From: Candidatus Kuenenia stuttgartensis
GTDB taxonomy: Bacteria > Planctomycetota > Planctomycetia > Isosphaerales > Isosphaeraceae
Assembly: GCA_945865635.1 (NCBI GenBank)
Contig: CAMBEP010000025.1
Coordinates: 1-64,000 of the forward strand
Reading direction: 5' to 3'
Length of the DNA stretch: 64,000 bases
Shown here: in pieces, positions 1 to 64,000 of the stretch
How the letters are laid out: every line of letters begins with the position of its first letter
Numbering within the stretch: the first letter of the stretch is position 1
Position numbers and translations under genes: made by a program
Notes under the pieces: model-generated
What the model saw: the letters and a program-made list of their open reading frames with translations, nothing else
Told to the model about the DNA's origin: nothing
Databases searched by the model: none

Positions 1-171
1 GTTATTGGTTGGCATAAACAGGCTGAGATGGAATTCAGATGCCGCAACGATGTCGATTTGGAGCCGAGGGAGCCAAAATTTGGCAACCAATGCGGCCTGA
101 GTCAAATTGACACGATTCGAGCGAGCGATATTTGGCGGGGCCGTCAATATAGTCTGGGCGGTCACAAATGA
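1..171 (+). other. Possible 3' end of an upstream coding region
   Basis: Frame 1 is open from the window edge for 56 codons and ends in TGA at 169-171. The translated piece resembles no family I know, and an open run of this length is not rare by chance. It could be the tail of a gene that starts before the window. No other frame here is more convincing. Confidence 0.2.
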
Positions 172-189
172 CACATTTCGCATTTAAAG

Positions 190-371
190 GATGCCGGAGG
201 CATCAGAAGCGTGTAGCCGGTGGTTGAGCGCAGCGACACCACCGGATTTGCATGCGAAAAAAACTTCTGGCACCCCGGCGGGGTGCAAGATCGTTGGTCG
301 TGTCGTCGTCCGGTGGTGTCGTCGCTCGCGCTCCTCAACCACCGGCTACAGGCTGCGATGCCTCCGGCATC
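190..371. repeat. Composite palindromic intergenic repeat (MITE-like)
   Basis: Two arms of about 57-63 bases (190-246 and 309-371) are near-perfect inverted copies. Each begins or ends in GATGCCGGAGGCATC, which is itself a hairpin, and each carries a shared GCCGGTGGTTGAG block and a CACCACCGGA inner end. The middle has another perfect palindrome, GCACCCC-GGC-GGGGTGC. Open frames crossing it are by-products of the repeat and code for nothing recognisable. From memory, similar GC-rich palindromic units are scattered between genes of planctomycete genomes, but I could not search for copies. No second copy was noticed in this window. Its role (mobile, REP-like or transcript-stabilising) is unknown. 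Confidence 0.75.
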
Positions 372-495
372 GTTTCGATCAAAATATGTCGTTTATGACC
401 GCGAAGAGTATAAGCACAAGCCATGATTTCATGGATGTAAAACCAAGCGATTCTACTCGCTGGAAAATCTTTGCTCGGATTGCCTGCAAAAAAGA
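372..495. other. Short intergenic stretch, nothing recognised
   Basis: The stretch separates the palindromic repeat from the end of the minus-strand CoA-binding gene. I see no conserved coding frame, promoter or terminator in it. Confidence 0.4.
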
Positions 496-906
496 TCAAT
501 GTTTCGCGCCGAGTTGATCAAGACTGCAAACCTGATAGATTGGCAGGCGCATCTTCCGGGCTTTGGCCAGAACAGCGGGATCATCCGCTCCCGGCGACGC
601 CCAGATTTCACCCACCGCCAATTGAGCGAGCTCATCCAAAACCTGCATGCCGACTGTGCCAGTCACATAAAGCACGACTCGATCAAGAGTTCCCACAGGG
701 AGATCGCCAATGGTGGGGTAGCACTTGAGACCAGCTACCTCTGTGGCGTTGGGGTTTACCGGATAAACTTCAAACCCTGATTCCACAAACGCTTTAACCG
801 CCTTAAAGCTAAATTTTTCCGGGTCAGTGCTGGCACCGATCACAGCTACGGTGGGTTTGACGGTTGGACGAATACGGCACGACTTATCACTCAAATCAGT
901 AGACAT
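496..906 (-). CDS. CoA-binding domain protein (YccU-like)
   Basis: This 136-residue protein has the single Rossmann-like fold of the CoA_binding_2 family. The sequence reads VAVIGASTDPEKFSFKAV near residues 20-37, then a strand-helix alternation with YPVNPNA, and a later segment EIWASPGADD. Single-domain members are usually about 130-150 residues, so the length is normal. They are related to the nucleotide-binding domain of succinyl-CoA synthetase, but cellular roles are mostly unknown. The ATG start lies shortly before the first strand. The gene is transcribed away from deoC, with about 170 bases between the two starts that could hold divergent promoters. The family call is firm, and a physiological function cannot be given. 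Confidence 0.85.
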   Translation of the reverse strand: MSTDLSDKSCRIRPTVKPTVAVIGASTDPEKFSFKAVKAFVESGFEVYPVNPNATEVAGLKCYPTIGDLPVGTLDRVVLYVTGTVGMQVLDELAQLAVGEIWASPGADDPAVLAKARKMRLPIYQVCSLDQLGAKH

Positions 907-1076
907 CCAAGTGGTACTCCTGCAAAAATATCGATATGATCACGGGCAACACCGCGAACAGGCACCTGCCAGTTTCATTCTCAGAATTGCCACAGCCTGC
1001 TCTGCGTATGTTATAAGTCTTACCAGAATCGACTCGATTTTGGCTAGAAGGCAATCAGCAACGAAACGAATGAGTC

Positions 1077-1814
1077 ATGCAGAATTCCCCATCGAAGTAT
1101 CCCGATATCGCCAAAACCCTCGATCATTCGCTGCTCCAGCCATTCCTGACCGATGCCGAAATGATCGCGGGTTGCGAGCTGGCAAAACGTTACGATGTCG
1201 CTAGCGTGTGTATCAAGCCATCCTTCGTCGCACTGGCCAAGTCGATCCTCAGAGGTACCACAGTGGCTGTCGGAACAACCATCGGCTTTCCTCATGGCGG
1301 GCACCGTACGGATGTGAAAGTTTTTGAATCTGAATGCGCCCTCAACGACGGAGCCACGGAACTTGACATGGTGGTGAATCTCGGCGATGTTCTAGCAGGT
1401 CATTTTGATCGCGTTCAAGCCGACATTGCAGCAGTCGTAAATCTAGCTCACAATCGCGGAGCCATCGTGAAAGTCATCTTTGAGAATTGCTATCTCAAGC
1501 CGGAGCACATCCAGAAACTTTGCCAGATTTGTACTGATGTCGGCGCTGATTTCGTAAAAACCTCAACGGGATATGGAACCGGCGGTGCGACCCTCGAAGA
1601 CCTGAAATTGATGCGGGCCTCATGCCCGATAAATATTGGTGTGAAGGCTGCTGGCGGCGTACGCGACCTTGATAAAGCGATCGAAGTCATTGGGCTCGGC
1701 GTGACACGTATTGGCGCCAGTGCCACTGCCGCAATTCTCGACGATTGGCGCAGCCGTCTCGGACTACCTCCCACAGAAACTGTTCACGGAGCGGCTTTGA
1801 ACTCAACCTATTAA
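1077..1814 (+). CDS. deoC: Deoxyribose-phosphate aldolase
   Basis: DeoC cleaves 2-deoxy-D-ribose 5-phosphate to glyceraldehyde 3-phosphate and acetaldehyde in deoxynucleoside catabolism, in the cytoplasm. The 245-residue protein has the family landmarks. DFVKTSTGYG carries the Schiff-base lysine (K161), GVKAAGG carries the second active-site lysine (K190), and TELDMVVN carries the conserved aspartate (D97). The length fits bacterial DeoC. It stands apart from other nucleoside-catabolism genes. The next gene follows after 36 bases on the same strand, so they may share a transcript. The ATG was kept because the conserved KTLDHSLL segment begins about 13 residues in. Confidence 0.95.
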   Translation: MQNSPSKYPDIAKTLDHSLLQPFLTDAEMIAGCELAKRYDVASVCIKPSFVALAKSILRGTTVAVGTTIGFPHGGHRTDVKVFESECALNDGATELDMVVNLGDVLAGHFDRVQADIAAVVNLAHNRGAIVKVIFENCYLKPEHIQKLCQICTDVGADFVKTSTGYGTGGATLEDLKLMRASCPINIGVKAAGGVRDLDKAIEVIGLGVTRIGASATAAILDDWRSRLGLPPTETVHGAALNSTY

Positions 1815-1850
1815 TGCCAAAAATTTTATCGCTTTCCAGGAGCTTCAGCC

Positions 1851-2534
1851 ATGCCAACCACGATTCGATTTCTCGGCCATTCCTGCATCGAAATTAAAAC
1901 CGGTGAGTATAATCTTCTCATCGACCCATTTTTAACAGGAAACCCAATGGCGCCATGCTCTGCCGAAGAGATGAATCCCGATTTCATTTTGGTTTCACAT
2001 GGGCACAGCGACCACCTTGGCGATGCCGTGGAAATATCAAAACGCTGTGATGCCACAATTATTACAAATTATGAAATCCATGAGTGGCTCGCTGCAAAAG
2101 GCGTAAAGTCACATGGGATGCAGCCCGGCGGTGGATTCAATTTCCCCTTCGGAAGAGTCAAACTCACTTTGGCATTTCATGGATCATCCCTGCCTGATGG
2201 TTCTTATGGTAGTACTCCTGTTGGCTTTCTAATCACCACAAAAGATGGCCACACCATTTATGATGCGGCCGATACAAGCCTTTTTGGTGATATGAGCTTA
2301 ATCGGCAAGGAAGGCATCGAACTTGCTTTTCTGCCAATTGGCGACAATTACACCATGGGCCCTGACGATGCCTTGAAAGCTGTTCAACGGATTCATCCCA
2401 AAAAGGTTGTCCCTATACATTACAACACGTTTGACTTGATCAATCAGGATGCGGACCTATGGGCTGAACATGTTAAAAAGGCGACGGATTCTGAAGCGAT
2501 TGTGATGAAGCCTGGTGATAAAATCGATCTATGA
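1851..2534 (+). CDS. UPF0173-type metal-dependent hydrolase
   Basis: This 227-residue cytoplasmic protein belongs to the metallo-beta-lactamase superfamily, UPF0173 branch. The metal-binding signature HxHxDH is visible as SHGHSDHLGD (H50, H52, D54, H55). A further histidine lies in TLAFHGSS, an aspartate in YDAADTSLFGD, and the terminal VPIHYNTF histidine is also present. Family members are widespread but their substrate is not settled, so only hydrolase can be stated. An AGGAGC ribosome-binding site precedes the ATG. Its stop overlaps an in-frame ATG of the following exported protein, which suggests coupling. Confidence 0.9.
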   Translation: MPTTIRFLGHSCIEIKTGEYNLLIDPFLTGNPMAPCSAEEMNPDFILVSHGHSDHLGDAVEISKRCDATIITNYEIHEWLAAKGVKSHGMQPGGGFNFPFGRVKLTLAFHGSSLPDGSYGSTPVGFLITTKDGHTIYDAADTSLFGDMSLIGKEGIELAFLPIGDNYTMGPDDALKAVQRIHPKKVVPIHYNTFDLINQDADLWAEHVKKATDSEAIVMKPGDKIDL

Positions 2535-2569
2535 TTCTTACCCGACTCGAATCAAGAAATAGATTCTCA

Positions 2570-3532
2570 ATGGAAAAAGCCATTTCCATGCACCTTTCAC
2601 GACGCGAACTGCTCAAACAATTGGCCCTAAGCGGCGCAATCATCCACCTTCCACTTGGTGCCCAAACACTTGTTGCACAGGAGCCTGAGGCCAAGCCATA
2701 CAAATCTCCCTACAAGCTAGAATTTCGCCATTCAACAGTGAGCCTCGGGGAGGGATTTGACCGCAAGCCTTGGAATAGTCCGGAACTGCAATCCGAAATC
2801 CCACATCGCGAATGGTATTCAGAGAAAGTTCGCAATCAATACGGCGTCTGGGGGCCACCTGCCCGCCAATATCCAGCTCGCCCTGAAATCGAAAAGAATT
2901 CTGTGGAATGGTTGCAAGAACGAGTCATTCATGTAGCATCACGCTGGATTGGCACCCCCTACCAGCACCACCATATCCCTTCCTGGCAACCTCCCGAAGG
3001 ATGGCCCTGGAAGAAGGTCGCTTATGGGCGAAACTCAAAGGGCATTGATTGCAGCAACTTTAGCTCGTTTTACTACAATTATAGTCTCGGAATTAAGCTC
3101 AATACCGGTATCAGTCAACAAGCTGAGAATTTAAAGATTCGCGGTCCAGGGGGCCGTGGAATTATTGAAGCCAAGAGGTTAGCCGTCACCAAATATGATC
3201 AGGTCCTGAAAATACTCGAGCCTGCTGACTTGCTTTATATCCGTAATAATACTGGCAAATTAGCACATGTTGTGATGTTTTTGGGTCACGTGGGTCAATC
3301 GCCAGATCAAACTCCGCTTGTCATCGACTCTACTGGTGGAGGCCATAAAGATTGCAATGGCAAGAGGATTCCAATCGGAGTTCATATTCGGCCTTTTGAC
3401 CAAAACTCCTGGTATGCTAAAAACCTTTCACATGTACACCGCATCATTGGTAGTCTCGGCCAAGCCAGAAAAGGCTTTGTGGAAGAACCGGAAGAGTCGG
3501 GCGCAGAAGAAATCAACGGCAATGAGCTTTGA
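2570..3532 (+). CDS. Tat-exported NlpC/P60-family protein
   Basis: The product appears to be an exported cysteine-hydrolase-type protein of the NlpC/P60 fold, a family that usually cleaves peptidoglycan peptides. The N-terminus carries a twin-arginine motif, SRRELLKQLALSG, followed by a hydrophobic stretch and an AQ cleavage region. The mature part has RWIGTPYQ, then GIDCSNF with the likely catalytic cysteine, then LAHVVMFLGH with the likely catalytic histidine, and later VIDSTGGGH. This order matches the family. Start choice is uncertain: an ATG at 2531 overlaps the previous stop, ATG 2570 gives a compact Tat leader, and ATG 2588 is also possible. A terminator hairpin follows. Confidence 0.75.
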   Translation: MEKAISMHLSRRELLKQLALSGAIIHLPLGAQTLVAQEPEAKPYKSPYKLEFRHSTVSLGEGFDRKPWNSPELQSEIPHREWYSEKVRNQYGVWGPPARQYPARPEIEKNSVEWLQERVIHVASRWIGTPYQHHHIPSWQPPEGWPWKKVAYGRNSKGIDCSNFSSFYYNYSLGIKLNTGISQQAENLKIRGPGGRGIIEAKRLAVTKYDQVLKILEPADLLYIRNNTGKLAHVVMFLGHVGQSPDQTPLVIDSTGGGHKDCNGKRIPIGVHIRPFDQNSWYAKNLSHVHRIIGSLGQARKGFVEEPEESGAEEINGNEL

Positions 3533-3574
3533 ACTGGTACATTCACAATGGATCATAAGCAAGCTCAAATAGCT

Positions 3575-3617
3575 GACGGACAGGAACCAAACTTCCTGCC
3601 CGTCAAGCATCTATTTT
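3575..3617 (+). terminator. Hairpin terminator between convergent genes
   Basis: GACGGACAGGAA and TTCCTGCCCGTC form a 12-base stem with one mismatch and a six-base loop. A run of T residues (3613-3617) follows a few bases later on the plus strand. It lies between the NlpC/P60 gene and the convergent YegP-type gene. Confidence 0.55.
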
Positions 3618-3625
3618 TATTCTAC

Positions 3626-3958
3626 TTAAGTTTGGTCAGCAGACTCAGCACCCTCAGCATTTTTACTGACCGAGAGAATGCCATTTTCCATAGCTTCTTT
3701 CTTGTCATACATTTCGCTGGTGCCAATCACTTCCCCATTAGCAGCCACAAGATTAAAATATGGTTGGCCGCTTTGCGAGGTCTTTCGATGGAATCGAGCC
3801 TCTTGACCTGCATTATTTTTTACCGATTCAATCCCATGAATCGCACTGGCTTTAGCCTCGTACATTTCACTCGTGAGAATGATTTCGCCATTGCCCGCCT
3901 TGAGATTGAAATAATACTTGGCGTTGGTAGACTTGCGAATCTCGAACTTTGCACTCAT
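3626..3958 (-). CDS. DUF1508 (YegP-type) protein with two repeats
   Basis: This 110-residue protein is two tandem copies of the roughly 50-residue DUF1508 module. The first copy starts KFEIRKSTNAKYYFNLKAGNGE and ends around GIESVKNNA. The second runs ARFHRKTSQSGQPYFNLVAANGE to GILSVSKNA. Each has the typical YYFNL/YFNL strand and a TSEMY turn. E. coli YegP has the same two-copy layout. The function of the family is unknown. The gene stands alone, convergent to the NlpC/P60 gene and divergent from the sialate-lyase cluster. Confidence 0.9.
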   Translation of the reverse strand: MSAKFEIRKSTNAKYYFNLKAGNGEIILTSEMYEAKASAIHGIESVKNNAGQEARFHRKTSQSGQPYFNLVAANGEVIGTSEMYDKKEAMENGILSVSKNAEGAESADQT

Positions 3959-4112
3959 TGCGTTCTCCGTTAGCTTGGAATCATCTTGATTTCGTACCCC
4001 AAAACATCCTTAACGTCCTAAAATGTACAGAACCAAGCTATAAAAAGCAATAATACTCCATGATTTTTCTTTAAGATTCCAGAATTTGGCAACGACTCAT
4101 AATCCTTGGCTC

Positions 4113-4142
4113 TTGACACACATCCAGTCCCTCAATTATCGT
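4113..4142 (+). promoter_or_regulatory. Candidate sigma-70 promoter of the sialate-lyase cluster
   Basis: TTGACA (4113-4118), an 18-base spacer and TATCGT (4137-4142) lie about 90 bases before the ATG of the lyase gene. The -35 box is perfect and the -10 box has four of six consensus bases. Its position supports starting the lyase at 4230 rather than at an upstream TTG. Confidence 0.4.
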
Positions 4143-4229
4143 CAGTCTGAACGATCAGTCAGAGACCGCCTTCCAATCGGTTCGATCCATACAAACAACT
4201 GGGCTCATCCATTTTTCCGCTGGACCTCC

Positions 4230-5186
4230 ATGAATACTTCGACAAAACCAAATCCACACGCAGGATTCAGGCTTAATGGACTGATTGCCGCGACTCACAC
4301 CCCACTTCACAGCGATGGCTCGATTCATTTCGATCAAGTGGATCGACAAGCCAGAATTCTTCAATACCAGGGCGTGATGGGTGCTTTCATTGGCGGCTCG
4401 ACAGGAGAGGGTGTTTCGCTTACGATCTCAGAACGAAAGTTACTGACTGAAGCCTGGCAGATTGCGGCTCCAAATCACAACCTGAAACTTATCGTACACG
4501 TTGGCCATACCTGCTCGGCAGATGCCTCTGATCTTGCTGCCCATGCCGCAGATCATGGAGCCGATGCCGTCAGCACCATGTCGCCATTTTATTTCAAACC
4601 GACTCAAGTTAAACCGCTCATGGATTGGCTGATACCCGTAGCCAAAGCCTGCCAGAATCTACCATTTTATTTCTACGATATCCCAGTCATGACTGGTGTT
4701 CGACTGAATCTGATCGATTTTGTCAAATCCGCCTGCGAAGAGATTCCCAACTTCCAAGGCATTAAATACACAAGCGACGATCTCATTCAACTCCAGGAAC
4801 TTCTGAATTTTGATCAAGGTCGGCTTGACATACTCTATGGCACAGATGAAGCCTTACTGGCGGCTTTGGCGTTAGGAGTTCAAGGTGCAGTCGGCAGTTC
4901 TTATAATTTTTCGGCTCGATTGTATCTCAAGATTATCGAGGCATTCCAACATGGAAACCTGACGGAAGCACAGAATCTTCAGTTGCAGTCCGTTCAACTC
5001 ATTCGCAAGATCGCCAGTTTTGGCTATTTACCAGCAGCCAAGTCTGTGATGGGGTTACTTGGATGCGACTGCGGCCCAGCAAGGCCACCACTCATGAATC
5101 TGTCGTCCGAAGAGAAAGTAAAGCTCTTAGAGGAAGTCGATGCCCTCAATATTCTTGATCGAAACATCTCAAAAACGAGAGTTTGA
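4230..5186 (+). CDS. nanA: N-acetylneuraminate lyase, animal-type
   Basis: This 318-residue class I aldolase of the DHDPS/NAL family most likely splits N-acetylneuraminate into N-acetylmannosamine and pyruvate. Visible landmarks are GGSTGEGVSL (residues 55-64, carboxylate-binding GST), FYFYDIPVMTG with the catalytic tyrosine Y149, and FQGIKYTSDD with the Schiff-base lysine K179. The wording around K179, and later GTDEALLAAL and GAVGSSYNF, resembles the vertebrate N-acetylneuraminate lyase more than E. coli DapA. The next two genes, a Kelch mutarotase and an AGE epimerase, fit sialate breakdown. The ATG at 4230 follows a candidate promoter; a TTG at 4086 would add an unlikely 48-residue extension. 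KDG or DHDPS activity is a less likely alternative. Confidence 0.85.
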   Translation: MNTSTKPNPHAGFRLNGLIAATHTPLHSDGSIHFDQVDRQARILQYQGVMGAFIGGSTGEGVSLTISERKLLTEAWQIAAPNHNLKLIVHVGHTCSADASDLAAHAADHGADAVSTMSPFYFKPTQVKPLMDWLIPVAKACQNLPFYFYDIPVMTGVRLNLIDFVKSACEEIPNFQGIKYTSDDLIQLQELLNFDQGRLDILYGTDEALLAALALGVQGAVGSSYNFSARLYLKIIEAFQHGNLTEAQNLQLQSVQLIRKIASFGYLPAAKSVMGLLGCDCGPARPPLMNLSSEEKVKLLEEVDALNILDRNISKTRV

Positions 5187-5187
5187 T

Positions 5188-6372
5188 ATGATAAATGAAC
5201 CTCACAAGATTTCCGTAATGCATCAATATCGATTGATATCGCTCAGGATTTGTATATATTTCATGACTTTCTTTTTTTCTTTGACGCTTACTTGCAATGC
5301 ACAAATAACATCATTGCCCTCGATCGAATGGAGCCTCTTGCCTCCTATACCTGATCTTGAAGGCTTTGCAGGTATGTTTGCAGGAATAATTGATGGAAAG
5401 CTTATTGTTGCAGGCGGAGCAAATTTTCCTAACGGATATCCTTGGGAAGGCGGCCAAAAGAATTGGTCCAACAGGATTTTTATCCTAGACTCAAAAACCT
5501 CAAAGAATTGGAGAGAATCAAAGCTCAGACTACCCAAATCAATGGCGTATGGAGTCTCTTGCACTTTTAACAACCGTTTAATCTGTTCAGGTGGAGAAAC
5601 CGGCCCTAACAAAACTCTGGCCAGTTCTAAGCCATCTTGCATATCTGATGTATTTTCTATTGGATTCAAAGAAGGCCAGTTGCATTTATTAGAACTGCCT
5701 TCATTACCTCAGCCAATCAAAGATGCTTGTGGATTGAGAATTGAATCACGTTTAGTGATCTTTGGGGGCATCGAAAGCCCGTCTGCCAACAAAGCTTCAA
5801 AAGAGATGTGGATTCTCGATTTGGAAAATCCTGAGAAAAGCTGGATAAAAGGGCTCGCTATTCCTGGCTCAGGGCGAATCCAGTCAATTGCCGCGTCAAC
5901 GATGAAGGAACTGATTGTGTTCGGAGGAATCGAAATTGAAAAAGGTGCCGATAGTCTTTCTTTAAGAAAAATGCCTTATCTGAGTGAAGTTTGGAATTAT
6001 CAACCAGGCGAAGTTTTTGAGAATGGAAAATGGAGAAGAATTCATGATATGCCTATAGACCTTGCTGCTTCACCAGGCCCGGCATGGAATTTCAGCCCAT
6101 CACAAATCGCAATCGTTGGGGGCGTAAGTTCCGAAAGGCATCGTCTTGCTCAAAAAGGCCATCAAGGATGGGCTCATGACATCTACTTATATGACATGAT
6201 ACTCGACAAGTGGGATGTTCTAAAGAATACAATCCCTGGTGGGAACTCAAGAGTAACGGCTCCTGCACTGGTTTGGGGATCTGATTACGTCGTGATTTCT
6301 GGAGAGGTTTCGCCCGGGAAAAGAACTCCACAGGTGATCAGATTTTCAACTGAACAAGGATCTAAACATTGA
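5188..6372 (+). CDS. Exported Kelch-repeat (cyclically permuted) mutarotase
   Basis: The product starts with a signal peptide (hydrophobic ICIYFMTFFFSLTLTC, then NAQ), followed by a beta-propeller of Kelch repeats. GKLIVAGGANFPNG, NRLICSGGETG, SRLVIFGGIES, KELIVFGGIEI and SQIAIVGGVSS are the repeating blade motifs, and WEGGQKNWSNRIFILD is typical of the NanM-like family. NanM converts alpha- to beta-N-acetylneuraminate in the periplasm; a cyclically permuted subfamily occurs beside nan genes in other phyla. About 394 residues is normal. It starts right after the lyase stop, so the two are probably translated together. ATG 5218 is an alternative start. Sialic acid as the substrate is inferred from context. 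Confidence 0.8.
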   Translation: MINEPHKISVMHQYRLISLRICIYFMTFFFSLTLTCNAQITSLPSIEWSLLPPIPDLEGFAGMFAGIIDGKLIVAGGANFPNGYPWEGGQKNWSNRIFILDSKTSKNWRESKLRLPKSMAYGVSCTFNNRLICSGGETGPNKTLASSKPSCISDVFSIGFKEGQLHLLELPSLPQPIKDACGLRIESRLVIFGGIESPSANKASKEMWILDLENPEKSWIKGLAIPGSGRIQSIAASTMKELIVFGGIEIEKGADSLSLRKMPYLSEVWNYQPGEVFENGKWRRIHDMPIDLAASPGPAWNFSPSQIAIVGGVSSERHRLAQKGHQGWAHDIYLYDMILDKWDVLKNTIPGGNSRVTAPALVWGSDYVVISGEVSPGKRTPQVIRFSTEQGSKH

Positions 6373-6442
6373 TCACTACTACAACACTATCTCTTCTGAA
6401 TTCCTTGGCCTTTTGCAAATAAAACCGTAAAGGAACAAGTTC

Positions 6443-7639
6443 ATGTATCAAAAAGAACAGCTTGTAAGTCTGAAGACGTTTTATCACAAGACCTTACACA
6501 ATAATATTATTCCGTTCTGGCTGGAAAACGGATTAGATAAGGATCACGGCGGAATATTGACTTGCTTGGATCGTGATGGTTCGATTGTCGATGACGATAA
6601 AAGCGTTTGGTTCCAGGGCCGCGCGGGATGGATCTTTGCCACGCTTTACAACGAGGTCGAAAAGCGTGAGGAATGGCTAAAGACAGCCAAGAGTTGCGTC
6701 GATTTCATTGAGGATCATTGCATCGATAGTGATGGCCGTTTATATTTTCAAGTCACACGCGACGGTCAACCAATTCGTAAAAGACGTTATGTTTACAGCG
6801 AAGCTTTTGCCGCCATTGCACATGCCGCCATGTATCAGGCAAGTTTGCTTGAGAAACACAAGGTTCGGGCTTTGGAATTATTTAATATCTATATGGAATG
6901 GTCGTTTACACCAGGAAAGATGCCATCCAAGTTTTCCGATACCAGGCCAATGATCAGCTTGGCACCAAGAATGATTGCAATTGTAACAGCCCAGGAATTA
7001 AGGAAATGCCTAAACGACTTACGTTTTAACGCATTGATTGACAACATGATTGAGGATGTAAACCAAAAGTTTATGCATACAGAGCTAAAGGCTGTTTTGG
7101 AGAATGTATCTCCTGATGGTCGATTTGTGAATCATGCAGATGGCCGGATATTAAATCCAGGACATAGCATGGAATGCGCCTGGTTTATTTTGGAAGAATC
7201 AAGGCTTCGTGGAGGCATTCCTGAATACACCCGCATGGGGCAGACGATTCTCGACTGGATGTGGAAATGGGGATGGGATGATACACATGGAGGGATTCTG
7301 TATTTCAGAGACGTACTAAATAAGCCAATACAAGAATACTGGCACGACATGAAGTTCTGGTGGCCACATAACGAAGCAATCATTGCAACATTATTAGCCT
7401 TTGAACTGACTGGCGAACCACGATATGCCGAATGGCATAAATCTGTACACGACTGGTCATTCCAGCATTTTAACGACCCGCAATATGGCGAATGGTACGG
7501 CTATTTACACCGTGACGGCGCAATCAGTCAACCATCAAAAGGAACTCTCTGGAAAGGCCCATTTCACCTGCCACGCATGCTTTTGATATGCTGCCAGATT
7601 CTGGACCGAATGACTTGTCGGAATTCCGATGATCACTGA
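6443..7639 (+). CDS. AGE-family N-acylglucosamine 2-epimerase
   Basis: This 398-residue cytoplasmic (alpha/alpha)6-barrel enzyme most likely interconverts N-acetylmannosamine and N-acetylglucosamine, the step after sialate lyase. Supporting segments are FWLENGLDKDHGGILTCLDRDG near the N-terminus, KSVWFQGRAGWIFATLY, NPGHSMECAWFILEE with the catalytic-region histidine, and MKFWWPHNEAIIATLLAF near the C-terminus. All are typical of renin-binding-protein/AGE epimerases. A clear AAAGGAAC ribosome-binding site precedes the ATG. It is third in the lyase-mutarotase-epimerase row. Cellobiose 2-epimerases share the fold, so the substrate rests partly on context. Confidence 0.88.
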   Translation: MYQKEQLVSLKTFYHKTLHNNIIPFWLENGLDKDHGGILTCLDRDGSIVDDDKSVWFQGRAGWIFATLYNEVEKREEWLKTAKSCVDFIEDHCIDSDGRLYFQVTRDGQPIRKRRYVYSEAFAAIAHAAMYQASLLEKHKVRALELFNIYMEWSFTPGKMPSKFSDTRPMISLAPRMIAIVTAQELRKCLNDLRFNALIDNMIEDVNQKFMHTELKAVLENVSPDGRFVNHADGRILNPGHSMECAWFILEESRLRGGIPEYTRMGQTILDWMWKWGWDDTHGGILYFRDVLNKPIQEYWHDMKFWWPHNEAIIATLLAFELTGEPRYAEWHKSVHDWSFQHFNDPQYGEWYGYLHRDGAISQPSKGTLWKGPFHLPRMLLICCQILDRMTCRNSDDH

Positions 7640-7661
7640 TTGATCCTCTATGTAAAAAGGG

Positions 7662-8492
7662 TTATACCCTGAGTTTTGCATTTCGCATCAATTCGGCTGT
7701 TTTGAAATACGCCTCTGTGACCCATGATTCAATTTGATCCGGCTCAGGGGAATATTCCAGTTCGATGGACATGACAATGTCGTCCTGATTTAATCCGAGT
7801 TCCTCGATTTTTTTCAGATACGGCTTGAAGTCGACCACGCCACGACCGGGCGGCAAATCACCGTGAACTTTACCGTCGCAGTCGGATATATGAATGTGCC
7901 CGATCTGGCCTTTTAAGCAATTTAGCAATTCCGCGGATTGATTCGCCAGAACCATATGAGATATATCCAAGTTTGCCTTCACTTCCCTTAATGTGACATC
8001 ATCCAGAAACCGTTTCATTTTCGGTATATCATTCAAAAGTGATTCGCGGAAAGGTTCCATTTCCATGACGATTTCAAGACCCAGTTTTTGGGCATATTCA
8101 CCAAGATCTTGAAGCGATTCCACTCCAAATTGCCATTGATCCGTAGGCGGAATCACTTCTCTTTGCCAAACATATTCGCCCAGAACAAGCAAGAGATTTC
8201 GTCCACTGAAATCCGCTGTCATTTCTAGATATCGCTTACATCTTTCAAGATGAAATCGCCTGACACTTGGATTAAAGTCAATCAGACCAAGTGCAACACA
8301 TGCCACACTGATAATTGGCAGATCCAGGTCTTTGCATGTCCGTCTTATCAATTCTCGTTCTTCAATGGATATATCCAGCGGATCAGCAAAGATATCGACC
8401 GTGTCGAATCCAATTTCGCGTGTCTTTGTGAGTCCATAGACCGTATCGCGATTTGCCTGAGCCCAAGCTGAGTTAATGAGTCCAAGTTTCAT
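7662..8492 (-). CDS. Sugar phosphate isomerase/epimerase, TIM-barrel
   Basis: This 276-residue protein belongs to the xylose-isomerase-like TIM barrel family (AP_endonuc_2 fold), which includes tagatose/psicose epimerases and inosose dehydratases. Metal-ligand positions are recognisable: the glutamate in EIVMEMEPF, the D and H of ANLDISHMV, the histidine pair in GHIHISD, and a late glutamate in VMSIELEYSP. A strong GGAG ribosome-binding site sits seven bases before the ATG. It begins 10 bases after the stop of the Gfo/Idh/MocA gene on the same strand, so the two form a transcription unit. Such pairs commonly handle sugars or inositols. The substrate cannot be read from the sequence. Confidence 0.8.
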   Translation of the reverse strand: MKLGLINSAWAQANRDTVYGLTKTREIGFDTVDIFADPLDISIEERELIRRTCKDLDLPIISVACVALGLIDFNPSVRRFHLERCKRYLEMTADFSGRNLLLVLGEYVWQREVIPPTDQWQFGVESLQDLGEYAQKLGLEIVMEMEPFRESLLNDIPKMKRFLDDVTLREVKANLDISHMVLANQSAELLNCLKGQIGHIHISDCDGKVHGDLPPGRGVVDFKPYLKKIEELGLNQDDIVMSIELEYSPEPDQIESWVTEAYFKTAELMRNAKLRV

Positions 8493-8502
8493 TTCTATCT
8501 CC

Positions 8503-9645
8503 TCAATTTGAATTCTTTTTGAGCATTTCGTCCATTATTTCCTGCGGATCAATCACCCGATGCTCAGCAGCAGCCCTCATGACTGATTCGCACAATGCAA
8601 TTGTCTTCAGATTGTCGAACCCTGAAATATCAGGCTCCACGCCAGCTTCCAATGCGACCATCAGACCTGCCATTGTGCCTGAAAATGCGTCCGGAAACCA
8701 TGCAGACGACCATTTTGGTTCATTCCAAGCCATCTCATCGTGAACTGTGCTGAATTTCAAAGTCGATGGCACGATTTTAGGCCAGCCGGGCCAGCCTATT
8801 TCGCCCAAGGCCAGACCTTCGGTTCCTTCGATACGAAAGTCGATGGAAATGGCTGGGGCTGCCCCCTCTTTGACTGGACCTGACCAGACATCGTCCCAAG
8901 ATGATGCTCTCGCCCCATTTTCAAATTCAAGAATATATAGATTCAGGCCATCGGTGTGATTGAACTTTGTTCTAGGGTCAGGCCTCGTGCTCGCCAGTAC
9001 ACGCACAGGCTCACCAAACCAATATCGGAAACAATCCAGATGATGAATACTCATAATATAAGTGGCGAGACTGCGACCACCCTGTGCCCAAGGCATCCAG
9101 TGCGGCACGGCTCTCATGTTTATGGTTGCCAAGACCGGATCGCCTATCGTCTTCTGATTTATCAACTGCTTTGCGACCCGCACGGCTGGATCATATCGCA
9201 TGTTCTGATTCACCTGAAGCAGAATCCCGACATCAGCACAAAGTCCAACCAGTTCGCTAGCCTCCAGTGGATCCATGGCAAGCGGTTTTTGAGCAAGAAT
9301 GCCTCTTAAATGCCCATTGCAGGCTCGGTGTCGAAGCACTTGTCGAATCACTCCGGGTTGATCGGTCGGGGGAACCGCAATATCGAGGATTGCAACTTCA
9401 GGGTCATCAAGAAGTTGATCGATGGAGTCTGTAATCAGTGGGATATGATGAAGCGATGCCACCTCTACTGCTTTAGATCGTGTACGGGAAGTGATACCAA
9501 CCGTGCGAAAACCCGCTTCGCGATAAGCAGGCAAATGACAATCGCGTACAATAAATCCCGCCCCCACAACACCTATCCCCAAAGCATCGGAACGGTACGG
9601 CATGACAGGCAATCGGTAATTTGACCATTTTTGCATATCGTTCAT
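8503..9645 (-). CDS. Gfo/Idh/MocA-family NAD(P)-dependent oxidoreductase
   Basis: The N-terminal Rossmann domain starts with IGVVGAGFIVRDCHLPAY, the dinucleotide-binding motif. It continues with VGITSRTRSKAVEVA and the family EKP-like segment, here AQKPLAMDP, followed by a C-terminal alpha/beta domain. Members oxidise or reduce sugars, inositols or glycosides. In this protein the motif reads QKP rather than EKP; the lysine is kept and the preceding glutamate is lost. The start is uncertain: ATG 9645 was chosen, a GTG at 9687 and an ATG at 9603 also fit. It precedes the TIM-barrel isomerase by 10 bases, and both end convergent to the sialate genes. Confidence 0.82.
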   Translation of the reverse strand: MNDMQKWSNYRLPVMPYRSDALGIGVVGAGFIVRDCHLPAYREAGFRTVGITSRTRSKAVEVASLHHIPLITDSIDQLLDDPEVAILDIAVPPTDQPGVIRQVLRHRACNGHLRGILAQKPLAMDPLEASELVGLCADVGILLQVNQNMRYDPAVRVAKQLINQKTIGDPVLATINMRAVPHWMPWAQGGRSLATYIMSIHHLDCFRYWFGEPVRVLASTRPDPRTKFNHTDGLNLYILEFENGARASSWDDVWSGPVKEGAAPAISIDFRIEGTEGLALGEIGWPGWPKIVPSTLKFSTVHDEMAWNEPKWSSAWFPDAFSGTMAGLMVALEAGVEPDISGFDNLKTIALCESVMRAAAEHRVIDPQEIMDEMLKKNSN

Positions 9646-9763
9646 TTGACTGTACTTTTTGCCTGATAGATTTGAACACCAACCCACAATGTATGGATCT
9701 TGAGTTCCATGATCATAATCACAAGCTTGACTCAGAACAAGCAGTGACTGTTTTAATTTGAAG

Positions 9764-10639
9764 TCAGTCGCCTGATTGTTTGGAAAAGGTGCTGAAAAAG
9801 TCGGCTGTAATCCGACCTGACTTTACATATCGAATCAGTCGAAGGATTGCACAAAGAGGCGACACGGTTGACCAGAAGATCATAACTAAAAGCCATATCT
9901 TTATACCCAGTTGGAGACTGAACCACATGAGCAAGCAAATGATCAGTTCTGCCATTAAGACCATATGGGGCTCCTGCATTTTTAATAAAGGCCAGTTTAT
10001 TAATGCGATTAAGTTTGAGGAGTTCTTAAAGATCGGATTTGAGGGAGAAAAGGTTTGATCTTTGGATTGTGTCATATAATTAGTTTTCGCAGAATGCAGA
10101 TAGGCATTCATCGCTTTGTATTTCGAGTCATTTGAATGGCTGATCATGGTCCAGCCAAAAGCTGCACCCATTCCGGATAAAATCGCCAAGTCATTCCCAG
10201 TGATTTGATAAAGCCCCCAACCAAGTCCAAATGCGCGTAAAATAGCATGTGCTGTATGAACCCAGAAATCCAGAAATATTCCTTCAAGGCTCTGATTTTT
10301 GGTAATACGTGCCAGTTGACCATCAACATGATCGAGCCAAAATCCCAAGAATCCAAGACTCACTCCGATACTAAACCAGAAACGGGTGCCAATAGAAATG
10401 CAAATCGCTTCAGCAAACCATGACAAGGCAGCGAGAGTTGTTATTTGATGTGCAGAGAGTCCAATTCTAAGCGCCATCCATGTACCATAAACGGCTGATG
10501 GTCGTGCCCATTTGCAAGCCAAGAAGTTCCCGGCAGTGCGATATTCTGGTTTTTGACCATAATTACGAATATCATCAATGGAAATATTTTTACAGTCGAT
10601 TTCATTAATTATATGCGATAGCCCGTTGAAGTCACTCAT
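9764..10639 (-). CDS. CDP-alcohol phosphatidyltransferase-like membrane protein
   Basis: This 291-residue integral membrane protein carries most of the CDP-alcohol phosphotransferase signature: D103-x2-D106-G107-x2-A110-R111-x8-G120-x3-D124-x3-H128. The last position is normally an aspartate, thought to be the catalytic base, and here it is histidine. The rest of the protein has several hydrophobic segments. Canonical members move a phosphoalcohol from a CDP-alcohol to a lipid or sugar acceptor. It is the last gene of a four-gene minus-strand run and overlaps the GT-C gene by four bases. Its product is probably an envelope lipid or glycan modification. Whether it is active with histidine in place of aspartate is open. 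Confidence 0.75.
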   Translation of the reverse strand: MSDFNGLSHIINEIDCKNISIDDIRNYGQKPEYRTAGNFLACKWARPSAVYGTWMALRIGLSAHQITTLAALSWFAEAICISIGTRFWFSIGVSLGFLGFWLDHVDGQLARITKNQSLEGIFLDFWVHTAHAILRAFGLGWGLYQITGNDLAILSGMGAAFGWTMISHSNDSKYKAMNAYLHSAKTNYMTQSKDQTFSPSNPIFKNSSNLIALINWPLLKMQEPHMVLMAELIICLLMWFSLQLGIKIWLLVMIFWSTVSPLCAILRLIRYVKSGRITADFFSTFSKQSGD

Positions 10640-12597
10640 GGAAATGTCCGTAAAGTAAATGGCTGAACGAAAAGATCATGTGCTTCCTGGAGAATCGGGA
10701 TGTTTTTATTTTCGATGCATGTCTGCTTTGGAGCGAATTTCAAGTCAAATATTCGGTAACGCCTGTGATAGCCATCCGATTCATGCAATGTACAATCCAT
10801 TATTGGTTGATGAGATTCAGTCCATGGTTGCATATATAGGGAAAGATCAGTGTCAAATTCAACAGCATTTAGTGAATCAGGTTCCGCCATGACCAGGTGG
10901 CTGAATCCCTGATCAAGAAAATGCTGTATGATGAATTCCACAGAGGGTTGATTTTTCAGAAGTCCGGTTCGCCTTCGATGTGCTTTTTCCATTGTAAAAG
11001 GACGTGGCCAATAAAAACCACGATGGTCCTGGCCGATAAGTCTAGCGTCGAGCGGAAGATTTAAATCGACCCAGTGGGATAATTGAGCAGTCGGCTCGTT
11101 CTCAATCAACCATTGCGATGGTGATTTAAGGCCAGCGAGCATTAAAGCACCATGCCTGACCCTAGCAAGATTAAATGATGAGATCAAAAAGACAATAGCG
11201 AACAGCGGCAATAAAATCGCTTTATTCTTTGTTATTTTAGGAGAGGAAGAATTGAGTCTTTCAAGAATATCTACAAATACAACACATGCCGATGCAGACC
11301 AAGGCACCAGTGCAGCGATATAGAATCGTGGACTTTGTCGCTGAGTCAGGCACAAACTGATTTCCAGGCTACCGATTACCAGATAGAGATACCATAATGG
11401 ATGGTATCTACGCAGGAATCCAAGTGGAATCAATGCGAGAAACAAAGGACCAATCTGATGCGAGAAACTATCATAATGGCTAGGAATCAACGATAAACCG
11501 ACCGGTGCTGTCAGAATGTTCCATATATGGGCAAGGGTCGATTTTCTCGCATCCTCAAGCACTTCGTCAAGGCCATGGCCACCGAAAGCATGTCTAAAGT
11601 AAGGATGCACCGGATTACCTGTCAACAGAGCTGATCTAGCGTACCAGTAACCACCTACAATCAACAGAACCAGGACAAAGACACCGACTGGTTTGATGTT
11701 GCTTATACTCTTTCGGCTGAATCGGTACGTATTATTAAACGATAAAGCGAAGAGATACATTCCAATAACAGCCGACCAAACGATTCCCGGGAATTTTACA
11801 CCACAAGCCAGGCCACATAACAAGCCCGAAATGATAGAGCGGCGAATGATTGAAATATTTTGTTGATCAAGCACTACCAAAGCAGCAAAAGCGGAAGCGC
11901 AGAGAGATGCCAGAGGGACGTCGTTTAACGGTGAAATCATTCCGCAGTTTACAATCGGTGACGATAGAATGATCAAAGCTGCATAAATGGAATTTCGCTG
12001 ACCGACCAAGGGTTGTGCAAGCAGTGATGCAGAGAATGCAAGGGAGAGCCCAAACCAGAAGGAAATGGCACGGGTCGCGACTGGACCTCGAAGCTTTAGA
12101 ACAGCCGCTTGCAGAGATTCCACCAATAATGGGTATGCCGTTTCATGGAGATCAGGATCAAATTGTACTCGCCCACTAGCAGCAATACGTTTTGCCACTT
12201 CAAGGTGATAACAAAGGGCATCTCCGTCGGTAACGGGCGATTGAAGACCTAGCCAGGCGATTAGAATCAGGATGAGTAGTGCAACCAATGGAAATGATTT
12301 GATTTCTGTTTTCAAATTTACGAATGATTTTTTCAGAAAACTTTCTTGAATGTATTGCCGAAAATGGAATAACCCTATCGATGTCGAAAGCAAGACCAGT
12401 ACGATGCCTGTTTGCAAGCTCCCAAGAGACGCAGATACGCCAAGGATTAAGCCTGCCAAACCAAGCCCGATTGGAAGGACCAGACCAAACCATTCCATTG
12501 CAAATGGGGCTCGCAATACCAGTTTTTTCCAGACAAGGCCGCCGATCATTAGCCCCATCAGACCGATTGTAATTAAAGTGATGAAATCGCCGATCAT
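10636..12597 (-). CDS. GT-C-type membrane protein, probable glycosyltransferase
   Basis: The 653-residue product has a long chain of hydrophobic segments through about residue 490 and a soluble C-terminal part, a layout typical of GT-C glycosyltransferases that use polyprenyl-phosphate sugars. After the first helices it has LGLQSPVTDGDALCYHLEVAKR, an acidic luminal loop in the place where this fold keeps its catalytic aspartate. It shares four-base overlaps with both neighbours, the flippase upstream and the CDP-alcohol transferase downstream, so the three are translationally coupled. I recognise no closer family. A role in building a surface glycan is inferred from the operon. Confidence 0.6.
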   Translation of the reverse strand: MIGDFITLITIGLMGLMIGGLVWKKLVLRAPFAMEWFGLVLPIGLGLAGLILGVSASLGSLQTGIVLVLLSTSIGLFHFRQYIQESFLKKSFVNLKTEIKSFPLVALLILILIAWLGLQSPVTDGDALCYHLEVAKRIAASGRVQFDPDLHETAYPLLVESLQAAVLKLRGPVATRAISFWFGLSLAFSASLLAQPLVGQRNSIYAALIILSSPIVNCGMISPLNDVPLASLCASAFAALVVLDQQNISIIRRSIISGLLCGLACGVKFPGIVWSAVIGMYLFALSFNNTYRFSRKSISNIKPVGVFVLVLLIVGGYWYARSALLTGNPVHPYFRHAFGGHGLDEVLEDARKSTLAHIWNILTAPVGLSLIPSHYDSFSHQIGPLFLALIPLGFLRRYHPLWYLYLVIGSLEISLCLTQRQSPRFYIAALVPWSASACVVFVDILERLNSSSPKITKNKAILLPLFAIVFLISSFNLARVRHGALMLAGLKSPSQWLIENEPTAQLSHWVDLNLPLDARLIGQDHRGFYWPRPFTMEKAHRRRTGLLKNQPSVEFIIQHFLDQGFSHLVMAEPDSLNAVEFDTDLSLYMQPWTESHQPIMDCTLHESDGYHRRYRIFDLKFAPKQTCIENKNIPILQEAHDLFVQPFTLRTFP

Positions 12598-14141
12598 GGG
12601 TACATAGTCTCACTGGTATGATCATTCGATTTGATTTTACTCTTGCAAATCAAATATATTGGGATAAGGGCTGGAATTGAAGCGATCAGCAGGATCAGTA
12701 ACTGATGGCCTGAATCCAGCATCAGATTAGCTGCAAATAGCCCATTTCTCTGAATCGTTAAAGAAGCAAAAAGACAATAGACTATCGAAAGAATTGCAAG
12801 AGTCCAGGATCTGATTCTGGCTTTATCAAATGATGTACCGTACCAGGTCATAACGAATAGCAATACAGCTCCGGCAATTTGAAATTGGCTTGAGGTGTAG
12901 GCGATCTCTGCAAGAGAACCATTTAAGGCGACGATCTTTAGTATGATATATTGTGGGATCAGTACAATTCCTGCCAGAAACGACAATGCCCATGACCTGT
13001 CAAGTGCTGTCCAAGCCTGCCTAAGTGGCCAGGTGGCTGCCAATGCTATAGATCCAGGCAACATGGGCTCGAAGGCTGCCATTCCTGTCACCAGTTTTGG
13101 AAACAAGACCGGCAGGAGCTGATTTCCAACAAAAACAGCCCAGAGGCTTAGAAATGAGAGGATCGAAAGCATTATCAAGCTGGCTTTTTCTGCCTCGACC
13201 AAGATTGAATGAATTTTGATTCCATTACCAAGCAGTTTTTGATATTGTGGATAAACGACAAGCCCGACTCGGCCTGCGATATCGCTGCACCAGTTTGTAG
13301 CTAGAATAGCAATGGAATAATATCCGGCCTGAGTCGTTCCATCAGGCATTTGACTTAGAATCAAAGCCCTGTCTATGGTGTTGAGCATGGCCCAGGCTGT
13401 ATTGGCTGCCAGAATTGGCAGACCTGTCTTTACGAGTAAAAATAGTATCGACCAATCCCAGGACATTTGAAAGCTTCGATTCGGATCGATTTTTTGAAGC
13501 ATGATTGACTGCACAACAAATCCGCACATCAAAGCAGAGATGAGTCCCCAGAATCCGGCAATGTATATTCCAAAGAGTGTTCCAAAAGCGAAGAAAAGAC
13601 TTTGAAAGATTGCCAGTCGCCCTACGATTCCAAATTGCGATTCGCTTCTTAGGATTGCAATATGAAAATCCTGATACCGTTTGAAAATCGCCAGAATTCC
13701 AACTAATAGCAGTCCAGTACCCCATTTTAATTCGTTATTGATGAAAAGCCTGCCACCCCAAAGAATCAGAACCATACCATAAATTGTCGATGTCAAGGTG
13801 TTGGATGTAGCGGCTACATTTGTGATGTATCGGGCATGATCGGACTGCCCTTTTGCTTGAAGCAAGGTGATTTTCTGGATTGCGCCCAAGGCCACTCCTA
13901 GGCTTGAGCGATTCGTATTATCAAGGAGCAGCCGTAAACCACTGTAAACGCCTAAGTCCGAGGGTGATAAACCCCATCGCAAGGCGAACGTCACAAGGAG
14001 CCCGACAAATCGCTCAATTTGACCAACCGCAGTCATCCAGAGGCTGTCTTTCAGGAGTTGACTTTCCTGAGTTTGAGGCTGTTGTCGCTTCGAATTCACA
14101 CTGACTGCAGCGAAAGGACTCATCGCAGATCGACCAAACAA
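12594..14141 (-). CDS. Polysaccharide flippase-like membrane protein (MOP superfamily)
   Basis: This 515-residue protein has about twelve to fourteen hydrophobic segments and resembles Wzx/MurJ-type flippases. The first helix region (WMTAVGQIERFVGLLVTFAL) is followed by LSPSDLGVYSGLRLLLD, typical of O-antigen flippases, and the later helices alternate with short charged loops. Such proteins turn lipid-linked glycans across the inner membrane. It overlaps the methyltransferase gene before it and has a four-base overlap with the GT-C gene after it. An ATG at 14123 is an alternative start that would reduce the upstream overlap. The substrate is unknown. Confidence 0.72.
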   Translation of the reverse strand: MFGRSAMSPFAAVSVNSKRQQPQTQESQLLKDSLWMTAVGQIERFVGLLVTFALRWGLSPSDLGVYSGLRLLLDNTNRSSLGVALGAIQKITLLQAKGQSDHARYITNVAATSNTLTSTIYGMVLILWGGRLFINNELKWGTGLLLVGILAIFKRYQDFHIAILRSESQFGIVGRLAIFQSLFFAFGTLFGIYIAGFWGLISALMCGFVVQSIMLQKIDPNRSFQMSWDWSILFLLVKTGLPILAANTAWAMLNTIDRALILSQMPDGTTQAGYYSIAILATNWCSDIAGRVGLVVYPQYQKLLGNGIKIHSILVEAEKASLIMLSILSFLSLWAVFVGNQLLPVLFPKLVTGMAAFEPMLPGSIALAATWPLRQAWTALDRSWALSFLAGIVLIPQYIILKIVALNGSLAEIAYTSSQFQIAGAVLLFVMTWYGTSFDKARIRSWTLAILSIVYCLFASLTIQRNGLFAANLMLDSGHQLLILLIASIPALIPIYLICKSKIKSNDHTSETMYP

Positions 14142-14890
14142 AACTGCGATCGTTCTGATTCACCTGCTGGATCATCGCTCTCGGCAAAGACTTCCACAGG
14201 AATTTTTGAAGAGTCCACGCGGTTCAGCCCACGAGCTTGGTACCATGCAGCAGTATCGTAGCCAAATCGATTGTAAGTCGTATCTGTATCTTCGTTGTGC
14301 ACACACCAGCAGCGGGCAACCCGAAGCACCTCTTGTCGAATTTTATCAGCAATTTCAGGCGGGTTGTGGAGAATTACAGCAGAGGTCAGAACGAGGTCAA
14401 AGGAATGGTCTGCGAAGGGAAGCCGATCGCCTGAACCATGAATCAAAAACACGTTATCATCGCTCCTAAGATGAGCTTGAGCAAGTGATAATTGCGATAA
14501 GCTGAAGTCAATTCCGGTGATTTGTACAACATCCCCAACGATTCGCCTGATATTGGCAATCTGCTTCCCGTAACCGCACCCGACTTCAAGGATGGACATT
14601 GGTTTACAGTCTGCAATGCGATGAGCCAGCCAATTGGACCGAGCCGTTCTCGCCTTCTGACCTTCCTGTTCTGCAAGATATTCAGGGCCGCCCCGCAGGG
14701 TCCAATAATGTCTTGGATCGGCATAGAGAACCCGACGTTTCAACGATGGCCATCGTTCCAGCGCCCGGCGCATGGATTTGTGCCACAAATATCCAGCACC
14801 ACGATACTTATAAGCCAGAACGACTTTTTGAATGCGGCATTGGCGACCACTTGAAACTTCCAGGTTCAGGCCTTTGTCTTGATGGGACAT
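14120..14890 (-). CDS. Class I SAM-dependent methyltransferase
   Basis: The 256-residue cytoplasmic protein has the methyltransferase core. SILEVGCGYGKQI (motif I, SAM binding) lies near residue 100, ITGIDFSLSQLSLA is motif II, IHGSGDRLPFADHSFDLVLTS is the following loop and motif IV. It is the first gene of the envelope operon, so it may methylate a glycan, lipid or intermediate. A GGAGG ribosome-binding site lies nine bases before the ATG. The N-terminal hundred residues contain SLKRRVLYADPRHYW and look like a helical lid. The acceptor cannot be predicted. Confidence 0.82.
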   Translation of the reverse strand: MSHQDKGLNLEVSSGRQCRIQKVVLAYKYRGAGYLWHKSMRRALERWPSLKRRVLYADPRHYWTLRGGPEYLAEQEGQKARTARSNWLAHRIADCKPMSILEVGCGYGKQIANIRRIVGDVVQITGIDFSLSQLSLAQAHLRSDDNVFLIHGSGDRLPFADHSFDLVLTSAVILHNPPEIADKIRQEVLRVARCWCVHNEDTDTTYNRFGYDTAAWYQARGLNRVDSSKIPVEVFAESDDPAGESERSQFCLVDLR

Positions 14891-15336
14891 GCTCCATTGC
14901 CTCCATGAGTTTGGATCGAGACGTACATCATAATGCGAATCAAGGTCGCATCATTCTTTCACCTGAATGGAAGACCTCATGGGCATGATTTCCGCAGAGG
15001 CAACAGAGATTGAAGATTGCATATTAAAACAATGATCGATTCGGTCAATATCGGATTCTTAAAAAACGCAAATCTAGCCCAACCTGCTTAAAAAGTCCCG
15101 GTTACGAGATTCAGGTTGCGAAAAAGAGATACATCGTGTTGATTCCAGACACTCGCCTTGTCTGTGATAACTCTCCAGCATATATTAGTTATTGTTGAGC
15201 AACTTCGATACGGGGAAAACGTAAGCGATAAGCTCCGTCTTTCTCCATCGGCAAAGTTTTGCATAACGATGCATAAGCCAGGGAGGGTAGGAATCCTGAT
15301 TCCTAGTCGATATTCCTATGGAAAACGGAAGTCACA
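14891..15336. other. Intergenic region between divergent transcription units
   Basis: The 446 bases separate the start of the minus-strand envelope operon from the plus-strand DUF2617 gene. Apart from the candidate promoter at 15158-15186 and a small AGGAAT/ATTCCT inverted repeat near 15290-15306, I see no conserved gene. Short open frames here lack family resemblance. Confidence 0.5.
15158..15186 (+). promoter_or_regulatory. Candidate sigma-70 promoter for DUF2617 and permease genes
   Basis: TTGTCT (15158-15163), a 17-base spacer and TATATT (15181-15186) match the vegetative consensus at four and five positions. It would leave a 5' untranslated region of about 145 bases before the DUF2617 ATG. 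Confidence 0.45.
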
Positions 15337-15891
15337 ATGAGTCTACATCCCAACTCGCTTAAAGCAGCTGAGAAGCGGCTCGTGGTGTTGGCTCAGGCAT
15401 TGGATGCCGATTGGTTCAACGGTCGAAGGCATAGACGCCTCAACCTGTTTGATCAATGGAAAGCCGACATCTGGATACACGAAACTGGTCATGCTGTGAT
15501 TTTCTCAAATTCCAGGATGGCTCTGACCGAGATTTTGGTCCAGTCAGATCTAACCATCCCTGAAAATCGGGTCATCTGGCAAAGGGTCCCGCTTAACGAA
15601 GATTTTGCGACAATCCAGCCTGGTGGCTCCCTTGAGTATCAATTGAATTATGAGCTTGAGATCACAGACCCTACGATCTTTCGATACCTGACCCACGAAA
15701 TGCTTCTCAAGCCATCACCTGATGATTTGATTTGGCAGCCTCACAAAAATAGTCGCCTGCAAGAGAATTCGATCATCAAGGTTCATGTCGAAGCTGGACA
15801 CAACTTCCTCTCGGTTCAGACATTCCATACATTCCCAATGGAACTTGCCATTTTAAGAACTCAATCGCTCTTTGAAATCCATGTTCCGTAA
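15337..15891 (+). CDS. DUF2617 family protein
   Basis: The 184-residue protein resembles DUF2617, a family of unknown function I recall from planctomycetes and actinobacteria. The recognisable parts are the central HETGHAVIF(S)N strand, QPGGSLEYQLNYELE, and the ending HNFLSVQTFHTFPMELAILRTQSLFE, which matches the family end pattern of an aromatic-rich strand followed by xRTQS. There is no signal peptide or membrane segment, so it is probably cytoplasmic. It overlaps the following permease gene by about ten bases, which links the two, but the meaning of the pairing is unclear. Confidence 0.75.
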   Translation: MSLHPNSLKAAEKRLVVLAQALDADWFNGRRHRRLNLFDQWKADIWIHETGHAVIFSNSRMALTEILVQSDLTIPENRVIWQRVPLNEDFATIQPGGSLEYQLNYELEITDPTIFRYLTHEMLLKPSPDDLIWQPHKNSRLQENSIIKVHVEAGHNFLSVQTFHTFPMELAILRTQSLFEIHVP

Positions 15892-17605
15892 GCTGGGTCG
15901 TTCCGAAGTCAATAAAGCCGAATCGATGTGGAACATTACGATTAAAGCACCCAGACTTTTCAAGATCGCTTTGGGGTGCTTCGTCTTATCGATAGTCTGG
16001 TATGCACCTGCGTGGATGATCCTAAGGCACGCTTTTATCAAGCCCATGGCAATTGAAAGTCGAGAAGGCCTGACAAGCAGCTTATTGATGGATCCGCCCA
16101 CATGGTCTGTAAACGGTTCGGCCGCATATCGACTTCCAATTCTTGGATGGCATAGCCTGCGATTAAGTTTTGCAACCGCTGCTCTGGCAATCCCTTTAGC
16201 CACCTTTATCGCCTTGATACTATGCCGTTGCCAATGGCGATTCAGGCCAGTGTTTCGATTATTTTGGACTTCCGCCATTTTCTTGCCACTTCCAGTCATG
16301 GCCGCTGCGTGGCTTGGTGCGTTTGGGAATTTAGGACGAATGCAAGCCTTTGGAATGTCTGACAGGCCGTTGATATCTGGATGGTCGGCAGCAGCTCTGA
16401 TTCATGCTTTGTCAGCCATTCCACTGGTGGTCTGGGTTATTTCGGGGGTGATGAATCAGGTCGACGATTCCCTGGAGAGTTTGGCGAGAGTTGATCACCC
16501 CTTACCACTTGCCATCTGTCATTCCACACTAAAATGGTGTATTCCAGCGGCATGGTCCGCATTATTGGTCGTTTTTATTCTTACTGCTGGAGACATGACT
16601 GTCACAGACCTTGTTCAGGAACGGACCTTTGCGGAAGAGGCTTATTTGCAAGCCCAGATGGGCGATGGCCTCACTGCAGCGGCACGCACTGCATTGGCTC
16701 CCACCTTTTTGATGACTGGCCTGATGATCACATGGGCGTCTTATCATGCAAGGAGAGCGGAAAAGAGAGGTTCAATCCCGGATCGACTAACTCTGAACAG
16801 GCTTTGGATTAAAGGTTGGCAGACGCGAATTGCGGCAATGTTGATCACAGCAATAGCGTTTATTGGGTGGGGAGTACCAGTCATGGCCCTGGCATGGCGG
16901 GCAGGTCGATCTGGAGGCGATGCGACCCTAAACATCAGGCCTGAATGGTCGTTGATCGCCTTGGGCCATAACTTGAGAAATGCCTGGCCTGACCTAGCGG
17001 ATTCGTTGCCATCCACTTTAATGGTCGCAAGCACGATCGCAATTACAAGCACTTTTTTGGCATGGATCCTTGCAGAACTCTCAGCCATCTCATCTTTGTT
17101 TAAATGGGCCGCTTTGACCGGAGCGGCTATTGGGCTGGCGGTACCGGGCCCGGTCGCTGGCTTGGCTGTTCAATGGCTTTGGATGCCTTATGAAGCCATC
17201 TACGACAGTTCGGCAGTGATCATTGCGGCACAACTTTTTCGGCTCATGCCGGTGACCTTGATATTGCTGTGGCCATCGATTTTCTACAGATCAAGACCGA
17301 TCCAGGATTTGGTTGATATGGATGGGCTATCAGCAAGGGTTCTGTTTTGGCGATTACAGTGGCCCACAAAAGGCCCTGTGGCAATCGCCGCGATGGGGGT
17401 CACATTTGGGCTGTCGGTTGGCGAGTTGCCTGCAACGAATCTTGTTGTTCCCCCTGGAGTTGAGATGCTCTCCGTAAGACTTTGGGGCTTGATGCATACC
17501 GGCGTAGAAAGCCACCTGGCAGCCGTTGTACTTCTCTGTATGCTTGCATTTTGTATGATGATCACTTTTGCCAGAATTGTCCGTCATTTTTTAGGAATTC
17601 CTTGA
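15881..17605 (+). CDS. Fused iron/thiamine-type ABC transporter permease
   Basis: The roughly 574-residue protein has two binding-protein-dependent permease halves in one chain, the layout of FbpB and ThiP. The first half ends in an EAA-like loop, LARVDHPLPLAICHSTLKW, and the second in VDMDGLSARVLFWRLQWP followed by GLSVGELPATNLVVPPG, a phrase typical of this class. About twelve membrane segments are visible. Such permeases normally work with a periplasmic binding protein and an ATPase. Neither is next to it: the following ATPase belongs to the ABC-2 type. The start at ATG 15881 overlaps the DUF2617 gene; a TTG at 15872 is an alternative. Substrate is unknown. Confidence 0.8.
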   Translation: MFRKLGRSEVNKAESMWNITIKAPRLFKIALGCFVLSIVWYAPAWMILRHAFIKPMAIESREGLTSSLLMDPPTWSVNGSAAYRLPILGWHSLRLSFATAALAIPLATFIALILCRCQWRFRPVFRLFWTSAIFLPLPVMAAAWLGAFGNLGRMQAFGMSDRPLISGWSAAALIHALSAIPLVVWVISGVMNQVDDSLESLARVDHPLPLAICHSTLKWCIPAAWSALLVVFILTAGDMTVTDLVQERTFAEEAYLQAQMGDGLTAAARTALAPTFLMTGLMITWASYHARRAEKRGSIPDRLTLNRLWIKGWQTRIAAMLITAIAFIGWGVPVMALAWRAGRSGGDATLNIRPEWSLIALGHNLRNAWPDLADSLPSTLMVASTIAITSTFLAWILAELSAISSLFKWAALTGAAIGLAVPGPVAGLAVQWLWMPYEAIYDSSAVIIAAQLFRLMPVTLILLWPSIFYRSRPIQDLVDMDGLSARVLFWRLQWPTKGPVAIAAMGVTFGLSVGELPATNLVVPPGVEMLSVRLWGLMHTGVESHLAAVVLLCMLAFCMMITFARIVRHFLGIP

Positions 17606-17715
17606 AGAAAACCAAAACTTCATGAAATAATGAACTCTTGCGAACGAACCATTACGAAGTCTCAACTCAATCTGTTGAGAAGCTTCGAAAGTTCCTTGCT
17701 TGAGGTTTCAGGCCA

Positions 17716-18651
17716 ATGATCCAAGTCTCTGATTTACGAGTCGATTACGACGACTTCTGCGCTGTTCGCGAATTATCAATCAATATTGGTGCAGGTGAAG
17801 TATGCGGTCTGATTGGCCCAAACGGAGCAGGCAAAACATCCACGATGCGAGCGATTGTGGGATTGCTGGAACCAACTTACGGCACAATTCGCATTGCAGG
17901 GATTGACGCTCGTGAGCATCCGGAGGCCGCTCAGTTGGCCCTCGGATTCATGCCCGACTTTGCACCAGTTTACGAAGACTTGAAATGCTGGGAATTCCTT
18001 GATATTTTTGCGGCCGCTTACAAGATCCCAAAATCCATTCGCAAGCAGCGTGTGGAACAAGAGTTGGAGCGTGTCAGCCTGACCGAAAAACGAAATGTGC
18101 CAGCAGGAGCACTCTCACGTGGGATGAGGCAACGACTCACACTGGCAAAAACCCTTTTGCCTGATCCCAAGGTGCTTTTGCTGGATGAGCCTGCCAGTGG
18201 CCTCGACCCGAATGCACGAATTGAGCTTAAGCAGATCATAAGATCGTTGGCAAGCGAAGGGCGAACAGTTTTGATAAGTTCGCACATCCTCAGTGAAATG
18301 AGCGAGTTTTGCACCTCAGTGGCGATTATGGAACGTGGTCGGATGATTGTCCAAGGTTCGATCGCAGAGGTTCAAGCCAAATATAATACAGGCACGGAAT
18401 TACAGATCCGATTACTGGATCGTGCTGAAGAATTACGCGATTGGCTATTACAACGCGAGGGCGTTCGATCCGCAGAGTTTGATGAATCGGCAGATCACTT
18501 ATTCGTCAAGTTGATCGGTAAGGAAGAGGCCATGATGGCAAACCTTCTGGCTGATATGTGTCGTGCCGATTTCCAAATCATTAGTTTTGCACCTCGACGC
18601 GAAGGGCTTGAAGAGCTCTTTTTGAAGGTCGGGGCTAAAGAAGTTTCATAA
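17716..18651 (+). CDS. ABC-2-type transporter ATP-binding protein
   Basis: This 311-residue ATPase drives an ABC-2 export or membrane system together with the next gene. It has Walker [10 protein letters not shown], the signature LSRGMRQRLTLAK, Walker B VLLLDEPASGLDP and the switch histidine in ISSHILSEM. A C-terminal extension after residue 220, typical of CcmA/NatA-like proteins, follows. It lies 110 bases after the fused permease and 62 before the ABC-2 permease. Its sequence type pairs it with the latter. The transported substrate is unknown. Confidence 0.92.
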   Translation: MIQVSDLRVDYDDFCAVRELSINIGAGEVCGLIGPNGAGKTSTMRAIVGLLEPTYGTIRIAGIDAREHPEAAQLALGFMPDFAPVYEDLKCWEFLDIFAAAYKIPKSIRKQRVEQELERVSLTEKRNVPAGALSRGMRQRLTLAKTLLPDPKVLLLDEPASGLDPNARIELKQIIRSLASEGRTVLISSHILSEMSEFCTSVAIMERGRMIVQGSIAEVQAKYNTGTELQIRLLDRAEELRDWLLQREGVRSAEFDESADHLFVKLIGKEEAMMANLLADMCRADFQIISFAPRREGLEELFLKVGAKEVS

Positions 18652-18713
18652 CCTGAATAATCCGTGTTGCAGCAGAACTCACACTCCAGAACAATCAAAA
18701 AAAGGCTTGAAGA

Positions 18714-20348
18714 ATGACCAACAACCATGTTCCAAATCCGATTGAATCTGTCAAAGAATTACCAGAAAAGAATCGATTTATTACAACAGTCCTCAAGCCG
18801 GATTGGTCTATCCTGACGGACAATCCAATTATCATCAAACAGACCAGGGTTCGACTGAAGCGATCCAGCATGATCAGTTGGATGATGATTGTTGGGGTTC
18901 TGGCGTCGGCATCAATCTGGATGGAGTATCAGTTCAAAACGAAACGCTATGACCGCTCTGCTGGTTATATGCTAGGTGCCATGATATTTATGATGCTCAT
19001 TATCGGGGCCACGCAACTTGCTTTGATGATCAACACAACACGATCTTCGGGAATGATTGATTTTCATCGACTGAGCCCTCAATCTCCACGAAGTCTACTT
19101 TTTGGATTTATGATTGGCGGGCCAATCCGGGAATACGCAATTGTTTTATTTGCAATTCCTTTTTTGGTCATGGCTTGTATACTTTATGGTACTCCCCTGC
19201 TCGGCTTGATTCAGATTTTATTGGCAATATTGATGCTGACCTTGGTCATGCATGGTATGACCATTGTTTCAGCGATGCTGGCAAAAAATACGAACCCAAA
19301 CGCTGCAAAAGGCGCGACTTGGGGCATCTTTGCAGCAATGGGGATGCTGGGGCCAATTTTCAGTGGAACATTGGCGATTGACAGACTGGCAGGCGACCCA
19401 CCCATGGTCTATTTTTTTGGTGTTAAAGCCAATGCCCTGATGGTTTTTTCTGGAGTCGCTGGGATTGCAGTCGTGTTTTTCATGATCGCAGGAGTAAGGC
19501 GGTTTCAAGATGATATTCGGCCTTCTTTAACCAAAAGGCAAGCGATCATGGCAATGTCTCTATCCATCCTTGTTGGCTGGGGATTCATGTTTCACGTCAA
19601 CTATTTCAACAATTCCTACATCTATTTAGCAGAACTGATCGTGATTGGAATTTGGGCAGTCCTAAGCTTCTTGCTGATTGCCACCGCATCGCCAGAACGC
19701 GTTGCTTACATTGGCGGACTTCGACGAAGCTTAAGGCTTGGCCTGCGACGACCAAGCCCGTTTCAGGATCGAGCCCTTAATCGCTGGGTACTCCTGATTT
19801 TTGCAGGCATCGTTACAATAGGAATTGCTGGACTTTATTCCATTCGAAATGAAGAGAATCACAAGACATTGCCCTTACCAGGTGCTTCAACAGCAACAGC
19901 CGTGCTGATGGTTATTGAATTTGGGCTGGCAATGCAATACTATCGACTTCGAATTGGAAAGCTGGCAGGTGGCGCGCTGGCCCTATTTTTGTTTGTGGCC
20001 TGGTTTATGCCATTTATGCTGGGAATGGCGCTATCATTGGTGTCCAATATGCCCAACGAAAATGAGGGCCTGGGTTATGTGATTATGTCAATCAGCCCCG
20101 TCTTTGGTGTACCACTAGGTGCTGGCGTGGTTAGCATCACAGCTCCTATAACAGAATGTCGATTGGCGGCTTTGATTCCAACTTTGGCGGCTGTTTTCAT
20201 CTTTAATCAGATGATTACAAATTTACAGAGACGAATTGACCGACGGATCATGCCTGAACATCGAGAACCCGATGCAGATCCATTCGCATGGCTCGACAAT
20301 TCCACACCTAGCGAACTCGTGGCCCGCAGAATTAAATCGCAGCCGTAA
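18714..20348 (+). CDS. ABC-2-type transporter permease
   Basis: This 544-residue membrane protein begins with a cytoplasmic stretch and the segment NPIIIKQTRVRLKRSSMIS, then the first membrane helix, as in ABC-2 permeases that meet the ATPase through an N-terminal elbow. About twelve hydrophobic segments follow, with a polar loop near residues 330-360. It is the partner of the ATPase just upstream. Its reading frame stays open for 75 codons after the TAA stop. The substrate is not apparent; related planctomycete systems are annotated only as ABC-2 transporters. Confidence 0.72.
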   Translation: MTNNHVPNPIESVKELPEKNRFITTVLKPDWSILTDNPIIIKQTRVRLKRSSMISWMMIVGVLASASIWMEYQFKTKRYDRSAGYMLGAMIFMMLIIGATQLALMINTTRSSGMIDFHRLSPQSPRSLLFGFMIGGPIREYAIVLFAIPFLVMACILYGTPLLGLIQILLAILMLTLVMHGMTIVSAMLAKNTNPNAAKGATWGIFAAMGMLGPIFSGTLAIDRLAGDPPMVYFFGVKANALMVFSGVAGIAVVFFMIAGVRRFQDDIRPSLTKRQAIMAMSLSILVGWGFMFHVNYFNNSYIYLAELIVIGIWAVLSFLLIATASPERVAYIGGLRRSLRLGLRRPSPFQDRALNRWVLLIFAGIVTIGIAGLYSIRNEENHKTLPLPGASTATAVLMVIEFGLAMQYYRLRIGKLAGGALALFLFVAWFMPFMLGMALSLVSNMPNENEGLGYVIMSISPVFGVPLGAGVVSITAPITECRLAALIPTLAAVFIFNQMITNLQRRIDRRIMPEHREPDADPFAWLDNSTPSELVARRIKSQP

Positions 20349-20756
20349 ATTTCAACGGGAAGGAAGTTCAATGGTGCGGTCACCAAATCGTCTTTCGCAT
20401 TTCTGAATCGAACCCAAGCTGGACTTTTCCTGGCAGACCGCTCTATGGAACCGAGTCGTTTTTGGGAATCCATTTCATCTCTTCGAAACGATGGAACGCC
20501 CATAAATTTTGTTGCCGTTGTTGAAGCCGATCAGAGCTCTCCAGTTTTATCTGAAAAGTGGGTGAGCAATCCTTGAGGTTGGAAACGACTCGATCTAAAG
20601 AAAATACGGCTTGACAAATTCTCGGAAAACTTTACAAAAGCTTTAATTCCTGATTGTGGGACGCAGTCGGCAGGGTCGCAAGAGTTGAACGGCTCTTTCT
20701 GCCCTGATACAGGAAAACAGGATGTTTTCCGAGATGCGTCTTCTGGTTGGTCAAGC
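20349..20756. other. Intergenic region with in-frame open continuation
   Basis: A GGAAGGAAG sequence followed by ATGGTG (20370) opens only an 11-codon frame. The frame of the preceding permease is open for 75 further codons after its TAA and ends at TGA 20574-20576, containing an ATG that would give a 43-residue peptide. None of this resembles a known family. The rest of the region carries the candidate promoter for the FlgI-like gene. Confidence 0.4.
20611..20638 (+). promoter_or_regulatory. Candidate promoter for the FlgI-like gene
   Basis: A perfect TTGACA (20611-20616), 16-base spacer and TACAAA (20633-20638) lie about 120 bases before the preferred ATG at 20757. The -10 box is only fair. 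Confidence 0.35.
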
Positions 20757-22742
20757 ATGGAGGCTGGTCTTTTGCGTCAAATCGAACCAAATCGGCGTGA
20801 AGCCCTGGCGGCAATGGCCGGTGTGGCCTTGTTGGTAGGCGCTGACAAATCCACTCCAAAACTGGTCAGTGCTCCACCCAAACATACAGACATGATTGGT
20901 GACTGGGCTGTCATCGTAGCCCAGCGGAATCAAAAAGTGGAAGGTGTGGGGCTTGTGGTCGGCTTGAGTGGTACGGGTTCCGACCCTGAGACTGGACCAT
21001 TTCGCGAAAATCTTTTGGAACAGATGCGGAAAGCGGGAGTCGACACCCCTTCCAAGATTCTGGCTTCACCCAATACGTCTTTGGTGATTGTTCGGGCGAC
21101 CATTCCGGCGGGTATATCGCCAAGCGACCCTTTGGATGTGGTCATCGAACTGACTCCAAATAGTGGCACGACAAGCCTTGCGGGTGGTTACCTGATGCGT
21201 ACCACAATGCGGGAAGTCCTTGTCACTGACAAAGACATCAAGGAAGGCTCACCACTGGCCCATGCCTTTGGTCCGATTATGATTGGCGATGTGAAGAATC
21301 CTGAGAACCCCCGAACTGGTCGAGTTCTGGGCGGAGCGAAGGTCAAAAAAGAAGTTCCGTTTCGACTGGCTTTGATGGAAAAGCATCGAAGCATTCGTTC
21401 ATCGGCGATGCTTCAGGAAGTGATCAACCGGCGGTTTGCGATCAAGATTGGTCCGGAATCACGCGGTGTGGCGACGGCCAAAACGGACGAGTATCTCGAC
21501 CTCAAGGTTCCCCATGTTTACCACCAGAATCAGGCTCGTTTTTTTCAGGTGGTGAAACTTCTGCCAATCATTGATCGGGAAGATATCAGAGCCGAAAGAA
21601 TCGCCCAATGGGCAAATGAGTTAAGAGATCCCAAAACGGCTGGTGTAGCCGCCCTGAGACTGGAAGGCATGGGCCAGGCAGGTGTCCAGTCGCTTGAATC
21701 CGGGTTGACAAGCAAAGATCTTCAATGCCGCTTCTTTGCAGCAGAGGCTCTAGCTTATCTCCAGAAAGAGTCTGGAATTGAGATTCTGAAACAAGTGGCT
21801 TTGAAGACACCCGAATTTCGGGCGTTTGCGTTTGCTGGGCTGGCCGCTGCTGACCAACCGGCGGCCATGGTGGCTTTACGAGGGCTAATGGGCTCAGAGG
21901 ATCCGGTGATTCGCTATGGAGCGTTTGCGGCATTGAGAACGGCGGATCCTGATAATCCATACTTGGGCAGGACCCAAGTGATGAAAGAGCGGAAAGCCGA
22001 AGAATCGCCTGAGAATATGGCGGCTGCGATTGTGGACATTCAGTCCCGTCGGCGGCGTGGCGCTCAAATGGAGGACCCGTTCCAACTCTTCGTAGTCGAC
22101 TGCGATGGCCCACCGCTGGTGCATTACACCCGGGTCAATCGTGCGGAAATCGTACTTTTTGGAGCGGTCCAGAAGCTGGAACCTCCTATCGTACTGGGTG
22201 GTGGTGGGTCGATCATTCTGAATGCTTCGGAGAACGATGAGAAGCTTGAAATTTCCAGGATCACGCGAAATTCGCTGGATAAAGACTCCAAAGTGGTTTC
22301 TTCTCTCGAAATGAAAGACATCATCCGCGAGATGGCGAATTTGGGGGCGACATATCCGGAGATTGTTGGTCTGCTGGTCACGGCACAGAAACAACATAAT
22401 CTTCAAGGCGAGCTTGTCGCTGATGCCAAGCCTGAGAGCACAAGAAGCTATACCCAGGCTCAGATTGCAGGCGCCAAGATCAGCGACAAGCCAAAAAAGG
22501 ATAGCTCTGTGGGCCAGGCATCTGCCGAGGGCGTGGAATCGAAATCCGAAAAAGGTCCGAGACGCATTCTGAAACTTCCCAAACTGAGAATATTTGGAAA
22601 GCCAGAGCCAACGGATTCGACGGTGGAGCCGCCTACTCCAAAAACTATTCCAGAAAAACCTCCCTACAAGCAACTTCGCCCATACATCCCATTTTTAAAC
22701 GCAACACCGTCTCCACCACGGGTGCCAAACCCCGGCAAATGA
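20757..22742 (+). CDS. FlgI-like domain protein with HEAT repeats
   Basis: The 661-residue protein has a hydrophobic leader (REALAAMAGVALLVG) and then a domain like the flagellar P-ring protein FlgI: VEGVGLVVGLSGTGSDPETG, ASPNTSLVIVRATIPAG, SPSDPLDVVIEL and TSLAGGYLMRTTMR follow the order of true FlgI. Around residues 275-420 come HEAT-like helical repeats (TAGVAALRLEGMGQAGVQSLE, CRFFAAEALAYLQKESGIEIL). The last 120 residues are basic and proline-rich, ending PPRVPNPGK. No flagellar genes are nearby, so it is probably an exported or outer-membrane ring-like protein rather than a P-ring. ATG 20757 was preferred to TTG 20685 because it places the leader at the N-terminus. A strong terminator follows. 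Confidence 0.75.
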   Translation: MEAGLLRQIEPNRREALAAMAGVALLVGADKSTPKLVSAPPKHTDMIGDWAVIVAQRNQKVEGVGLVVGLSGTGSDPETGPFRENLLEQMRKAGVDTPSKILASPNTSLVIVRATIPAGISPSDPLDVVIELTPNSGTTSLAGGYLMRTTMREVLVTDKDIKEGSPLAHAFGPIMIGDVKNPENPRTGRVLGGAKVKKEVPFRLALMEKHRSIRSSAMLQEVINRRFAIKIGPESRGVATAKTDEYLDLKVPHVYHQNQARFFQVVKLLPIIDREDIRAERIAQWANELRDPKTAGVAALRLEGMGQAGVQSLESGLTSKDLQCRFFAAEALAYLQKESGIEILKQVALKTPEFRAFAFAGLAAADQPAAMVALRGLMGSEDPVIRYGAFAALRTADPDNPYLGRTQVMKERKAEESPENMAAAIVDIQSRRRRGAQMEDPFQLFVVDCDGPPLVHYTRVNRAEIVLFGAVQKLEPPIVLGGGGSIILNASENDEKLEISRITRNSLDKDSKVVSSLEMKDIIREMANLGATYPEIVGLLVTAQKQHNLQGELVADAKPESTRSYTQAQIAGAKISDKPKKDSSVGQASAEGVESKSEKGPRRILKLPKLRIFGKPEPTDSTVEPPTPKTIPEKPPYKQLRPYIPFLNATPSPPRVPNPGK

Positions 22743-22783
22743 TCTCATAACCATTTGCTTTTAATAGAGATACTGGTTTTTGG

Positions 22784-22818
22784 ATGGCTGTTTTCAAAAC
22801 GAAAACAGCCATTTTTTT
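22784..22818 (+). terminator. Strong Rho-independent terminator after the FlgI-like gene
   Basis: ATGGCTGTTTTC and GAAAACAGCCAT form a perfect 12-base stem with a five-base loop, followed directly by seven T residues. It closes the FlgI-like transcript. Confidence 0.9.
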
Positions 22819-23107
22819 GTACTCCGACCGGCTTTGATTATCGCAAGCTCAAAACACCCTATTTTACCAAATCAACCTAATTACCAATTTTCGCCTATTC
22901 GGTATTAAAGTTGTGAGGCGTGTTGATCGAAAATTAGTTGTGACGGTTAGGTTTGCTACGACGAGGATGAATGCCAGAACCCTCCGAGTAGTTCGAACCA
23001 GCCGATCCCGTCCCTTGAGCAAGGACATCTCCCTGATCAGGATTGACTTTCGAGTGAATTCCGATTTTAGCAGTCAGGATCGTTCGCAAGACTGGTCCTG
23101 GTTGTGA

Positions 23108-23273
23108 ATCATAGGGAGAAGAATTGGGATGAGTCGTCGCCGAAGGTGCCAGGGATTGGATTCCCGAAGCCCGGCTGGTGGAGGCTTGTTAAAGACCCGT
23201 CGGGCCATACCGGATGGTTGGTGACTCAACCTCCGAGGTCTCGCACAACAAGGAAGCGAGTGGAGTCCTCGAT
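23108..23273 (+). promoter_or_regulatory. Structured leader with a short Arg-rich open frame
   Basis: The leader of the HTH-receiver gene shows several possible stems: GGGA/TCCC near 23152, a CCC-GTC-GGG hairpin, GGAGG(C)TTG with CAACCTCC, and CTCGC/GCGAG enclosed by CGAGG/CCTCG just before the ATG. Inside it, AGGGAGAAGAATTGGG is followed by ATG 23129 and a 31-codon frame ending TGA 23222-23224, which starts MSRRRRCQG. It matches no riboswitch class I can recall. It may be a regulatory leader, an attenuator peptide, or chance GC-rich structure. Confidence 0.4.
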
Positions 23274-23849
23274 ATGAAAAAGGTTTACACCACCGGCCAA
23301 GTCGCCAAGATTTGCAAGGTGGCTCCAAGAACTGTCAGCAAGTGGTTTGACTCAGGACGTTTACGCGGCTATCGAATTCCTGGTTCCCAAGACCGGCGAA
23401 TTCCTCGCGAGCATCTTCTGCGTTTTCTCAAAGAACACGGGATGCCTCTGGGCGACTTGGAAGCTGAAGTTTACAACAAAATCCTGGTGGTTGGCGCTGA
23501 CGCCCCACTTATGGGTCAGTTGAAAGACAATCTTCGCGAGTCAGACGACTTCCGCTTGGAAACTGCCTCATCAGGTTTCGAAGCGGGCATCAGGGCTGAA
23601 AGCTTTCACCCGGACTGTATCATCATTGATATGGCGATCGGGCGGATTGAAGCAGGCCAAATTGCTCAGAATTTGCGACGAAGCCAGGATCATCTCAGCA
23701 CTGTTTTGATTGCTCTGACAAGCGAAACTCCTGGTCCTGAAATTTTATCGCTTGGTTTCAACGATGCCTTCAAGAAGCCTTTCGATGGCTCCTTGCTTAG
23801 CGAACGCATCAAACGACTGATCTCTCAGAAAAAATCCGACGAAATCTGA
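23274..23849 (+). CDS. HTH-receiver regulator (excisionase/MerR-type HTH)
   Basis: The 191-residue protein begins with a helix-turn-helix of the excisionase/BldC type: YTTGQVAKICKVAPRTVSKWFDSGRLRGYRIPGSQDRRIPREHLLRFL in outline, residues 4-50. A response-regulator receiver follows from KILVVGAD near residue 70. The likely phosphoacceptor is the aspartate in CIIIDMAIG, the conserved Thr lies in IALTSE and the Lys in FKKPFD. The acidic pair near the start is partly lost (GAD). This HTH-before-receiver order is unusual and, as I recall, common in planctomycetes. No histidine kinase is adjacent. ATG 23274 is preferred because the upstream extension is leader sequence. Confidence 0.85.
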   Translation: MKKVYTTGQVAKICKVAPRTVSKWFDSGRLRGYRIPGSQDRRIPREHLLRFLKEHGMPLGDLEAEVYNKILVVGADAPLMGQLKDNLRESDDFRLETASSGFEAGIRAESFHPDCIIIDMAIGRIEAGQIAQNLRRSQDHLSTVLIALTSETPGPEILSLGFNDAFKKPFDGSLLSERIKRLISQKKSDEI

Positions 23850-23882
23850 TCCTCAGCTTTTCGATTCGTGATCTACCAAATC

Positions 23883-23931
23883 GCCGTGCTTGATCCACAT
23901 GAGAAATCATGGGTTCAAGGCACGGCTTTTT
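23883..23931 (+). terminator. Hairpin terminator after the HTH-receiver gene
   Basis: GCCGTGCTTGA and TCAAGGCACGGC pair with one bulge, extended by CATGA/TCATG around a GAAA loop, and five T residues follow. It ends the regulator transcript just before the GT39-like gene. Confidence 0.8.
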
Positions 23932-23962
23932 CGTTATGATGAATGGCAAGGAATAGAACACC

Positions 23963-25558
23963 ATGAGCCACGCCAGAATAAATTCTGTCATTGTCTTCAA
24001 CCGACCAGGTCTGGCGGGATTACTGGCATTTATTTTGGTATTTTGGGGACTTGGCCAGCCAGGGATAACCACCGACGAGCCGCTTGATGTTGCCCCAGGC
24101 AGGCATTATTGGGATCAACTTGGCAAACACGGGCTGGGCTTTTTGAATCAGGCTTCAGTTCAGGCCACTTTTGGAGGAAACCCTGATCATCCACCACTTG
24201 CACGATGGCTGCTTGGTGCCGCTTCTCATGGCTTCCAGACTCTCCAGGTGCTTTTTACGAGTCATGCTGACCCGACTGGCCTTTATATCCATTCTGCCCG
24301 AATCGCTCCTGCCCTGGCGTTCGGTTTTACGGTCGCTTTGATCGCACGATTTGTTGGTTCCAGGGCCGGTCCGACGGCAGGCTGGAGTTCGGCAATTTGC
24401 TACATGTTTCTACCACATATCTATGCGCACGCACACCTTGCAGCCATTGAAACCATTCTGAACCTGACTTGGTTCGCGGCTGTGGTTGGCTGGCTAAGAT
24501 GGATCGAGAAGCCGGGCTTGAAACGCTCCATTTTCGCCGGCATCCTGACAGCTCTGGCCATGCTGACAAAAATCCACGGATGGCTCATCATCCCGTGGGC
24601 ATTGGTTGTAATCCTCATTTACAGTCGAAGTCTAGAACAACTTGCCAAGGGGCTTCTAGGTATCAGTTTTGCTCCGGTCTGCTGGCTCCTTGGCTGGCCT
24701 TGGATGTGGTATGAAACCGTTGGCAGATTTTCGGTTTATTTTGGTGGAACAGTCAAACGTCAGCACCTCATGGTGCTTTATTTTGGAAAAGTTTATCAGG
24801 ACAACGAGCTTCCCTGGCACAGTTCATGGGTTCAGTTCATGGCGGCGATCACACCTTTTGCCATGATTCTGTTTGGCGCGGGGCTAATTTCCTTGATTCG
24901 ACGCAATGACGGAATTCTCGGACGCCCAATCGCAGTCCTCATCTTCCAGATGATGATCTTATTCAGTTTACCCATTACGAGATACGACATGGACCGACTG
25001 TTTCTCGTAGTCTGGCCGCTAGTCGCCGTCGTTGCTGGTCTTGGGGCGGCAGGAATCTTTGCAACCCTACCCAAAACCGGTTTAAAACGACGCCTGTGGA
25101 CGATATTTTTCGCTTTGGGGCTGGGCAATTCCGTGCTTGCCTGCTTTCAGTTTTCTCCGATGAGTTATGTGAGCCCAATGGTCGGTGGGCTGAAGTTCTT
25201 TGAAGGCCAAGGAATGGATCTGAATTACTGGGGCGACGCCATCGACCGCAAGCTATTATCAAGGTTGCTTGAAGTTCGTTCCAAGGGAGACGCAGTGGCT
25301 GTGGTTCCTACGCTCCATCAAAATCAGGCAATATTCTTTACACCGCTGGAACTGATGAAACAAGGCGATCTGTTTCGAGACCAATCGGCTTGGCGTGAAG
25401 CCCGGTATTTGGTGGTCTATCGGCGGCAATCTTATTGGCCTGCTGAGTTTGAGGCATGGATAGAAAGTCACGAACCGATTTCTCTGAGGAGCCGTAACGG
25501 TATCTGGCTTGGAGGAATCTGGCCTGGCCCGAAATTTATGGAGCCAAAAAGAGAGTAA
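23963..25558 (+). CDS. GT39/ArnT-like membrane glycosyltransferase
   Basis: The 531-residue membrane protein resembles the dolichyl-phosphate-mannose mannosyltransferase superfamily (GT-C fold). After the first helix comes PGITTDEPLDVAPGRHYW, where the acidic DE pair is the usual catalytic or metal site, and then NPDHPPLARWLLGA, matching the family HPPL motif. About ten further hydrophobic segments follow and a soluble C-terminus of about 100 residues. Such enzymes move a sugar from a polyprenyl-phosphate donor to protein, lipid or glycan on the outer face of the membrane. The gene is alone between two terminated or separate units. Its donor and acceptor are unknown. Confidence 0.78.
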   Translation: MSHARINSVIVFNRPGLAGLLAFILVFWGLGQPGITTDEPLDVAPGRHYWDQLGKHGLGFLNQASVQATFGGNPDHPPLARWLLGAASHGFQTLQVLFTSHADPTGLYIHSARIAPALAFGFTVALIARFVGSRAGPTAGWSSAICYMFLPHIYAHAHLAAIETILNLTWFAAVVGWLRWIEKPGLKRSIFAGILTALAMLTKIHGWLIIPWALVVILIYSRSLEQLAKGLLGISFAPVCWLLGWPWMWYETVGRFSVYFGGTVKRQHLMVLYFGKVYQDNELPWHSSWVQFMAAITPFAMILFGAGLISLIRRNDGILGRPIAVLIFQMMILFSLPITRYDMDRLFLVVWPLVAVVAGLGAAGIFATLPKTGLKRRLWTIFFALGLGNSVLACFQFSPMSYVSPMVGGLKFFEGQGMDLNYWGDAIDRKLLSRLLEVRSKGDAVAVVPTLHQNQAIFFTPLELMKQGDLFRDQSAWREARYLVVYRRQSYWPAEFEAWIESHEPISLRSRNGIWLGGIWPGPKFMEPKRE

Positions 25559-25669
25559 ATTTCAGGTAGATTTGCGATCAATTTAAAAAAAGACCTACCA
25601 GATGATTCATCAGTTTCTATAATTCTTACTGTAGGAATAGAAACATTGCTTTGGAAATGGGTCGTGATC

Positions 25670-26146
25670 ATGTCGGGATGGACACATTTGGATGAACATG
25701 GCCAAGCCCGCATGGTGGATGTGACCGAAAAGGCCTCATCACAGAGAGTTGCATCGGCCTCAGGACAAATCCTGATGAAGTCGGCCACTTTGACCGCAAT
25801 TGAAAACTGCGATTCCAAAAAAGGTGATATTCTTGCTGTAGCACGAGTTGCAGGTATTCAGGCTGCAAAACGGACGGACATGCTCATTCCGTTATGTCAT
25901 AGTCTTGGTCTGGATTGTGTTGAGGTGCGATTCACCCTCATGCCTCCTGACCGCCTGCGAATTGATTCCACTGTCCGGACAACAGGCCGAACTGGAGTCG
26001 AGATGGAAGCACTGGTCGCTGTATCTACATCAGCTCTCACGGTTTACGATATGTGCAAAGCGATTGATCGCGACATGACTATTGAGCAAATCCGTTTGGA
26101 GTCGAAGTCGGGTGGTCGTTCCGGAGACTTTCTCCGCGAGTCGTGA
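25670..26146 (+). CDS. moaC: Cyclic pyranopterin monophosphate synthase
   Basis: MoaC converts the 3',8-cyclo-GTP product of MoaA into cyclic pyranopterin monophosphate in molybdenum-cofactor synthesis. The 158-residue sequence has the full family pattern: MVDVTEKASSQRVA at residues 15-28, KGDILAVARVAGIQAAKRTDMLIPLCHSL in the middle with active-site lysine and histidine, TGVEMEALVAVS, and KAIDRDM with the second catalytic pair. The ATG at 25670 gives the usual length; a TTG at 25646 would add eight residues. No other moa gene is in the window. Confidence 0.96.
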   Translation: MSGWTHLDEHGQARMVDVTEKASSQRVASASGQILMKSATLTAIENCDSKKGDILAVARVAGIQAAKRTDMLIPLCHSLGLDCVEVRFTLMPPDRLRIDSTVRTTGRTGVEMEALVAVSTSALTVYDMCKAIDRDMTIEQIRLESKSGGRSGDFLRES

Positions 26147-26206
26147 TGCCCTTCCTGTTCGAATTTCGTCACAACGGGTCAGCCAATTTTTCGGAGAGAT
26201 TGTTCG

Positions 26207-27226
26207 ATGTCCTCAGCTACCGACGACTTGCGCAGTTTGGATCAAACCCGAATTCGCCTTGCTGCGCTTTATCTTCCGATTGCTCAGGATCTGGAAGCCT
26301 CCGAACTGATCTACCGTGAGGAGTTAAAAAGCCGCATCGATTTCGTTCAAATTTTGGTAGACCATGCGGCGCGATTTCAAGGCAAGCGACTCAGGCCTAC
26401 ATTATTGCTGCTCTCAGCCCAGGCTTGTGGTGGGATCAGGCCGATTCACCACCAACTTGCCGCTGTGGTTGAGATGATTCATACGGCAAGTTTAGTCCAC
26501 GACGACATTTTAGACGACGCAATGATTCGTCGTCATGCGTCGACGATCAATGTGGAATGGGGCAATGAATCCGCCGTACTTTTGGGCGACTACCTCTTCA
26601 CACATGCGTTTCACCTAGCAGCCGCTACGGGGTCAACTGTTGCCTGCCAGTGGATTGCCAGAGCAACAAATCGTGTATGGGAAGGGGAAATGACCCAAAA
26701 TCACCATTGCGGCAACATGGATTTGGATGAAGCCACATATTTCGACATTATCCGGGGCAAAACGGCGGAGCTTACCGCTGTCTCGGCAGCGCTTGGGGCC
26801 TATTTCACAGACTCCGAAACATTGGTCGTTGAGGCGCTTGAGGCCTATGGAACGAATTTGGGTATCGCCTTTCAGATTGTCGATGACCTGCTCGACATCC
26901 TGGGAGATGAACGCAACACCGGCAAGAGCCTTGGTACAGACATGAACAAGATCAAGCTGACTCTTCCGATGATTCGATTCCTTGCTTCCGCACCAGCCGA
27001 GGATGCAGACCACTTGCGACGGTTGATTCTTGATCAGTCAAGCCTTCCCAACAGACGTAAATCCGTGAGAGACCTGATCGGTACAACCAACACATTCGAA
27101 GAATGCTGGCAGTGCGCTTTTGACTATGCCAATCAGGCTCGTGAGAATCTTTCGATTCTTGAAGATTCACAAGCCAAAGCCATTCTGGTTGCTGTTGCCG
27201 AAGGGGCTGTTCGAAGAGCTTTCTGA
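26207..27226 (+). CDS. Polyprenyl diphosphate synthase
   Basis: The 339-residue trans-isoprenyl diphosphate synthase condenses isopentenyl diphosphate units onto an allylic primer. The first aspartate-rich motif is DDILDDAMIRRH, preceded by LVH, and the second is DDLLDILGDE. FQGKRLRPTLLLLSAQA near residue 55 binds substrate. Size and motifs match long-chain enzymes such as IspB or HepT that make quinone side chains; shorter products cannot be excluded. The gene follows moaC after 60 bases. A weak GCCTTT/AAAGGC hairpin lies after its stop. Confidence 0.9.
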   Translation: MSSATDDLRSLDQTRIRLAALYLPIAQDLEASELIYREELKSRIDFVQILVDHAARFQGKRLRPTLLLLSAQACGGIRPIHHQLAAVVEMIHTASLVHDDILDDAMIRRHASTINVEWGNESAVLLGDYLFTHAFHLAAATGSTVACQWIARATNRVWEGEMTQNHHCGNMDLDEATYFDIIRGKTAELTAVSAALGAYFTDSETLVVEALEAYGTNLGIAFQIVDDLLDILGDERNTGKSLGTDMNKIKLTLPMIRFLASAPAEDADHLRRLILDQSSLPNRRKSVRDLIGTTNTFEECWQCAFDYANQARENLSILEDSQAKAILVAVAEGAVRRAF

Positions 27227-27350
27227 GCAATCCTGCCAAGAAATCAGTTCCCATACGAAGGACACTCCCCCACGATGAAGCCTTTAAACTCAAAGCTCAA
27301 AGGCCTTTTCAGGGATTGTTTGGCAATTATTGCAAATTCGCACATTGCAC

Positions 27351-27379
27351 TTCCCGTTTCGGGATAAATCCCCTAAGAT
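27351..27379 (+). promoter_or_regulatory. Candidate promoter and operator before the XRE gene
   Basis: TTCCCG (27351-27356), 17 bases and TAAGAT (27374-27379) lie so close to the ATG at 27386 that the transcript would have almost no leader. The palindrome GGGAT-AA-ATCCC (27361-27372) fills the spacer and could be an operator for the regulator itself. This is inference from pattern only. Confidence 0.3.
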
Positions 27380-27385
27380 ACGGGT

Positions 27386-27838
27386 ATGAAATACGCAGAA
27401 AAACTTTACCGACAACTGGTCCGTCTAGGCTGGAATCAGCAGAAGCTTTCACGCACTTCTGGTGTTAGTGACTCGGAAGTCTCGAGAATTCTTGCTGGAA
27501 AATCGAATCCTGGACTGGAAAATGCCTTTCGGCTCTCAAATGCCGTTGGGTTGTCACTCGACTTCATGGCCAACGAAACGCTGACTGAAGACCCACGGTT
27601 AGAAACCACGGGGTTGACAGAGTCCCAGCGCGAGTTGCTGACACTTGCCAACGCCATGGGCCTTCGGCAAGTTACCCAGCTTATGGACATTGTTCAGCAT
27701 TTGGGTTACGAAATGTCGTTACGGCGGCTAATCGATGCTCGCCCAACCATTGAGGTTTTGGGTGCGGATCCATCTGCATCAACTAAAGCGTCTGGAACGT
27801 TGACTGCAAGCGCTGGAGTGAGACGCTCCGGAAGCTGA
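27386..27838 (+). CDS. XRE-family helix-turn-helix regulator
   Basis: The 150-residue protein has an N-terminal Cro/CI-type [54 protein letters not shown] at residues 12-62 in outline. The segment after residue 70 ([36 protein letters not shown]) looks helical and may mediate dimerisation. The final 30 residues are Ser/Ala-rich and probably disordered. A palindrome lies directly before its ATG. No toxin or phage genes are near. Its targets are unknown. Confidence 0.85.
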
Positions 27839-27875
27839 TTTCAAGCCCACACCCGACTGTGGTACAAAAAACCTG

Positions 27876-27908
27876 AAAGCCGAACCGAGAAATCGTTTCG
27901 GCTTTTTT
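27876..27908 (+). terminator. Hairpin terminator after the XRE regulator
   Basis: AAAGCCGAACCGA and TCGTTTCGGCTTT pair with one mismatch around a GAAA loop and run into a T tract. This fits a Rho-independent terminator. Confidence 0.8.
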
Positions 27909-28038
27909 CAATTTGGACTTGAGCATTTTTGGAATTTAGGTTAATTCAACGATATTCACAGACGATTGACGGCCGTGGATTGTGTCGTAATCGCTGTTTT
28001 GGAACCATTCGAACTTGCCGAGCAGGGAGGCCCTGAAT

Positions 28039-29280
28039 ATGAACCGCAGACGAGCTTTGATCGGGTCTATGTGGGCGAGTTGTGTTGGATTGATTGCACC
28101 AGGCCTGAACGCCCAAACACCAAAGAAAAGCGGCTCAGCCGACTTGGAACCGGTCGGAAAAGTCCGCGCCGTTGCGACTCAGGAAAAGCGTCCTGCGCGA
28201 ACCAAAGGTGAAGATTCATCACCTGAGCAGACCGAAGGTGCCTCTGTGGCTGGCTTTGAAGAAGCTGGCCACAAGTGGATGAATTATGATATCGCCCGAT
28301 ATATGGAATTGCCTCACGACCAGTCAAACCCGCCTCAGAGTGCGATCATCGACTGGATCCTGCGCCGCCACGGCTCGAGCATCTGGCACAGCGATAAAGT
28401 CAGCGCTCTGGTGGCCAATAAAACACAGGTCAAGGCCTATCACAACCCGACAGTGCTCAAACAGGTCGGTGAGATCGTAGAGCGGTTCACAGAGTCTACA
28501 TCCGACATCCTCAAGGTTCATATTCGGTTCGTGGCCGCAGCCGACCCACGCTGGCGTTATATGGTACTTTCACGAATGAACCTTCTGGGCGGAGGCCCCC
28601 AGGGCCAGCAAATCTGGACCATGAGCCTGACCGATGCCACCATGGCTCTGACTCAAATGCAAGTATATCAAGGATTTGAATTACTTGCTGACCAGCAGGT
28701 CGAGATGATCAACGGCCAGACTCTCTCAATGATCACAACTGAGAAGAAGCCCTATAACCCAGGCCTTCAGCGTCAGGCCACTGCCAATACCCAGTCCACA
28801 GAGCCTTCATTCAATCAATTGGTCGAAGGTGTCGTACTCAAATTCAGTCCTCTGCTCACTTATGCCGGTGATGCTGTAGACGGAGCTGTGGAGCTGACTT
28901 GCAACACCGTAAAAAGCACGATCAAGACCCGCGTTCTGGCTGGTCGGGAGCAAGGCGCAAATGAAGCCACAATTGATGTTCCTGAAGTGATTTCAAGCCG
29001 CCTTGTGAAGACAATTCGCTGGACCATCGGCCAGACACTGGTAATTTCCGGCGGAATTCACCCGGGCATGCTTCTAAAGAACAAAAACGGCTTCTTGAAT
29101 CTGAGGATCCCGGGAACGGTTCCAACTCAGACAGAAACCTTGATTTTCATTGATGTTGAGACACCAAACTCACCAAACCGGGCCGCCAACGGGGCCGCTG
29201 GATCAACCACTCTGCGAAGTGGTGGCCGAGGAACTGTGGAAGCGATCGACGATACGGAGAAGAACGGTGAGGTCAAGTAA
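28039..29280 (+). CDS. Exported secretin-like protein
   Basis: The 413-residue protein starts with an arginine-rich signal (MNRRRALIGSMWASCVGL, cleavage near LNA). The region VSALVANKTQVKAYHNPTVLKQVGEIVERF resembles the short ring-building domain before a secretin. The C-terminal half (VEGVVLKFSPLLTYAGDAVDG, then TIDVPEVISSRLVKTIRWTIGQTLVISGG) follows the beta-rich secretin pattern, including a late G(Q)TLVISGG like the usual GxTLVIGGL. No pilus or secretion genes are adjacent. ATG 28039 was chosen over an upstream TTG. The fold call is moderate and a function cannot be given. Confidence 0.5.
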   Translation: MNRRRALIGSMWASCVGLIAPGLNAQTPKKSGSADLEPVGKVRAVATQEKRPARTKGEDSSPEQTEGASVAGFEEAGHKWMNYDIARYMELPHDQSNPPQSAIIDWILRRHGSSIWHSDKVSALVANKTQVKAYHNPTVLKQVGEIVERFTESTSDILKVHIRFVAAADPRWRYMVLSRMNLLGGGPQGQQIWTMSLTDATMALTQMQVYQGFELLADQQVEMINGQTLSMITTEKKPYNPGLQRQATANTQSTEPSFNQLVEGVVLKFSPLLTYAGDAVDGAVELTCNTVKSTIKTRVLAGREQGANEATIDVPEVISSRLVKTIRWTIGQTLVISGGIHPGMLLKNKNGFLNLRIPGTVPTQTETLIFIDVETPNSPNRAANGAAGSTTLRSGGRGTVEAIDDTEKNGEVK

Positions 29281-29602
29281 GGCTTAAAATTCGAGCTGAC
29301 ATGCTTTTGAATCAGGCCACTTGAACGGAATTCGTTTCGTCTCGCCCCAAAGGTTTCAAAAAAATCGGCTCAAGCCACATTTCATTCGATGTGTGTGGCC
29401 AAATCCAAGCCTTTGTTCCATCCAGATCGAGGCCAACTTGATCAGGCCATTTTTATGCAAGTTCGAATCTCCCTGGTTTTGATTGAAAAATCCAAAACCA
29501 TTTGACCAACCGCCACCCGACCTGCTAGCATTTTTTCTTCTGTCTGTTGATCTCCGGCTGATATAGAGATTCGTCCGTTTGGGCGGCTGAAGGGTTGAAG
29601 GC
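29281..29602. other. Intergenic region before purA
   Basis: The 322 bases hold no convincing gene. One hairpin, TGGTTTTG/CAAAACCA at 29474-29500, has an 11-base loop and no T tract. A GTTCGAATC near 29461 looks like a tRNA T-loop but lacks the flanking stems. Confidence 0.5.
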
Positions 29603-30895
29603 GTGTCGAACACTTGCGTTGTGGGCTTGCAGTGGGGTGATGAGGCGAAGGGCAAAATTGTAGACTTGCTCTGCGACGTTCACGATGTGGTTGTCCGATA
29701 TCAGGGCGGGGCCAATGCAGGCCATACCGTGATGGTGGGCGACAAGACTTACAAGCTCTCGCTTGTGCCAACTGGCGCAGTTCGACCCAATGTAGACTGC
29801 GTGATTGGCAACGGAGTGGTCATTCATCCGCCCATGCTGCTGGCTGAAATGGACCGGCTTCAAACACAAGGCCTGGATTTTCATGGCCGTATGCATATCA
29901 GCGACCGTGCCCACGTGATCTTCCCGTATCACTTGGAAGAGGAACGCTGGTCAGAAGAATCGACCACCGAAGGCGAACGCCTCGGCACCACACGTCGCGG
30001 CATCGGCCCGTGCTATAAAGATAAAGTCGGCCGCGTGCATGGGATCCGGATCGGCGAACTGTTTCGCCCCGATCACCTGCGTCAGCGTCTGCGACGGATT
30101 GTGGAGTTCAAGAATCAAATTTTCAGCGCCACACTGGCCCCATTCACTCCTCTTGATGCAGACGCCATCGCCGACGATTATCTCGGCTATGCCGAACGCC
30201 TAAGACCGTTTGTCACTGACACCACCGCCTGGCTGGCAGGTGCTGTAAAGGCTAACAGAAACATTCTTTTCGAAGGTGCTCAGGGCTCGCTTCTGGACAT
30301 TGATTACGGCACATTCCCATTCGTCACCTCGTCCAACTCATCGGCCGCCGGACTGGGAACAGGTTCGGGGGTTCACGCCCGTCAGGTGCAGAACTGGGTT
30401 GGGATCGTCAAAGCCTATACAACCCGTGTCGGCGGCGGCCCATTCCCGACGGAGCTCGACAACGAAATTGGCCAGCACATTCGCGACCGTGGCCGCGAAT
30501 ACGGCACTGTGACAGGCCGGCCACGCCGATGCGGCTGGTTCGACGCTGTTGCTGTTCGCCATTCTGCCTGGGTCAGTGGAGCAACCGAGCTTTCCGTCAT
30601 GCTTTTGGATGTACTTTCCGGGTTTGATGAAATCAAGGTCGCTGTGGCTTATGAGCGGCCCGACGGTTCGCGTCTGGAATGGTTCCCCGGCTGCCTGGAA
30701 GAATTAGGCCAGGTCAAGCCGATCTACGAAACTTTTCCAGGCTGGGCTGAGGACGTGACCGGTGTGAAGCAATGGTCCGACTTCCCTGAGAATTTCAAGA
30801 ACTACGTCCATTTTCTGGCAGAGCAAGTGGGTGTACCGGTCTGTCGGGTGAGTGTTGGCCCCGAGCGAACCCAAACTGTCGCAGTTCCTCTCTGA
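29603..30895 (+). CDS. purA: Adenylosuccinate synthetase
   Basis: PurA joins aspartate to IMP using GTP to give adenylosuccinate, the first committed step to AMP. The 430-residue cytoplasmic enzyme shows QWGDEAKGKIVDLL at residues 10-23 (the nucleotide loop; the usual reading is GDEGKGK, with Ala in place of Gly here), GGANAGHTV with the catalytic histidine, and TTRRGIGPCYKDK. LFEGAQGSLLDIDYGTFPFVTSS and YTTRVGGGPFPTEL complete the pattern. The start is a GTG, since the conserved TCVVGLQWGDE begins three residues later. The gene stands alone. Confidence 0.97.
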   Translation: MSNTCVVGLQWGDEAKGKIVDLLCDVHDVVVRYQGGANAGHTVMVGDKTYKLSLVPTGAVRPNVDCVIGNGVVIHPPMLLAEMDRLQTQGLDFHGRMHISDRAHVIFPYHLEEERWSEESTTEGERLGTTRRGIGPCYKDKVGRVHGIRIGELFRPDHLRQRLRRIVEFKNQIFSATLAPFTPLDADAIADDYLGYAERLRPFVTDTTAWLAGAVKANRNILFEGAQGSLLDIDYGTFPFVTSSNSSAAGLGTGSGVHARQVQNWVGIVKAYTTRVGGGPFPTELDNEIGQHIRDRGREYGTVTGRPRRCGWFDAVAVRHSAWVSGATELSVMLLDVLSGFDEIKVAVAYERPDGSRLEWFPGCLEELGQVKPIYETFPGWAEDVTGVKQWSDFPENFKNYVHFLAEQVGVPVCRVSVGPERTQTVAVPL

Positions 30896-31014
30896 TTTTG
30901 CTAGAATCATAATACTGATTCAAAAACAGTCACTTGAAGGTAGTCAACCGGTCAGGATTGTGTGATAAAGTCGAAACCCGCGATTCGACTGGTTTCTGAG
31001 GGATTCGTAATTCC

Positions 31015-31800
31015 ATGAGCAGTGTTGCGCTGGCTCCCAACATACTGACGGACGAAGGCCTTAAGCGTCTTGCTGCCATAGGGTTGGCACAGGAACAGCT
31101 ACCGCGTCATGTTGCCATAATCATGGATGGTAATGGCCGATGGGCTCAGGAACGTGGTCTGCCTCGCGTGTTTGGACATCGTCGCGGAATCCAGAGCGTG
31201 CGGGCTGTTTCTGAAGAGTGTCGGCGGTTGGGCTTGGAGCAGCTTACGCTTTACTGTCTCTCTGTGGAAAACTGGAAGCGGCCTCCTCGAGAATTACGAT
31301 TCCTGATGCGATTATTGCGACACTTCCTGGTCGTAGAGCGCGATGAACTGGCGGCTGAAAACATTCGGCTCGTGATGATTGGCGAGCGTGAGGGCCTGCC
31401 AGCCGATGTCTTGGCTGAAATGGACCGAACCGTGGAGATGACCCATAATAACACGGGCATGACGCTTGCATTAGCCGTAAATTATGGTGGCCGCACTGAG
31501 ATCGCAAAAGCAGCCCGCAGGATCGCCGAAAAAGTGGCCCGTGGCGAAATGATTCCAAGCGACATTAATGAGGCCGTTTTCAATCAGCATTTGGACACAG
31601 CCGGGATGCCTGATCCCGACTTGCTCATCCGCACTGCGGGCGAGATGCGGGTCTCAAACTATCTGCTTTGGCAGATTTCTTATTCCGAACTTTGGGTCAC
31701 TGAAACTTACTGGCCAGACTTTCGCGAACCCCATCTGGCGGAGAGTTTCCGTGCTTATGCCGGACGCAAGCGAAAGTTTGGCGGACTGATAAAAAGCTGA
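31015..31800 (+). CDS. uppS: Isoprenyl transferase (undecaprenyl diphosphate synthase type)
   Basis: The cis-prenyltransferase adds isopentenyl units to farnesyl diphosphate to make the undecaprenyl carrier of cell-wall and glycan precursors. HVAIIMDGNGRWAQERGLPR at residues 32-51 holds the catalytic aspartate and the binding Gly-Asn-Gly-Arg-Trp, GHRRG follows, and later LTLYCLSVENWKRP and DLLIRTAGEMRVSNYLLWQISYSE complete the family signature. The 261-residue length is usual. It is 27 bases before cdsA, the classic bacterial order. Confidence 0.96.
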   Translation: MSSVALAPNILTDEGLKRLAAIGLAQEQLPRHVAIIMDGNGRWAQERGLPRVFGHRRGIQSVRAVSEECRRLGLEQLTLYCLSVENWKRPPRELRFLMRLLRHFLVVERDELAAENIRLVMIGEREGLPADVLAEMDRTVEMTHNNTGMTLALAVNYGGRTEIAKAARRIAEKVARGEMIPSDINEAVFNQHLDTAGMPDPDLLIRTAGEMRVSNYLLWQISYSELWVTETYWPDFREPHLAESFRAYAGRKRKFGGLIKS

Positions 31801-31827
31801 TCCACCTGCCCAAAAGAGCCCAACACC

Positions 31828-32694
31828 TTGCTTCGTCAACGCTTACCGATCGGAATTAGCCTGATCCTGGTCCTGATGGCCATGCTTTGGGTCGATGGGA
31901 AGACTGCGCCTTATCATCTGATTTGGATTAGCCTGGTCACTGGTCTAAGCATTTTGGCGGCTCTTGAGCTCATCGAATTACTCAACCAATCCATCGCCAA
32001 ACCATATGGCAAGCTCATGACGGCATGCGCAGCCGCCTGCCTTTCTGCGAATGGGTTTTCAGGACCTCTCGGGCTCGACGGATATACTGCGTTTTCGCCT
32101 TTAGCGATTGTTTTCGGCTTTTGCATTTTGGCGATTTTGATCACAGGTGTGAGTGATTTCGACGAAGTCCATCCGGTCATGCCGCGTCTGGCGGCCACGG
32201 TTTTTGGTGTTTCCTACATTGGAATTCTAGGATCGTTTCTGACACAGCTCCGATTTTTTCATGGCCCTACAAATGGGATTATTGCGCTGGCACTGGTGAT
32301 TGGTGTGACGAAGGGCACGGATACGGGAGCATACACATTCGGTAAATTGTTCGGGCGTCATTTAATGACTCCAAAACTTTCACCAAAAAAGACTTGGGAA
32401 GGCGTAGCAGGCGGATTGCTTTTTGCCATGCTCATGGCTCAGATCATAACAACCCTGGAATTCGCTTTCCTTGGCCAGACCACCCTCGATTCGATCCCGA
32501 TTCGACTTCTGTTTGCGTTAACCGTATCGATCGCAGGACAGATAGGCGATTTGGCAGAGTCGCTGATCAAGCGAGAGGCCCATCTGAAAGATGCCTCCAA
32601 GGTGATACCAGGGTTTGGTGGAGTGCTTGACCTGATCGATTCACTACTGCTGTCGGCCCCGGTGGGTTGGGCGATTTTGACGATCTTGAGTTGA
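31828..32694 (+). CDS. cdsA: Phosphatidate cytidylyltransferase
   Basis: CdsA makes CDP-diacylglycerol from phosphatidate and CTP, feeding all phospholipid synthesis. The 288-residue membrane protein has several helices and the C-terminal signature SLIKREAHLKDASKVIPGFGGVLDLIDS. Two positions differ from the textbook pattern PGHGGxxDRxDS: Phe for His and Leu for Arg. KLSPKKTWEGVAGGLLFA is the other conserved loop. The start appears to be TTG 31828, because no ATG fits between the uppS stop and the first membrane segment. Together with uppS it supplies envelope lipid carriers. Confidence 0.92.
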   Translation: MLRQRLPIGISLILVLMAMLWVDGKTAPYHLIWISLVTGLSILAALELIELLNQSIAKPYGKLMTACAAACLSANGFSGPLGLDGYTAFSPLAIVFGFCILAILITGVSDFDEVHPVMPRLAATVFGVSYIGILGSFLTQLRFFHGPTNGIIALALVIGVTKGTDTGAYTFGKLFGRHLMTPKLSPKKTWEGVAGGLLFAMLMAQIITTLEFAFLGQTTLDSIPIRLLFALTVSIAGQIGDLAESLIKREAHLKDASKVIPGFGGVLDLIDSLLLSAPVGWAILTILS

Positions 32695-32761
32695 ACTGTT
32701 TGATATGATTCAAACGTATCTCGTTGTGTTTTATGACAAACTTCGCGATAATTCATAGTAG

Positions 32762-33793
32762 ATGGTGATGACAGAGCACTCACCGTTTGGAACTACATCG
32801 ATTCATGAATTGCAAGGAATGGTTATGCCCGACTCGCCGATCTCGGTGACAATCGCACTGGAAAGCCACGACGAAGAAATAGCCGTTCTGGGCAGCCGAG
32901 ACCAGTTTCTCCGGCAGGTTCGCGATTCGTTGGGCATCAAGATTTTAGCCAGACATGGTGAATTACGAATCGACGGCGATGCGGACCGTGTCGAACGAGC
33001 CCAAAAAGTCTTTTCCGAATTACGCAAACTACATGCTTCCAAGGTGACGATCAGCTCCACTGAAGTCAACCGGATTCTTGACGAAGCCAATCCTGCGGCT
33101 GCCAAACTGGCGGAATTATCACCCGCCCCAACGCCTCTCGAAATCCGGGAAGGCAGCAAGGTCGTAAGAGCTCGGACGGAGGGCCAGGCTGCATATCTGA
33201 AATCGTTGAAGGATAATGAGCTGGTCTTCGCCCTGGGCCCGGCAGGCACTGGCAAAACCTATTTGGCGGTGGCGGTGGCGGTGGGTGCTTTGCGATCAGG
33301 CAACATCAAAAAGATTGTTCTGGTCAGGCCCGCTGTTGAGGCAGGGGAACATCTGGGGTTTTTGCCCGGTGATCTCGAAGCCAAGATCAATCCCTATCTG
33401 AGGCCTCTACTGGATGCCCTCAATGATTTGATGGATATCGAGCAGGTCCGCCGCTACATGACAAGCGACTTAATCGAGATTGCACCGCTGGCTTACATGA
33501 GGGGTCGAACCCTGAACGATGCCATGATCATTCTCGACGAAGGCCAGAACGCCACAATTTCACAAATGAAGATGTTCCTGACCCGCATGGGTAACAATGC
33601 TCGGATCGTAGTCACTGGGGACCCATCCCAGAACGACCTTCCGCCCGGCATTCCAAATGGCTTGAATGATGCGGTCGAACGGGTTCGCGGAATCAAGAGC
33701 GTCGGAGTGATTCATCTGACCAAGGCGGACATTGTTCGTCACCCGCTTGTCCAGGCGATTGTTGAAGCTTACGAAAAGCCCGCAAAAAGCTGA
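32762..33793 (+). CDS. PhoH-family ATPase (PhoH/YbeZ type)
   Basis: The 343-residue protein has an N-terminal nucleic-acid-binding-like region (residues 20-100) and a PhoH ATPase domain. Walker A is GPAGTGKTYLAVA, Walker B is MIILDEGQNAT, and VVTGDPSQNDLPPG carries the sensor. In many bacteria the YbeZ partner of YbeY is this family, linked to 16S rRNA processing. Here ybeY is two genes downstream, which supports that role. An ATG 6 bases later and one at 32822 are alternative starts. The RNA target is not known. Confidence 0.93.
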   Translation: MVMTEHSPFGTTSIHELQGMVMPDSPISVTIALESHDEEIAVLGSRDQFLRQVRDSLGIKILARHGELRIDGDADRVERAQKVFSELRKLHASKVTISSTEVNRILDEANPAAAKLAELSPAPTPLEIREGSKVVRARTEGQAAYLKSLKDNELVFALGPAGTGKTYLAVAVAVGALRSGNIKKIVLVRPAVEAGEHLGFLPGDLEAKINPYLRPLLDALNDLMDIEQVRRYMTSDLIEIAPLAYMRGRTLNDAMIILDEGQNATISQMKMFLTRMGNNARIVVTGDPSQNDLPPGIPNGLNDAVERVRGIKSVGVIHLTKADIVRHPLVQAIVEAYEKPAKS

Positions 33794-33850
33794 TTTTTTG
33801 GATCCTATCGATTTAGGCCCGGAAGATGCGATCATGACGGCACATCAAAG

Positions 33851-36094
33851 ATGAGCTTGGCTAGGCGTCGCTGGAAATTCCTGCAAAACCCTCGTAGCAC
33901 AGATTTTGATCTGGGTAGCGACCGCCGTATCGTTTTAGCTCGTGGCCGCCGTTTGCGACTCGCCATCCTGGTCGTTTCCTGCCTTGCCTCAGCCGCACTG
34001 GTGCATGGCTTTGGACCTCCGTTCGGGTTTCGGCTCGGGCAACGACTCAACCGGGAAACACGCCTGAATGTCGACCAGATTTCGCGACGAAACTCACTTC
34101 GATCCAACGCCCAGCGGCAGATTCGTGAGGATGCCGTTGCACCAAGAATGTTGCACAATCCAAACCCGATCGAGGACAGGATCAAATCGATTGAGGACTT
34201 GGCCGCTGCGGCCGGGCGAGTAAAGCAAGTGGATGAGCTCGGTCCCGGTATCCTTCAGGCCTGGGGCACAATTTCTGCCGATTTATTTGAGGATCTGCAT
34301 GAAGCCAACGATGTTCCAGAGCGCCGCGAACAATTTTCAAGAGACCTGCGGGATGCGTTCAGCCCCGTCCTTCGCGAAGGCATTCTAAGCCCTACGCCCC
34401 TGCCCCGAATTGATCAGAATGCCACTCAGTTTGCGATCCGGCTTGAGAGTGAAGACGATACAAAGTCAAGGCTCGTGACCCGGGATCACGTTTCCCCCGA
34501 GCGGCTCGGTCGGCCTGACAGCGACTTCGCAAAACATTTCGTTTCCAGTTTCAGGCCTCCGGAATTAGGCCGGCGGCTATTCGAACTGGTCGACGATAAA
34601 CTGGCGGCATCACCCACGCTCACTTACGATGAACGAGAAACCCTGCTGGCTCGCGAGCGGGCCCGCGACGAAGTGCCTGACATTTTTGATCAGTTCAAGC
34701 GTGGCGATCTCATCGTCGAACAATCACAGCCAATCGACGCCGAAACTCTTGACTTGTTGAGGCTTGAACACGATCGATCAACAGCTTTGTTCACACACCG
34801 GGTCGTAGCCCTGCGTTGGGTGGCTTCCATCGGCCTGTGCATTGCACTTTACGGGCTACTTGGAATTTACCTGACCAGAAACGAGCCTCGACTCGCCTCT
34901 GATACCGCCGACATTGCTCTCTTGTGTGGTTTGATCAATATCTGCCTTGCCGCCATGCGCATCCTTTCTGCCCAGAGTTGGGACGCAGAAGCTTTGCCAG
35001 TTGCTGTGGGCGGCATGGTTGTCACCATCGCTTTTGGCATGGATGTGGCCATCCTTTTCACACTTGGCCTTTCGCTGCTCGCTTGTCTTACACTTGGTGT
35101 GGGAATTGACGAGTTGATCGTGCTCGCCGGCGGCACTTCGGCCGGCATTGTGACACTTGGCGATGTGAGATCACGAACGAAGCTCATCAAAGTCGGCCTG
35201 ACGATCGGTTTTGCCTATTTTTTGATGACCTGGGTCGCTGGTCTTTGGCAGCGGGACCCTGCGGAATTGATTGTATCCATAAGTCTCTGGCGATTTGTCT
35301 GGGGTTTGATGGCGGGATTCTTTCTAGGCGGAATCCTGCCCTTTTTAGAGTCGTATCTTGGCCTGGTAACAGGCATCAGCCTGCTGGAACTTGGCGATGT
35401 GCGCCACCCATTGTTGCAGGAACTGGTCCGCCGTGCTCCGGGAACTTACAACCATTCTGTGACGGTCGGGGCACTTGCAGAATCGGCTGCCGAACAAATC
35501 GGTGCAAACGCTCTTCTGGTGCGCGTCGGGGCGTATTTTCATGACATCGGAAAGATGATCAAACCGGAATATTTTGTAGAGAATCAAGTGCGTGGCCAAA
35601 CCAGTCGTCACACTGGCTTAAATCCATCGATCAGCACCATGATCATCATAGGGCATGTCAAGGACGGTTATGAATTGGGCCTGGAATACAACTTGCCCGA
35701 GCCGATCCTCGACCTGATTCAGCAGCACCATGGCACAAGTCTTGTAGAATATTTTTATCGGGAAGCGACAAAACGCGAAGCCGTCGCAGTGGACCCGATC
35801 GGGATCCATGAAAGCTCATTCCGATACCCTGGCCCGGCTCCGCAAAGCCGTGAAGCGGCGGTCCTGATGATCAGTGATGCTGTCGAATCAGCCAGCCGCA
35901 CGCTTTCGGAACCAACCCCGGCCAGGCTTGAAGCACTGGTGGATGAACTTGTCGGCAAGCGACTGGAAGATGGTCAGTTTGATGACTGTGGCCTGACACT
36001 CAAGGAGCTTGCCGCGATCAAAAAAAGCCTCACCAAATCCCTAATCGGGCTTTATCACGCTCGTATCAAATATCCAGAAACACGAACGGCCTGA
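33851..36094 (+). CDS. 7TM-HD family phosphohydrolase (PgpH/YqfF-like)
   Basis: The 747-residue membrane protein has the 7TMR-HD layout: an N-terminal helix, a large extracellular region to about residue 300, a cluster of about seven helices (residues 310-510), and a cytoplasmic HD domain. The HD site shows YNHSVTVGALAESAAEQIG, then the His-Asp pair in VGAYFHDIGKMIKPEYF, and later histidines in IIGHVKDG and IQQHHGTSLVEYFY. Homologues such as PgpH hydrolyse cyclic di-AMP, so this is the likely second-messenger function, but no diadenylate cyclase gene is in the window. It sits between phoH and ybeY, as in many Gram-positive genomes. Confidence 0.88.
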   Translation: MSLARRRWKFLQNPRSTDFDLGSDRRIVLARGRRLRLAILVVSCLASAALVHGFGPPFGFRLGQRLNRETRLNVDQISRRNSLRSNAQRQIREDAVAPRMLHNPNPIEDRIKSIEDLAAAAGRVKQVDELGPGILQAWGTISADLFEDLHEANDVPERREQFSRDLRDAFSPVLREGILSPTPLPRIDQNATQFAIRLESEDDTKSRLVTRDHVSPERLGRPDSDFAKHFVSSFRPPELGRRLFELVDDKLAASPTLTYDERETLLARERARDEVPDIFDQFKRGDLIVEQSQPIDAETLDLLRLEHDRSTALFTHRVVALRWVASIGLCIALYGLLGIYLTRNEPRLASDTADIALLCGLINICLAAMRILSAQSWDAEALPVAVGGMVVTIAFGMDVAILFTLGLSLLACLTLGVGIDELIVLAGGTSAGIVTLGDVRSRTKLIKVGLTIGFAYFLMTWVAGLWQRDPAELIVSISLWRFVWGLMAGFFLGGILPFLESYLGLVTGISLLELGDVRHPLLQELVRRAPGTYNHSVTVGALAESAAEQIGANALLVRVGAYFHDIGKMIKPEYFVENQVRGQTSRHTGLNPSISTMIIIGHVKDGYELGLEYNLPEPILDLIQQHHGTSLVEYFYREATKREAVAVDPIGIHESSFRYPGPAPQSREAAVLMISDAVESASRTLSEPTPARLEALVDELVGKRLEDGQFDDCGLTLKELAAIKKSLTKSLIGLYHARIKYPETRTA

Positions 36095-36118
36095 TCACTC
36101 GCCTGACGGAACCGACCT

Positions 36119-36577
36119 GTGAATGTGCAAATATCAAACCGGCAATCCTCCGTGACCATTGATACAAGCCATTTCAAGCGGCTCACGGAACAAATGCTTG
36201 GTGATTTAGAGATGACTGATGCCGAAATTTCGGTGATATTTGTTGATAGCCCTACAATCGCCGATCTTCACTTGCGATTTATGCAGGAATCCGGCGCCAC
36301 CGATATCATCACATTTCCTCTTTCAGAACCAGGTGACCATCCGCTGGAAGGCGAGCTTGTCATCTGTGCCCCTTGGGCGGCCGAAGTCGCTCAACGAAAT
36401 GGCGATTCTGTGACCGACGAATTGGCCTTGTATCTGGCTCATGGGCTGATCCACCTGACCGGCCAGGATGACATTCAGCCGGAAGATGCTGAGGAAATGA
36501 GAAAACGGGAGCACAAGTTACTGAGTTCGCTAAACCTCGTAATTCCACGCAATCGGTTTGAATCCATCGAGGGCTGA
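36119..36577 (+). CDS. ybeY: Endoribonuclease YbeY
   Basis: YbeY is a zinc-dependent RNase that matures 16S rRNA and helps ribosome quality control. The 152-residue protein has the domain pattern STIADLHLRFM-like near residues 44-54, TDIITFPLS, and the metal motif LAHGLIHLTGQDD. The usual triad H-x3-H-x5-H is only partly kept: H108 and H112 are present, while the third position (118) is Asp. The start is GTG 36119, 24 bases after the pgpH-like stop. It lies next to phoH-type and recO genes as in many bacteria. Confidence 0.9.
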   Translation: MNVQISNRQSSVTIDTSHFKRLTEQMLGDLEMTDAEISVIFVDSPTIADLHLRFMQESGATDIITFPLSEPGDHPLEGELVICAPWAAEVAQRNGDSVTDELALYLAHGLIHLTGQDDIQPEDAEEMRKREHKLLSSLNLVIPRNRFESIEG

Positions 36578-36584
36578 AATAAAA

Positions 36585-37346
36585 ATGCCGGCTCATCGGT
36601 GCATGGGATTGGTCATTCGTGGAGCAGACGTATTCAACACAAGCCGTATTTTCACGCTATTTACGCGCGATCTCGGCAGGGTCGAAGGCATCGCAAAAGG
36701 ATCAAGACGACTCAAGAGCCCATTTGAAAATGGCCTTGACCTTTTATCCATCTGCGATATTGTAATTCTTCATAAAGGCAACGAGACACTCGACCTCATC
36801 ACCGAGGCAAGCCTTGTTGAGCGATTTGGAGCCTTGCGAGCCGATCTTCCTGCGATGTATGCAGGGTGCTATGTGGCCGAACTGCTGAACGACCTGACTC
36901 ACCTCCATGATCCGCACCCAAAGTTGTTTGACGCGGCCGTGATCACCCTTCGTAATTTGTCGGATGATAAGCTGATGTGGCGTCGATTGATGCGATTCGA
37001 ACTGGCTTTGCTGAGGGAGCTGGGGTTAATGCCAAGTCTGGAACTTTGTGTCCACTGCGGCAACCATCTAAACCCTGAAAAAAGCCAAGGGCCCATCGCC
37101 TTTGGGCTCTCGATGGGTGGGGTTCTCTGTATGGGCTGCCGTCACGGCCAGCCACATGTGGCCACACTTTCGGAAACTACTCTCTGCCTGATACGTTCGC
37201 TGGCAAACCCAGGCCGGGACTGGCGAGAACTTGGCGATTTTCGTGATGTGGCAAGGGCTCGTGAGGTCCTCTCGTCAGTCATTTGTCACTTGATGGGCCG
37301 TCGCCCCAGACTTCATCGCTATCTGCTCTCAGGATCGGTCGGATAA
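36585..37346 (+). CDS. recO: DNA repair protein RecO
   Basis: RecO works with RecR to load RecA on SSB-coated single-stranded DNA. The N-terminal OB fold starts MGLVIRGADVFNTSRIFTLFTRDLGRVEGIAKGSRR and LGRVEGIAKG is a family hallmark. The C-terminal helical domain contains a zinc-finger-like region, CVHCGNH near residue 160 and CMGCRHG near 183. The ATG at 36585 was chosen because the OB fold begins shortly after; a TTG at 36558 overlapping ybeY is another possibility. About 253 residues is normal. It follows ybeY with 7 bases between. Confidence 0.88.
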   Translation: MPAHRCMGLVIRGADVFNTSRIFTLFTRDLGRVEGIAKGSRRLKSPFENGLDLLSICDIVILHKGNETLDLITEASLVERFGALRADLPAMYAGCYVAELLNDLTHLHDPHPKLFDAAVITLRNLSDDKLMWRRLMRFELALLRELGLMPSLELCVHCGNHLNPEKSQGPIAFGLSMGGVLCMGCRHGQPHVATLSETTLCLIRSLANPGRDWRELGDFRDVARAREVLSSVICHLMGRRPRLHRYLLSGSVG

Positions 37347-37441
37347 ATCAACCAATTGTGCCGAAACGAATCTCTCCAGGATTCGGCGTTCTGTTCTCCA
37401 AAAGTCTCGTTTCAGGCCGATGGTGGCGAAGGATCGCTCCC

Positions 37442-38995
37442 ATGGTTTCAAATAGCGCAAGGACGCGCGACATTTTGCACCAAATCAAAGTCAAGAATCT
37501 CTGTGTCGGTATCGTTTTAATCTGCCTGACTGGCTGCGCCACGGGTGCAACCACGGTGCTGTCTCGCTGGAAAATGACGCGTGATCAAGGCATTGCCAAA
37601 GGCATTTCCAACGAGGAATACCAAGGCAAAACCGCCTCCACTGCCGGGAACCGCTTCGGTCCTGCTGGTGTGATCGACTATTTTCGAGGCAAGGACCGCT
37701 CTCAGCAACGGACCAATGCATCGGAAGTGGCTGCAGATGTCTTGAAAAAGTCAAGTAGTCGCGACAATTGGAACATTCAGCAGGTCAAGGCCGACCCGGA
37801 AACAGAAGCGGATTTCCAAGCTGCCGAGGCCGCCTTCCAGCAAGGCAAACTTCCCGAAGCCCGCAAGGCTTTCGCACGCTTGGCGAAACGACGTAAAGGC
37901 ACCCCGTTTGGCGAATCCGCCCAGTTTTATGTGGCTGAGTGCGAATTCCAGGATGGTGATTTTGTAACCGCCCACACCGCTTACGAACAACTCGTGGCAG
38001 ATTATCCAGGCAGTCGCTACCTCGACAGAGTGGTGGTTCGTGAATATGCCATTTCGCGCCAATGGCTGGCCGCTTCCGGTATGAGCGTTCCCAATATTCG
38101 TGAAGAGACCTCGATCACAATGACGCCTGGCGGTTATCGTGAAAAAGGCCCCAAGCTTTTGACACCTGTGTTGCCATCCGTCACCTCACCGACAAACTCG
38201 CCGGTGGACAAGGCCAAAGATCCTTCCGTCAAACAAACTTCAGGCTCCACCGAGAGTTCTGTTCCAGCATCTGCCGAGATAGCCAGCGATTTACCGGTTT
38301 CTCCGGAGAAAATCCCCTGGTATGCCAGATTTACCGGTCTACTGCCAAGTCTCGACGTGCGCGGGCATGCCATCGCCGCCTTGGAGCATGTTCGGCACCA
38401 CGACCCCACTGGACCGCTGGCCGACGATGCCACTCTACTCCTTGCCGACACCTACTTCGAAGCCAAGGACTACGAAACAGCCTCGGTCTTTTACGACCAG
38501 TTCCTAAGCGATTTCCCCAAAAGCCCAATGTTCCGGGAAGCCCAGGAAAAAGCCATTCTTGCCAAGGTCAATTCCTATGTTGGCCCAGAATACGATTCCC
38601 AAAATCTGGATAAGGCCCGGGAACTCATCCAGCAAACCATTGCGTCTTATCCTACCAGGCCACGTGATGAGCAAAAACGGCTCTATCACATGCTTGATCT
38701 GATTACCGATCAAGAAGCAGAAAGAGCCTTCATGGTCGGTGATTATTATCGCCGGACTGGCAAGGCCATGGCCGCAGAGTTTTATCTCGGTAAAGTCATT
38801 CAGAAATATCCGAATAGCTCCTGGGCGGAAAAGTCACGCACCCTCATGGTGGACGTCGCCAAGATGCCTCGCAAATTCACGGCCCCTTCCAAGATCATGT
38901 CTCAACCAGGTGCTGCCGATGCAATGTCGCTGAATCGTGGTTCATCCGGTTCTGCAAACGGTATGAATGGTATCAACGGCATGATGGGGCCATAA
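37442..38995 (+). CDS. BamD/TPR-type outer-membrane lipoprotein
   Basis: The 517-residue protein starts with a lipoprotein signal peptide ending in LTGC (C32), so the mature form is probably tethered to a membrane. Residues around 115-190 form TPR-like repeats, AAEAAFQQGKLPEARKAFARLAKRR and FQDGDFVTAHTAYEQLVADYPGS, of the BamD kind. A Ser/Thr/Pro linker follows, then a second TPR set (TLLLADTYFEAKDYETASVFYDQFLSDFPKS). BamD carries substrate to the outer-membrane beta-barrel machinery. Here a single chain with two TPR blocks is longer than usual BamD. The next gene is lptE-like, which strengthens an outer-membrane role. ATG 37442 was chosen for the lipobox. Confidence 0.75.
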   Translation: MVSNSARTRDILHQIKVKNLCVGIVLICLTGCATGATTVLSRWKMTRDQGIAKGISNEEYQGKTASTAGNRFGPAGVIDYFRGKDRSQQRTNASEVAADVLKKSSSRDNWNIQQVKADPETEADFQAAEAAFQQGKLPEARKAFARLAKRRKGTPFGESAQFYVAECEFQDGDFVTAHTAYEQLVADYPGSRYLDRVVVREYAISRQWLAASGMSVPNIREETSITMTPGGYREKGPKLLTPVLPSVTSPTNSPVDKAKDPSVKQTSGSTESSVPASAEIASDLPVSPEKIPWYARFTGLLPSLDVRGHAIAALEHVRHHDPTGPLADDATLLLADTYFEAKDYETASVFYDQFLSDFPKSPMFREAQEKAILAKVNSYVGPEYDSQNLDKARELIQQTIASYPTRPRDEQKRLYHMLDLITDQEAERAFMVGDYYRRTGKAMAAEFYLGKVIQKYPNSSWAEKSRTLMVDVAKMPRKFTAPSKIMSQPGAADAMSLNRGSSGSANGMNGINGMMGP

Positions 38996-38996
38996 T

Positions 38997-39557
38997 ATGA
39001 ACCAAAATAATGCCACACTCTCACGCTTGACCAACATTCCAAAAGGCCAAAGCCGCCGATCGTGGCTCTTTGCTCTGAGTGGCTCCATACTCTCTGGCAT
39101 CTCAGGCTGTGGCTATTCCGTTCGCCCGCCTTACAACCGGGAAATCCAAACAGTTTACGTCCCAATCTTCCGTTCCCTTACATTCCGCCGCGACCTCAAC
39201 CTGATGCTGACCGAAGCCGTGGCCAAGGAAATCGAAAAACGCACTCCCTATAAAGTGGTCGGAACTCCGGAAGGGGCCGATAGCTCACTGATCGGCGAGG
39301 TGACTTTTGCCGACAAGAATCTGGTCGTGGAAAACCCACAGAACTTGCCGCGGCAGCTATCCGCTGATCTGGTCGTCAATATGCGATGGACAGATAACCG
39401 ACACCCAAGTGGCGACCCAAAAGATGTTGGTACTGTGACACTCCGAGAGACTGTCACATTCAGCCCGGAATTCGGCGATACGACCATGTCTGCCTATCAA
39501 AAGGCCTGTCAGAAAATGGCAGAGCAGATCGCGTCGATGATGGAACAGCCTTGGTAA
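38997..39557 (+). CDS. LptE-like LPS-assembly lipoprotein
   Basis: The 186-residue protein has an N-terminal signal ending in GISGC (C38), then the mature start GYSVRPPYNREIQTVYVPIF. SLTFRRDLNLMLTEAVAKEIEKRTPYKVVGTPEGADSSLIGEV in outline is typical of the LptE/RlpB family, which plugs LptD in the outer membrane. It begins one base after the stop of the BamD-like gene, so the two are coupled. Whether this organism makes LPS cannot be concluded from one gene. Confidence 0.8.
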   Translation: MNQNNATLSRLTNIPKGQSRRSWLFALSGSILSGISGCGYSVRPPYNREIQTVYVPIFRSLTFRRDLNLMLTEAVAKEIEKRTPYKVVGTPEGADSSLIGEVTFADKNLVVENPQNLPRQLSADLVVNMRWTDNRHPSGDPKDVGTVTLRETVTFSPEFGDTTMSAYQKACQKMAEQIASMMEQPW

Positions 39558-39600
39558 TCCTGTGTTGTGCTCGAACAAACATATTCACTCAACTCAGGCT

Positions 39601-40899
39601 TCAACTCATCGAAAAGACCAGTTCGCCTTCCAGCCAGGTGGCAACCATTGGCAGGTTCGAATTTAAGATCAAGCTGTACGGGTCGGTCGGAACCGCTTCC
39701 TGATCAGGCAAAGCCACCACCGCAAGATCCGCCTTTTTTTCAGGCTTTAAACTGCCGCAAAATTTATCCGCTCTTAGAGCCCATGCTCCAAACAGAGTTC
39801 CCATAGCCACAATCAGGCTACCGGAAAGATCGGGATTATGGTCTCTCAAAAACCGCATTTCGTCGAGAATCGACAAGCTCGGAGCCGATGCCCGACTGTC
39901 AGTCCCCAGGCATACAATTGCACCACGTTCCAAAAGACTTCGAAATGGATGATTGCGGTGACCAAACCGGTGTGCCGTGCGTGGGCAATACGCCACTGCC
40001 ATTCTTTGATCTGGCTTGAGGGCTGCTGGCGAGAGTTGCCATAGATCTTTTTCCTCCAGGTAATTGGCATGTGCAATCAGCCAATCGGCGCCACGCAGAT
40101 CGCGATGCCTGACATAATCCAGCGGCCGAGGCCCAATTGGATCCCATTCGTCCTCGCTTGGCCATGCCCCAATTTCGTCTAAAAAGTCTCGGAGTGGGCC
40201 TGTTCCATACCGCAATAATTCCAGCTCTTCCGGCATCTCAGCAAGATGAGTTGTAAGCGGCATGCCAGACCCGACGGCTTGGTGATAAACCCATCCAGCA
40301 GTTGAATATGGAGCATGTGGCGACAGACCTATCCGCTGCCGGAAGCTACCGTCAGTTGGTCGATCCCGCGTCAGGGCTGGTTCTACGGCATTGACCCAGG
40401 CCCAAGCCGCTTCGTTGGTTGTCAGGGCCCGAAGCCGTTTCAAGCCAATCATCTCGGCGTAAATCACGCTCCTGATTGGTGTTTCCACCAAAGCCGGACC
40501 ACTTGCCCCGGCCGTTGTGATGTCGGCAACCAGCGTTGTTCCAGATCGAACCAGTTCTGAGGCATGCTTGGCGGCAGTATCTGCGTATGATTCCGGATCC
40601 GTCAGCCAGCGCTGCTTCACAACGCGCTTTAACCAACTAACCTCGTTCTCAGGATCATCGCCCGGCGTCCACGCCTCGTTTTCCAAAGGCTCTAGCTCAA
40701 GATGACAATGGGCATTGACCATTCCAGGCATGATCCCGGCATTGCCATAATCCAAGTCGATCAATCGGCCCTCCCGTGGACCGATTGCGACAATCTCGCC
40801 ACCCCGAAAGTCGATACAGGCCCCTTCCAAGGGGTCCCCCTCAACCGGAAACAGCCAACGTGCTGCCAAAGTTAACACAGGACCCGGCTTGGAACTCAT
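39601..40899 (-). CDS. Amidohydrolase-family deaminase
   Basis: The 432-residue enzyme has the metal sites of the cytosine-deaminase/TrzN-like amidohydrolases. MVNAHCHLELEP supplies the HxH pair, GLSPHAPYST a histidine, TTHLAEMPEEL the ligand histidine with the following glutamate, DWLIAHANYL another histidine and CLGTDSRASAPSLSILDEM the aspartate. YCPRTAHRFGH is also typical. The pattern resembles aminodeoxyfutalosine and S-adenosylhomocysteine deaminases, but the substrate cannot be fixed. Its ATG overlaps the stop of the ABC permease by four bases, so the two share a transcript. Confidence 0.82.
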   Translation of the reverse strand: MSSKPGPVLTLAARWLFPVEGDPLEGACIDFRGGEIVAIGPREGRLIDLDYGNAGIMPGMVNAHCHLELEPLENEAWTPGDDPENEVSWLKRVVKQRWLTDPESYADTAAKHASELVRSGTTLVADITTAGASGPALVETPIRSVIYAEMIGLKRLRALTTNEAAWAWVNAVEPALTRDRPTDGSFRQRIGLSPHAPYSTAGWVYHQAVGSGMPLTTHLAEMPEELELLRYGTGPLRDFLDEIGAWPSEDEWDPIGPRPLDYVRHRDLRGADWLIAHANYLEEKDLWQLSPAALKPDQRMAVAYCPRTAHRFGHRNHPFRSLLERGAIVCLGTDSRASAPSLSILDEMRFLRDHNPDLSGSLIVAMGTLFGAWALRADKFCGSLKPEKKADLAVVALPDQEAVPTDPYSLILNSNLPMVATWLEGELVFSMS

Positions 40900-43082
40900 T
40901 CTGCAAGTTCCAATTCATTCGCATCGGCAACGGGAGCCACTTCCGGCATTCTGTAACACCAAATCACCAGGAAGATGGTGGCTGGTATGGCGATCAGGAC
41001 AAACGGCCAGCGATACCGAAGCGATTCAGGGTCACTGAACAGCCATCCGGCTGTGGATGGCGACTTCCTGGCCCAAAATCCGTATATTACAGCCATGGCA
41101 TTGTTTGTGATGTGCATGATCACGCTTGGCCAGAGACTGCCGCTACGCAACGCCAGCAAACCTAAAATTACCCCCAAAACGGTGGAATGAAAGAATTGCT
41201 GATATGCGCTCATAAGAACGTGCATCACACCGAAAAGAACCGATGACATCAAAATTGTCGCCAGCGGACGATTGTTTGATCGTAATCCTGAGAAAATCCA
41301 GCCTCGAAAAGCCAATTCCTCACAAAGCCCAGGTGCAAATGCCACTGCCAGAATACTCATGAAAAGTGTGTCATCGCGAACCACTCCCTCAAACAGTTTT
41401 TTCATGGTGTCCGACATGGGCAGATAGAATTCCACTACGGCGTAAAGCTCTGCAATCAAAGGATGTAACGCTAGCGGAAACAGCAGACCCAGTATCAGAT
41501 ATCGCTTATCCACGGGCGGCACAAGCCTGAGCACCTGTCGCGGATTTTTCGATAAAAGCAACGCCAGAATCACCGGTGGCAAACCGATGACTACAAACTG
41601 TGTGAATATCAGACTGACAGTGGATATTTTGCCATCCGTTGAGAATAGATGGGTGATCAAAGGGCCAGCGAACCAGCCTGATACAAGCATCATCACAAAA
41701 CAGATGGCCGCCTGATCGGCAGTTGGGCGATTGGATTTGTTGCGAATATTCCAGAGGAACCAACTCTTGATGTCGAACCTTTCAGCCTCTCGAAACAGAA
41801 CCGATTCGCTCTCAAACTGGCTCACGGCCCACCGCAGTGCCATCCATGCATAAACCATGGTGGGCAAGAGGACTGGCAGTGCATAAGGCAAGGCCAAAGC
41901 GATCCGGCCTGCCAGCACGGTTTTCAAGAGCAGACAAGTGCCAGTCAGTGGAATCAGAGCGTAAAGTGGAGAGAGTTCCACACCCGGAACAAGCGTCATA
42001 TATGTAAGGGGGAATGCCAGCATCAGCACTGGCGTGAGATAATACTGCCCTTCTTTTGTACTTCGGGCCATGACAGCCAAAGCCAGGCAAATCGCACTCA
42101 GAAATGCTGCAATCGGAATCAGAATCATGAATGCCAGCAGCATCACCCCCGGAGATGGCAGTGTGAGTGAAGCCAATGCCGAACTCCCGCCATTCGGGCC
42201 GCCTGCGGACTTGCCAATCTGCCCAAGGAGCTGCCAACTGGTCAAAGCCAGACTCACCAGATTCATCGCGGCCGTGACAAGACTACTCGTCAAAATGGTC
42301 AGGAACTTTGCCGCAACAATCTCCGAGCGGTGTGCCGGACTGATCAGTAAAGTCTCCATGGTGCCGCGTTCTTTTTCGCCAGCACACAGATCGATGGCCG
42401 GATAAAACGCGCCTGTCAAACTCATAAGAACCAACAGGAACGGCAACATGCGCGACCACAACTGGCCACTCGATTCCCGCGCTGTCGCCACATCGCGAAC
42501 CTTTTCGCGAATCGGATTGGCGTAATCGGCCGACTTCGAATCCGCTTTCAATCGCTTGGCCAAGACCAGCTCATTCCAGCGGGCCACAATGTCGCGCACT
42601 CGCCCATAGGCCAATTGGCCGCGATCGTCTGACGAGTTGTAGACAATTTCCAGGTTCCCCGCCTTGCCTTCCTGAATGCTCTTCGGTAGATCTTCCGGAA
42701 CGATCACCACCACATCGGCCAGCCCCTCGCGAAGCATCTGACCTCGAGCATCCACTTTCATCCATGGGCTGGCTTTATCGGCCACCTGAATTTCCAGTCG
42801 GTTGGCGTCGTCTGGTCGTGCAAACAAGCTCGACGCAAATCTGGTCTGATCTGCACTCAGCAAAGCAGGTTCCTTCGGAAGCCCTTGAACATTGACAACA
42901 ACAACACGCCTTGGCTTCTCCTGAAATGCCACCGCAAGCTGACTGACCACGATCCCAATAAGCGGGTAAAGCAGCACTGGAAAAATGATCATCATGAAAA
43001 TCGTACGACGATCTCGCAGGATGTCGAGCAATTCACGACGAAAAATCGAGCCAACGACCGATAGGCGTATGGATTTGGACAT
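40896..43082 (-). CDS. NatB-type ABC permease fused to a CPBP protease domain
   Basis: The 728-residue membrane protein is an ABC-2 permease (residues 1 to about 430) with a large outer loop before the second helix and the segment CAGEKERGTMETLLISPAHRSEIVAAK typical of NatB. About 290 further residues form a CPBP intramembrane protease domain with EELAFRGWIFSGL, FGVMHVLMSA and MHITNNAMAV, the motifs that carry its active-site Glu-Glu, Arg and His. The combination is known for NatB-like sodium or lantibiotic-resistance exporters. The ATPase lies seven bases upstream on the same strand. The transported substrate and protease target are unknown. Confidence 0.82.
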   Translation of the reverse strand: MSKSIRLSVVGSIFRRELLDILRDRRTIFMMIIFPVLLYPLIGIVVSQLAVAFQEKPRRVVVVNVQGLPKEPALLSADQTRFASSLFARPDDANRLEIQVADKASPWMKVDARGQMLREGLADVVVIVPEDLPKSIQEGKAGNLEIVYNSSDDRGQLAYGRVRDIVARWNELVLAKRLKADSKSADYANPIREKVRDVATARESSGQLWSRMLPFLLVLMSLTGAFYPAIDLCAGEKERGTMETLLISPAHRSEIVAAKFLTILTSSLVTAAMNLVSLALTSWQLLGQIGKSAGGPNGGSSALASLTLPSPGVMLLAFMILIPIAAFLSAICLALAVMARSTKEGQYYLTPVLMLAFPLTYMTLVPGVELSPLYALIPLTGTCLLLKTVLAGRIALALPYALPVLLPTMVYAWMALRWAVSQFESESVLFREAERFDIKSWFLWNIRNKSNRPTADQAAICFVMMLVSGWFAGPLITHLFSTDGKISTVSLIFTQFVVIGLPPVILALLLSKNPRQVLRLVPPVDKRYLILGLLFPLALHPLIAELYAVVEFYLPMSDTMKKLFEGVVRDDTLFMSILAVAFAPGLCEELAFRGWIFSGLRSNNRPLATILMSSVLFGVMHVLMSAYQQFFHSTVLGVILGLLALRSGSLWPSVIMHITNNAMAVIYGFWARKSPSTAGWLFSDPESLRYRWPFVLIAIPATIFLVIWCYRMPEVAPVADANELELAE

Positions 43083-43088
43083 GATTGG

Positions 43089-43859
43089 TCAGCCCCCCAC
43101 CTTTACATTCGCTTCAGCCGCAGCATCGGCTTTGTCTACCAAGTGAAAGAAGAGATCTTCCAGGTCTTTCTGCCCATGCTCCGCAAGCAGGCCATCAATC
43201 GTGCCGATGGCTTGCAGCCGGCCGCGGTGAATGATCGCCACACGCTGGCAAAGCCGCATGACTTCATGCATGGAGTGTGTCGATAGAATGATCGTTTTAC
43301 CACTCTCCTTCAACTCCCTGATCTTTTGCAGAAGCACTCTCGCCACCAGCACATCCAGACCACTGGTGGGCTCATCAAATATCAGAACCTGGGGATCGTG
43401 AATGATGGTGCGGGCGATGGAGACCTTCTGCTTCATACCTGTCGACATTTTGCTTCCCAGAAGGTCGCGAAATGAGTTCATCTGAAGCCAGTGGAATATC
43501 TCTTCCATACGCTGCTTCAATACAGGTTTGGTCATCCCATTGAGACGACCAAAAAACTCGACTGTCTCCCAAGCCGTCATTCGGTCGTAAATCGCTGTCG
43601 CATTAGACATAAAACCAATATTCTCACGCACTTGCTGAGGCTCGCGCACAACGTCAAAACCAGCAATACTTGCCCGACCTGACGATGGCTTCAAAACGGT
43701 CGAAAGCATCCGCAATGTCGTGGTTTTACCAGCCCCGTTCGGGCCCAAAAGACCAAATATTTCGCCTGGATGACACTCAAAACTTACATCATCCACTGCC
43801 GAAATCGGCCCGCGTTTGTAGTCTTCAAAGACTTTCGAAAGGTGGCTGACTTCGATCAT
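43089..43859 (-). CDS. NatA-type ABC transporter ATP-binding protein
   Basis: The ATPase of the NatAB-like exporter. It has Walker [10 protein letters not shown], the signature [14 protein letters not shown], Walker [13 protein letters not shown] and the switch histidine in LSTHSMHEV. The 256-residue form starts at ATG 43859 with [11 protein letters not shown], the usual beginning. Longer starts at 43895, 43901 and 43919 would add a tail unlike the family. Six bases separate it from the permease. The unit order is ATPase, permease-protease, amidohydrolase on the minus strand. Confidence 0.92.
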
Positions 43860-44111
43860 CGGAAACGGCCCCGGAACAGAATTACAGGAAATCATCAACA
43901 TTCTCTGTTGAGATTCCAAATCTCTTAATGATTGACTTTATCAAGTTCACCATCGATCTGGAAATGTTGGTAAATCCAGATTCATTCTCAGTCAAATCCT
44001 CGTTGCATGAAATCTAAAGGCGATATCCACCGCTGACACCTAAAAAAAGGACCGGAGCATTGGCTCCGGTCGGCTCGTCAGCAGTGATTATTTTTTCTCG
44101 GCGTGCAGGAT
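43860..44111. other. Intergenic region with terminator
   Basis: The stretch between the NatA-type ATPase and the HEAT-repeat gene carries the terminator at 44042-44071. The remaining bases show no gene. Confidence 0.5.
44042..44071 (-). terminator. Rho-independent terminator after the HEAT-repeat gene
   Basis: GACCGGAGC and GCTCCGGTC form a perfect nine-base stem with an ATTG loop. On the minus strand it is followed by CCTTTTTTT. It ends the HEAT-repeat gene 40 bases after its stop and insulates the downstream NatAB unit. Confidence 0.85.
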
Positions 44112-45389
44112 TCAGTTTGCCCGGATCGTTGTTACCGTTGATTTTGGAGCCAAGACCGATTGCCTCTCTGGCAAGGGCGGCAACGTTATGCTGATGGACG
44201 CCGTAGACTGTGCCCGAACCACCTTCTCGGCAGACTTTCGAACAGCATCGGATGTATCTTTTTCAGAGATCACCTGCAAGCGGCGGATCAAATCACCACT
44301 GACTTTACGCTTGGCAATTGCCTCTACAGCCTTGAGCCTGACAGAAGCGTCTGAATCCTCAACAAGTCGAGCCAGCCAGACTCCAGCGTCCACATCCACC
44401 GATTCATCAAGCTTACCAATCACCGAAACCCTGATCGTTGGGTCCCTGCTGACAATCATCTTGCCAAGCGAAATCTGGATTTCTGAGAGACCTCGTGCAT
44501 TCAACGCCAGTTCGGCGGATCCTCGCACCAATTGCTGATCGTCGTAAAGCAGACCCAAAAGTTGTTCGTCAGGGATCAAACCCGGCCTGAGCGCGAAATA
44601 ACGGATCACTTCGGCTCTGACAAACGGCTCTTTATCCTTCAACAGCTCCAAGGCAGGAGCCGCTGCCAAATCAATCGGCAAAACCGAAAGGCACCTCATG
44701 GCCGCCAGCCGGGCTGGAATTTCGGTATCCTTCAGAAACGGCTGAACCAGTTGCAGCATGCCACCCTTCCAAGCCGCGAGTGTATTGCGTTCTACGGTGA
44801 AGATGTCTCGCCCCGGCACCCAATTCCAGACCACAGCCACTTGATCAATCGCAGCAGCGCGCACTTCGCAATCTTTATCTGTGGTGCCTTTGGCAAGTGT
44901 TTCGCGAACGGGGTCGAGCAGGTCCGACCATGTCGAAGCCACATTGTCCCGGCCCAACAAAACCAGCATGCGACCCGCCATTTTCATGGCAATCTTTCTC
45001 GCTTCAGGTTCAAATTTTGCCGCAGATTCCGCCGTGGCCTGCATCACTCGCTTCCAACTGGCAATTTCAGCCGTTGTCGGTGCTGACGGACTCACTTCTG
45101 GGCGGTTTGGCATCTCCATAGATCGCTGGTAAGCCAATCCAAGTGCCGATACGTTCCCTTTCCGGATTTGCTCGACAAGCCCATCCAGCGAAACCGTTTC
45201 CAGATTGGTTTGAGCACCGCCGGCAGATGGCACCAAAACGGACCCAACCGTAGGCTTAGAAGACGCTTTGGGCTTCTCCGTCCGACCTATCCAAAAAACT
45301 CCAGCAGCCAGAGCCGCCATGGCCAAGCCCCCGGCAGGCAGGATCCAGCGAACCACAGAATTGTCAGTCGAACGTTGAGTTACGCTCAT
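44112..45389 (-). CDS. Membrane-anchored HEAT-repeat protein
   Basis: The 425-residue protein has one N-terminal membrane segment (WILPAGGLAMAALAAGVFWIG, residues 15-35) and a mostly helical outer or periplasmic part. From about residue 130 there are HEAT-type repeats such as DCEVRAAAIDQVAVVWNW, IPARLAAMRCLSVL, EPFVRAEVIRYFAL and DASVRLKAVEAIAKRKVSGD. The C-terminus (SITLPPLPERQ) is extended. HEAT repeats give a protein-binding scaffold; no partner is evident. A hairpin at 45421-45441 lies in its 5' region and a strong terminator follows the gene. Confidence 0.72.
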   Translation of the reverse strand: MSVTQRSTDNSVVRWILPAGGLAMAALAAGVFWIGRTEKPKASSKPTVGSVLVPSAGGAQTNLETVSLDGLVEQIRKGNVSALGLAYQRSMEMPNRPEVSPSAPTTAEIASWKRVMQATAESAAKFEPEARKIAMKMAGRMLVLLGRDNVASTWSDLLDPVRETLAKGTTDKDCEVRAAAIDQVAVVWNWVPGRDIFTVERNTLAAWKGGMLQLVQPFLKDTEIPARLAAMRCLSVLPIDLAAAPALELLKDKEPFVRAEVIRYFALRPGLIPDEQLLGLLYDDQQLVRGSAELALNARGLSEIQISLGKMIVSRDPTIRVSVIGKLDESVDVDAGVWLARLVEDSDASVRLKAVEAIAKRKVSGDLIRRLQVISEKDTSDAVRKSAEKVVRAQSTASISITLPPLPERQSVLAPKSTVTTIRAN

Positions 45390-45420
45390 GGTAGCCTCCT
45401 TGCCGCCACGGTTCTTGAAA

Positions 45421-45441
45421 ACGACTCCGCTTTAGAGTCGT
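45421..45441 (-). promoter_or_regulatory. Hairpin before the HEAT-repeat gene
   Basis: ACGACTC and GAGTCGT form a perfect seven-base stem with a seven-base loop in the 5' region of the HEAT-repeat gene. It may stabilise or control the transcript; no consensus riboswitch or protein site was recognised. Confidence 0.3.
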
Positions 45442-45588
45442 ACTATGGCGGGCAACTTAACAAAATCTCAAAATCTGACAAGACAACTTTTCTACTTCGA
45501 CATGGTTTTGTCCCAAACTTGAGCAAATTCCGCGAATTTTTATAAGCTCAGGCTTGAATTTATACGTGATCATACCAGCTCGTGCCCC

Positions 45589-45846
45589 TTACTTGGCTCT
45601 CGTAGAGACCAAATCCAAGGCACGTGTCTCAGATTCAAGGCATTCAATCAGGATCTTGGATTGCTCATCCGCCATCTTCTGGTCAGAGTTGTTCACAGCC
45701 TGACGTAAACCAGGCAAAGGCCAGGCAGCATAACCCGTTGTCAAACCAAGTGCATAAATCACATGCTTGTACCATTCCCTACCCGGTAGACCGGAACGGC
45801 TCAGAAACGATCGATCCACGGCCGTAATCGCGGCATTGACAGACTC
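45589..45846 (-). pseudogene. C-terminal remnant of an M28 glutamate-carboxypeptidase-like gene
   Basis: The frame between TAA 45847-45849 and the TAA near 45589 encodes about 85 residues beginning ESVNAAITAVDRSFLSRSG. The segment LPGREWYKHVIYALGLTTGY followed by WPLPGLRQAV matches the TFR-dimer domain that ends M28 peptidases of the glutamate carboxypeptidase II kind, where an aromatic-rich WYxHxIYAPG pattern is expected. The peptidase domain and signal peptide are missing, and the frame is stopped just upstream. It is therefore probably a leftover, not a working gene. The only start codons give a fragment that could not fold as a peptidase. Downstream bases are non-coding. Confidence 0.7.
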
Positions 45847-46167
45847 TTATCTTACTTCGACAGGCTAGTCAAATCGGCCCAGCTTGAAAAGCCCCCTCAT
45901 AAAGCGACTCTTGATTTTGATGACTTGACACCTGATAACAAAACTTGATAAGATGCATGCATGCAGTGATGCATTCTCAATCTAAGCGAGCAATTTTGAC
46001 AATATGGAACAATGAGGTAAGTTGTTCTTAGGAATGTGCAGGGAATGCGCGCTGTGATTGAATTCGACTGAGCATGGAGGAGAAGCTGTGGTGACCAATC
46101 ATATACAAGCATAAGACAACACGTAATCGCTAAAATCAGCGGTTACGAACCGGGAGTGACGAGACCG
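45847..46167. other. Intergenic region before the surface-protein gene
   Basis: This 321-base stretch follows the pseudogene. It holds the candidate promoter at 45925-45954 and a TGCATGCATGC repeat-like run, and leaves a leader of about 200 bases before the surface protein. No other gene was seen. Confidence 0.5.
45925..45954 (+). promoter_or_regulatory. Candidate sigma-70 promoter for the surface-protein gene
   Basis: A perfect TTGACA (45925-45930), an 18-base spacer and TAAGAT (45949-45954) match the vegetative pattern well. The implied start is near 45961, giving a leader of about 205 bases before the ATG at 46168. Confidence 0.5.
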
Positions 46168-48696
46168 ATGAACCATCGAACCGAATCTTGGTCCAAGACT
46201 TCCAAACGGATCACCAGACGAGCCCGTCATCAATGGCGCGGCACCGTCGAATTGCTTGAACAGAAGCAATTGCTGACCACCTTCAGCGTGACCAATTATG
46301 GCAGTGATCTTAACACTCCCAACACTTTGGCATGGGCCATTACCCAGTCTAACCTGAACCCAGGGCAAGACGTCATTGATTTCAACCTCGGTGGTGGTGG
46401 CCTCAAAACCATTACCCTGACCACCGAATTGCCGCCCATTACCGATTTTGTCATGATCGATGGGACAACCCAGCCGGGATACAACCCCGCCGATATGACT
46501 CCTGTGATCCAGATCAGTGGTGCTTATATAGGCGATACGAGCACTGTACCGCCATTTTATTTCACTCCAAAACCAAATATCAGCGGATTCGTAATCAATA
46601 CAGGTGCGAATGCATTCAGCAGCACAACCACCCTTAAGGGAATGGCAATTGGCGGTTTCACCGGCTCTGGGGTAGAAATCTTCGATTCCAATAATGTGCT
46701 GATCCAAAATTCAAATATTGGCACAGATGCCAGTGGTCTCTTGGCCAATAAGAATTGCTCTGCAGGCGTCTTAGCCAGAAACAGTAGCAATATCCAGATC
46801 GGTGGGACTGCTGCCGAAGATTTCAACATCATCTCTGGCAATGAATCCAGTGGCATCGTTTTGGTGAATGTGACCGGTGCAGTCATCCAGGGCAACAAAA
46901 TCGGTGTTGACAACACGGGTTTAGCTCCTCTGCCAAACGCATTGGATGGAATCAACATCACCAACTCCTCCAATATCCTCATCGGTGTCGCCACTCCGAC
47001 CACCTCCAATCCTTCCCCCCTGCCAACACCGGGAGTCCCGTCGGTCAACCCAGGTGAATTCCTGACATTTCCCAAAGGTGGCAACACCATCGCCGCCAAC
47101 GGGCGTGATGGTATCGTAATTTGGGGCAATCAAGCCGCAACCGCCACACTTCCGGTGCCATTGCCCAATCAGGTGCTCAATAATGTCGTTGGATTCTCAC
47201 ACATCGACATCTATGGCCTGGAAATCAATCTCGGAAATAAAAGCAATGGGGTGCTGATCGGTAATAACTCGTCCAGCAACCTGGTTCAACAAAACCTGAT
47301 CCTCAATAATGGCGGAAATGGTATCGTTGTTCAATCAGGCAACTTCAACGCCCTTTATGCCAACGAATACGAAAACAACGCTCTGCTCGCTATCGACCTG
47401 AATTACGACGGGTCGACTCCAAACGATATCGACGATTCCGATCGCGGTGCAAACGAAAACCTGAATTATCCAAACCTGACTTCTGCCCAATCCAGCGCAA
47501 CGACCACCACGATCCTGGGCAATTATCAGGGTGCCGCCAATACCAGTCTCGCGATCCAGATTTACACCAATCCTGCAAGCCTTAACCTGAATCCTGTTCA
47601 GGGCAGGCACTATCTCGGCTACCTGAATGTCACGACCGATGCGAATGGAGTGGCCAACTTTAAGTTTGTGACCACTTATCGACTCGATCTGAATGAAAAA
47701 GTTACCTCCATCGCCAGCGATGTTTCAGGCAATACCTCTGAAATCAGTGCTTTCGTCCAGGTCAAGCCAGCCCCAACCGACGTCGCCATTACCATGAACG
47801 CAAACCCCACCACGGTTGTTCAGGATAATTCCTCAGTCATTTCTACGATAGTCACCAATCAAGGCTTGAGCAACGCCAGCAATGTGGTTGTGACGATCAG
47901 CATACCAGCAGGCTTCACCATCACTGCGACCACTCCTGCCGGTCTCTCCATTCTGAACAATGTGATCACAGCCACATACGACGCACTCAACGCAGGTGCA
48001 TCGCAGACCATCACCGCAACCCTCAAAGCAACCCAGCTTGGAACCTTCCAGATCGGTGGATCCGTCACTCTGAACGAAACCGATATCCAGCCATCCAACA
48101 ACCAGACATCCACTACCCTCACCGTAACCGAATCAAGCTCTAACCCTGTTGACAATTCAGGTGGAACAGGGACAGGAACTGGGACGGGGACAGGAACTGG
48201 GACGGGGACAGGGACGGGAACCGGTACGGGGACAGGAACGGGAACGGTGACTCCACCTGTTGTACCAAGTCCTGCTCCTCATGTTATGTCTGTTCAAAGA
48301 CTGACCAACAATCGCAAAGTCAGTGTTAAGCTGACATACGATCAGCCGATGGACGCCGTAAGTGTCGTCAATGCGTCGAACTATTACTTTACCATGCCTG
48401 GCAAGGACAATAAGTTTGGCACGGCAGACGACAAAACCTTCGGTGCCCAATTTGTGGTTTACACAGCGGCAACCAACTCTGTTTTGATCACACCTTACCA
48501 GCCACATTCGATCGTCAATCGAGCCATGCGCATGACCATTCTGGGTGTCACCTCAACCAGTGTGGCTTCGGCTTCCGGAACCTTTCTTGATGGTGGCAAT
48601 CTCGGCAAGCCATCAAATTTCCTCTCCGTCGTCCCATTGGGCGGTTCGGTCCTCAATACGACGGCCATCGCCAAAGTTAGACGCCTGATTCGATAA
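46168..48696 (+). CDS. Large beta-helix surface protein, planctomycete type
   Basis: The 842-residue protein has a basic N-terminus (RITRRARHQWRG) and the segment VELLEQKQLLTTFSVT, close to the L-E-x-R-x-L-L motif at the start of many planctomycete surface proteins and probably an export or anchoring signal. Residues about 140-390 carry repeated GVxIxxSxxNxIxxNxIG-type phrases of a right-handed beta-helix. A CARDB/DUF11-like domain follows around 540-655, then a 28-residue Gly-Thr repeat, and a beta-rich C-terminal domain starting HVMSVQRLTNNRKVSV. It is probably cell-surface or secreted. Its ligand is unknown. ATG 46168 was preferred to an overlapping GTG at 46156. Confidence 0.75.
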   Translation: MNHRTESWSKTSKRITRRARHQWRGTVELLEQKQLLTTFSVTNYGSDLNTPNTLAWAITQSNLNPGQDVIDFNLGGGGLKTITLTTELPPITDFVMIDGTTQPGYNPADMTPVIQISGAYIGDTSTVPPFYFTPKPNISGFVINTGANAFSSTTTLKGMAIGGFTGSGVEIFDSNNVLIQNSNIGTDASGLLANKNCSAGVLARNSSNIQIGGTAAEDFNIISGNESSGIVLVNVTGAVIQGNKIGVDNTGLAPLPNALDGINITNSSNILIGVATPTTSNPSPLPTPGVPSVNPGEFLTFPKGGNTIAANGRDGIVIWGNQAATATLPVPLPNQVLNNVVGFSHIDIYGLEINLGNKSNGVLIGNNSSSNLVQQNLILNNGGNGIVVQSGNFNALYANEYENNALLAIDLNYDGSTPNDIDDSDRGANENLNYPNLTSAQSSATTTTILGNYQGAANTSLAIQIYTNPASLNLNPVQGRHYLGYLNVTTDANGVANFKFVTTYRLDLNEKVTSIASDVSGNTSEISAFVQVKPAPTDVAITMNANPTTVVQDNSSVISTIVTNQGLSNASNVVVTISIPAGFTITATTPAGLSILNNVITATYDALNAGASQTITATLKATQLGTFQIGGSVTLNETDIQPSNNQTSTTLTVTESSSNPVDNSGGTGTGTGTGTGTGTGTGTGTGTGTGTGTVTPPVVPSPAPHVMSVQRLTNNRKVSVKLTYDQPMDAVSVVNASNYYFTMPGKDNKFGTADDKTFGAQFVVYTAATNSVLITPYQPHSIVNRAMRMTILGVTSTSVASASGTFLDGGNLGKPSNFLSVVPLGGSVLNTTAIAKVRRLIR
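48163..48246 (+). repeat. GGx-ACx hexanucleotide repeat (Gly-Thr linker)
   Basis: Fourteen in-frame copies of a six-base unit GG(A/G/T)-AC(A/C/G/T) encode alternating Gly-Thr between the CARDB-like and C-terminal domains. Third bases vary, so copies are not identical. Such low-complexity tracts are prone to length change. Confidence 0.9.
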
Positions 48697-49056
48697 GACC
48701 GACAAACCAGCTTCAAAAACCGATTTTAAAAAAGAACGTAGCCCAGTGGTTACGTTCTTTCCATTTCTATTGAGGTCTCTCTGATCGACTTTGCCTGAGC
48801 CATTTTTCTTCTGAGAACTTCCCAGAATCGTTGTGACTTGGCCTCGGTTCGGGTATGTTGTACACGATCGTGAATTCTAATCGTTTGGGTGATGGACCTC
48901 CCGAATTTCTAAAATTGGAAACGGAAATCCGCCAGCTCGGTCTTTTGGCTATCAGTCATTGGCTCGGGCGGTTTGACCTTCAGGCTACTGGAGATCGGTA
49001 TCGTGAGTTTGTCATCTGCAATCGCATCGAAGGTTGACCATTCGTTCCTCACTCGG
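48697..49056. other. Intergenic region with hairpin before the MFS-SpeE gene
   Basis: The 360 bases hold the hairpin at 48731-48760 and no clear gene. The frame of the following MFS-SpeE gene is open back to 48973, but the conserved region starts after ATG 49057. Confidence 0.45.
48731..48760. terminator. Hairpin after the surface-protein gene
   Basis: AAAGAACGTA and TACGTTCTTT form a perfect ten-base stem with a ten-base loop, 34 bases after the surface-protein stop. The plus strand has only a weak T tract afterwards; the minus strand has a better one. It may act in both directions. Confidence 0.55.
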
Positions 49057-51726
49057 ATGAGCCATCGAGTTCTACCGTACAAACTCGCCTTTTTATGTAG
49101 CCTGAGCATCATGATTCTGGAGCTTGAGGCCAGCCGGCTGGTTGCCCGACATGTTGGCTCAAGCCTGGCTGTATGGACAAGTGTGATCGGAATCATGCTG
49201 GCTGGAATCTGCCTGGGCAATGCCTTGGGTGGCCGGCTGGCCGATAAAGCATCGCCAAGACGGCTGATTGGCCCCATGCTTGGCTTGGGTGCAGCCATGA
49301 CGATCATTTCCCTGCTTGTAAACGACTTCGCAGGCCCATCGATCAGCGCCATGGACAGCCTCGGGTTCAATGTTCGTGCCTTGATACTGATCTCGCTCGA
49401 CTTCCTGATACCCACCACCATGCTCGGTATGATAAGCCCAATTGTCGCCAAAATGGCGGTCGAGCAAGCCACCCGCAAGGGCTCCGCAATCGGTTTGATC
49501 TATTTTGTCGGTGCTGTAGGTTCGATTGTCGGGACATTTATTGCCGGCTACTATCTGATCTTCGTCGCCCCTACATCCACCATTGTTGCACTTGTCGCAG
49601 GAATGCTTGCACTCCTTTGTCTTTATGTTGCATGGGACACCAAACAATTACGCATTTTGGCACTTTTGACCGTCATCCTGATCGGGCTCGGAACAACCGC
49701 ATCGATTGCCCGACTGCTTGGCTCTGAGCGTGCCCTCCCTTTATTGCTCCGTGTTTTTGGCCCAATCGGCTCGGAAGTTGCCTTTTTTGGTGGAGTCGGG
49801 CTCTCTGTCCCAATGATCGGCGGCTACCTCAGTTGCCTCTTGCTTGGAATTGCAAGTGTAATCAACCTACGTTTCGTCCTCAAACAGGGGCTCGACGAAA
49901 CGACACCTCAATCGCTCTCTCTGAATCTCAATGAAGTGGCTCCTCCCCCTCCTGCAGAGCAAGTCATCCTGTGGGATCTCGCCTTGATGAGCTTCCTGGC
50001 AAGCCTTGCCTTTATGGCTTTTGAAATGGTTGCAGGCCGCCTGGTAAGCCGCCACCTCGGGTCGAGTATCTATGGCTGGACAACCGTCATCGGTGTCCTC
50101 TTGGGCGGGCTCAGTCTAGGCAACTTCTTCGGTGGCTGGCTCTCAAACTTCACCACCAAGAAATCCTTGCCAGCCTTCTTTTTCATGCTCTGCTCCATCA
50201 CAATTCTTGCCAGTCTTGTGCTTGAAAGCCCTGCCAATCTGCTCATGGAAAAAGTGGAATGGTTCCGAGACCACTCGCCATTCCTTTCGGACGCAATCGT
50301 CATGACCGGCTACCCTTGGTGGCAGCGCGTGCTTTATGTTGTGACCGTCTGTTTCCTGCCAGCTTCGATTGCACTTGGCACTCTCAGCCCGATGCTCGCC
50401 AAAATGGCGATCGATCGCTCTACAGCCGCAGGCCAGGTGGGCCGCTCCATCGGGGTTGTCTATTCCTGGGGTATGGTGGGATCCATACTTGGTACATTCC
50501 TGACCGGCTTTTTCCTGATCGACATCTTCGGCACAAAGGTCATGCTGCTCGTCATTTCCGCATCAATGGCCGCCTGTGGCGCTGTGTTGGGCGGAATTCT
50601 GCAGTCCGCATGGGCAGGCTTACCGCTGGGCCTCTGTGTGATCGCACTTGTCCCGACCGACTGGTTTCAGACTCAGGCCCTGAAACTCGGCCTTCGCGAA
50701 CCGGTGGGCCTGCCTACGGCTCAGGAAGAACCACTTGCATGGCTTGATGAAAGTCAGTACTACTACATCAAGGTGAATAATGAGCCTGAAGGCGACTCCC
50801 AAAAACGCACGATCGTTTTGGACAACCTGATCCACGGCTACTTTATTTTGGGTCATCCAGAACGTCTGGATTACGACTACGAACACATCTATGCCTTGGT
50901 GGCACAGCGGGTGGCCGAAGCGAAAACGGCTTCTGCTGGCAAAAAAGATGTGAAAGAAGCAGACCTTTCGACACTGTTTCTTGGCGGAGGTGCTTACACC
51001 TTCCCACGTTACATGCAATACAACTACCCCAGGACCCTTTGTGACGTTGCGGAAATCGATCCAGCCGTCTTGAAAGCCAACCACGCTGCGATGGGTTTGC
51101 CAAAAGAGACTCCAACCATTCAGACAACCATTGGCGATGCCCGTCAGTTTGTGCTCAAAAATCAGGGCGTAAAGAAATATGACCTGATTTTTGGAGATGC
51201 ATTCAACGACTTCTCAGTGCCCTGGCACCTGACCACTCGCGAGTTTAACGACAAGCTTGCGAATCTGATGTCAGAGAATGGCGTCTATATGATCAACATC
51301 ATCGATGTTTACGAATCTGATAAAACCGCTCGTGAAACCGCCAAACGCAATAATCTAAACGAGGAATCGGAGCTCAACAGAGCAAAGAAACTTGGCGGAT
51401 TCTTGTCAAGCTGGGTCAAAACGGCACGCCTAACATTCCCTCACATCTATGTTTACGGCACAGAATCGGAACCTGGCGAAGGCGAGCGGGAAACCTTCGT
51501 GGTGGTGGTCTCCAAGAATCCCATCGACCTGAAGGATCTTGGAAAGCGGCCAACCGATCCAAAATTCGAAAAGATGAACAGTGTTGGTCAGTTCCAGCCT
51601 GAGCCGTTCCCTGAACTGAACATGAATGAACTTAATGTCCGCGCCCGCGGAATCATTCTGACCGACGACTACGCACCAGTGGAAAACCTGCTTGCACCTG
51701 TTGCGGCCACACGCGGCGACGAATGA
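49057..51726 (+). CDS. Duplicated-MFS/spermidine-synthase fusion
   Basis: The roughly 889-residue protein has a membrane region of two similar halves: LELEASRLVARHVGSSLAVWTSVIGIMLAGICLGNALGG near residues 20-60 and AFEMVAGRLVSRHLGSSIYGWTTVIGVLLGGLSLGNFFGG near residues 330-370, each followed by further helices. The last 290 residues are a spermidine-synthase-like domain with LGGGAYTFPRYMQ, AEIDPAVLKANHAAMG and YDLIFGDAFNDFSVPWHLTT. Fusions of these two parts are known, but their reaction is not settled; no SAM decarboxylase is present nearby. It may transfer an aminopropyl or related group coupled to export. ATG 49057 was chosen over the upstream TTG. Confidence 0.82.
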   Translation: MSHRVLPYKLAFLCSLSIMILELEASRLVARHVGSSLAVWTSVIGIMLAGICLGNALGGRLADKASPRRLIGPMLGLGAAMTIISLLVNDFAGPSISAMDSLGFNVRALILISLDFLIPTTMLGMISPIVAKMAVEQATRKGSAIGLIYFVGAVGSIVGTFIAGYYLIFVAPTSTIVALVAGMLALLCLYVAWDTKQLRILALLTVILIGLGTTASIARLLGSERALPLLLRVFGPIGSEVAFFGGVGLSVPMIGGYLSCLLLGIASVINLRFVLKQGLDETTPQSLSLNLNEVAPPPPAEQVILWDLALMSFLASLAFMAFEMVAGRLVSRHLGSSIYGWTTVIGVLLGGLSLGNFFGGWLSNFTTKKSLPAFFFMLCSITILASLVLESPANLLMEKVEWFRDHSPFLSDAIVMTGYPWWQRVLYVVTVCFLPASIALGTLSPMLAKMAIDRSTAAGQVGRSIGVVYSWGMVGSILGTFLTGFFLIDIFGTKVMLLVISASMAACGAVLGGILQSAWAGLPLGLCVIALVPTDWFQTQALKLGLREPVGLPTAQEEPLAWLDESQYYYIKVNNEPEGDSQKRTIVLDNLIHGYFILGHPERLDYDYEHIYALVAQRVAEAKTASAGKKDVKEADLSTLFLGGGAYTFPRYMQYNYPRTLCDVAEIDPAVLKANHAAMGLPKETPTIQTTIGDARQFVLKNQGVKKYDLIFGDAFNDFSVPWHLTTREFNDKLANLMSENGVYMINIIDVYESDKTARETAKRNNLNEESELNRAKKLGGFLSSWVKTARLTFPHIYVYGTESEPGEGERETFVVVVSKNPIDLKDLGKRPTDPKFEKMNSVGQFQPEPFPELNMNELNVRARGIILTDDYAPVENLLAPVAATRGDE

Positions 51727-51777
51727 TGCAAGCCTGTTTTTTTGATCCATTCTTCCCAGACTTCAAGGCGGTGATCT

Positions 51778-52329
51778 GTGGCAAAGCGGCAATGGTTGCT
51801 GGTAATTCTGCTGATCACTGTCTGGTTTGGTGCGAGCAGGTACAACTCTCGGGTGAGCCAGATGTCAGGCTCTGGATTTTCGGCACCAAATCTGACTGAG
51901 CCTGCCCTGCCCCGAAAGATGGCAACCGGTTGGACACTTTTAGACTCTAACGGCAAGCTCTTTGACTGGTCTTCGACAAAAGATCGGCTAATCTTGGTGA
52001 ACATCTGGGCGACCTGGTGCCCACCCTGCCGAGCAGAACTCCCATCTCTCGCGAACCTTGCGAACGACAAATCGTTAAGCGATGAGGTCGTGGTGCTTTG
52101 TGTCTCAACGGACGACCGTCCAGAGGCTCTAAAGTCCTACCTGCAAAAGAACAACTTGACTTTCCCTGCGTATTTCGCACCTGAACTGCCTTTTGACTTT
52201 GTGACTGAGGGCATTCCTGCAACTTTCTTGATAAATTCGCAAGGAGAACTTCTTGGTTCTGAAGTTGGGGCTGCCCGCTGGGATGCACCCGAATTTATCC
52301 AACAGTTGAAAAATCGAAAATCCAAGTAA
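51778..52329 (+). CDS. TlpA-type membrane-anchored thioredoxin
   Basis: This 183-residue periplasmic thiol-disulfide protein has an N-terminal membrane anchor (QWLLVILLITVWFGA) and a thioredoxin fold. NIWATWCPPCRAELPSLA holds the redox motif C81-P-P-C84, and GIPATFLINSQGELLG holds the cis-Pro loop. Such proteins reduce or isomerise disulfides outside the cytoplasm, often for cytochrome maturation. The start is a GTG. It lies between the MFS-SpeE gene and a small membrane-protein gene. Confidence 0.9.
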   Translation: MAKRQWLLVILLITVWFGASRYNSRVSQMSGSGFSAPNLTEPALPRKMATGWTLLDSNGKLFDWSSTKDRLILVNIWATWCPPCRAELPSLANLANDKSLSDEVVVLCVSTDDRPEALKSYLQKNNLTFPAYFAPELPFDFVTEGIPATFLINSQGELLGSEVGAARWDAPEFIQQLKNRKSK

Positions 52330-52549
52330 GCTTATGACAAACCATTGAGTTTCATGCTATATTAAAGAGGCTTTGGAAACAAAAAGATAATCTCATCTTC
52401 GTCTTTCTACAAAGATGATCATTCCGGCCCCGATCAAGGGTTTTGTTGGAAAGGTGATTTTCGCTTGTTGATCCTGCTTGAACTCTTTAGCTGAGCTTCA
52501 TGCCTTCCAAACGCAAAACAAGAACTCTTTTCTCCGTGTCGAGTGCATC

Positions 52550-53071
52550 ATGGTTTTAAATTCAGTGATACTTCCTGGTGTTGATCCAGCAGAAGTGATT
52601 AATCGCAGCATGATTTTTTCTGTTGGCATGACGGTTTCGCCACTTGTCATTTTTAGCCTCTCTGAACTTATTTCCGGGCAATTCTCAGGTTTCAAATTCC
52701 TTCCGGTCACGACCATCGAGGTTGCGATGGCCGCACTTAGCCTATCCTTATTTGTTGGCTTCATTCCAGTCTGTCTCTGGATCCAGATCAAGGGCGTATC
52801 AGAGATCAATCAATATCTGATTCGAAACGGTCAAATTCTTGAACGCCAGCTATTGGGTGCACTGGCAAGAGTTTATCGTTCGTCTCAGAAGACCAAAATG
52901 ATCATGCTCGCAATTCCGACATCCATCGGTCTTTTTGATGCAGAACTCACCCGATCAAAAATCGGACTTATGATTTATCTCTTTGGCCAGTTTCTGATGA
53001 TCTATAATCTGCCATGGCCAAGTCGCTGTGAAATCTGGACCGAAGTAAAACGCCGAGAAATTCTGAGATGA
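52550..53071 (+). CDS. Small membrane protein of unknown family
   Basis: The 173-residue protein has hydrophobic segments at about residues 25-45 and 62-85 and one near 140-160, and ends in a basic tail (KRREILR). I recognise no family. ATG 52550 was preferred because the upstream extension to 52478 is not hydrophobic and uses different-looking codons. Neighbours are TlpA-like upstream and lspA after a 338-base gap, giving no clue to its job. Confidence 0.55.
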   Translation: MVLNSVILPGVDPAEVINRSMIFSVGMTVSPLVIFSLSELISGQFSGFKFLPVTTIEVAMAALSLSLFVGFIPVCLWIQIKGVSEINQYLIRNGQILERQLLGALARVYRSSQKTKMIMLAIPTSIGLFDAELTRSKIGLMIYLFGQFLMIYNLPWPSRCEIWTEVKRREILR

Positions 53072-53409
53072 TTGGTTTAGGGAAAATTGCCAAGTCATAT
53101 CTCAGCGAAATCAAACTATGGTCAATGAGTAGGTCAAATTATCATAACTCCTGATTTCAATCAGCCTTACAGGCCATTTAGGATCTTCTCGCTCGTGTGC
53201 TGAATTGTGACTTTAGTTCACTTCAATGAGATTACAAATCTTAAGCTATAAAATATTTATCTGTGACAGATATCTGTAAACTCACAAGATTCGCATAGTC
53301 ATTTTTTGTAACTTTCGCTACTTTAAACCCATGAAGAGACGTCAAGGGTCCATATCATCCAACCTCTGCGATGAACCTTTGAGGCATTTTCCGAAGACTC
53401 GGGGCAGGT
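53072..53409. other. Intergenic region before lspA
   Basis: The 338 bases are AT-rich and hold no convincing gene. A perfect six-base inverted repeat, TATCTG-TGA-CAGATA (near 53261), may be a protein site. Confidence 0.4.
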
Positions 53410-53958
53410 ATGAACAAAATACCCAAAAAACATCATATCCTATTCTGGTGTCTAGCGTTAGGTGGATCCATTTTTGACCTTTGGACCAAAGCGGCCATTT
53501 TCAAAAAAGTTGGTCCACCCGGATCCGATCCAATCTCGTTGGTGAATCACATTCTGGAACTCCGTACAAGCCATAACACAGGCGCATTATGGGGCATGGG
53601 GCATAATCTGCCATACTCCAGCCTGATCTTTGCCGGCTTAAGTGTTGTGGCCGCCATATTGATCATCTGGTGGCTGTTTCCTCAAGGTGCTGCCAAGGAT
53701 TTCTGGCTGACTGTCGCACTCGGGCTGATTATGGCGGGCGCCATGGGCAATTGTTATGATCGTCTCATGTTTGGCCATGTTCGAGACTTCATGCATTTCC
53801 ATATCGACCCGATTGGGTTCGATTGTGCCATCTTCAACTTCGCTGATAATATGCTGGTGGCAGGCGCAGTGATTTTGATGATCCTCGCCTTGAAGCCGCC
53901 CCTGGAAGATCCGTCTGTCGATTCACCAGTCAACCCGGCAGCACCTGTCTTAGATTAG
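53410..53958 (+). CDS. lspA: Lipoprotein signal peptidase (signal peptidase II)
   Basis: LspA removes signal peptides from prolipoproteins in the inner membrane. The 182-residue protein has four membrane helices, an early LWTKAAIF with the conserved Asp before it, LRTSHNTGALWGMG, GAMGNCYDRLMFGHVRDFMHF with a catalytic Asp, and FNFADNML with the other. The C-terminal twenty residues are a Pro/Asp-rich tail. It makes sense with the lipoprotein genes elsewhere in the window. No ileS is adjacent. Confidence 0.95.
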   Translation: MNKIPKKHHILFWCLALGGSIFDLWTKAAIFKKVGPPGSDPISLVNHILELRTSHNTGALWGMGHNLPYSSLIFAGLSVVAAILIIWWLFPQGAAKDFWLTVALGLIMAGAMGNCYDRLMFGHVRDFMHFHIDPIGFDCAIFNFADNMLVAGAVILMILALKPPLEDPSVDSPVNPAAPVLD

Positions 53959-54014
53959 CCAATCATCTCTGCTTCAAGATCTGACGGAACCGTTCAAGGA
54001 GGAACGTATCGCTC

Positions 54015-54983
54015 ATGGCTCAAACCAAATCCAGACCTCAGAATATCCTGATCACTGGCGATACACTTGACCCCCTGTTCAATCAATTTCAAAGCCTTAT
54101 TCAAGCTCCAGCAAATCAGCTTATTTGTTTGAACTGGCCTGAAAATGGGCCTCCGCCGGTAGATTTCCAGCAGATCGCCAGTTCTCGCAGAATGGCGCAT
54201 GGCCTCCTTGTCATTCATCGCCGAAGCATAGGTCCAACAGAGCTTTCCGCCATTTCTGACCTCAGAAACACCTTGGAACAAACAAGCAAAACCAGACCCA
54301 GGCTGGAATTGATTCTGGGCGACCTTGTACGTTATGCAGAAGTCCAGGTTTTATCAATGCTTGTGGACAGGACGACCCCCGAATCCGTCGCCGCAGACCT
54401 GCTTCAAGGCCGTCTGGCACGATACTTTGGCCAGCCAAATGCATCAACGGGAAATCAACGATTGGCGAAGGTCGGCATTCTCTCCAGTAATCTTGGGATT
54501 GCCGAGATGCTTGCCGATTGGGTCCAATGGTGCGGTTACTCGCCTTTAATCTGTAATGGCTGGTCGGATAGGGCACTGCATTCCAATTCATTGATGATCT
54601 GGGATGTTCCCACTCTCTCTGACCGGTGGCTCAGCCAGCTCAGAATCCAAGCCCATCGACGACCCGTTCTGACCCTTTTGGCGATGAGCAATCGCGACAC
54701 AACCCAACTTGCCAAACAGGCAGGTGCCGTCGCATCTCTTGACCTACCCTTTGATGCCGACGATCTGGCCGATCTGCTCGCTACCCATATCCCCAACAAA
54801 CAAGATCAAAATTCTGATCAAGCTGCCGATCTCTCGAGAGTTCCATCGGTCCGCCTACGCTCTGGTAAAACCATCCTGAGAGCCGAGAATGGCCACAACC
54901 TCAACCAGGATCGTGCTCCGTGGTCAACCCGATCGGAAACCCAGAAGTCGTCCAACAACAAGTTGACCACGTCGAATGATTGA
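54015..54983 (+). CDS. Unknown protein with two receiver-like halves
   Basis: The 322-residue protein has an AAGGAGG ribosome-binding site and no signal peptide. Residues 10-120 and 150-260 each read like a degenerate receiver-type alpha/beta fold: NILITGD then LELILGD, and VGILSSNLGIAEMLADWV then TLLAMSNRDTTQLAKQAGAVASLDLPFDADDLADLL, the last echoing the Lys/Pro end of a receiver. The phosphoacceptor Asp is not obvious in either. The C-terminus is Ser/Asn-rich. It lies between lspA and mfd, but I recognise no family and infer only a possible signalling fold. Confidence 0.5.
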   Translation: MAQTKSRPQNILITGDTLDPLFNQFQSLIQAPANQLICLNWPENGPPPVDFQQIASSRRMAHGLLVIHRRSIGPTELSAISDLRNTLEQTSKTRPRLELILGDLVRYAEVQVLSMLVDRTTPESVAADLLQGRLARYFGQPNASTGNQRLAKVGILSSNLGIAEMLADWVQWCGYSPLICNGWSDRALHSNSLMIWDVPTLSDRWLSQLRIQAHRRPVLTLLAMSNRDTTQLAKQAGAVASLDLPFDADDLADLLATHIPNKQDQNSDQAADLSRVPSVRLRSGKTILRAENGHNLNQDRAPWSTRSETQKSSNNKLTTSND

Positions 54984-55101
54984 CGAATTTTGATCGACGC
55001 TGGCATTCGTTTTCATCACTCCCTAGAGTCACGGCTTTGATCCACTCAACATTCCATTCCAAATCGAGTTTCAGTAACCAATAAGACCACATTACACGAC
55101 A

Positions 55102-58100
55102 TTGCCGCCACTCAAAAAAACCCTCCCAAAACGACCTTCCCACACAGGCCCGGTTCAGTCTCTGGCCGATATGGTCTGCCTGCTCAGTGAGGCTCAGGGC
55201 TGGTCTGATGTGATCGCTGCACTACAGTCCAGAAAAAGCGTAACCATTGATGGTGCATGGGGTTCAGCCATGGCTCTTGTCGTCGAGGGCTTATCGGCTC
55301 AGGCGCCGGGGCGAATCGTTGTGATACTTCCTCACGAAGGAGATCTCGACGATTTTGCAACCGATTGGGCGGGGTTCGCTGGCAATGAGCAAGTCGGTCA
55401 GATTTCGGCCTGGGTCAAGCCACCCCGGCCGGGCGAAACGCCTGACGAAACCACCGTACGACGCTTAAGCCAATGCCGCAAAATCCTCGCGACCGCCGGC
55501 CCGAAACGGGTCATCCTGTCGATTCAATCCGTGTTACAGCCCATTGTCTCACCGGAATGGTCTGCAAAATCACTTCGGACGATAGCCTCAGGCTTTGCCG
55601 AGCCACCTGACAAACTCGCCAAATGGTTGCTTGAACAAGGCTTGGAGCGTGTGGATGTGGTCGAGGTGCCAGGCGAATTCGCACTTCGGGGCGGCATTAT
55701 GGACATTTATCCCTTCGATGCGCCCGACCCTGTCCGCTTGGAGTTTTTTGGCGACGACCTCGAATCCATCCGGACTTTCGATGTCGCCAGCCAGCGTACA
55801 AGTGAATCCGTAAAGTCCCTGCGCATTGGTGCCTTGGCAGATCTTGGGGTAAACGATCATCCTGCCCGGGCACACCTGACCGACATGCTCGAGCCCAACG
55901 ACTGGGTCGTTTTGATTGATTCGCCAGACCTGCACCAGCAAGCAGAAATTTATCTCTCCCGTGAACGTGAAACCGGTGGCCTTTATGGACTTCAAGATTC
56001 ATGGAAACGGCTGATTCAATTTCCAACGGCTGAGGTGGCCAGCCTTGCAGCAGACGGATATGAGCTGGCATGCCATTTAAGGGTCGAGTCGCTTGAGCGA
56101 TTTACAGGCGACCTTGTGCGTGTCAAAGCAGAACTTCAAAGCGTGGCTGAAGGTGATCATGTCCTGATCGCCTGCCACAACGAAGGCGAACGCGAACGAC
56201 TCTCAGAGATTTTTGCCGACACCCGACTCGCCTCTGAAAACCGACTCACACTAAGCGTTGGTCAGCTTAAAAGTGGCTTTCGGCTCATCGACCAAAACTT
56301 GATCGTATTGGGCGACCATGAGCTATTCCATCGGCCTGACACGCGCCGGGCGAATGTCAGAAGACGATATGAATCACGCGCAATCGATAGTTTTCTGGAT
56401 CTCAATCCAGGCGATTTGATCGTTCATATCAATCATGGGATTGCTCGTTATCTTGGCCTTCAAATGATCGAAAGGTCAAAGGATCACGCAGAAGAGACCC
56501 TGGTTCTGGAATTCGCTGCCGAAACTCGGATGTATGTCCCGGTTTCACAAATTGAACTCGTCCAAAAGTACATCGGTGGAGGGAAATCTGATCCACCCCT
56601 CTCCAAACTTGGCAGCAGCACATGGGAAAAACGCAAGAAAAAGGTCGCAGATGCTCTAATCGACCTTGCAGGAGAGCTCCTCGAAATCCAGGCCGCTCGG
56701 GCCGCAGTGCCAGGATTCGCTTACCCTGCGGAAGATTCCGCTTGGTATCGCCAATTTGAGGCGGCATTCCCTTACGACGAAACCACGGATCAGCTCGCCG
56801 CGATTGAAGCGATTCGCAACGACCTCTCCCAGCCCAAGCCGATGGATCGACTGATTTGCGGCGATGTCGGCTATGGCAAGACGGAACTGGCAATCAGAGC
56901 AGCATTTCGGGCCGTAGAATCGGGCAAGCAGGTAGCGATTCTAGTGCCCACCACAGTGCTGGCGGAACAGCATTACCACAGTTTTTCGGCTCGAATGGCC
57001 GAATATCCGTTCACCGTAGAAGTGCTCAACAGGTTCCGGCCCAAGTCGGAAATGCGAGAGGTCATTAAGCGGACAGCTTATGGCGGCGTGGATGTGCTGA
57101 TCGGCACACACCGGATTTTGCAGAAAGATGTTCAGTTCAAAGACCTTGGCCTCGTTGTCATTGATGAAGAACAGCGATTCGGTGTGGAAGACAAAGAGTG
57201 GCTCAAGTCATTGAAAACCACCGTCGACGTTCTCACTCTCTCAGCAACCCCTATCCCTCGAACGCTCCACATGAGCCTTTTGGGAATCCGCGACATTTCG
57301 AACCTCGAAACTCCACCCGCGGGCCGAAAGGCCATCGAAACCCGAATCAGCCGTTTCGACCCTGATCTCGTCAGACGCGCCATCAATCGTGAGCTCAATC
57401 GCGATGGCCAGATCTTTTTCGTTCACAATCGTGTTCATGATATCCAGTCAGTCGCTGATCGCATCAAACATATCGTCCCAGAAGCTCGTATTATCATCGC
57501 TCATGGCCAAATGGCAGGCGAAGAATTGGAACGAGCCATGTTGAAATTCGTAAGACACGAGGCAGATATCCTGCTTGCAACAACCATTATTGAAAGTGGT
57601 CTTGATATTCCCAATGCCAATACCATTTTCATCAACGAAGCCGATAAATATGGGCTAGCAGACCTCCATCAGTTGCGAGGCCGGGTCGGACGATTCAAAA
57701 ACAGAGCCTATGCCTACTTATTGCTCGAGAATGAAAAACCTGTCACTCCCAATGCTGTCAAGCGACTCAAAGCAATCGAAGAATTTACCGACCTAGGTGC
57801 TGGTTTCAAAATTGCATTACGTGACCTCGAAATTCGTGGCGCAGGTAATATCTTAGGGTCTGAGCAATCAGGCCATATTGAAGCGGTTGGCTATGAATTA
57901 TTCTGTACCCTACTGGAAAAAGCGGTCCGCAAAAAGACCGGAAAAAAAGAGCCGCCTCCTGTGGAATGCCTGGTGGAAATCCCCTGGAAAGCCTGGCTGC
58001 CAAAGGATTATGTTGACGGACACCGCGTCAAGGTTGAGCTCTATCGCCGACTTGGTCGACTGCGAACTCTGGACCGGATCAAAGATTTTGCACAGGAACT

Positions 58101-58389
58101 CGTCGACCGCTTCGGTGCCCTGCCCCCTCAAGCCGAAAACTTGATGCGAGAAAATGAACTTAGAGTCCTTGCCGCTCGATGGGGGGTGGATCGAATCCAT
58201 ACCGATGACGGATTCGCTGTGCTCAGGTGTCGTTCCGCAACCAAGCTCGCCCGACTCGCCAGCCTTAGGCCCGGTGAAGTTCGACTCGTAGACGACCTCA
58301 CTGGATATATCCCTCTTGAAGAACGCAGACCGCCCGCTCATGTAATCGCAAATCGCGTTTCTGATATTCTAAAAACAGCAGGCGGCTGA
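55102..58389 (+). CDS. mfd: Transcription-repair coupling factor Mfd
   Basis: Mfd removes RNA polymerase stalled at DNA lesions and recruits UvrA. The 1095-residue protein has the UvrB-like N-terminal region (MDIYPFDAPDPVRLEFFGDDLESIRTFD), the RNA-polymerase-interacting domain (GDLIVHINHGIARYLGL), and the RecG-like helicase. The helicase shows Walker A GDVGYGKTELAIRAAF, the DEEQ box in VIDEEQRFGV, SATPIPRTLHMSLLG and a C-terminal TRCF domain (LVEIPWKAWLPKDY). The start is unclear: TTG 55102 is reported, ATG 55171 would remove 23 residues. A hairpin at 58421-58438 lies after its stop. Confidence 0.95.
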   Translation: MPPLKKTLPKRPSHTGPVQSLADMVCLLSEAQGWSDVIAALQSRKSVTIDGAWGSAMALVVEGLSAQAPGRIVVILPHEGDLDDFATDWAGFAGNEQVGQISAWVKPPRPGETPDETTVRRLSQCRKILATAGPKRVILSIQSVLQPIVSPEWSAKSLRTIASGFAEPPDKLAKWLLEQGLERVDVVEVPGEFALRGGIMDIYPFDAPDPVRLEFFGDDLESIRTFDVASQRTSESVKSLRIGALADLGVNDHPARAHLTDMLEPNDWVVLIDSPDLHQQAEIYLSRERETGGLYGLQDSWKRLIQFPTAEVASLAADGYELACHLRVESLERFTGDLVRVKAELQSVAEGDHVLIACHNEGERERLSEIFADTRLASENRLTLSVGQLKSGFRLIDQNLIVLGDHELFHRPDTRRANVRRRYESRAIDSFLDLNPGDLIVHINHGIARYLGLQMIERSKDHAEETLVLEFAAETRMYVPVSQIELVQKYIGGGKSDPPLSKLGSSTWEKRKKKVADALIDLAGELLEIQAARAAVPGFAYPAEDSAWYRQFEAAFPYDETTDQLAAIEAIRNDLSQPKPMDRLICGDVGYGKTELAIRAAFRAVESGKQVAILVPTTVLAEQHYHSFSARMAEYPFTVEVLNRFRPKSEMREVIKRTAYGGVDVLIGTHRILQKDVQFKDLGLVVIDEEQRFGVEDKEWLKSLKTTVDVLTLSATPIPRTLHMSLLGIRDISNLETPPAGRKAIETRISRFDPDLVRRAINRELNRDGQIFFVHNRVHDIQSVADRIKHIVPEARIIIAHGQMAGEELERAMLKFVRHEADILLATTIIESGLDIPNANTIFINEADKYGLADLHQLRGRVGRFKNRAYAYLLLENEKPVTPNAVKRLKAIEEFTDLGAGFKIALRDLEIRGAGNILGSEQSGHIEAVGYELFCTLLEKAVRKKTGKKEPPPVECLVEIPWKAWLPKDYVDGHRVKVELYRRLGRLRTLDRIKDFAQELVDRFGALPPQAENLMRENELRVLAARWGVDRIHTDDGFAVLRCRSATKLARLASLRPGEVRLVDDLTGYIPLEERRPPAHVIANRVSDILKTAGG

Positions 58390-58420
58390 TTTGTAACCCT
58401 CTGGCTGATCTCTGACCGCC

Positions 58421-58438
58421 AGATCGCTCTTGCGATCT
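58421..58438 (+). terminator. Hairpin after mfd
   Basis: AGATCGC and GCGATCT form a perfect seven-base stem with a four-base TCTT loop, 32 bases after the mfd stop. There is no T tract, so termination is only possible. Confidence 0.35.
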
Positions 58439-58513
58439 CAAAATTGTGCTCAAACTCATGGCAGTCAATATTTTACTGCGAGAACTGCCCAAACCACCTG
58501 ATCAGCAACCACT

Positions 58514-58544
58514 GGGGCGATCCATCAAATGGATCGATCGCCCC
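58514..58544. terminator. Hairpin between mfd and the convergent cyclase-repeat gene
   Basis: GGGGCGAT-CCAT pairs with ATGGATCGATCGCCCC with a four-base bulge. It sits just after the end of the convergent minus-strand gene. No T tract follows, so it is a candidate shared terminator only. Confidence 0.35.
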
Positions 58545-58564
58545 CGGTAGCCATGGACGATGTC

Positions 58565-59689
58565 TTACTTTACTTTCCGGGCATGGCTCAGGGCCAGCAA
58601 CCCATAGGCCGTGACCAAATTGGCATCGCCTTCGAGAAATCGGTCGGCGGGGTTGGTCCATGAACCGTCAGCTTTCTGACGCTTGGAAAGCGCTGTGACC
58701 AACTCGGCTCGCCAGTCGTGCGACTTGCCGGCACTATCCGTGATTGTCTCAACTTTCAGAAGATTAAGTGCTTTGGCAAAAGTGTGATAGTAGTAATACA
58801 GGCCCTGTTGACCCATCCCAGGATTTTCATCCACAGAGTAATTCTTTCGGATGAAGCCAAGAGCGGATTCGACGCGTGGATCGTCTTTACTCAATCCAGC
58901 ATAAATCATGCTTTTCAGGCCAGCATAAGTCATTCCGGCATAACTGCGAAAGCCCTTTTCCGCATCGCCGCCGGCCATGCTTTGACCACCGTTGGCGGCT
59001 GTGTAGATAAACCCTCCATCGTTGACCTTGTCGGCCCAGGGCTGATCGTTGAACTCGCTTTTTGAGTTCTGACAGCGGGAAACAAAGATCAACGCCTTTT
59101 TCAGAGCAGGGTCGTCCGCAGGCAGACCCGTGTCTCGCAGAGCCTCGATAAAGTAGGACGTATTGGATAGGTCCGGACGACTATTCGACCCACCATAGCC
59201 TGCACCACCAAAATAGGCATCCGTGCGAGGCCGATTCTCTGTTTCGTCCCACTGCATTTTCTTGAGGAAGGACTGGGCCTTGGTGATGGCGTCCGTGTAT
59301 CGACCATCGGCGTTGGCTTCTTTGAATGCGAGCAATGAGATGCAGGTCGTGTAGTTGGCATGCGCAGCCGAAGGGAAACCGCCGTTCTCGCGGTCCAAAA
59401 ATTTCTCAAGATATGCGAGTGCTTTTCTGACCGTCGGCTCGTTCGGAGAAACGCGGCCAGAACGTAGCATGGATGCAACCACAAGTGCGGTAATGCCCGG
59501 CTCGCGTTCCGTAGACCATCCGCCTTCACTCGTCTGTCTGGATTTCAGAAAATCCACTGCCTTGGCAACAACCACGTCGCTGGCACTGGCGGATTGACCA
59601 AGAAGCAATTCAGCGGGTGCTATGATCAGGACCGAACCAGCAGCCGTTGTCTTGAACCAGGATCGGCGGGAAAGAGAAGAAATTGTCAT
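58565..59689 (-). CDS. Tat-exported squalene-cyclase/prenyltransferase-repeat protein
   Basis: The 374-residue protein has a twin-arginine leader, SRRSWFKTTAAGSVL, followed by AELLLGQ. The mature part is an (alpha/alpha) barrel of the prenyltransferase/squalene-oxidase repeat kind: FLKSRQTSEGGWSTE, ALAYLEKFLDRENGGFPS, FGGAGYGGSNSRPDLSNTSY and LSKRQKADGSWTNPADRF. True cyclases are larger and keep DxDD, which I do not see, so an enzymatic role is uncertain. Such exported proteins are common in planctomycetes. It is convergent to mfd. Confidence 0.8.
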   Translation of the reverse strand: MTISSLSRRSWFKTTAAGSVLIIAPAELLLGQSASASDVVVAKAVDFLKSRQTSEGGWSTEREPGITALVVASMLRSGRVSPNEPTVRKALAYLEKFLDRENGGFPSAAHANYTTCISLLAFKEANADGRYTDAITKAQSFLKKMQWDETENRPRTDAYFGGAGYGGSNSRPDLSNTSYFIEALRDTGLPADDPALKKALIFVSRCQNSKSEFNDQPWADKVNDGGFIYTAANGGQSMAGGDAEKGFRSYAGMTYAGLKSMIYAGLSKDDPRVESALGFIRKNYSVDENPGMGQQGLYYYYHTFAKALNLLKVETITDSAGKSHDWRAELVTALSKRQKADGSWTNPADRFLEGDANLVTAYGLLALSHARKVK

Positions 59690-61399
59690 GCTGGTTTTGT
59701 GAACTCCAGATTATAGGATTCGAGATCGGAGATTGTTCAAGATGCTTATAACCTGTCAGACTTTATGTCCAAAAGACCAGATGTCGAATTGAGCAAGTCT
59801 GACCAATTCTTGAAACGGATAAAACCAGTATACCGCTAGCAGGCCCGAGTCGTCGATAGTCACTTTGCTGACGTCCCGGAGAAATTATTAGAGATGCGCA
59901 AGATCATGCCTTCAACCAGCACAGCCCAAACAGAGACCGACAAGAAACCATCGTAAGACGAACGAACTGAAGAAGACCAGGCCGCAGTCTGATTTTGAGA
60001 ACGATCCACGAAACAATGGACGCTGAATCACTGAGCAGATCATTCACCTGTGCCAACAAGAACCTGGCAGACCACTATGAAATGTGGGCAAAGATCACAG
60101 TTATACTGAGTCTTCTTATATGTTATTATATAGATATTAATATCCTATGACTTAAACTAGTCAAATTACTTTTATGCGATTATGTGATCATATATTTTTA
60201 TGATTTGATTACAGCACGACTGCACAGGATCGTTTTTTGGTGTGTGATGAGAGCATGGGAATGCCTTTTGCAGGATTGCAGAATCCCGTTGCTGCTGAAT
60301 TGACACATTGACTTTGGCTGATCTGGTGAGTCGTTCTCACTTCTCAAAACAAGTCGTGGCGATCTTTCACTCCATCGATTACACGCCGTGAAGAACCGCA
60401 TCATAATCACACGCAGGTACTTATTATATAGATGATTAAAGATTAATAGCAAAACCATTAAATACACTTGTAGTTTTCATGTATGCAGAATCCTTTATGA
60501 TCTAATATAAGTGATGGTTAAGTCCAATGATTCCAGAAATCAACAGTTCTGGTGAACGTATTCAGGTTTGCTTGAATGATTCGATAGCCCAAACCACACT
60601 AAAAACCGCTTCTGTCGGAATTCTAGAAGCAACTGTTCTAAAAAGTGAAGAGCTTTCGAAACATCACAGGGCGTGTTTGTGTCTTACGAGTCATGATCCC
60701 AAAAAAAAAATTCCAGTTTTTTTTGGGGCATGGAATGCATGAAATCATGCTATAACAATTGTGCTAGATTAATCGTTTTAACGAAATTGAGGATTCTAGG
60801 GGTTGTTTTCATCGTTCATGCGGATTAACTTACTTGCATGCCAAATGCGTATTCACTCATCTGGTTCGGACGTTTCGGCCGCTCGCCGAACTCAATCTTT
60901 TCGAAGGCCCGCTTGTGTGAAGGAGGAATCGATTGCGGGTTGATCTAACCCTCACTGTCTTTCAGGAATTCCGCTAGGAATGCACAGCGAATCGATCAAA
61001 GTCGACTTTGGAATGACTTTGTCGAACCATCACGGAAGACTTCCTGGACCTCTTGTCCCTTGTAGGAGTCTAGACCCATTCACGCGAATCTGATTTCTGA
61101 TCCTGCGTTACGCAATGTCGCTCAACCTGCGGCTTAAATCGGAAATCCCAAGCGATCGAATACCGGTTTAATCAGTTTCTTCGGAACCTGATCTACGGCC
61201 TTCGTTTGCCTCTGGAGCGTGTAAGTCGTCGAGTTCTTGATACATTTCGAAATATAAACGACCGTGCTGTCCACTCATATCTGGTGTATGCTTGCATCAA
61301 CAGTTTATGATAAGATGCGCTTGTCCATTTATTCTTCGATACCAATATCAAGTCTTAACTCGATTCGTTATTGCAATGAAAATAGGAGAACACATCGAT
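59690..61399. other. AT-rich, apparently decayed intergenic region
   Basis: This 1.7-kb stretch has no gene I can support. It contains a 44-codon open frame at 60016-60150 ending in a hydrophobic tail, a 71-codon frame at 60527-60742 of unknown kind, a long A/T hairpin at 60692-60732, and minus-strand pieces between about 60830 and 61280 that read as short protein-like fragments broken by stops (for instance QRQTKAVDQVPKKLIKPVF, YKGQEVQEVFRDGSTKSFQ and HKRAFEKIEFGERPKRPNQ). The last look like fragments of a dead gene whose codon use is GC-richer than its surroundings. No transposase was recognised. Confidence 0.4.
60692..60732. promoter_or_regulatory. Long A/T hairpin
   Basis: CATGATCCCAAAAAAAA and TTTTTTTTGGGGCATG pair with about two mismatches around a short loop. 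It is the strongest stem in the 1.7-kb gap. On either strand it ends without a downstream T tract beyond its own arm. Confidence 0.4.
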
Positions 61400-61939
61400 A
61401 TGAGTCAGAATCTACCTCGTCGTGCTTTTGTTGGACAAATCGCTTTCTTGCCATTTATGGCGCGTCGTGCGATGGTCAACCAAACTTACACTTACAACAA
61501 CCTGCCTCCAGGCTACACTTACGTTACGCAACCTCAAGCCGCAGAAACTGTTGCCGCGCCGGTTGCCGCTCAGCCTGAGCAATCAGCAGTACAGCCGACT
61601 GCTACTGCCCAGCCAGTTGCCTATGATTACGGTGATGGTGGTGTGCTTGCCACCATGAATGCCCAGCGGGCGGCTTCCGGGCTCCACGCTCTGGCTTACG
61701 ACCCAAATCTCTCGGCCAATGCCGCCAGTGTCGCAAATAATTGCGCAGCAAGAAATTCTCTCATCCACTCCAATTACGGAATGGAAAACCTTGCCATGAC
61801 ACCCGTTCCGGCCAATGCCATAAACATGTGGCTAAACTCTTCAGGCCATCGGGCCAACATGCTTTCCGGCGCAACACGAGTCGGAATCGGTTTGGCCTCA
61901 AATGGCTCTTACTGGTATGTCGCAGCAATTTTTGGCTGA
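61400..61939 (+). CDS. Exported CAP/SCP-domain protein
   Basis: The 179-residue protein has a positively charged N-terminus, PRRAFVGQIAFLPFMARRA, possibly an atypical export signal, a Gln/Ala-rich linker of about 50 residues and a CAP domain. Signs of the CAP fold are VLATMNAQRAASGLHAL, YGMENLAM and MWLNSSGHRANMLSG, the last being the usual GHRxxML end of a cavity motif. CAP proteins are often secreted; their biochemical role in bacteria is mostly unknown. ATG 61400, preceded by AGGAG, was chosen over 61376 and 61292. Confidence 0.82.
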   Translation: MSQNLPRRAFVGQIAFLPFMARRAMVNQTYTYNNLPPGYTYVTQPQAAETVAAPVAAQPEQSAVQPTATAQPVAYDYGDGGVLATMNAQRAASGLHALAYDPNLSANAASVANNCAARNSLIHSNYGMENLAMTPVPANAINMWLNSSGHRANMLSGATRVGIGLASNGSYWYVAAIFG

Positions 61940-61973
61940 TTCTTTTCAAGATTTGTATCGCCGTTGTCATTCC

Positions 61974-61995
61974 CCAATCTTCGCAATGAGATTGG
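61974..61995 (+). terminator. Weak hairpin after the CAP gene
   Basis: CCAATCT and AGATTGG form a perfect seven-base stem with an eight-base loop, 34 bases after the CAP gene stop. There is no T tract. Confidence 0.3.
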
Positions 61996-62106
61996 ATCTG
62001 CTCAGCGTAGAATCGGTCTGACTTTAATCGAAACCACGAACATGGATGTCGTGGTGTCGATTCCTTCTAAAATCCCGTAAAACCTGTTTTTGGGTCATAC
62101 ATCCCT

Positions 62107-64000
62107 TTAAGATTGGTTTCCCAACTCATTCAAAGCATCGCGTGTGGATCGACTTAGATTCGGGCTACTCGTCGTTGCTGACGATGGCATGTCGGCCCGG
62201 ATCATCGATGGTACACTTTTGGATGCCGTCTGGAGGTCAATCCCTTTGATGTCGAATCGATTCTTGAGCCGTCTTAGAAATTCTCGCTTCACAGGCCATT
62301 GCTTGAGAGGCTTGGTCTTGATGTAAAATTTTACTATGACAGAGTTTTCACCCAGATTATCAACACCAAGCATGGTCAAATCATCGAGGCAAAGTGGGCC
62401 AAACTCTCGATCCTGACGTAACTTTTTGCCTTCCGCATGGATCTCCAGAATCACTTCGTCGATCTGTGCTTTATACGAGATCGGGATCTCGAAGACAGCT
62501 CGTGACCAGTCGTAAGAATAATTTGAGACTGTAGTCATGGAGCCATTCGGAACAAAGTGAACCGTTCCAGCCACATCACGTAAAACGGTCATGCGAAGGG
62601 TAATTCGTTCGACAACGCCGGTCAGAGTACTGACTTGAATGACGTCGTTCACTGAGAACTGGTTTTCCAGAAGGATCACAAAGCCATAAAAGTAATCTTT
62701 AATCAGGCTTTGGGCTCCAAAAGCGATAGCCACACCAAAAATCGCCGCACCACCCAGCAATGGACCAATCGGCACACCCGCCTCTTGGGCAATCAGCAAA
62801 AGCCCACCACCGATCACTCCAACAGAAACAGCGTTGGAATAGACACTGACCAGCGTTTCCGCGCGGTCCGTGCGCTCTTCCACCGAGATATTCTCCTGGC
62901 TTTGCACCATGATCCTTATCGCTCGAGAACCAAGCGACCGAAATGTGGTGCGTAAAACGATCATCATAATCAGGATGACAAGAATTCGCACGCCCCGCGT
63001 AGTCAGCCAATCAAGCATATTGATCAACGATGTCGGGTCCTGAAGTTTGGCTATCTGGCGCTGAACATCGTCGATCTGCTTCTGAACAAGAAATGTCTTG
63101 TCGTGTGCTTCTCGCAAAATATCCTGCTGTTTTGCACGCTCTGTCTGGATATCCTGAAGCCGGTTGGAATGTAGACGAGACGTATTCCTGGCTTCCTGAA
63201 ACTCTTTGTCCATGTCCAGAAGCTTCTCCGCGAGCTCCTTCAAAAGCTCCTGAGGCGCTTCGCTGATGGACTTGATTCGAAATTCCTCCTGTGCCTTGGA
63301 CAGGGTCTCATTCGCCATGTCGGCTTTTTTGCGTGCATTATCACGAAGCTTTTCCTCAAGTCGCACTTGCTGGTCAAGGTTCGCAACCTGCTCAACCGCC
63401 ATCACTTCATCTTGCTTGGCCGTCTGAAGCTGATCTTCAAGATCTGCAATGCTCTCTTCAAGGATCTTGATCTCCTGACGAACTCTTCCGGCAATCACAG
63501 AATTGCCTGTTTGTGTTTTCTTTTCAGGCTCATCTTTTGCTTTCGAGACCTGATTTAAAGCATCGTTCGCAATCATTCCCATCGGCGACGAAGCCATCGC
63601 TGCAGAGACAATGCTTTTGGCAGAATCCATTGCCTCGTTTTTAGAGGGTTCTTTCGGCTTATCCACCGCAACCGATTTTGCTGAATTCCCTGTGGTCTTT
63701 TCCGTCGGGGTTGCGGAAGACTTCGATGCCGTTGTGGCTGAAGAAGGCGAATTCTCAGCAGATTTTGCGGTTTTGGTCGGCTCCGCTGGCTTCGTCAGTC
63801 GCTCCAGTGCAGCCTTATCCGCTATGACCTTTTTCTGGATCGTCAGTATTTTTTCCCGGAGCGTCTTATTCGCTTCAATCTCAAGCTCATAGGCCGAAAG
63901 TCCTGCTTTGCGTTTTGGCTCAAGGTCCGCCAATTCCGCCTCGACTTCTGCAATCCGATCCTTATCGACCTGATCTTCCGATTTTAAATCCGTCAACTTC
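62107..64000 (-). CDS. MscS-type mechanosensitive channel with coiled-coil N-terminus (5' end missing)
   Basis: The frame is open to the window edge, so the gene starts beyond 64000. The visible 630 residues begin with a Lys/Glu/Ala-rich, coiled-coil-like and probably periplasmic region of about 330 residues. The channel follows: RGVRILVILIMMIVLRTTFRSLG helix, then GPLLGGAAIFGVAIAFGAQSLIKDYFYGFVILLENQFSVNDVIQV, which is the pore helix and beta domain of MscS, and FVPNGSMTTVSNYS. MscS channels release solutes during osmotic downshock. The long coiled coil resembles MscK-type proteins. An in-frame TTG at 63994-63996 is an unlikely start. Confidence 0.85.
   Translation of the reverse strand, partial: KLTDLKSEDQVDKDRIAEVEAELADLEPKRKAGLSAYELEIEANKTLREKILTIQKKVIADKAALERLTKPAEPTKTAKSAENSPSSATTASKSSATPTEKTTGNSAKSVAVDKPKEPSKNEAMDSAKSIVSAAMASSPMGMIANDALNQVSKAKDEPEKKTQTGNSVIAGRVRQEIKILEESIADLEDQLQTAKQDEVMAVEQVANLDQQVRLEEKLRDNARKKADMANETLSKAQEEFRIKSISEAPQELLKELAEKLLDMDKEFQEARNTSRLHSNRLQDIQTERAKQQDILREAHDKTFLVQKQIDDVQRQIAKLQDPTSLINMLDWLTTRGVRILVILIMMIVLRTTFRSLGSRAIRIMVQSQENISVEERTDRAETLVSVYSNAVSVGVIGGGLLLIAQEAGVPIGPLLGGAAIFGVAIAFGAQSLIKDYFYGFVILLENQFSVNDVIQVSTLTGVVERITLRMTVLRDVAGTVHFVPNGSMTTVSNYSYDWSRAVFEIPISYKAQIDEVILEIHAEGKKLRQDREFGPLCLDDLTMLGVDNLGENSVIVKFYIKTKPLKQWPVKREFLRRLKNRFDIKGIDLQTASKSVPSMIRADMPSSATTSSPNLSRSTRDALNELGNQS

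Follow-up and report, generated by a model that had tools for sequence, protein, structure and literature searches.

In Bacteroides fragilis, sialic acid is degraded by the nanLET pathway, which comprises the lyase NanL, the AGE-type enzyme NanE-II and the transporter NanT, followed by RokA, NagA and NagB. Passages in two papers describe how, after the lyase step, the AGE-family enzyme epimerises ManNAc directly to GlcNAc, with no ManNAc-6-P step (PMC10017367, PMC4747158). Escherichia coli carries the nanATEKQ and nanCMS genes, including NanK and the phospho-sugar epimerase NanE (L212 annotation), and its NanM mutarotase is unpermuted. The NanA proteins of Planctomycetes, Verrucomicrobia and Bacteroidetes were named as the clade closest to eukaryotes in a passage of a 2009 paper (PMC2693436).

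We compared these systems with a row of three genes in a 64,000-nt stretch of DNA (the window) from an Isosphaeraceae genome (G000; 5.37 Mb, 94.9% complete), using 45 genomes of the order as the comparison set. An earlier note on this DNA had described the row as adjacent plus-strand genes for a lyase, a Kelch protein and an AGE epimerase, and both the coordinates (4230–7639) and the families were confirmed (Table 1). It is highly likely that the row carries out the early part of sialic acid breakdown, using a non-phosphorylated route like that of nanLET. Like nanLET, it pairs a lyase with an AGE-family enzyme; unlike nanLET, it has a permuted NanM-type Kelch gene between the two, and the kinase and nag candidates of the genome are scattered. 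Nor are lyase, AGE and transporter clustered as in a nanLET-type locus, as the row is without a transporter and the MFS candidate lies on another contig (C3). With the nan-like clusters of Planctomycetota and Verrucomicrobiota the row shares its three families and their arrangement on one strand, whereas it has no MFS or sialidase gene and differs in gene order. With E. coli it would share the lyase chemistry and the mutarotase function.

Table 1. Positions of the genes discussed (in the window unless a contig is named)
Feature	Position	Strand	Remarks
DUF1508 protein, two matched stretches	3626–3958	-	directly upstream of the trio; found in G036 too
N-acetylneuraminate lyase (class I aldolase; Schiff base K179, Y149, GTDE 204–207)	4230–5186	+	ATG, 318 aa
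Cyclically permuted NanM-type Kelch mutarotase, probably exported	5188–6372 (start 5188, or 5218 from signal-like stretch)	+	
N-acylglucosamine 2-epimerase (AGE family)	6443–7639	+	
Sugar isomerase/epimerase-like TIM barrel	7662–8492	-	PF01261; convergent to the trio
Gfo/Idh/MocA oxidoreductase	8503–9687	-	PF01408; convergent to the trio
Candidate sialate MFS transporter	contig C3, 6813–8099 (6810–8099 in L083)		65% identical to MFS of the G008 cluster

The three genes are separated by gaps of 1 base (lyase–Kelch) and 70 bases (Kelch–AGE) and probably form an operon. The trio occurs in identical order in two of the three other genomes of the genus (L046 and L047; the AGE gene of L046 is interrupted by a contig end), and this repetition indicates that the arrangement is not due to chance. 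The third genus-mate (G035, 64% complete) gave no AGE or Kelch match. The GC content of the trio (42–47% per kilobase) resembles that of the downstream genes, with no sign of recent import. A scan of the window found 15 promoter-like sequences (7.5 expected) and six terminator-like ones (4.8 expected), and an Rfam scan of it gave no matches. The convergent pair downstream (7662–9687) adjoins the trio in G034 as well and in no other lyase locus examined; we did not count these two neighbours as part of the sialate pathway.

Identity and relatives of the lyase

The lyase matched PF00701 with 170 bits. Its best NCBIfam N-acetylneuraminate lyase model, PRK04147, scored 168.6 bits (cut-off 281) and another NCBIfam equivalog model 142.3 bits (cut-off 382); since these cut-offs were missed, we assigned the protein by tree and residues. 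The closest solved chains were 5afd (215.6 bits), 6h4e (202 bits) and 6arh (194.4 bits), the last of which we take to be human NPL; E. coli NanA variants reached 125 bits and a DapA chain 108 bits. Among the matches listed, identity to lyases outside the genus did not exceed about 53%. The best solved relative, 5afd, is the Aliivibrio salmonicida NAL (38.9% identity). Where E. coli NanA has T167, that enzyme carries Asn (group 4.4 according to passages of PMC6559660), whereas the window lyase has T181. K179, which the earlier note gave as the Schiff base, and Y149, which it also listed, indeed align to K165 and Y137 of E. coli NanA, and G204, D206, E207 and S223 align to G189, D191, E192 and S208. 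In the alignment, DapA and YagE have no equivalents of E207 and S223, while the active-site residues of three solved lyases mostly equal those of the window lyase. On the strength of these residues and of the trees below, the protein encoded at 4230–5186 is very probably a sialate lyase, predicted to cleave Neu5Ac.

We built two lyase trees, one of 110 rows and one of 35 hand-picked rows. Both separated the lyases from DapA and YagE at 99/97, so that the window lyase did not fall with DapA or KDG aldolases. In the 110-row tree, the window lyase and two genus-mates formed a clade (96/95) among planctomycete and verrucomicrobial lyases, in a wider branching that was not settled; NPL and NanA stood on long branches, and a divergent protein of the same genome (C69) fell inside the NALs on a very long branch. 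In the 35-row tree, the window-type lyases, NPL and the A. salmonicida lyase formed a set that excluded E. coli NanA (92/90, unstarred). 6arh stood apart from the window clade, in a subset (90/96) that also held two bacterial structures, 5afd and 6h4e, and three loci of bacteria. Forcing the window clade and NPL together cost 11.2 log units and was not rejected (p-AU 0.093, with a single NPL sequence).

These results bear on the animal-like character that the earlier note had seen in the lyase. Its reading of the GTDEALLAAL segment as vertebrate-like was borne out (7 of 10 positions identical to 6arh, 4 of 10 to E. coli NanA), but the 20 positions around K179 showed little preference (8 match 6arh, 7 match NanA). 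Similarly, the lyase scored higher against 6arh than against NanA, but higher still against bacterial 5afd, and the best tree set 6arh in another subset. Judged by sequence, the lyase is nearer to NPL than E. coli NanA is, and this is equally true of the whole bacterial clade. The impression of animal kinship is corrected accordingly, as it rests on similarity common to an entire bacterial clade. An animal-like origin was not supported by the trees, which put the lyase with planctomycete and verrucomicrobial lyases and not specially with NPL.

A second NAL-like gene was observed on contig C35 of the same genome (L062:9767–10693). Its product is 43% identical to the window lyase, and the gene is present in all four genus genomes. 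In the stretch read it had no nan partner, and the active-site Lys, Tyr and GxDE were kept in the copies aligned; besides the window type, Isosphaeraceae thus have an orphan type of putative NAL. We also noted a block at 48973–54980 of the window, with an MFS-like gene (917 aa), a redoxin gene, an lspA-like gene and two unmatched genes, which adjoins the orphan lyase in G035 and G036 and lies on a separate contig from it in the source genome.

The permuted Kelch protein and the AGE epimerase

The Kelch protein exceeded the gathering score of the Pfam NANM family (PF24996; 94 bits, threshold 45) and scored below the cut-off of the subfamily model TIGR03548 (122.2 bits, cut-off 243.2). Residues 46–149 match positions 228–336 of 2uvk (YjhT/NanM) and residues 171–253 match positions 3–76; since the two pieces occur in reversed order, we read the protein as a circularly swapped NanM. 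The motif GE-x-x-PG-x-R was unchanged in all 12 aligned Kelch proteins, and its E and R fall on 2uvk positions 209 (Glu) and 215 (Arg), presumably catalytic. A looser form, GE-x-x-x-G-x-R, was present in 19 of 22 Kelch proteins among the matches listed (duplicate records counted). The family score, the swapped match and the kept motif thus agree with the earlier description of the protein as a NanM-type mutarotase of the cyclically permuted kind. A structure model (pLDDT 83.7) matched Kelch propellers at Z about 30, with 2uvk_B at Foldseek rank 17 and 2uvk absent from the 50 VIA matches listed; as modelled, the propeller fold by itself does not single out NanM. By eye, the N-terminus reads as a signal peptide, and the protein is probably exported.

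The best solved match of the AGE protein was 8bry (493 bits), with 2gz6 at 292 bits. It passed the cut-off of PF07221 (156.9 bits) and stayed below the equivalog cut-off of NCBIfam NF052547 (365.6 bits, cut-off 600). H241 and H375 align to His239 and His372 of 2gz6, which we take to be the catalytic histidines.

Partner genes in relatives and elsewhere in the genome

A scan of genome contigs with the lyase alignment named at least 80 loci; a scan of the contigs with a single protein gave no confirmed relatives. The 80 named lyase loci listed and the loci of the order were searched with profiles of four partner families, AGE, Kelch, sialidase and MFS (threshold 200 bits; MFS 400 bits); several of the named loci are copies of loci of the order (e.g. 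L176 = L065). Among the 78 listed loci outside the genus, 42 had at least one partner (AGE 18, Kelch 16, MFS 18, sialidase 18) and seven had three or four partner families. The other 36 had none of the four, some of them on short contigs, which counts against the sialate reading. Within the order, a partner was found at 7 of 30 loci (L046–L075) and none at 23. Kelch relatives (E ≤ 1e-20) occurred in 4 of the 45 order genomes, each time with a lyase in the same stretch. AGE relatives, at the same threshold, occurred in five: three adjoin lyase and Kelch, one (G030, 56%) adjoins a sialidase-like gene, and a distant one (28%) had no partner in the stretch seen.

The G008 cluster runs in the order sialidase, lyase, MFS, Kelch, and its sialidase is GH33-like (146 bits against solved sialidases). 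Further examples from Planctomycetota and Verrucomicrobiota (L132, L165, L174, L180) are nan-like clusters of Kelch, MFS, lyase, sialidase and AGE genes. Among the matches listed, the permuted mutarotase is often found alongside the AGE route across these two phyla. Because in relatives these families share a cluster with an MFS transporter and a sialidase of GH33-like type, sialate, which the earlier note had proposed as the substrate, gains support, and with it we infer the route from lyase and AGE to GlcNAc that it had suggested, which is that of nanLET.

The trio row itself contains no sialidase, transporter or kinase gene, and this too was counted against the sialate reading, as were the NCBIfam cut-offs missed by all three proteins and by the NagA and NagB candidates and the failure to find a close GH33 relative in the genus. 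The earlier note had listed transporter, kinase, NagA/NagB and sialidase as missing; candidates for all but the sialidase were found elsewhere in the genome. The C3 MFS protein is probably, by sequence, a sialate importer. It is 77% and 84% identical to its counterparts in the two trio-bearing genus-mates (the 84% one being a partial gene), and the family was present in 13 of 26 genomes with a lyase match and in 3 of 19 without (Fisher p 0.027, kinship uncorrected). Its gene is convergent to a distant DHDPS-family gene (L083:5784–6779), a pair kept in G034 (L197, 67%). This neighbour and the three lyase-less genomes are the reasons why it may carry something else. The family is a candidate sialate transporter in Planctomycetota and Verrucomicrobiota. 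NagA-like and NagB-like genes, on C1 and C77, scored just below their cut-offs (210 bits, cut-off 225.65; 202 bits, cut-off 236.9), and two ROK kinases were nearest to the glucokinase model. No relative of the G008 sialidase was found at E ≤ 1e-40 in the four genus genomes. The genome has three strong BNR_2 proteins (C19, C65 and C120), at most putative sialidases; two of them weakly resemble solved sialidases (C65, 54 bits over part of its length; C19, 26 bits).

Proposed pathway and alternative readings

In the pathway we propose, the exported Kelch protein would act on free sialic acid outside the inner membrane, speeding the exchange between its anomers, and the C3 MFS protein would probably import the sugar. 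The lyase would then cleave it to pyruvate and ManNAc via the K179 Schiff base, the AGE epimerase would convert ManNAc to GlcNAc, and a ROK kinase and NagA/NagB-like enzymes encoded elsewhere could take GlcNAc to fructose 6-phosphate.

The row might instead degrade a sialic-acid-like sugar other than Neu5Ac, such as Neu5Gc, O-acetylated forms or a bacterial or algal nonulosonate. The failure to find a close GH33 sialidase in the genus would fit this, sequence does not reveal the specificity of the lyase, and the two trio-bearing genus-mates are MAG records. We nevertheless consider it improbable: the active site equals that of E. coli NanA and mostly that of three solved lyases, the clusters of relatives include a sialidase, and the AGE family acts on N-acyl hexosamines, so that the lyase product should be ManNAc-like. 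The lyase and AGE reactions are both reversible, and run backwards (GlcNAc to ManNAc to Neu5Ac) they could make sialic acid for a surface polysaccharide; by eye, membrane- or polysaccharide-like ORFs follow the convergent pair at 9764–15000. However, a NeuB search of the genome gave only partial, weak matches, hence no sign of sialate synthesis; two of these, to PF03102, look like DAHP synthases in our own reading. With a clear NeuB absent, and with the probably exported mutarotase and the relatives' sialidase and transporter suggesting uptake, we set synthesis aside as very improbable.

That the lyase belongs instead to the aldolases of KDG type or dihydrodipicolinate-synthase type, its neighbours being incidental, is scarcely credible. 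The fold superfamily is common to both and the NanA equivalog cut-offs were missed, but both trees and the residue mapping, in which E207 and S223 agree with sialate lyases, led us to reject this identity. Furthermore, contig C6 of the genome carries a strong DapA-like gene (PF00701 298 bits; E. coli DapA 246 bits), and the neighbours belong to nan families.

Sialic acid catabolism thus remains our preferred reading. We take the row to be a reduced form, confined in these data to one Isosphaeraceae genus, of the larger cluster in which Planctomycetota and Verrucomicrobiota combine Kelch, MFS, lyase, sialidase and AGE genes. A further suggestion, which we regard as speculative and rather unlikely, is that the genus took a nan cluster apart, keeping a lyase–mutarotase–AGE core to live on sialic acids that occur free, or in unusual forms, where it grows, relocating the transporter and holding a second, orphan NAL-like enzyme for another substrate. 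A literature search found nothing combining 'Isosphaeraceae' and 'sialic acid'. The row is an ordinary, already known kind of nan cluster and route, and well supported as such. Sialic acid is a sugar common on animal cells and the route is familiar from gut bacteria; one Isosphaeraceae genus is now added to the bacteria predicted to use it.
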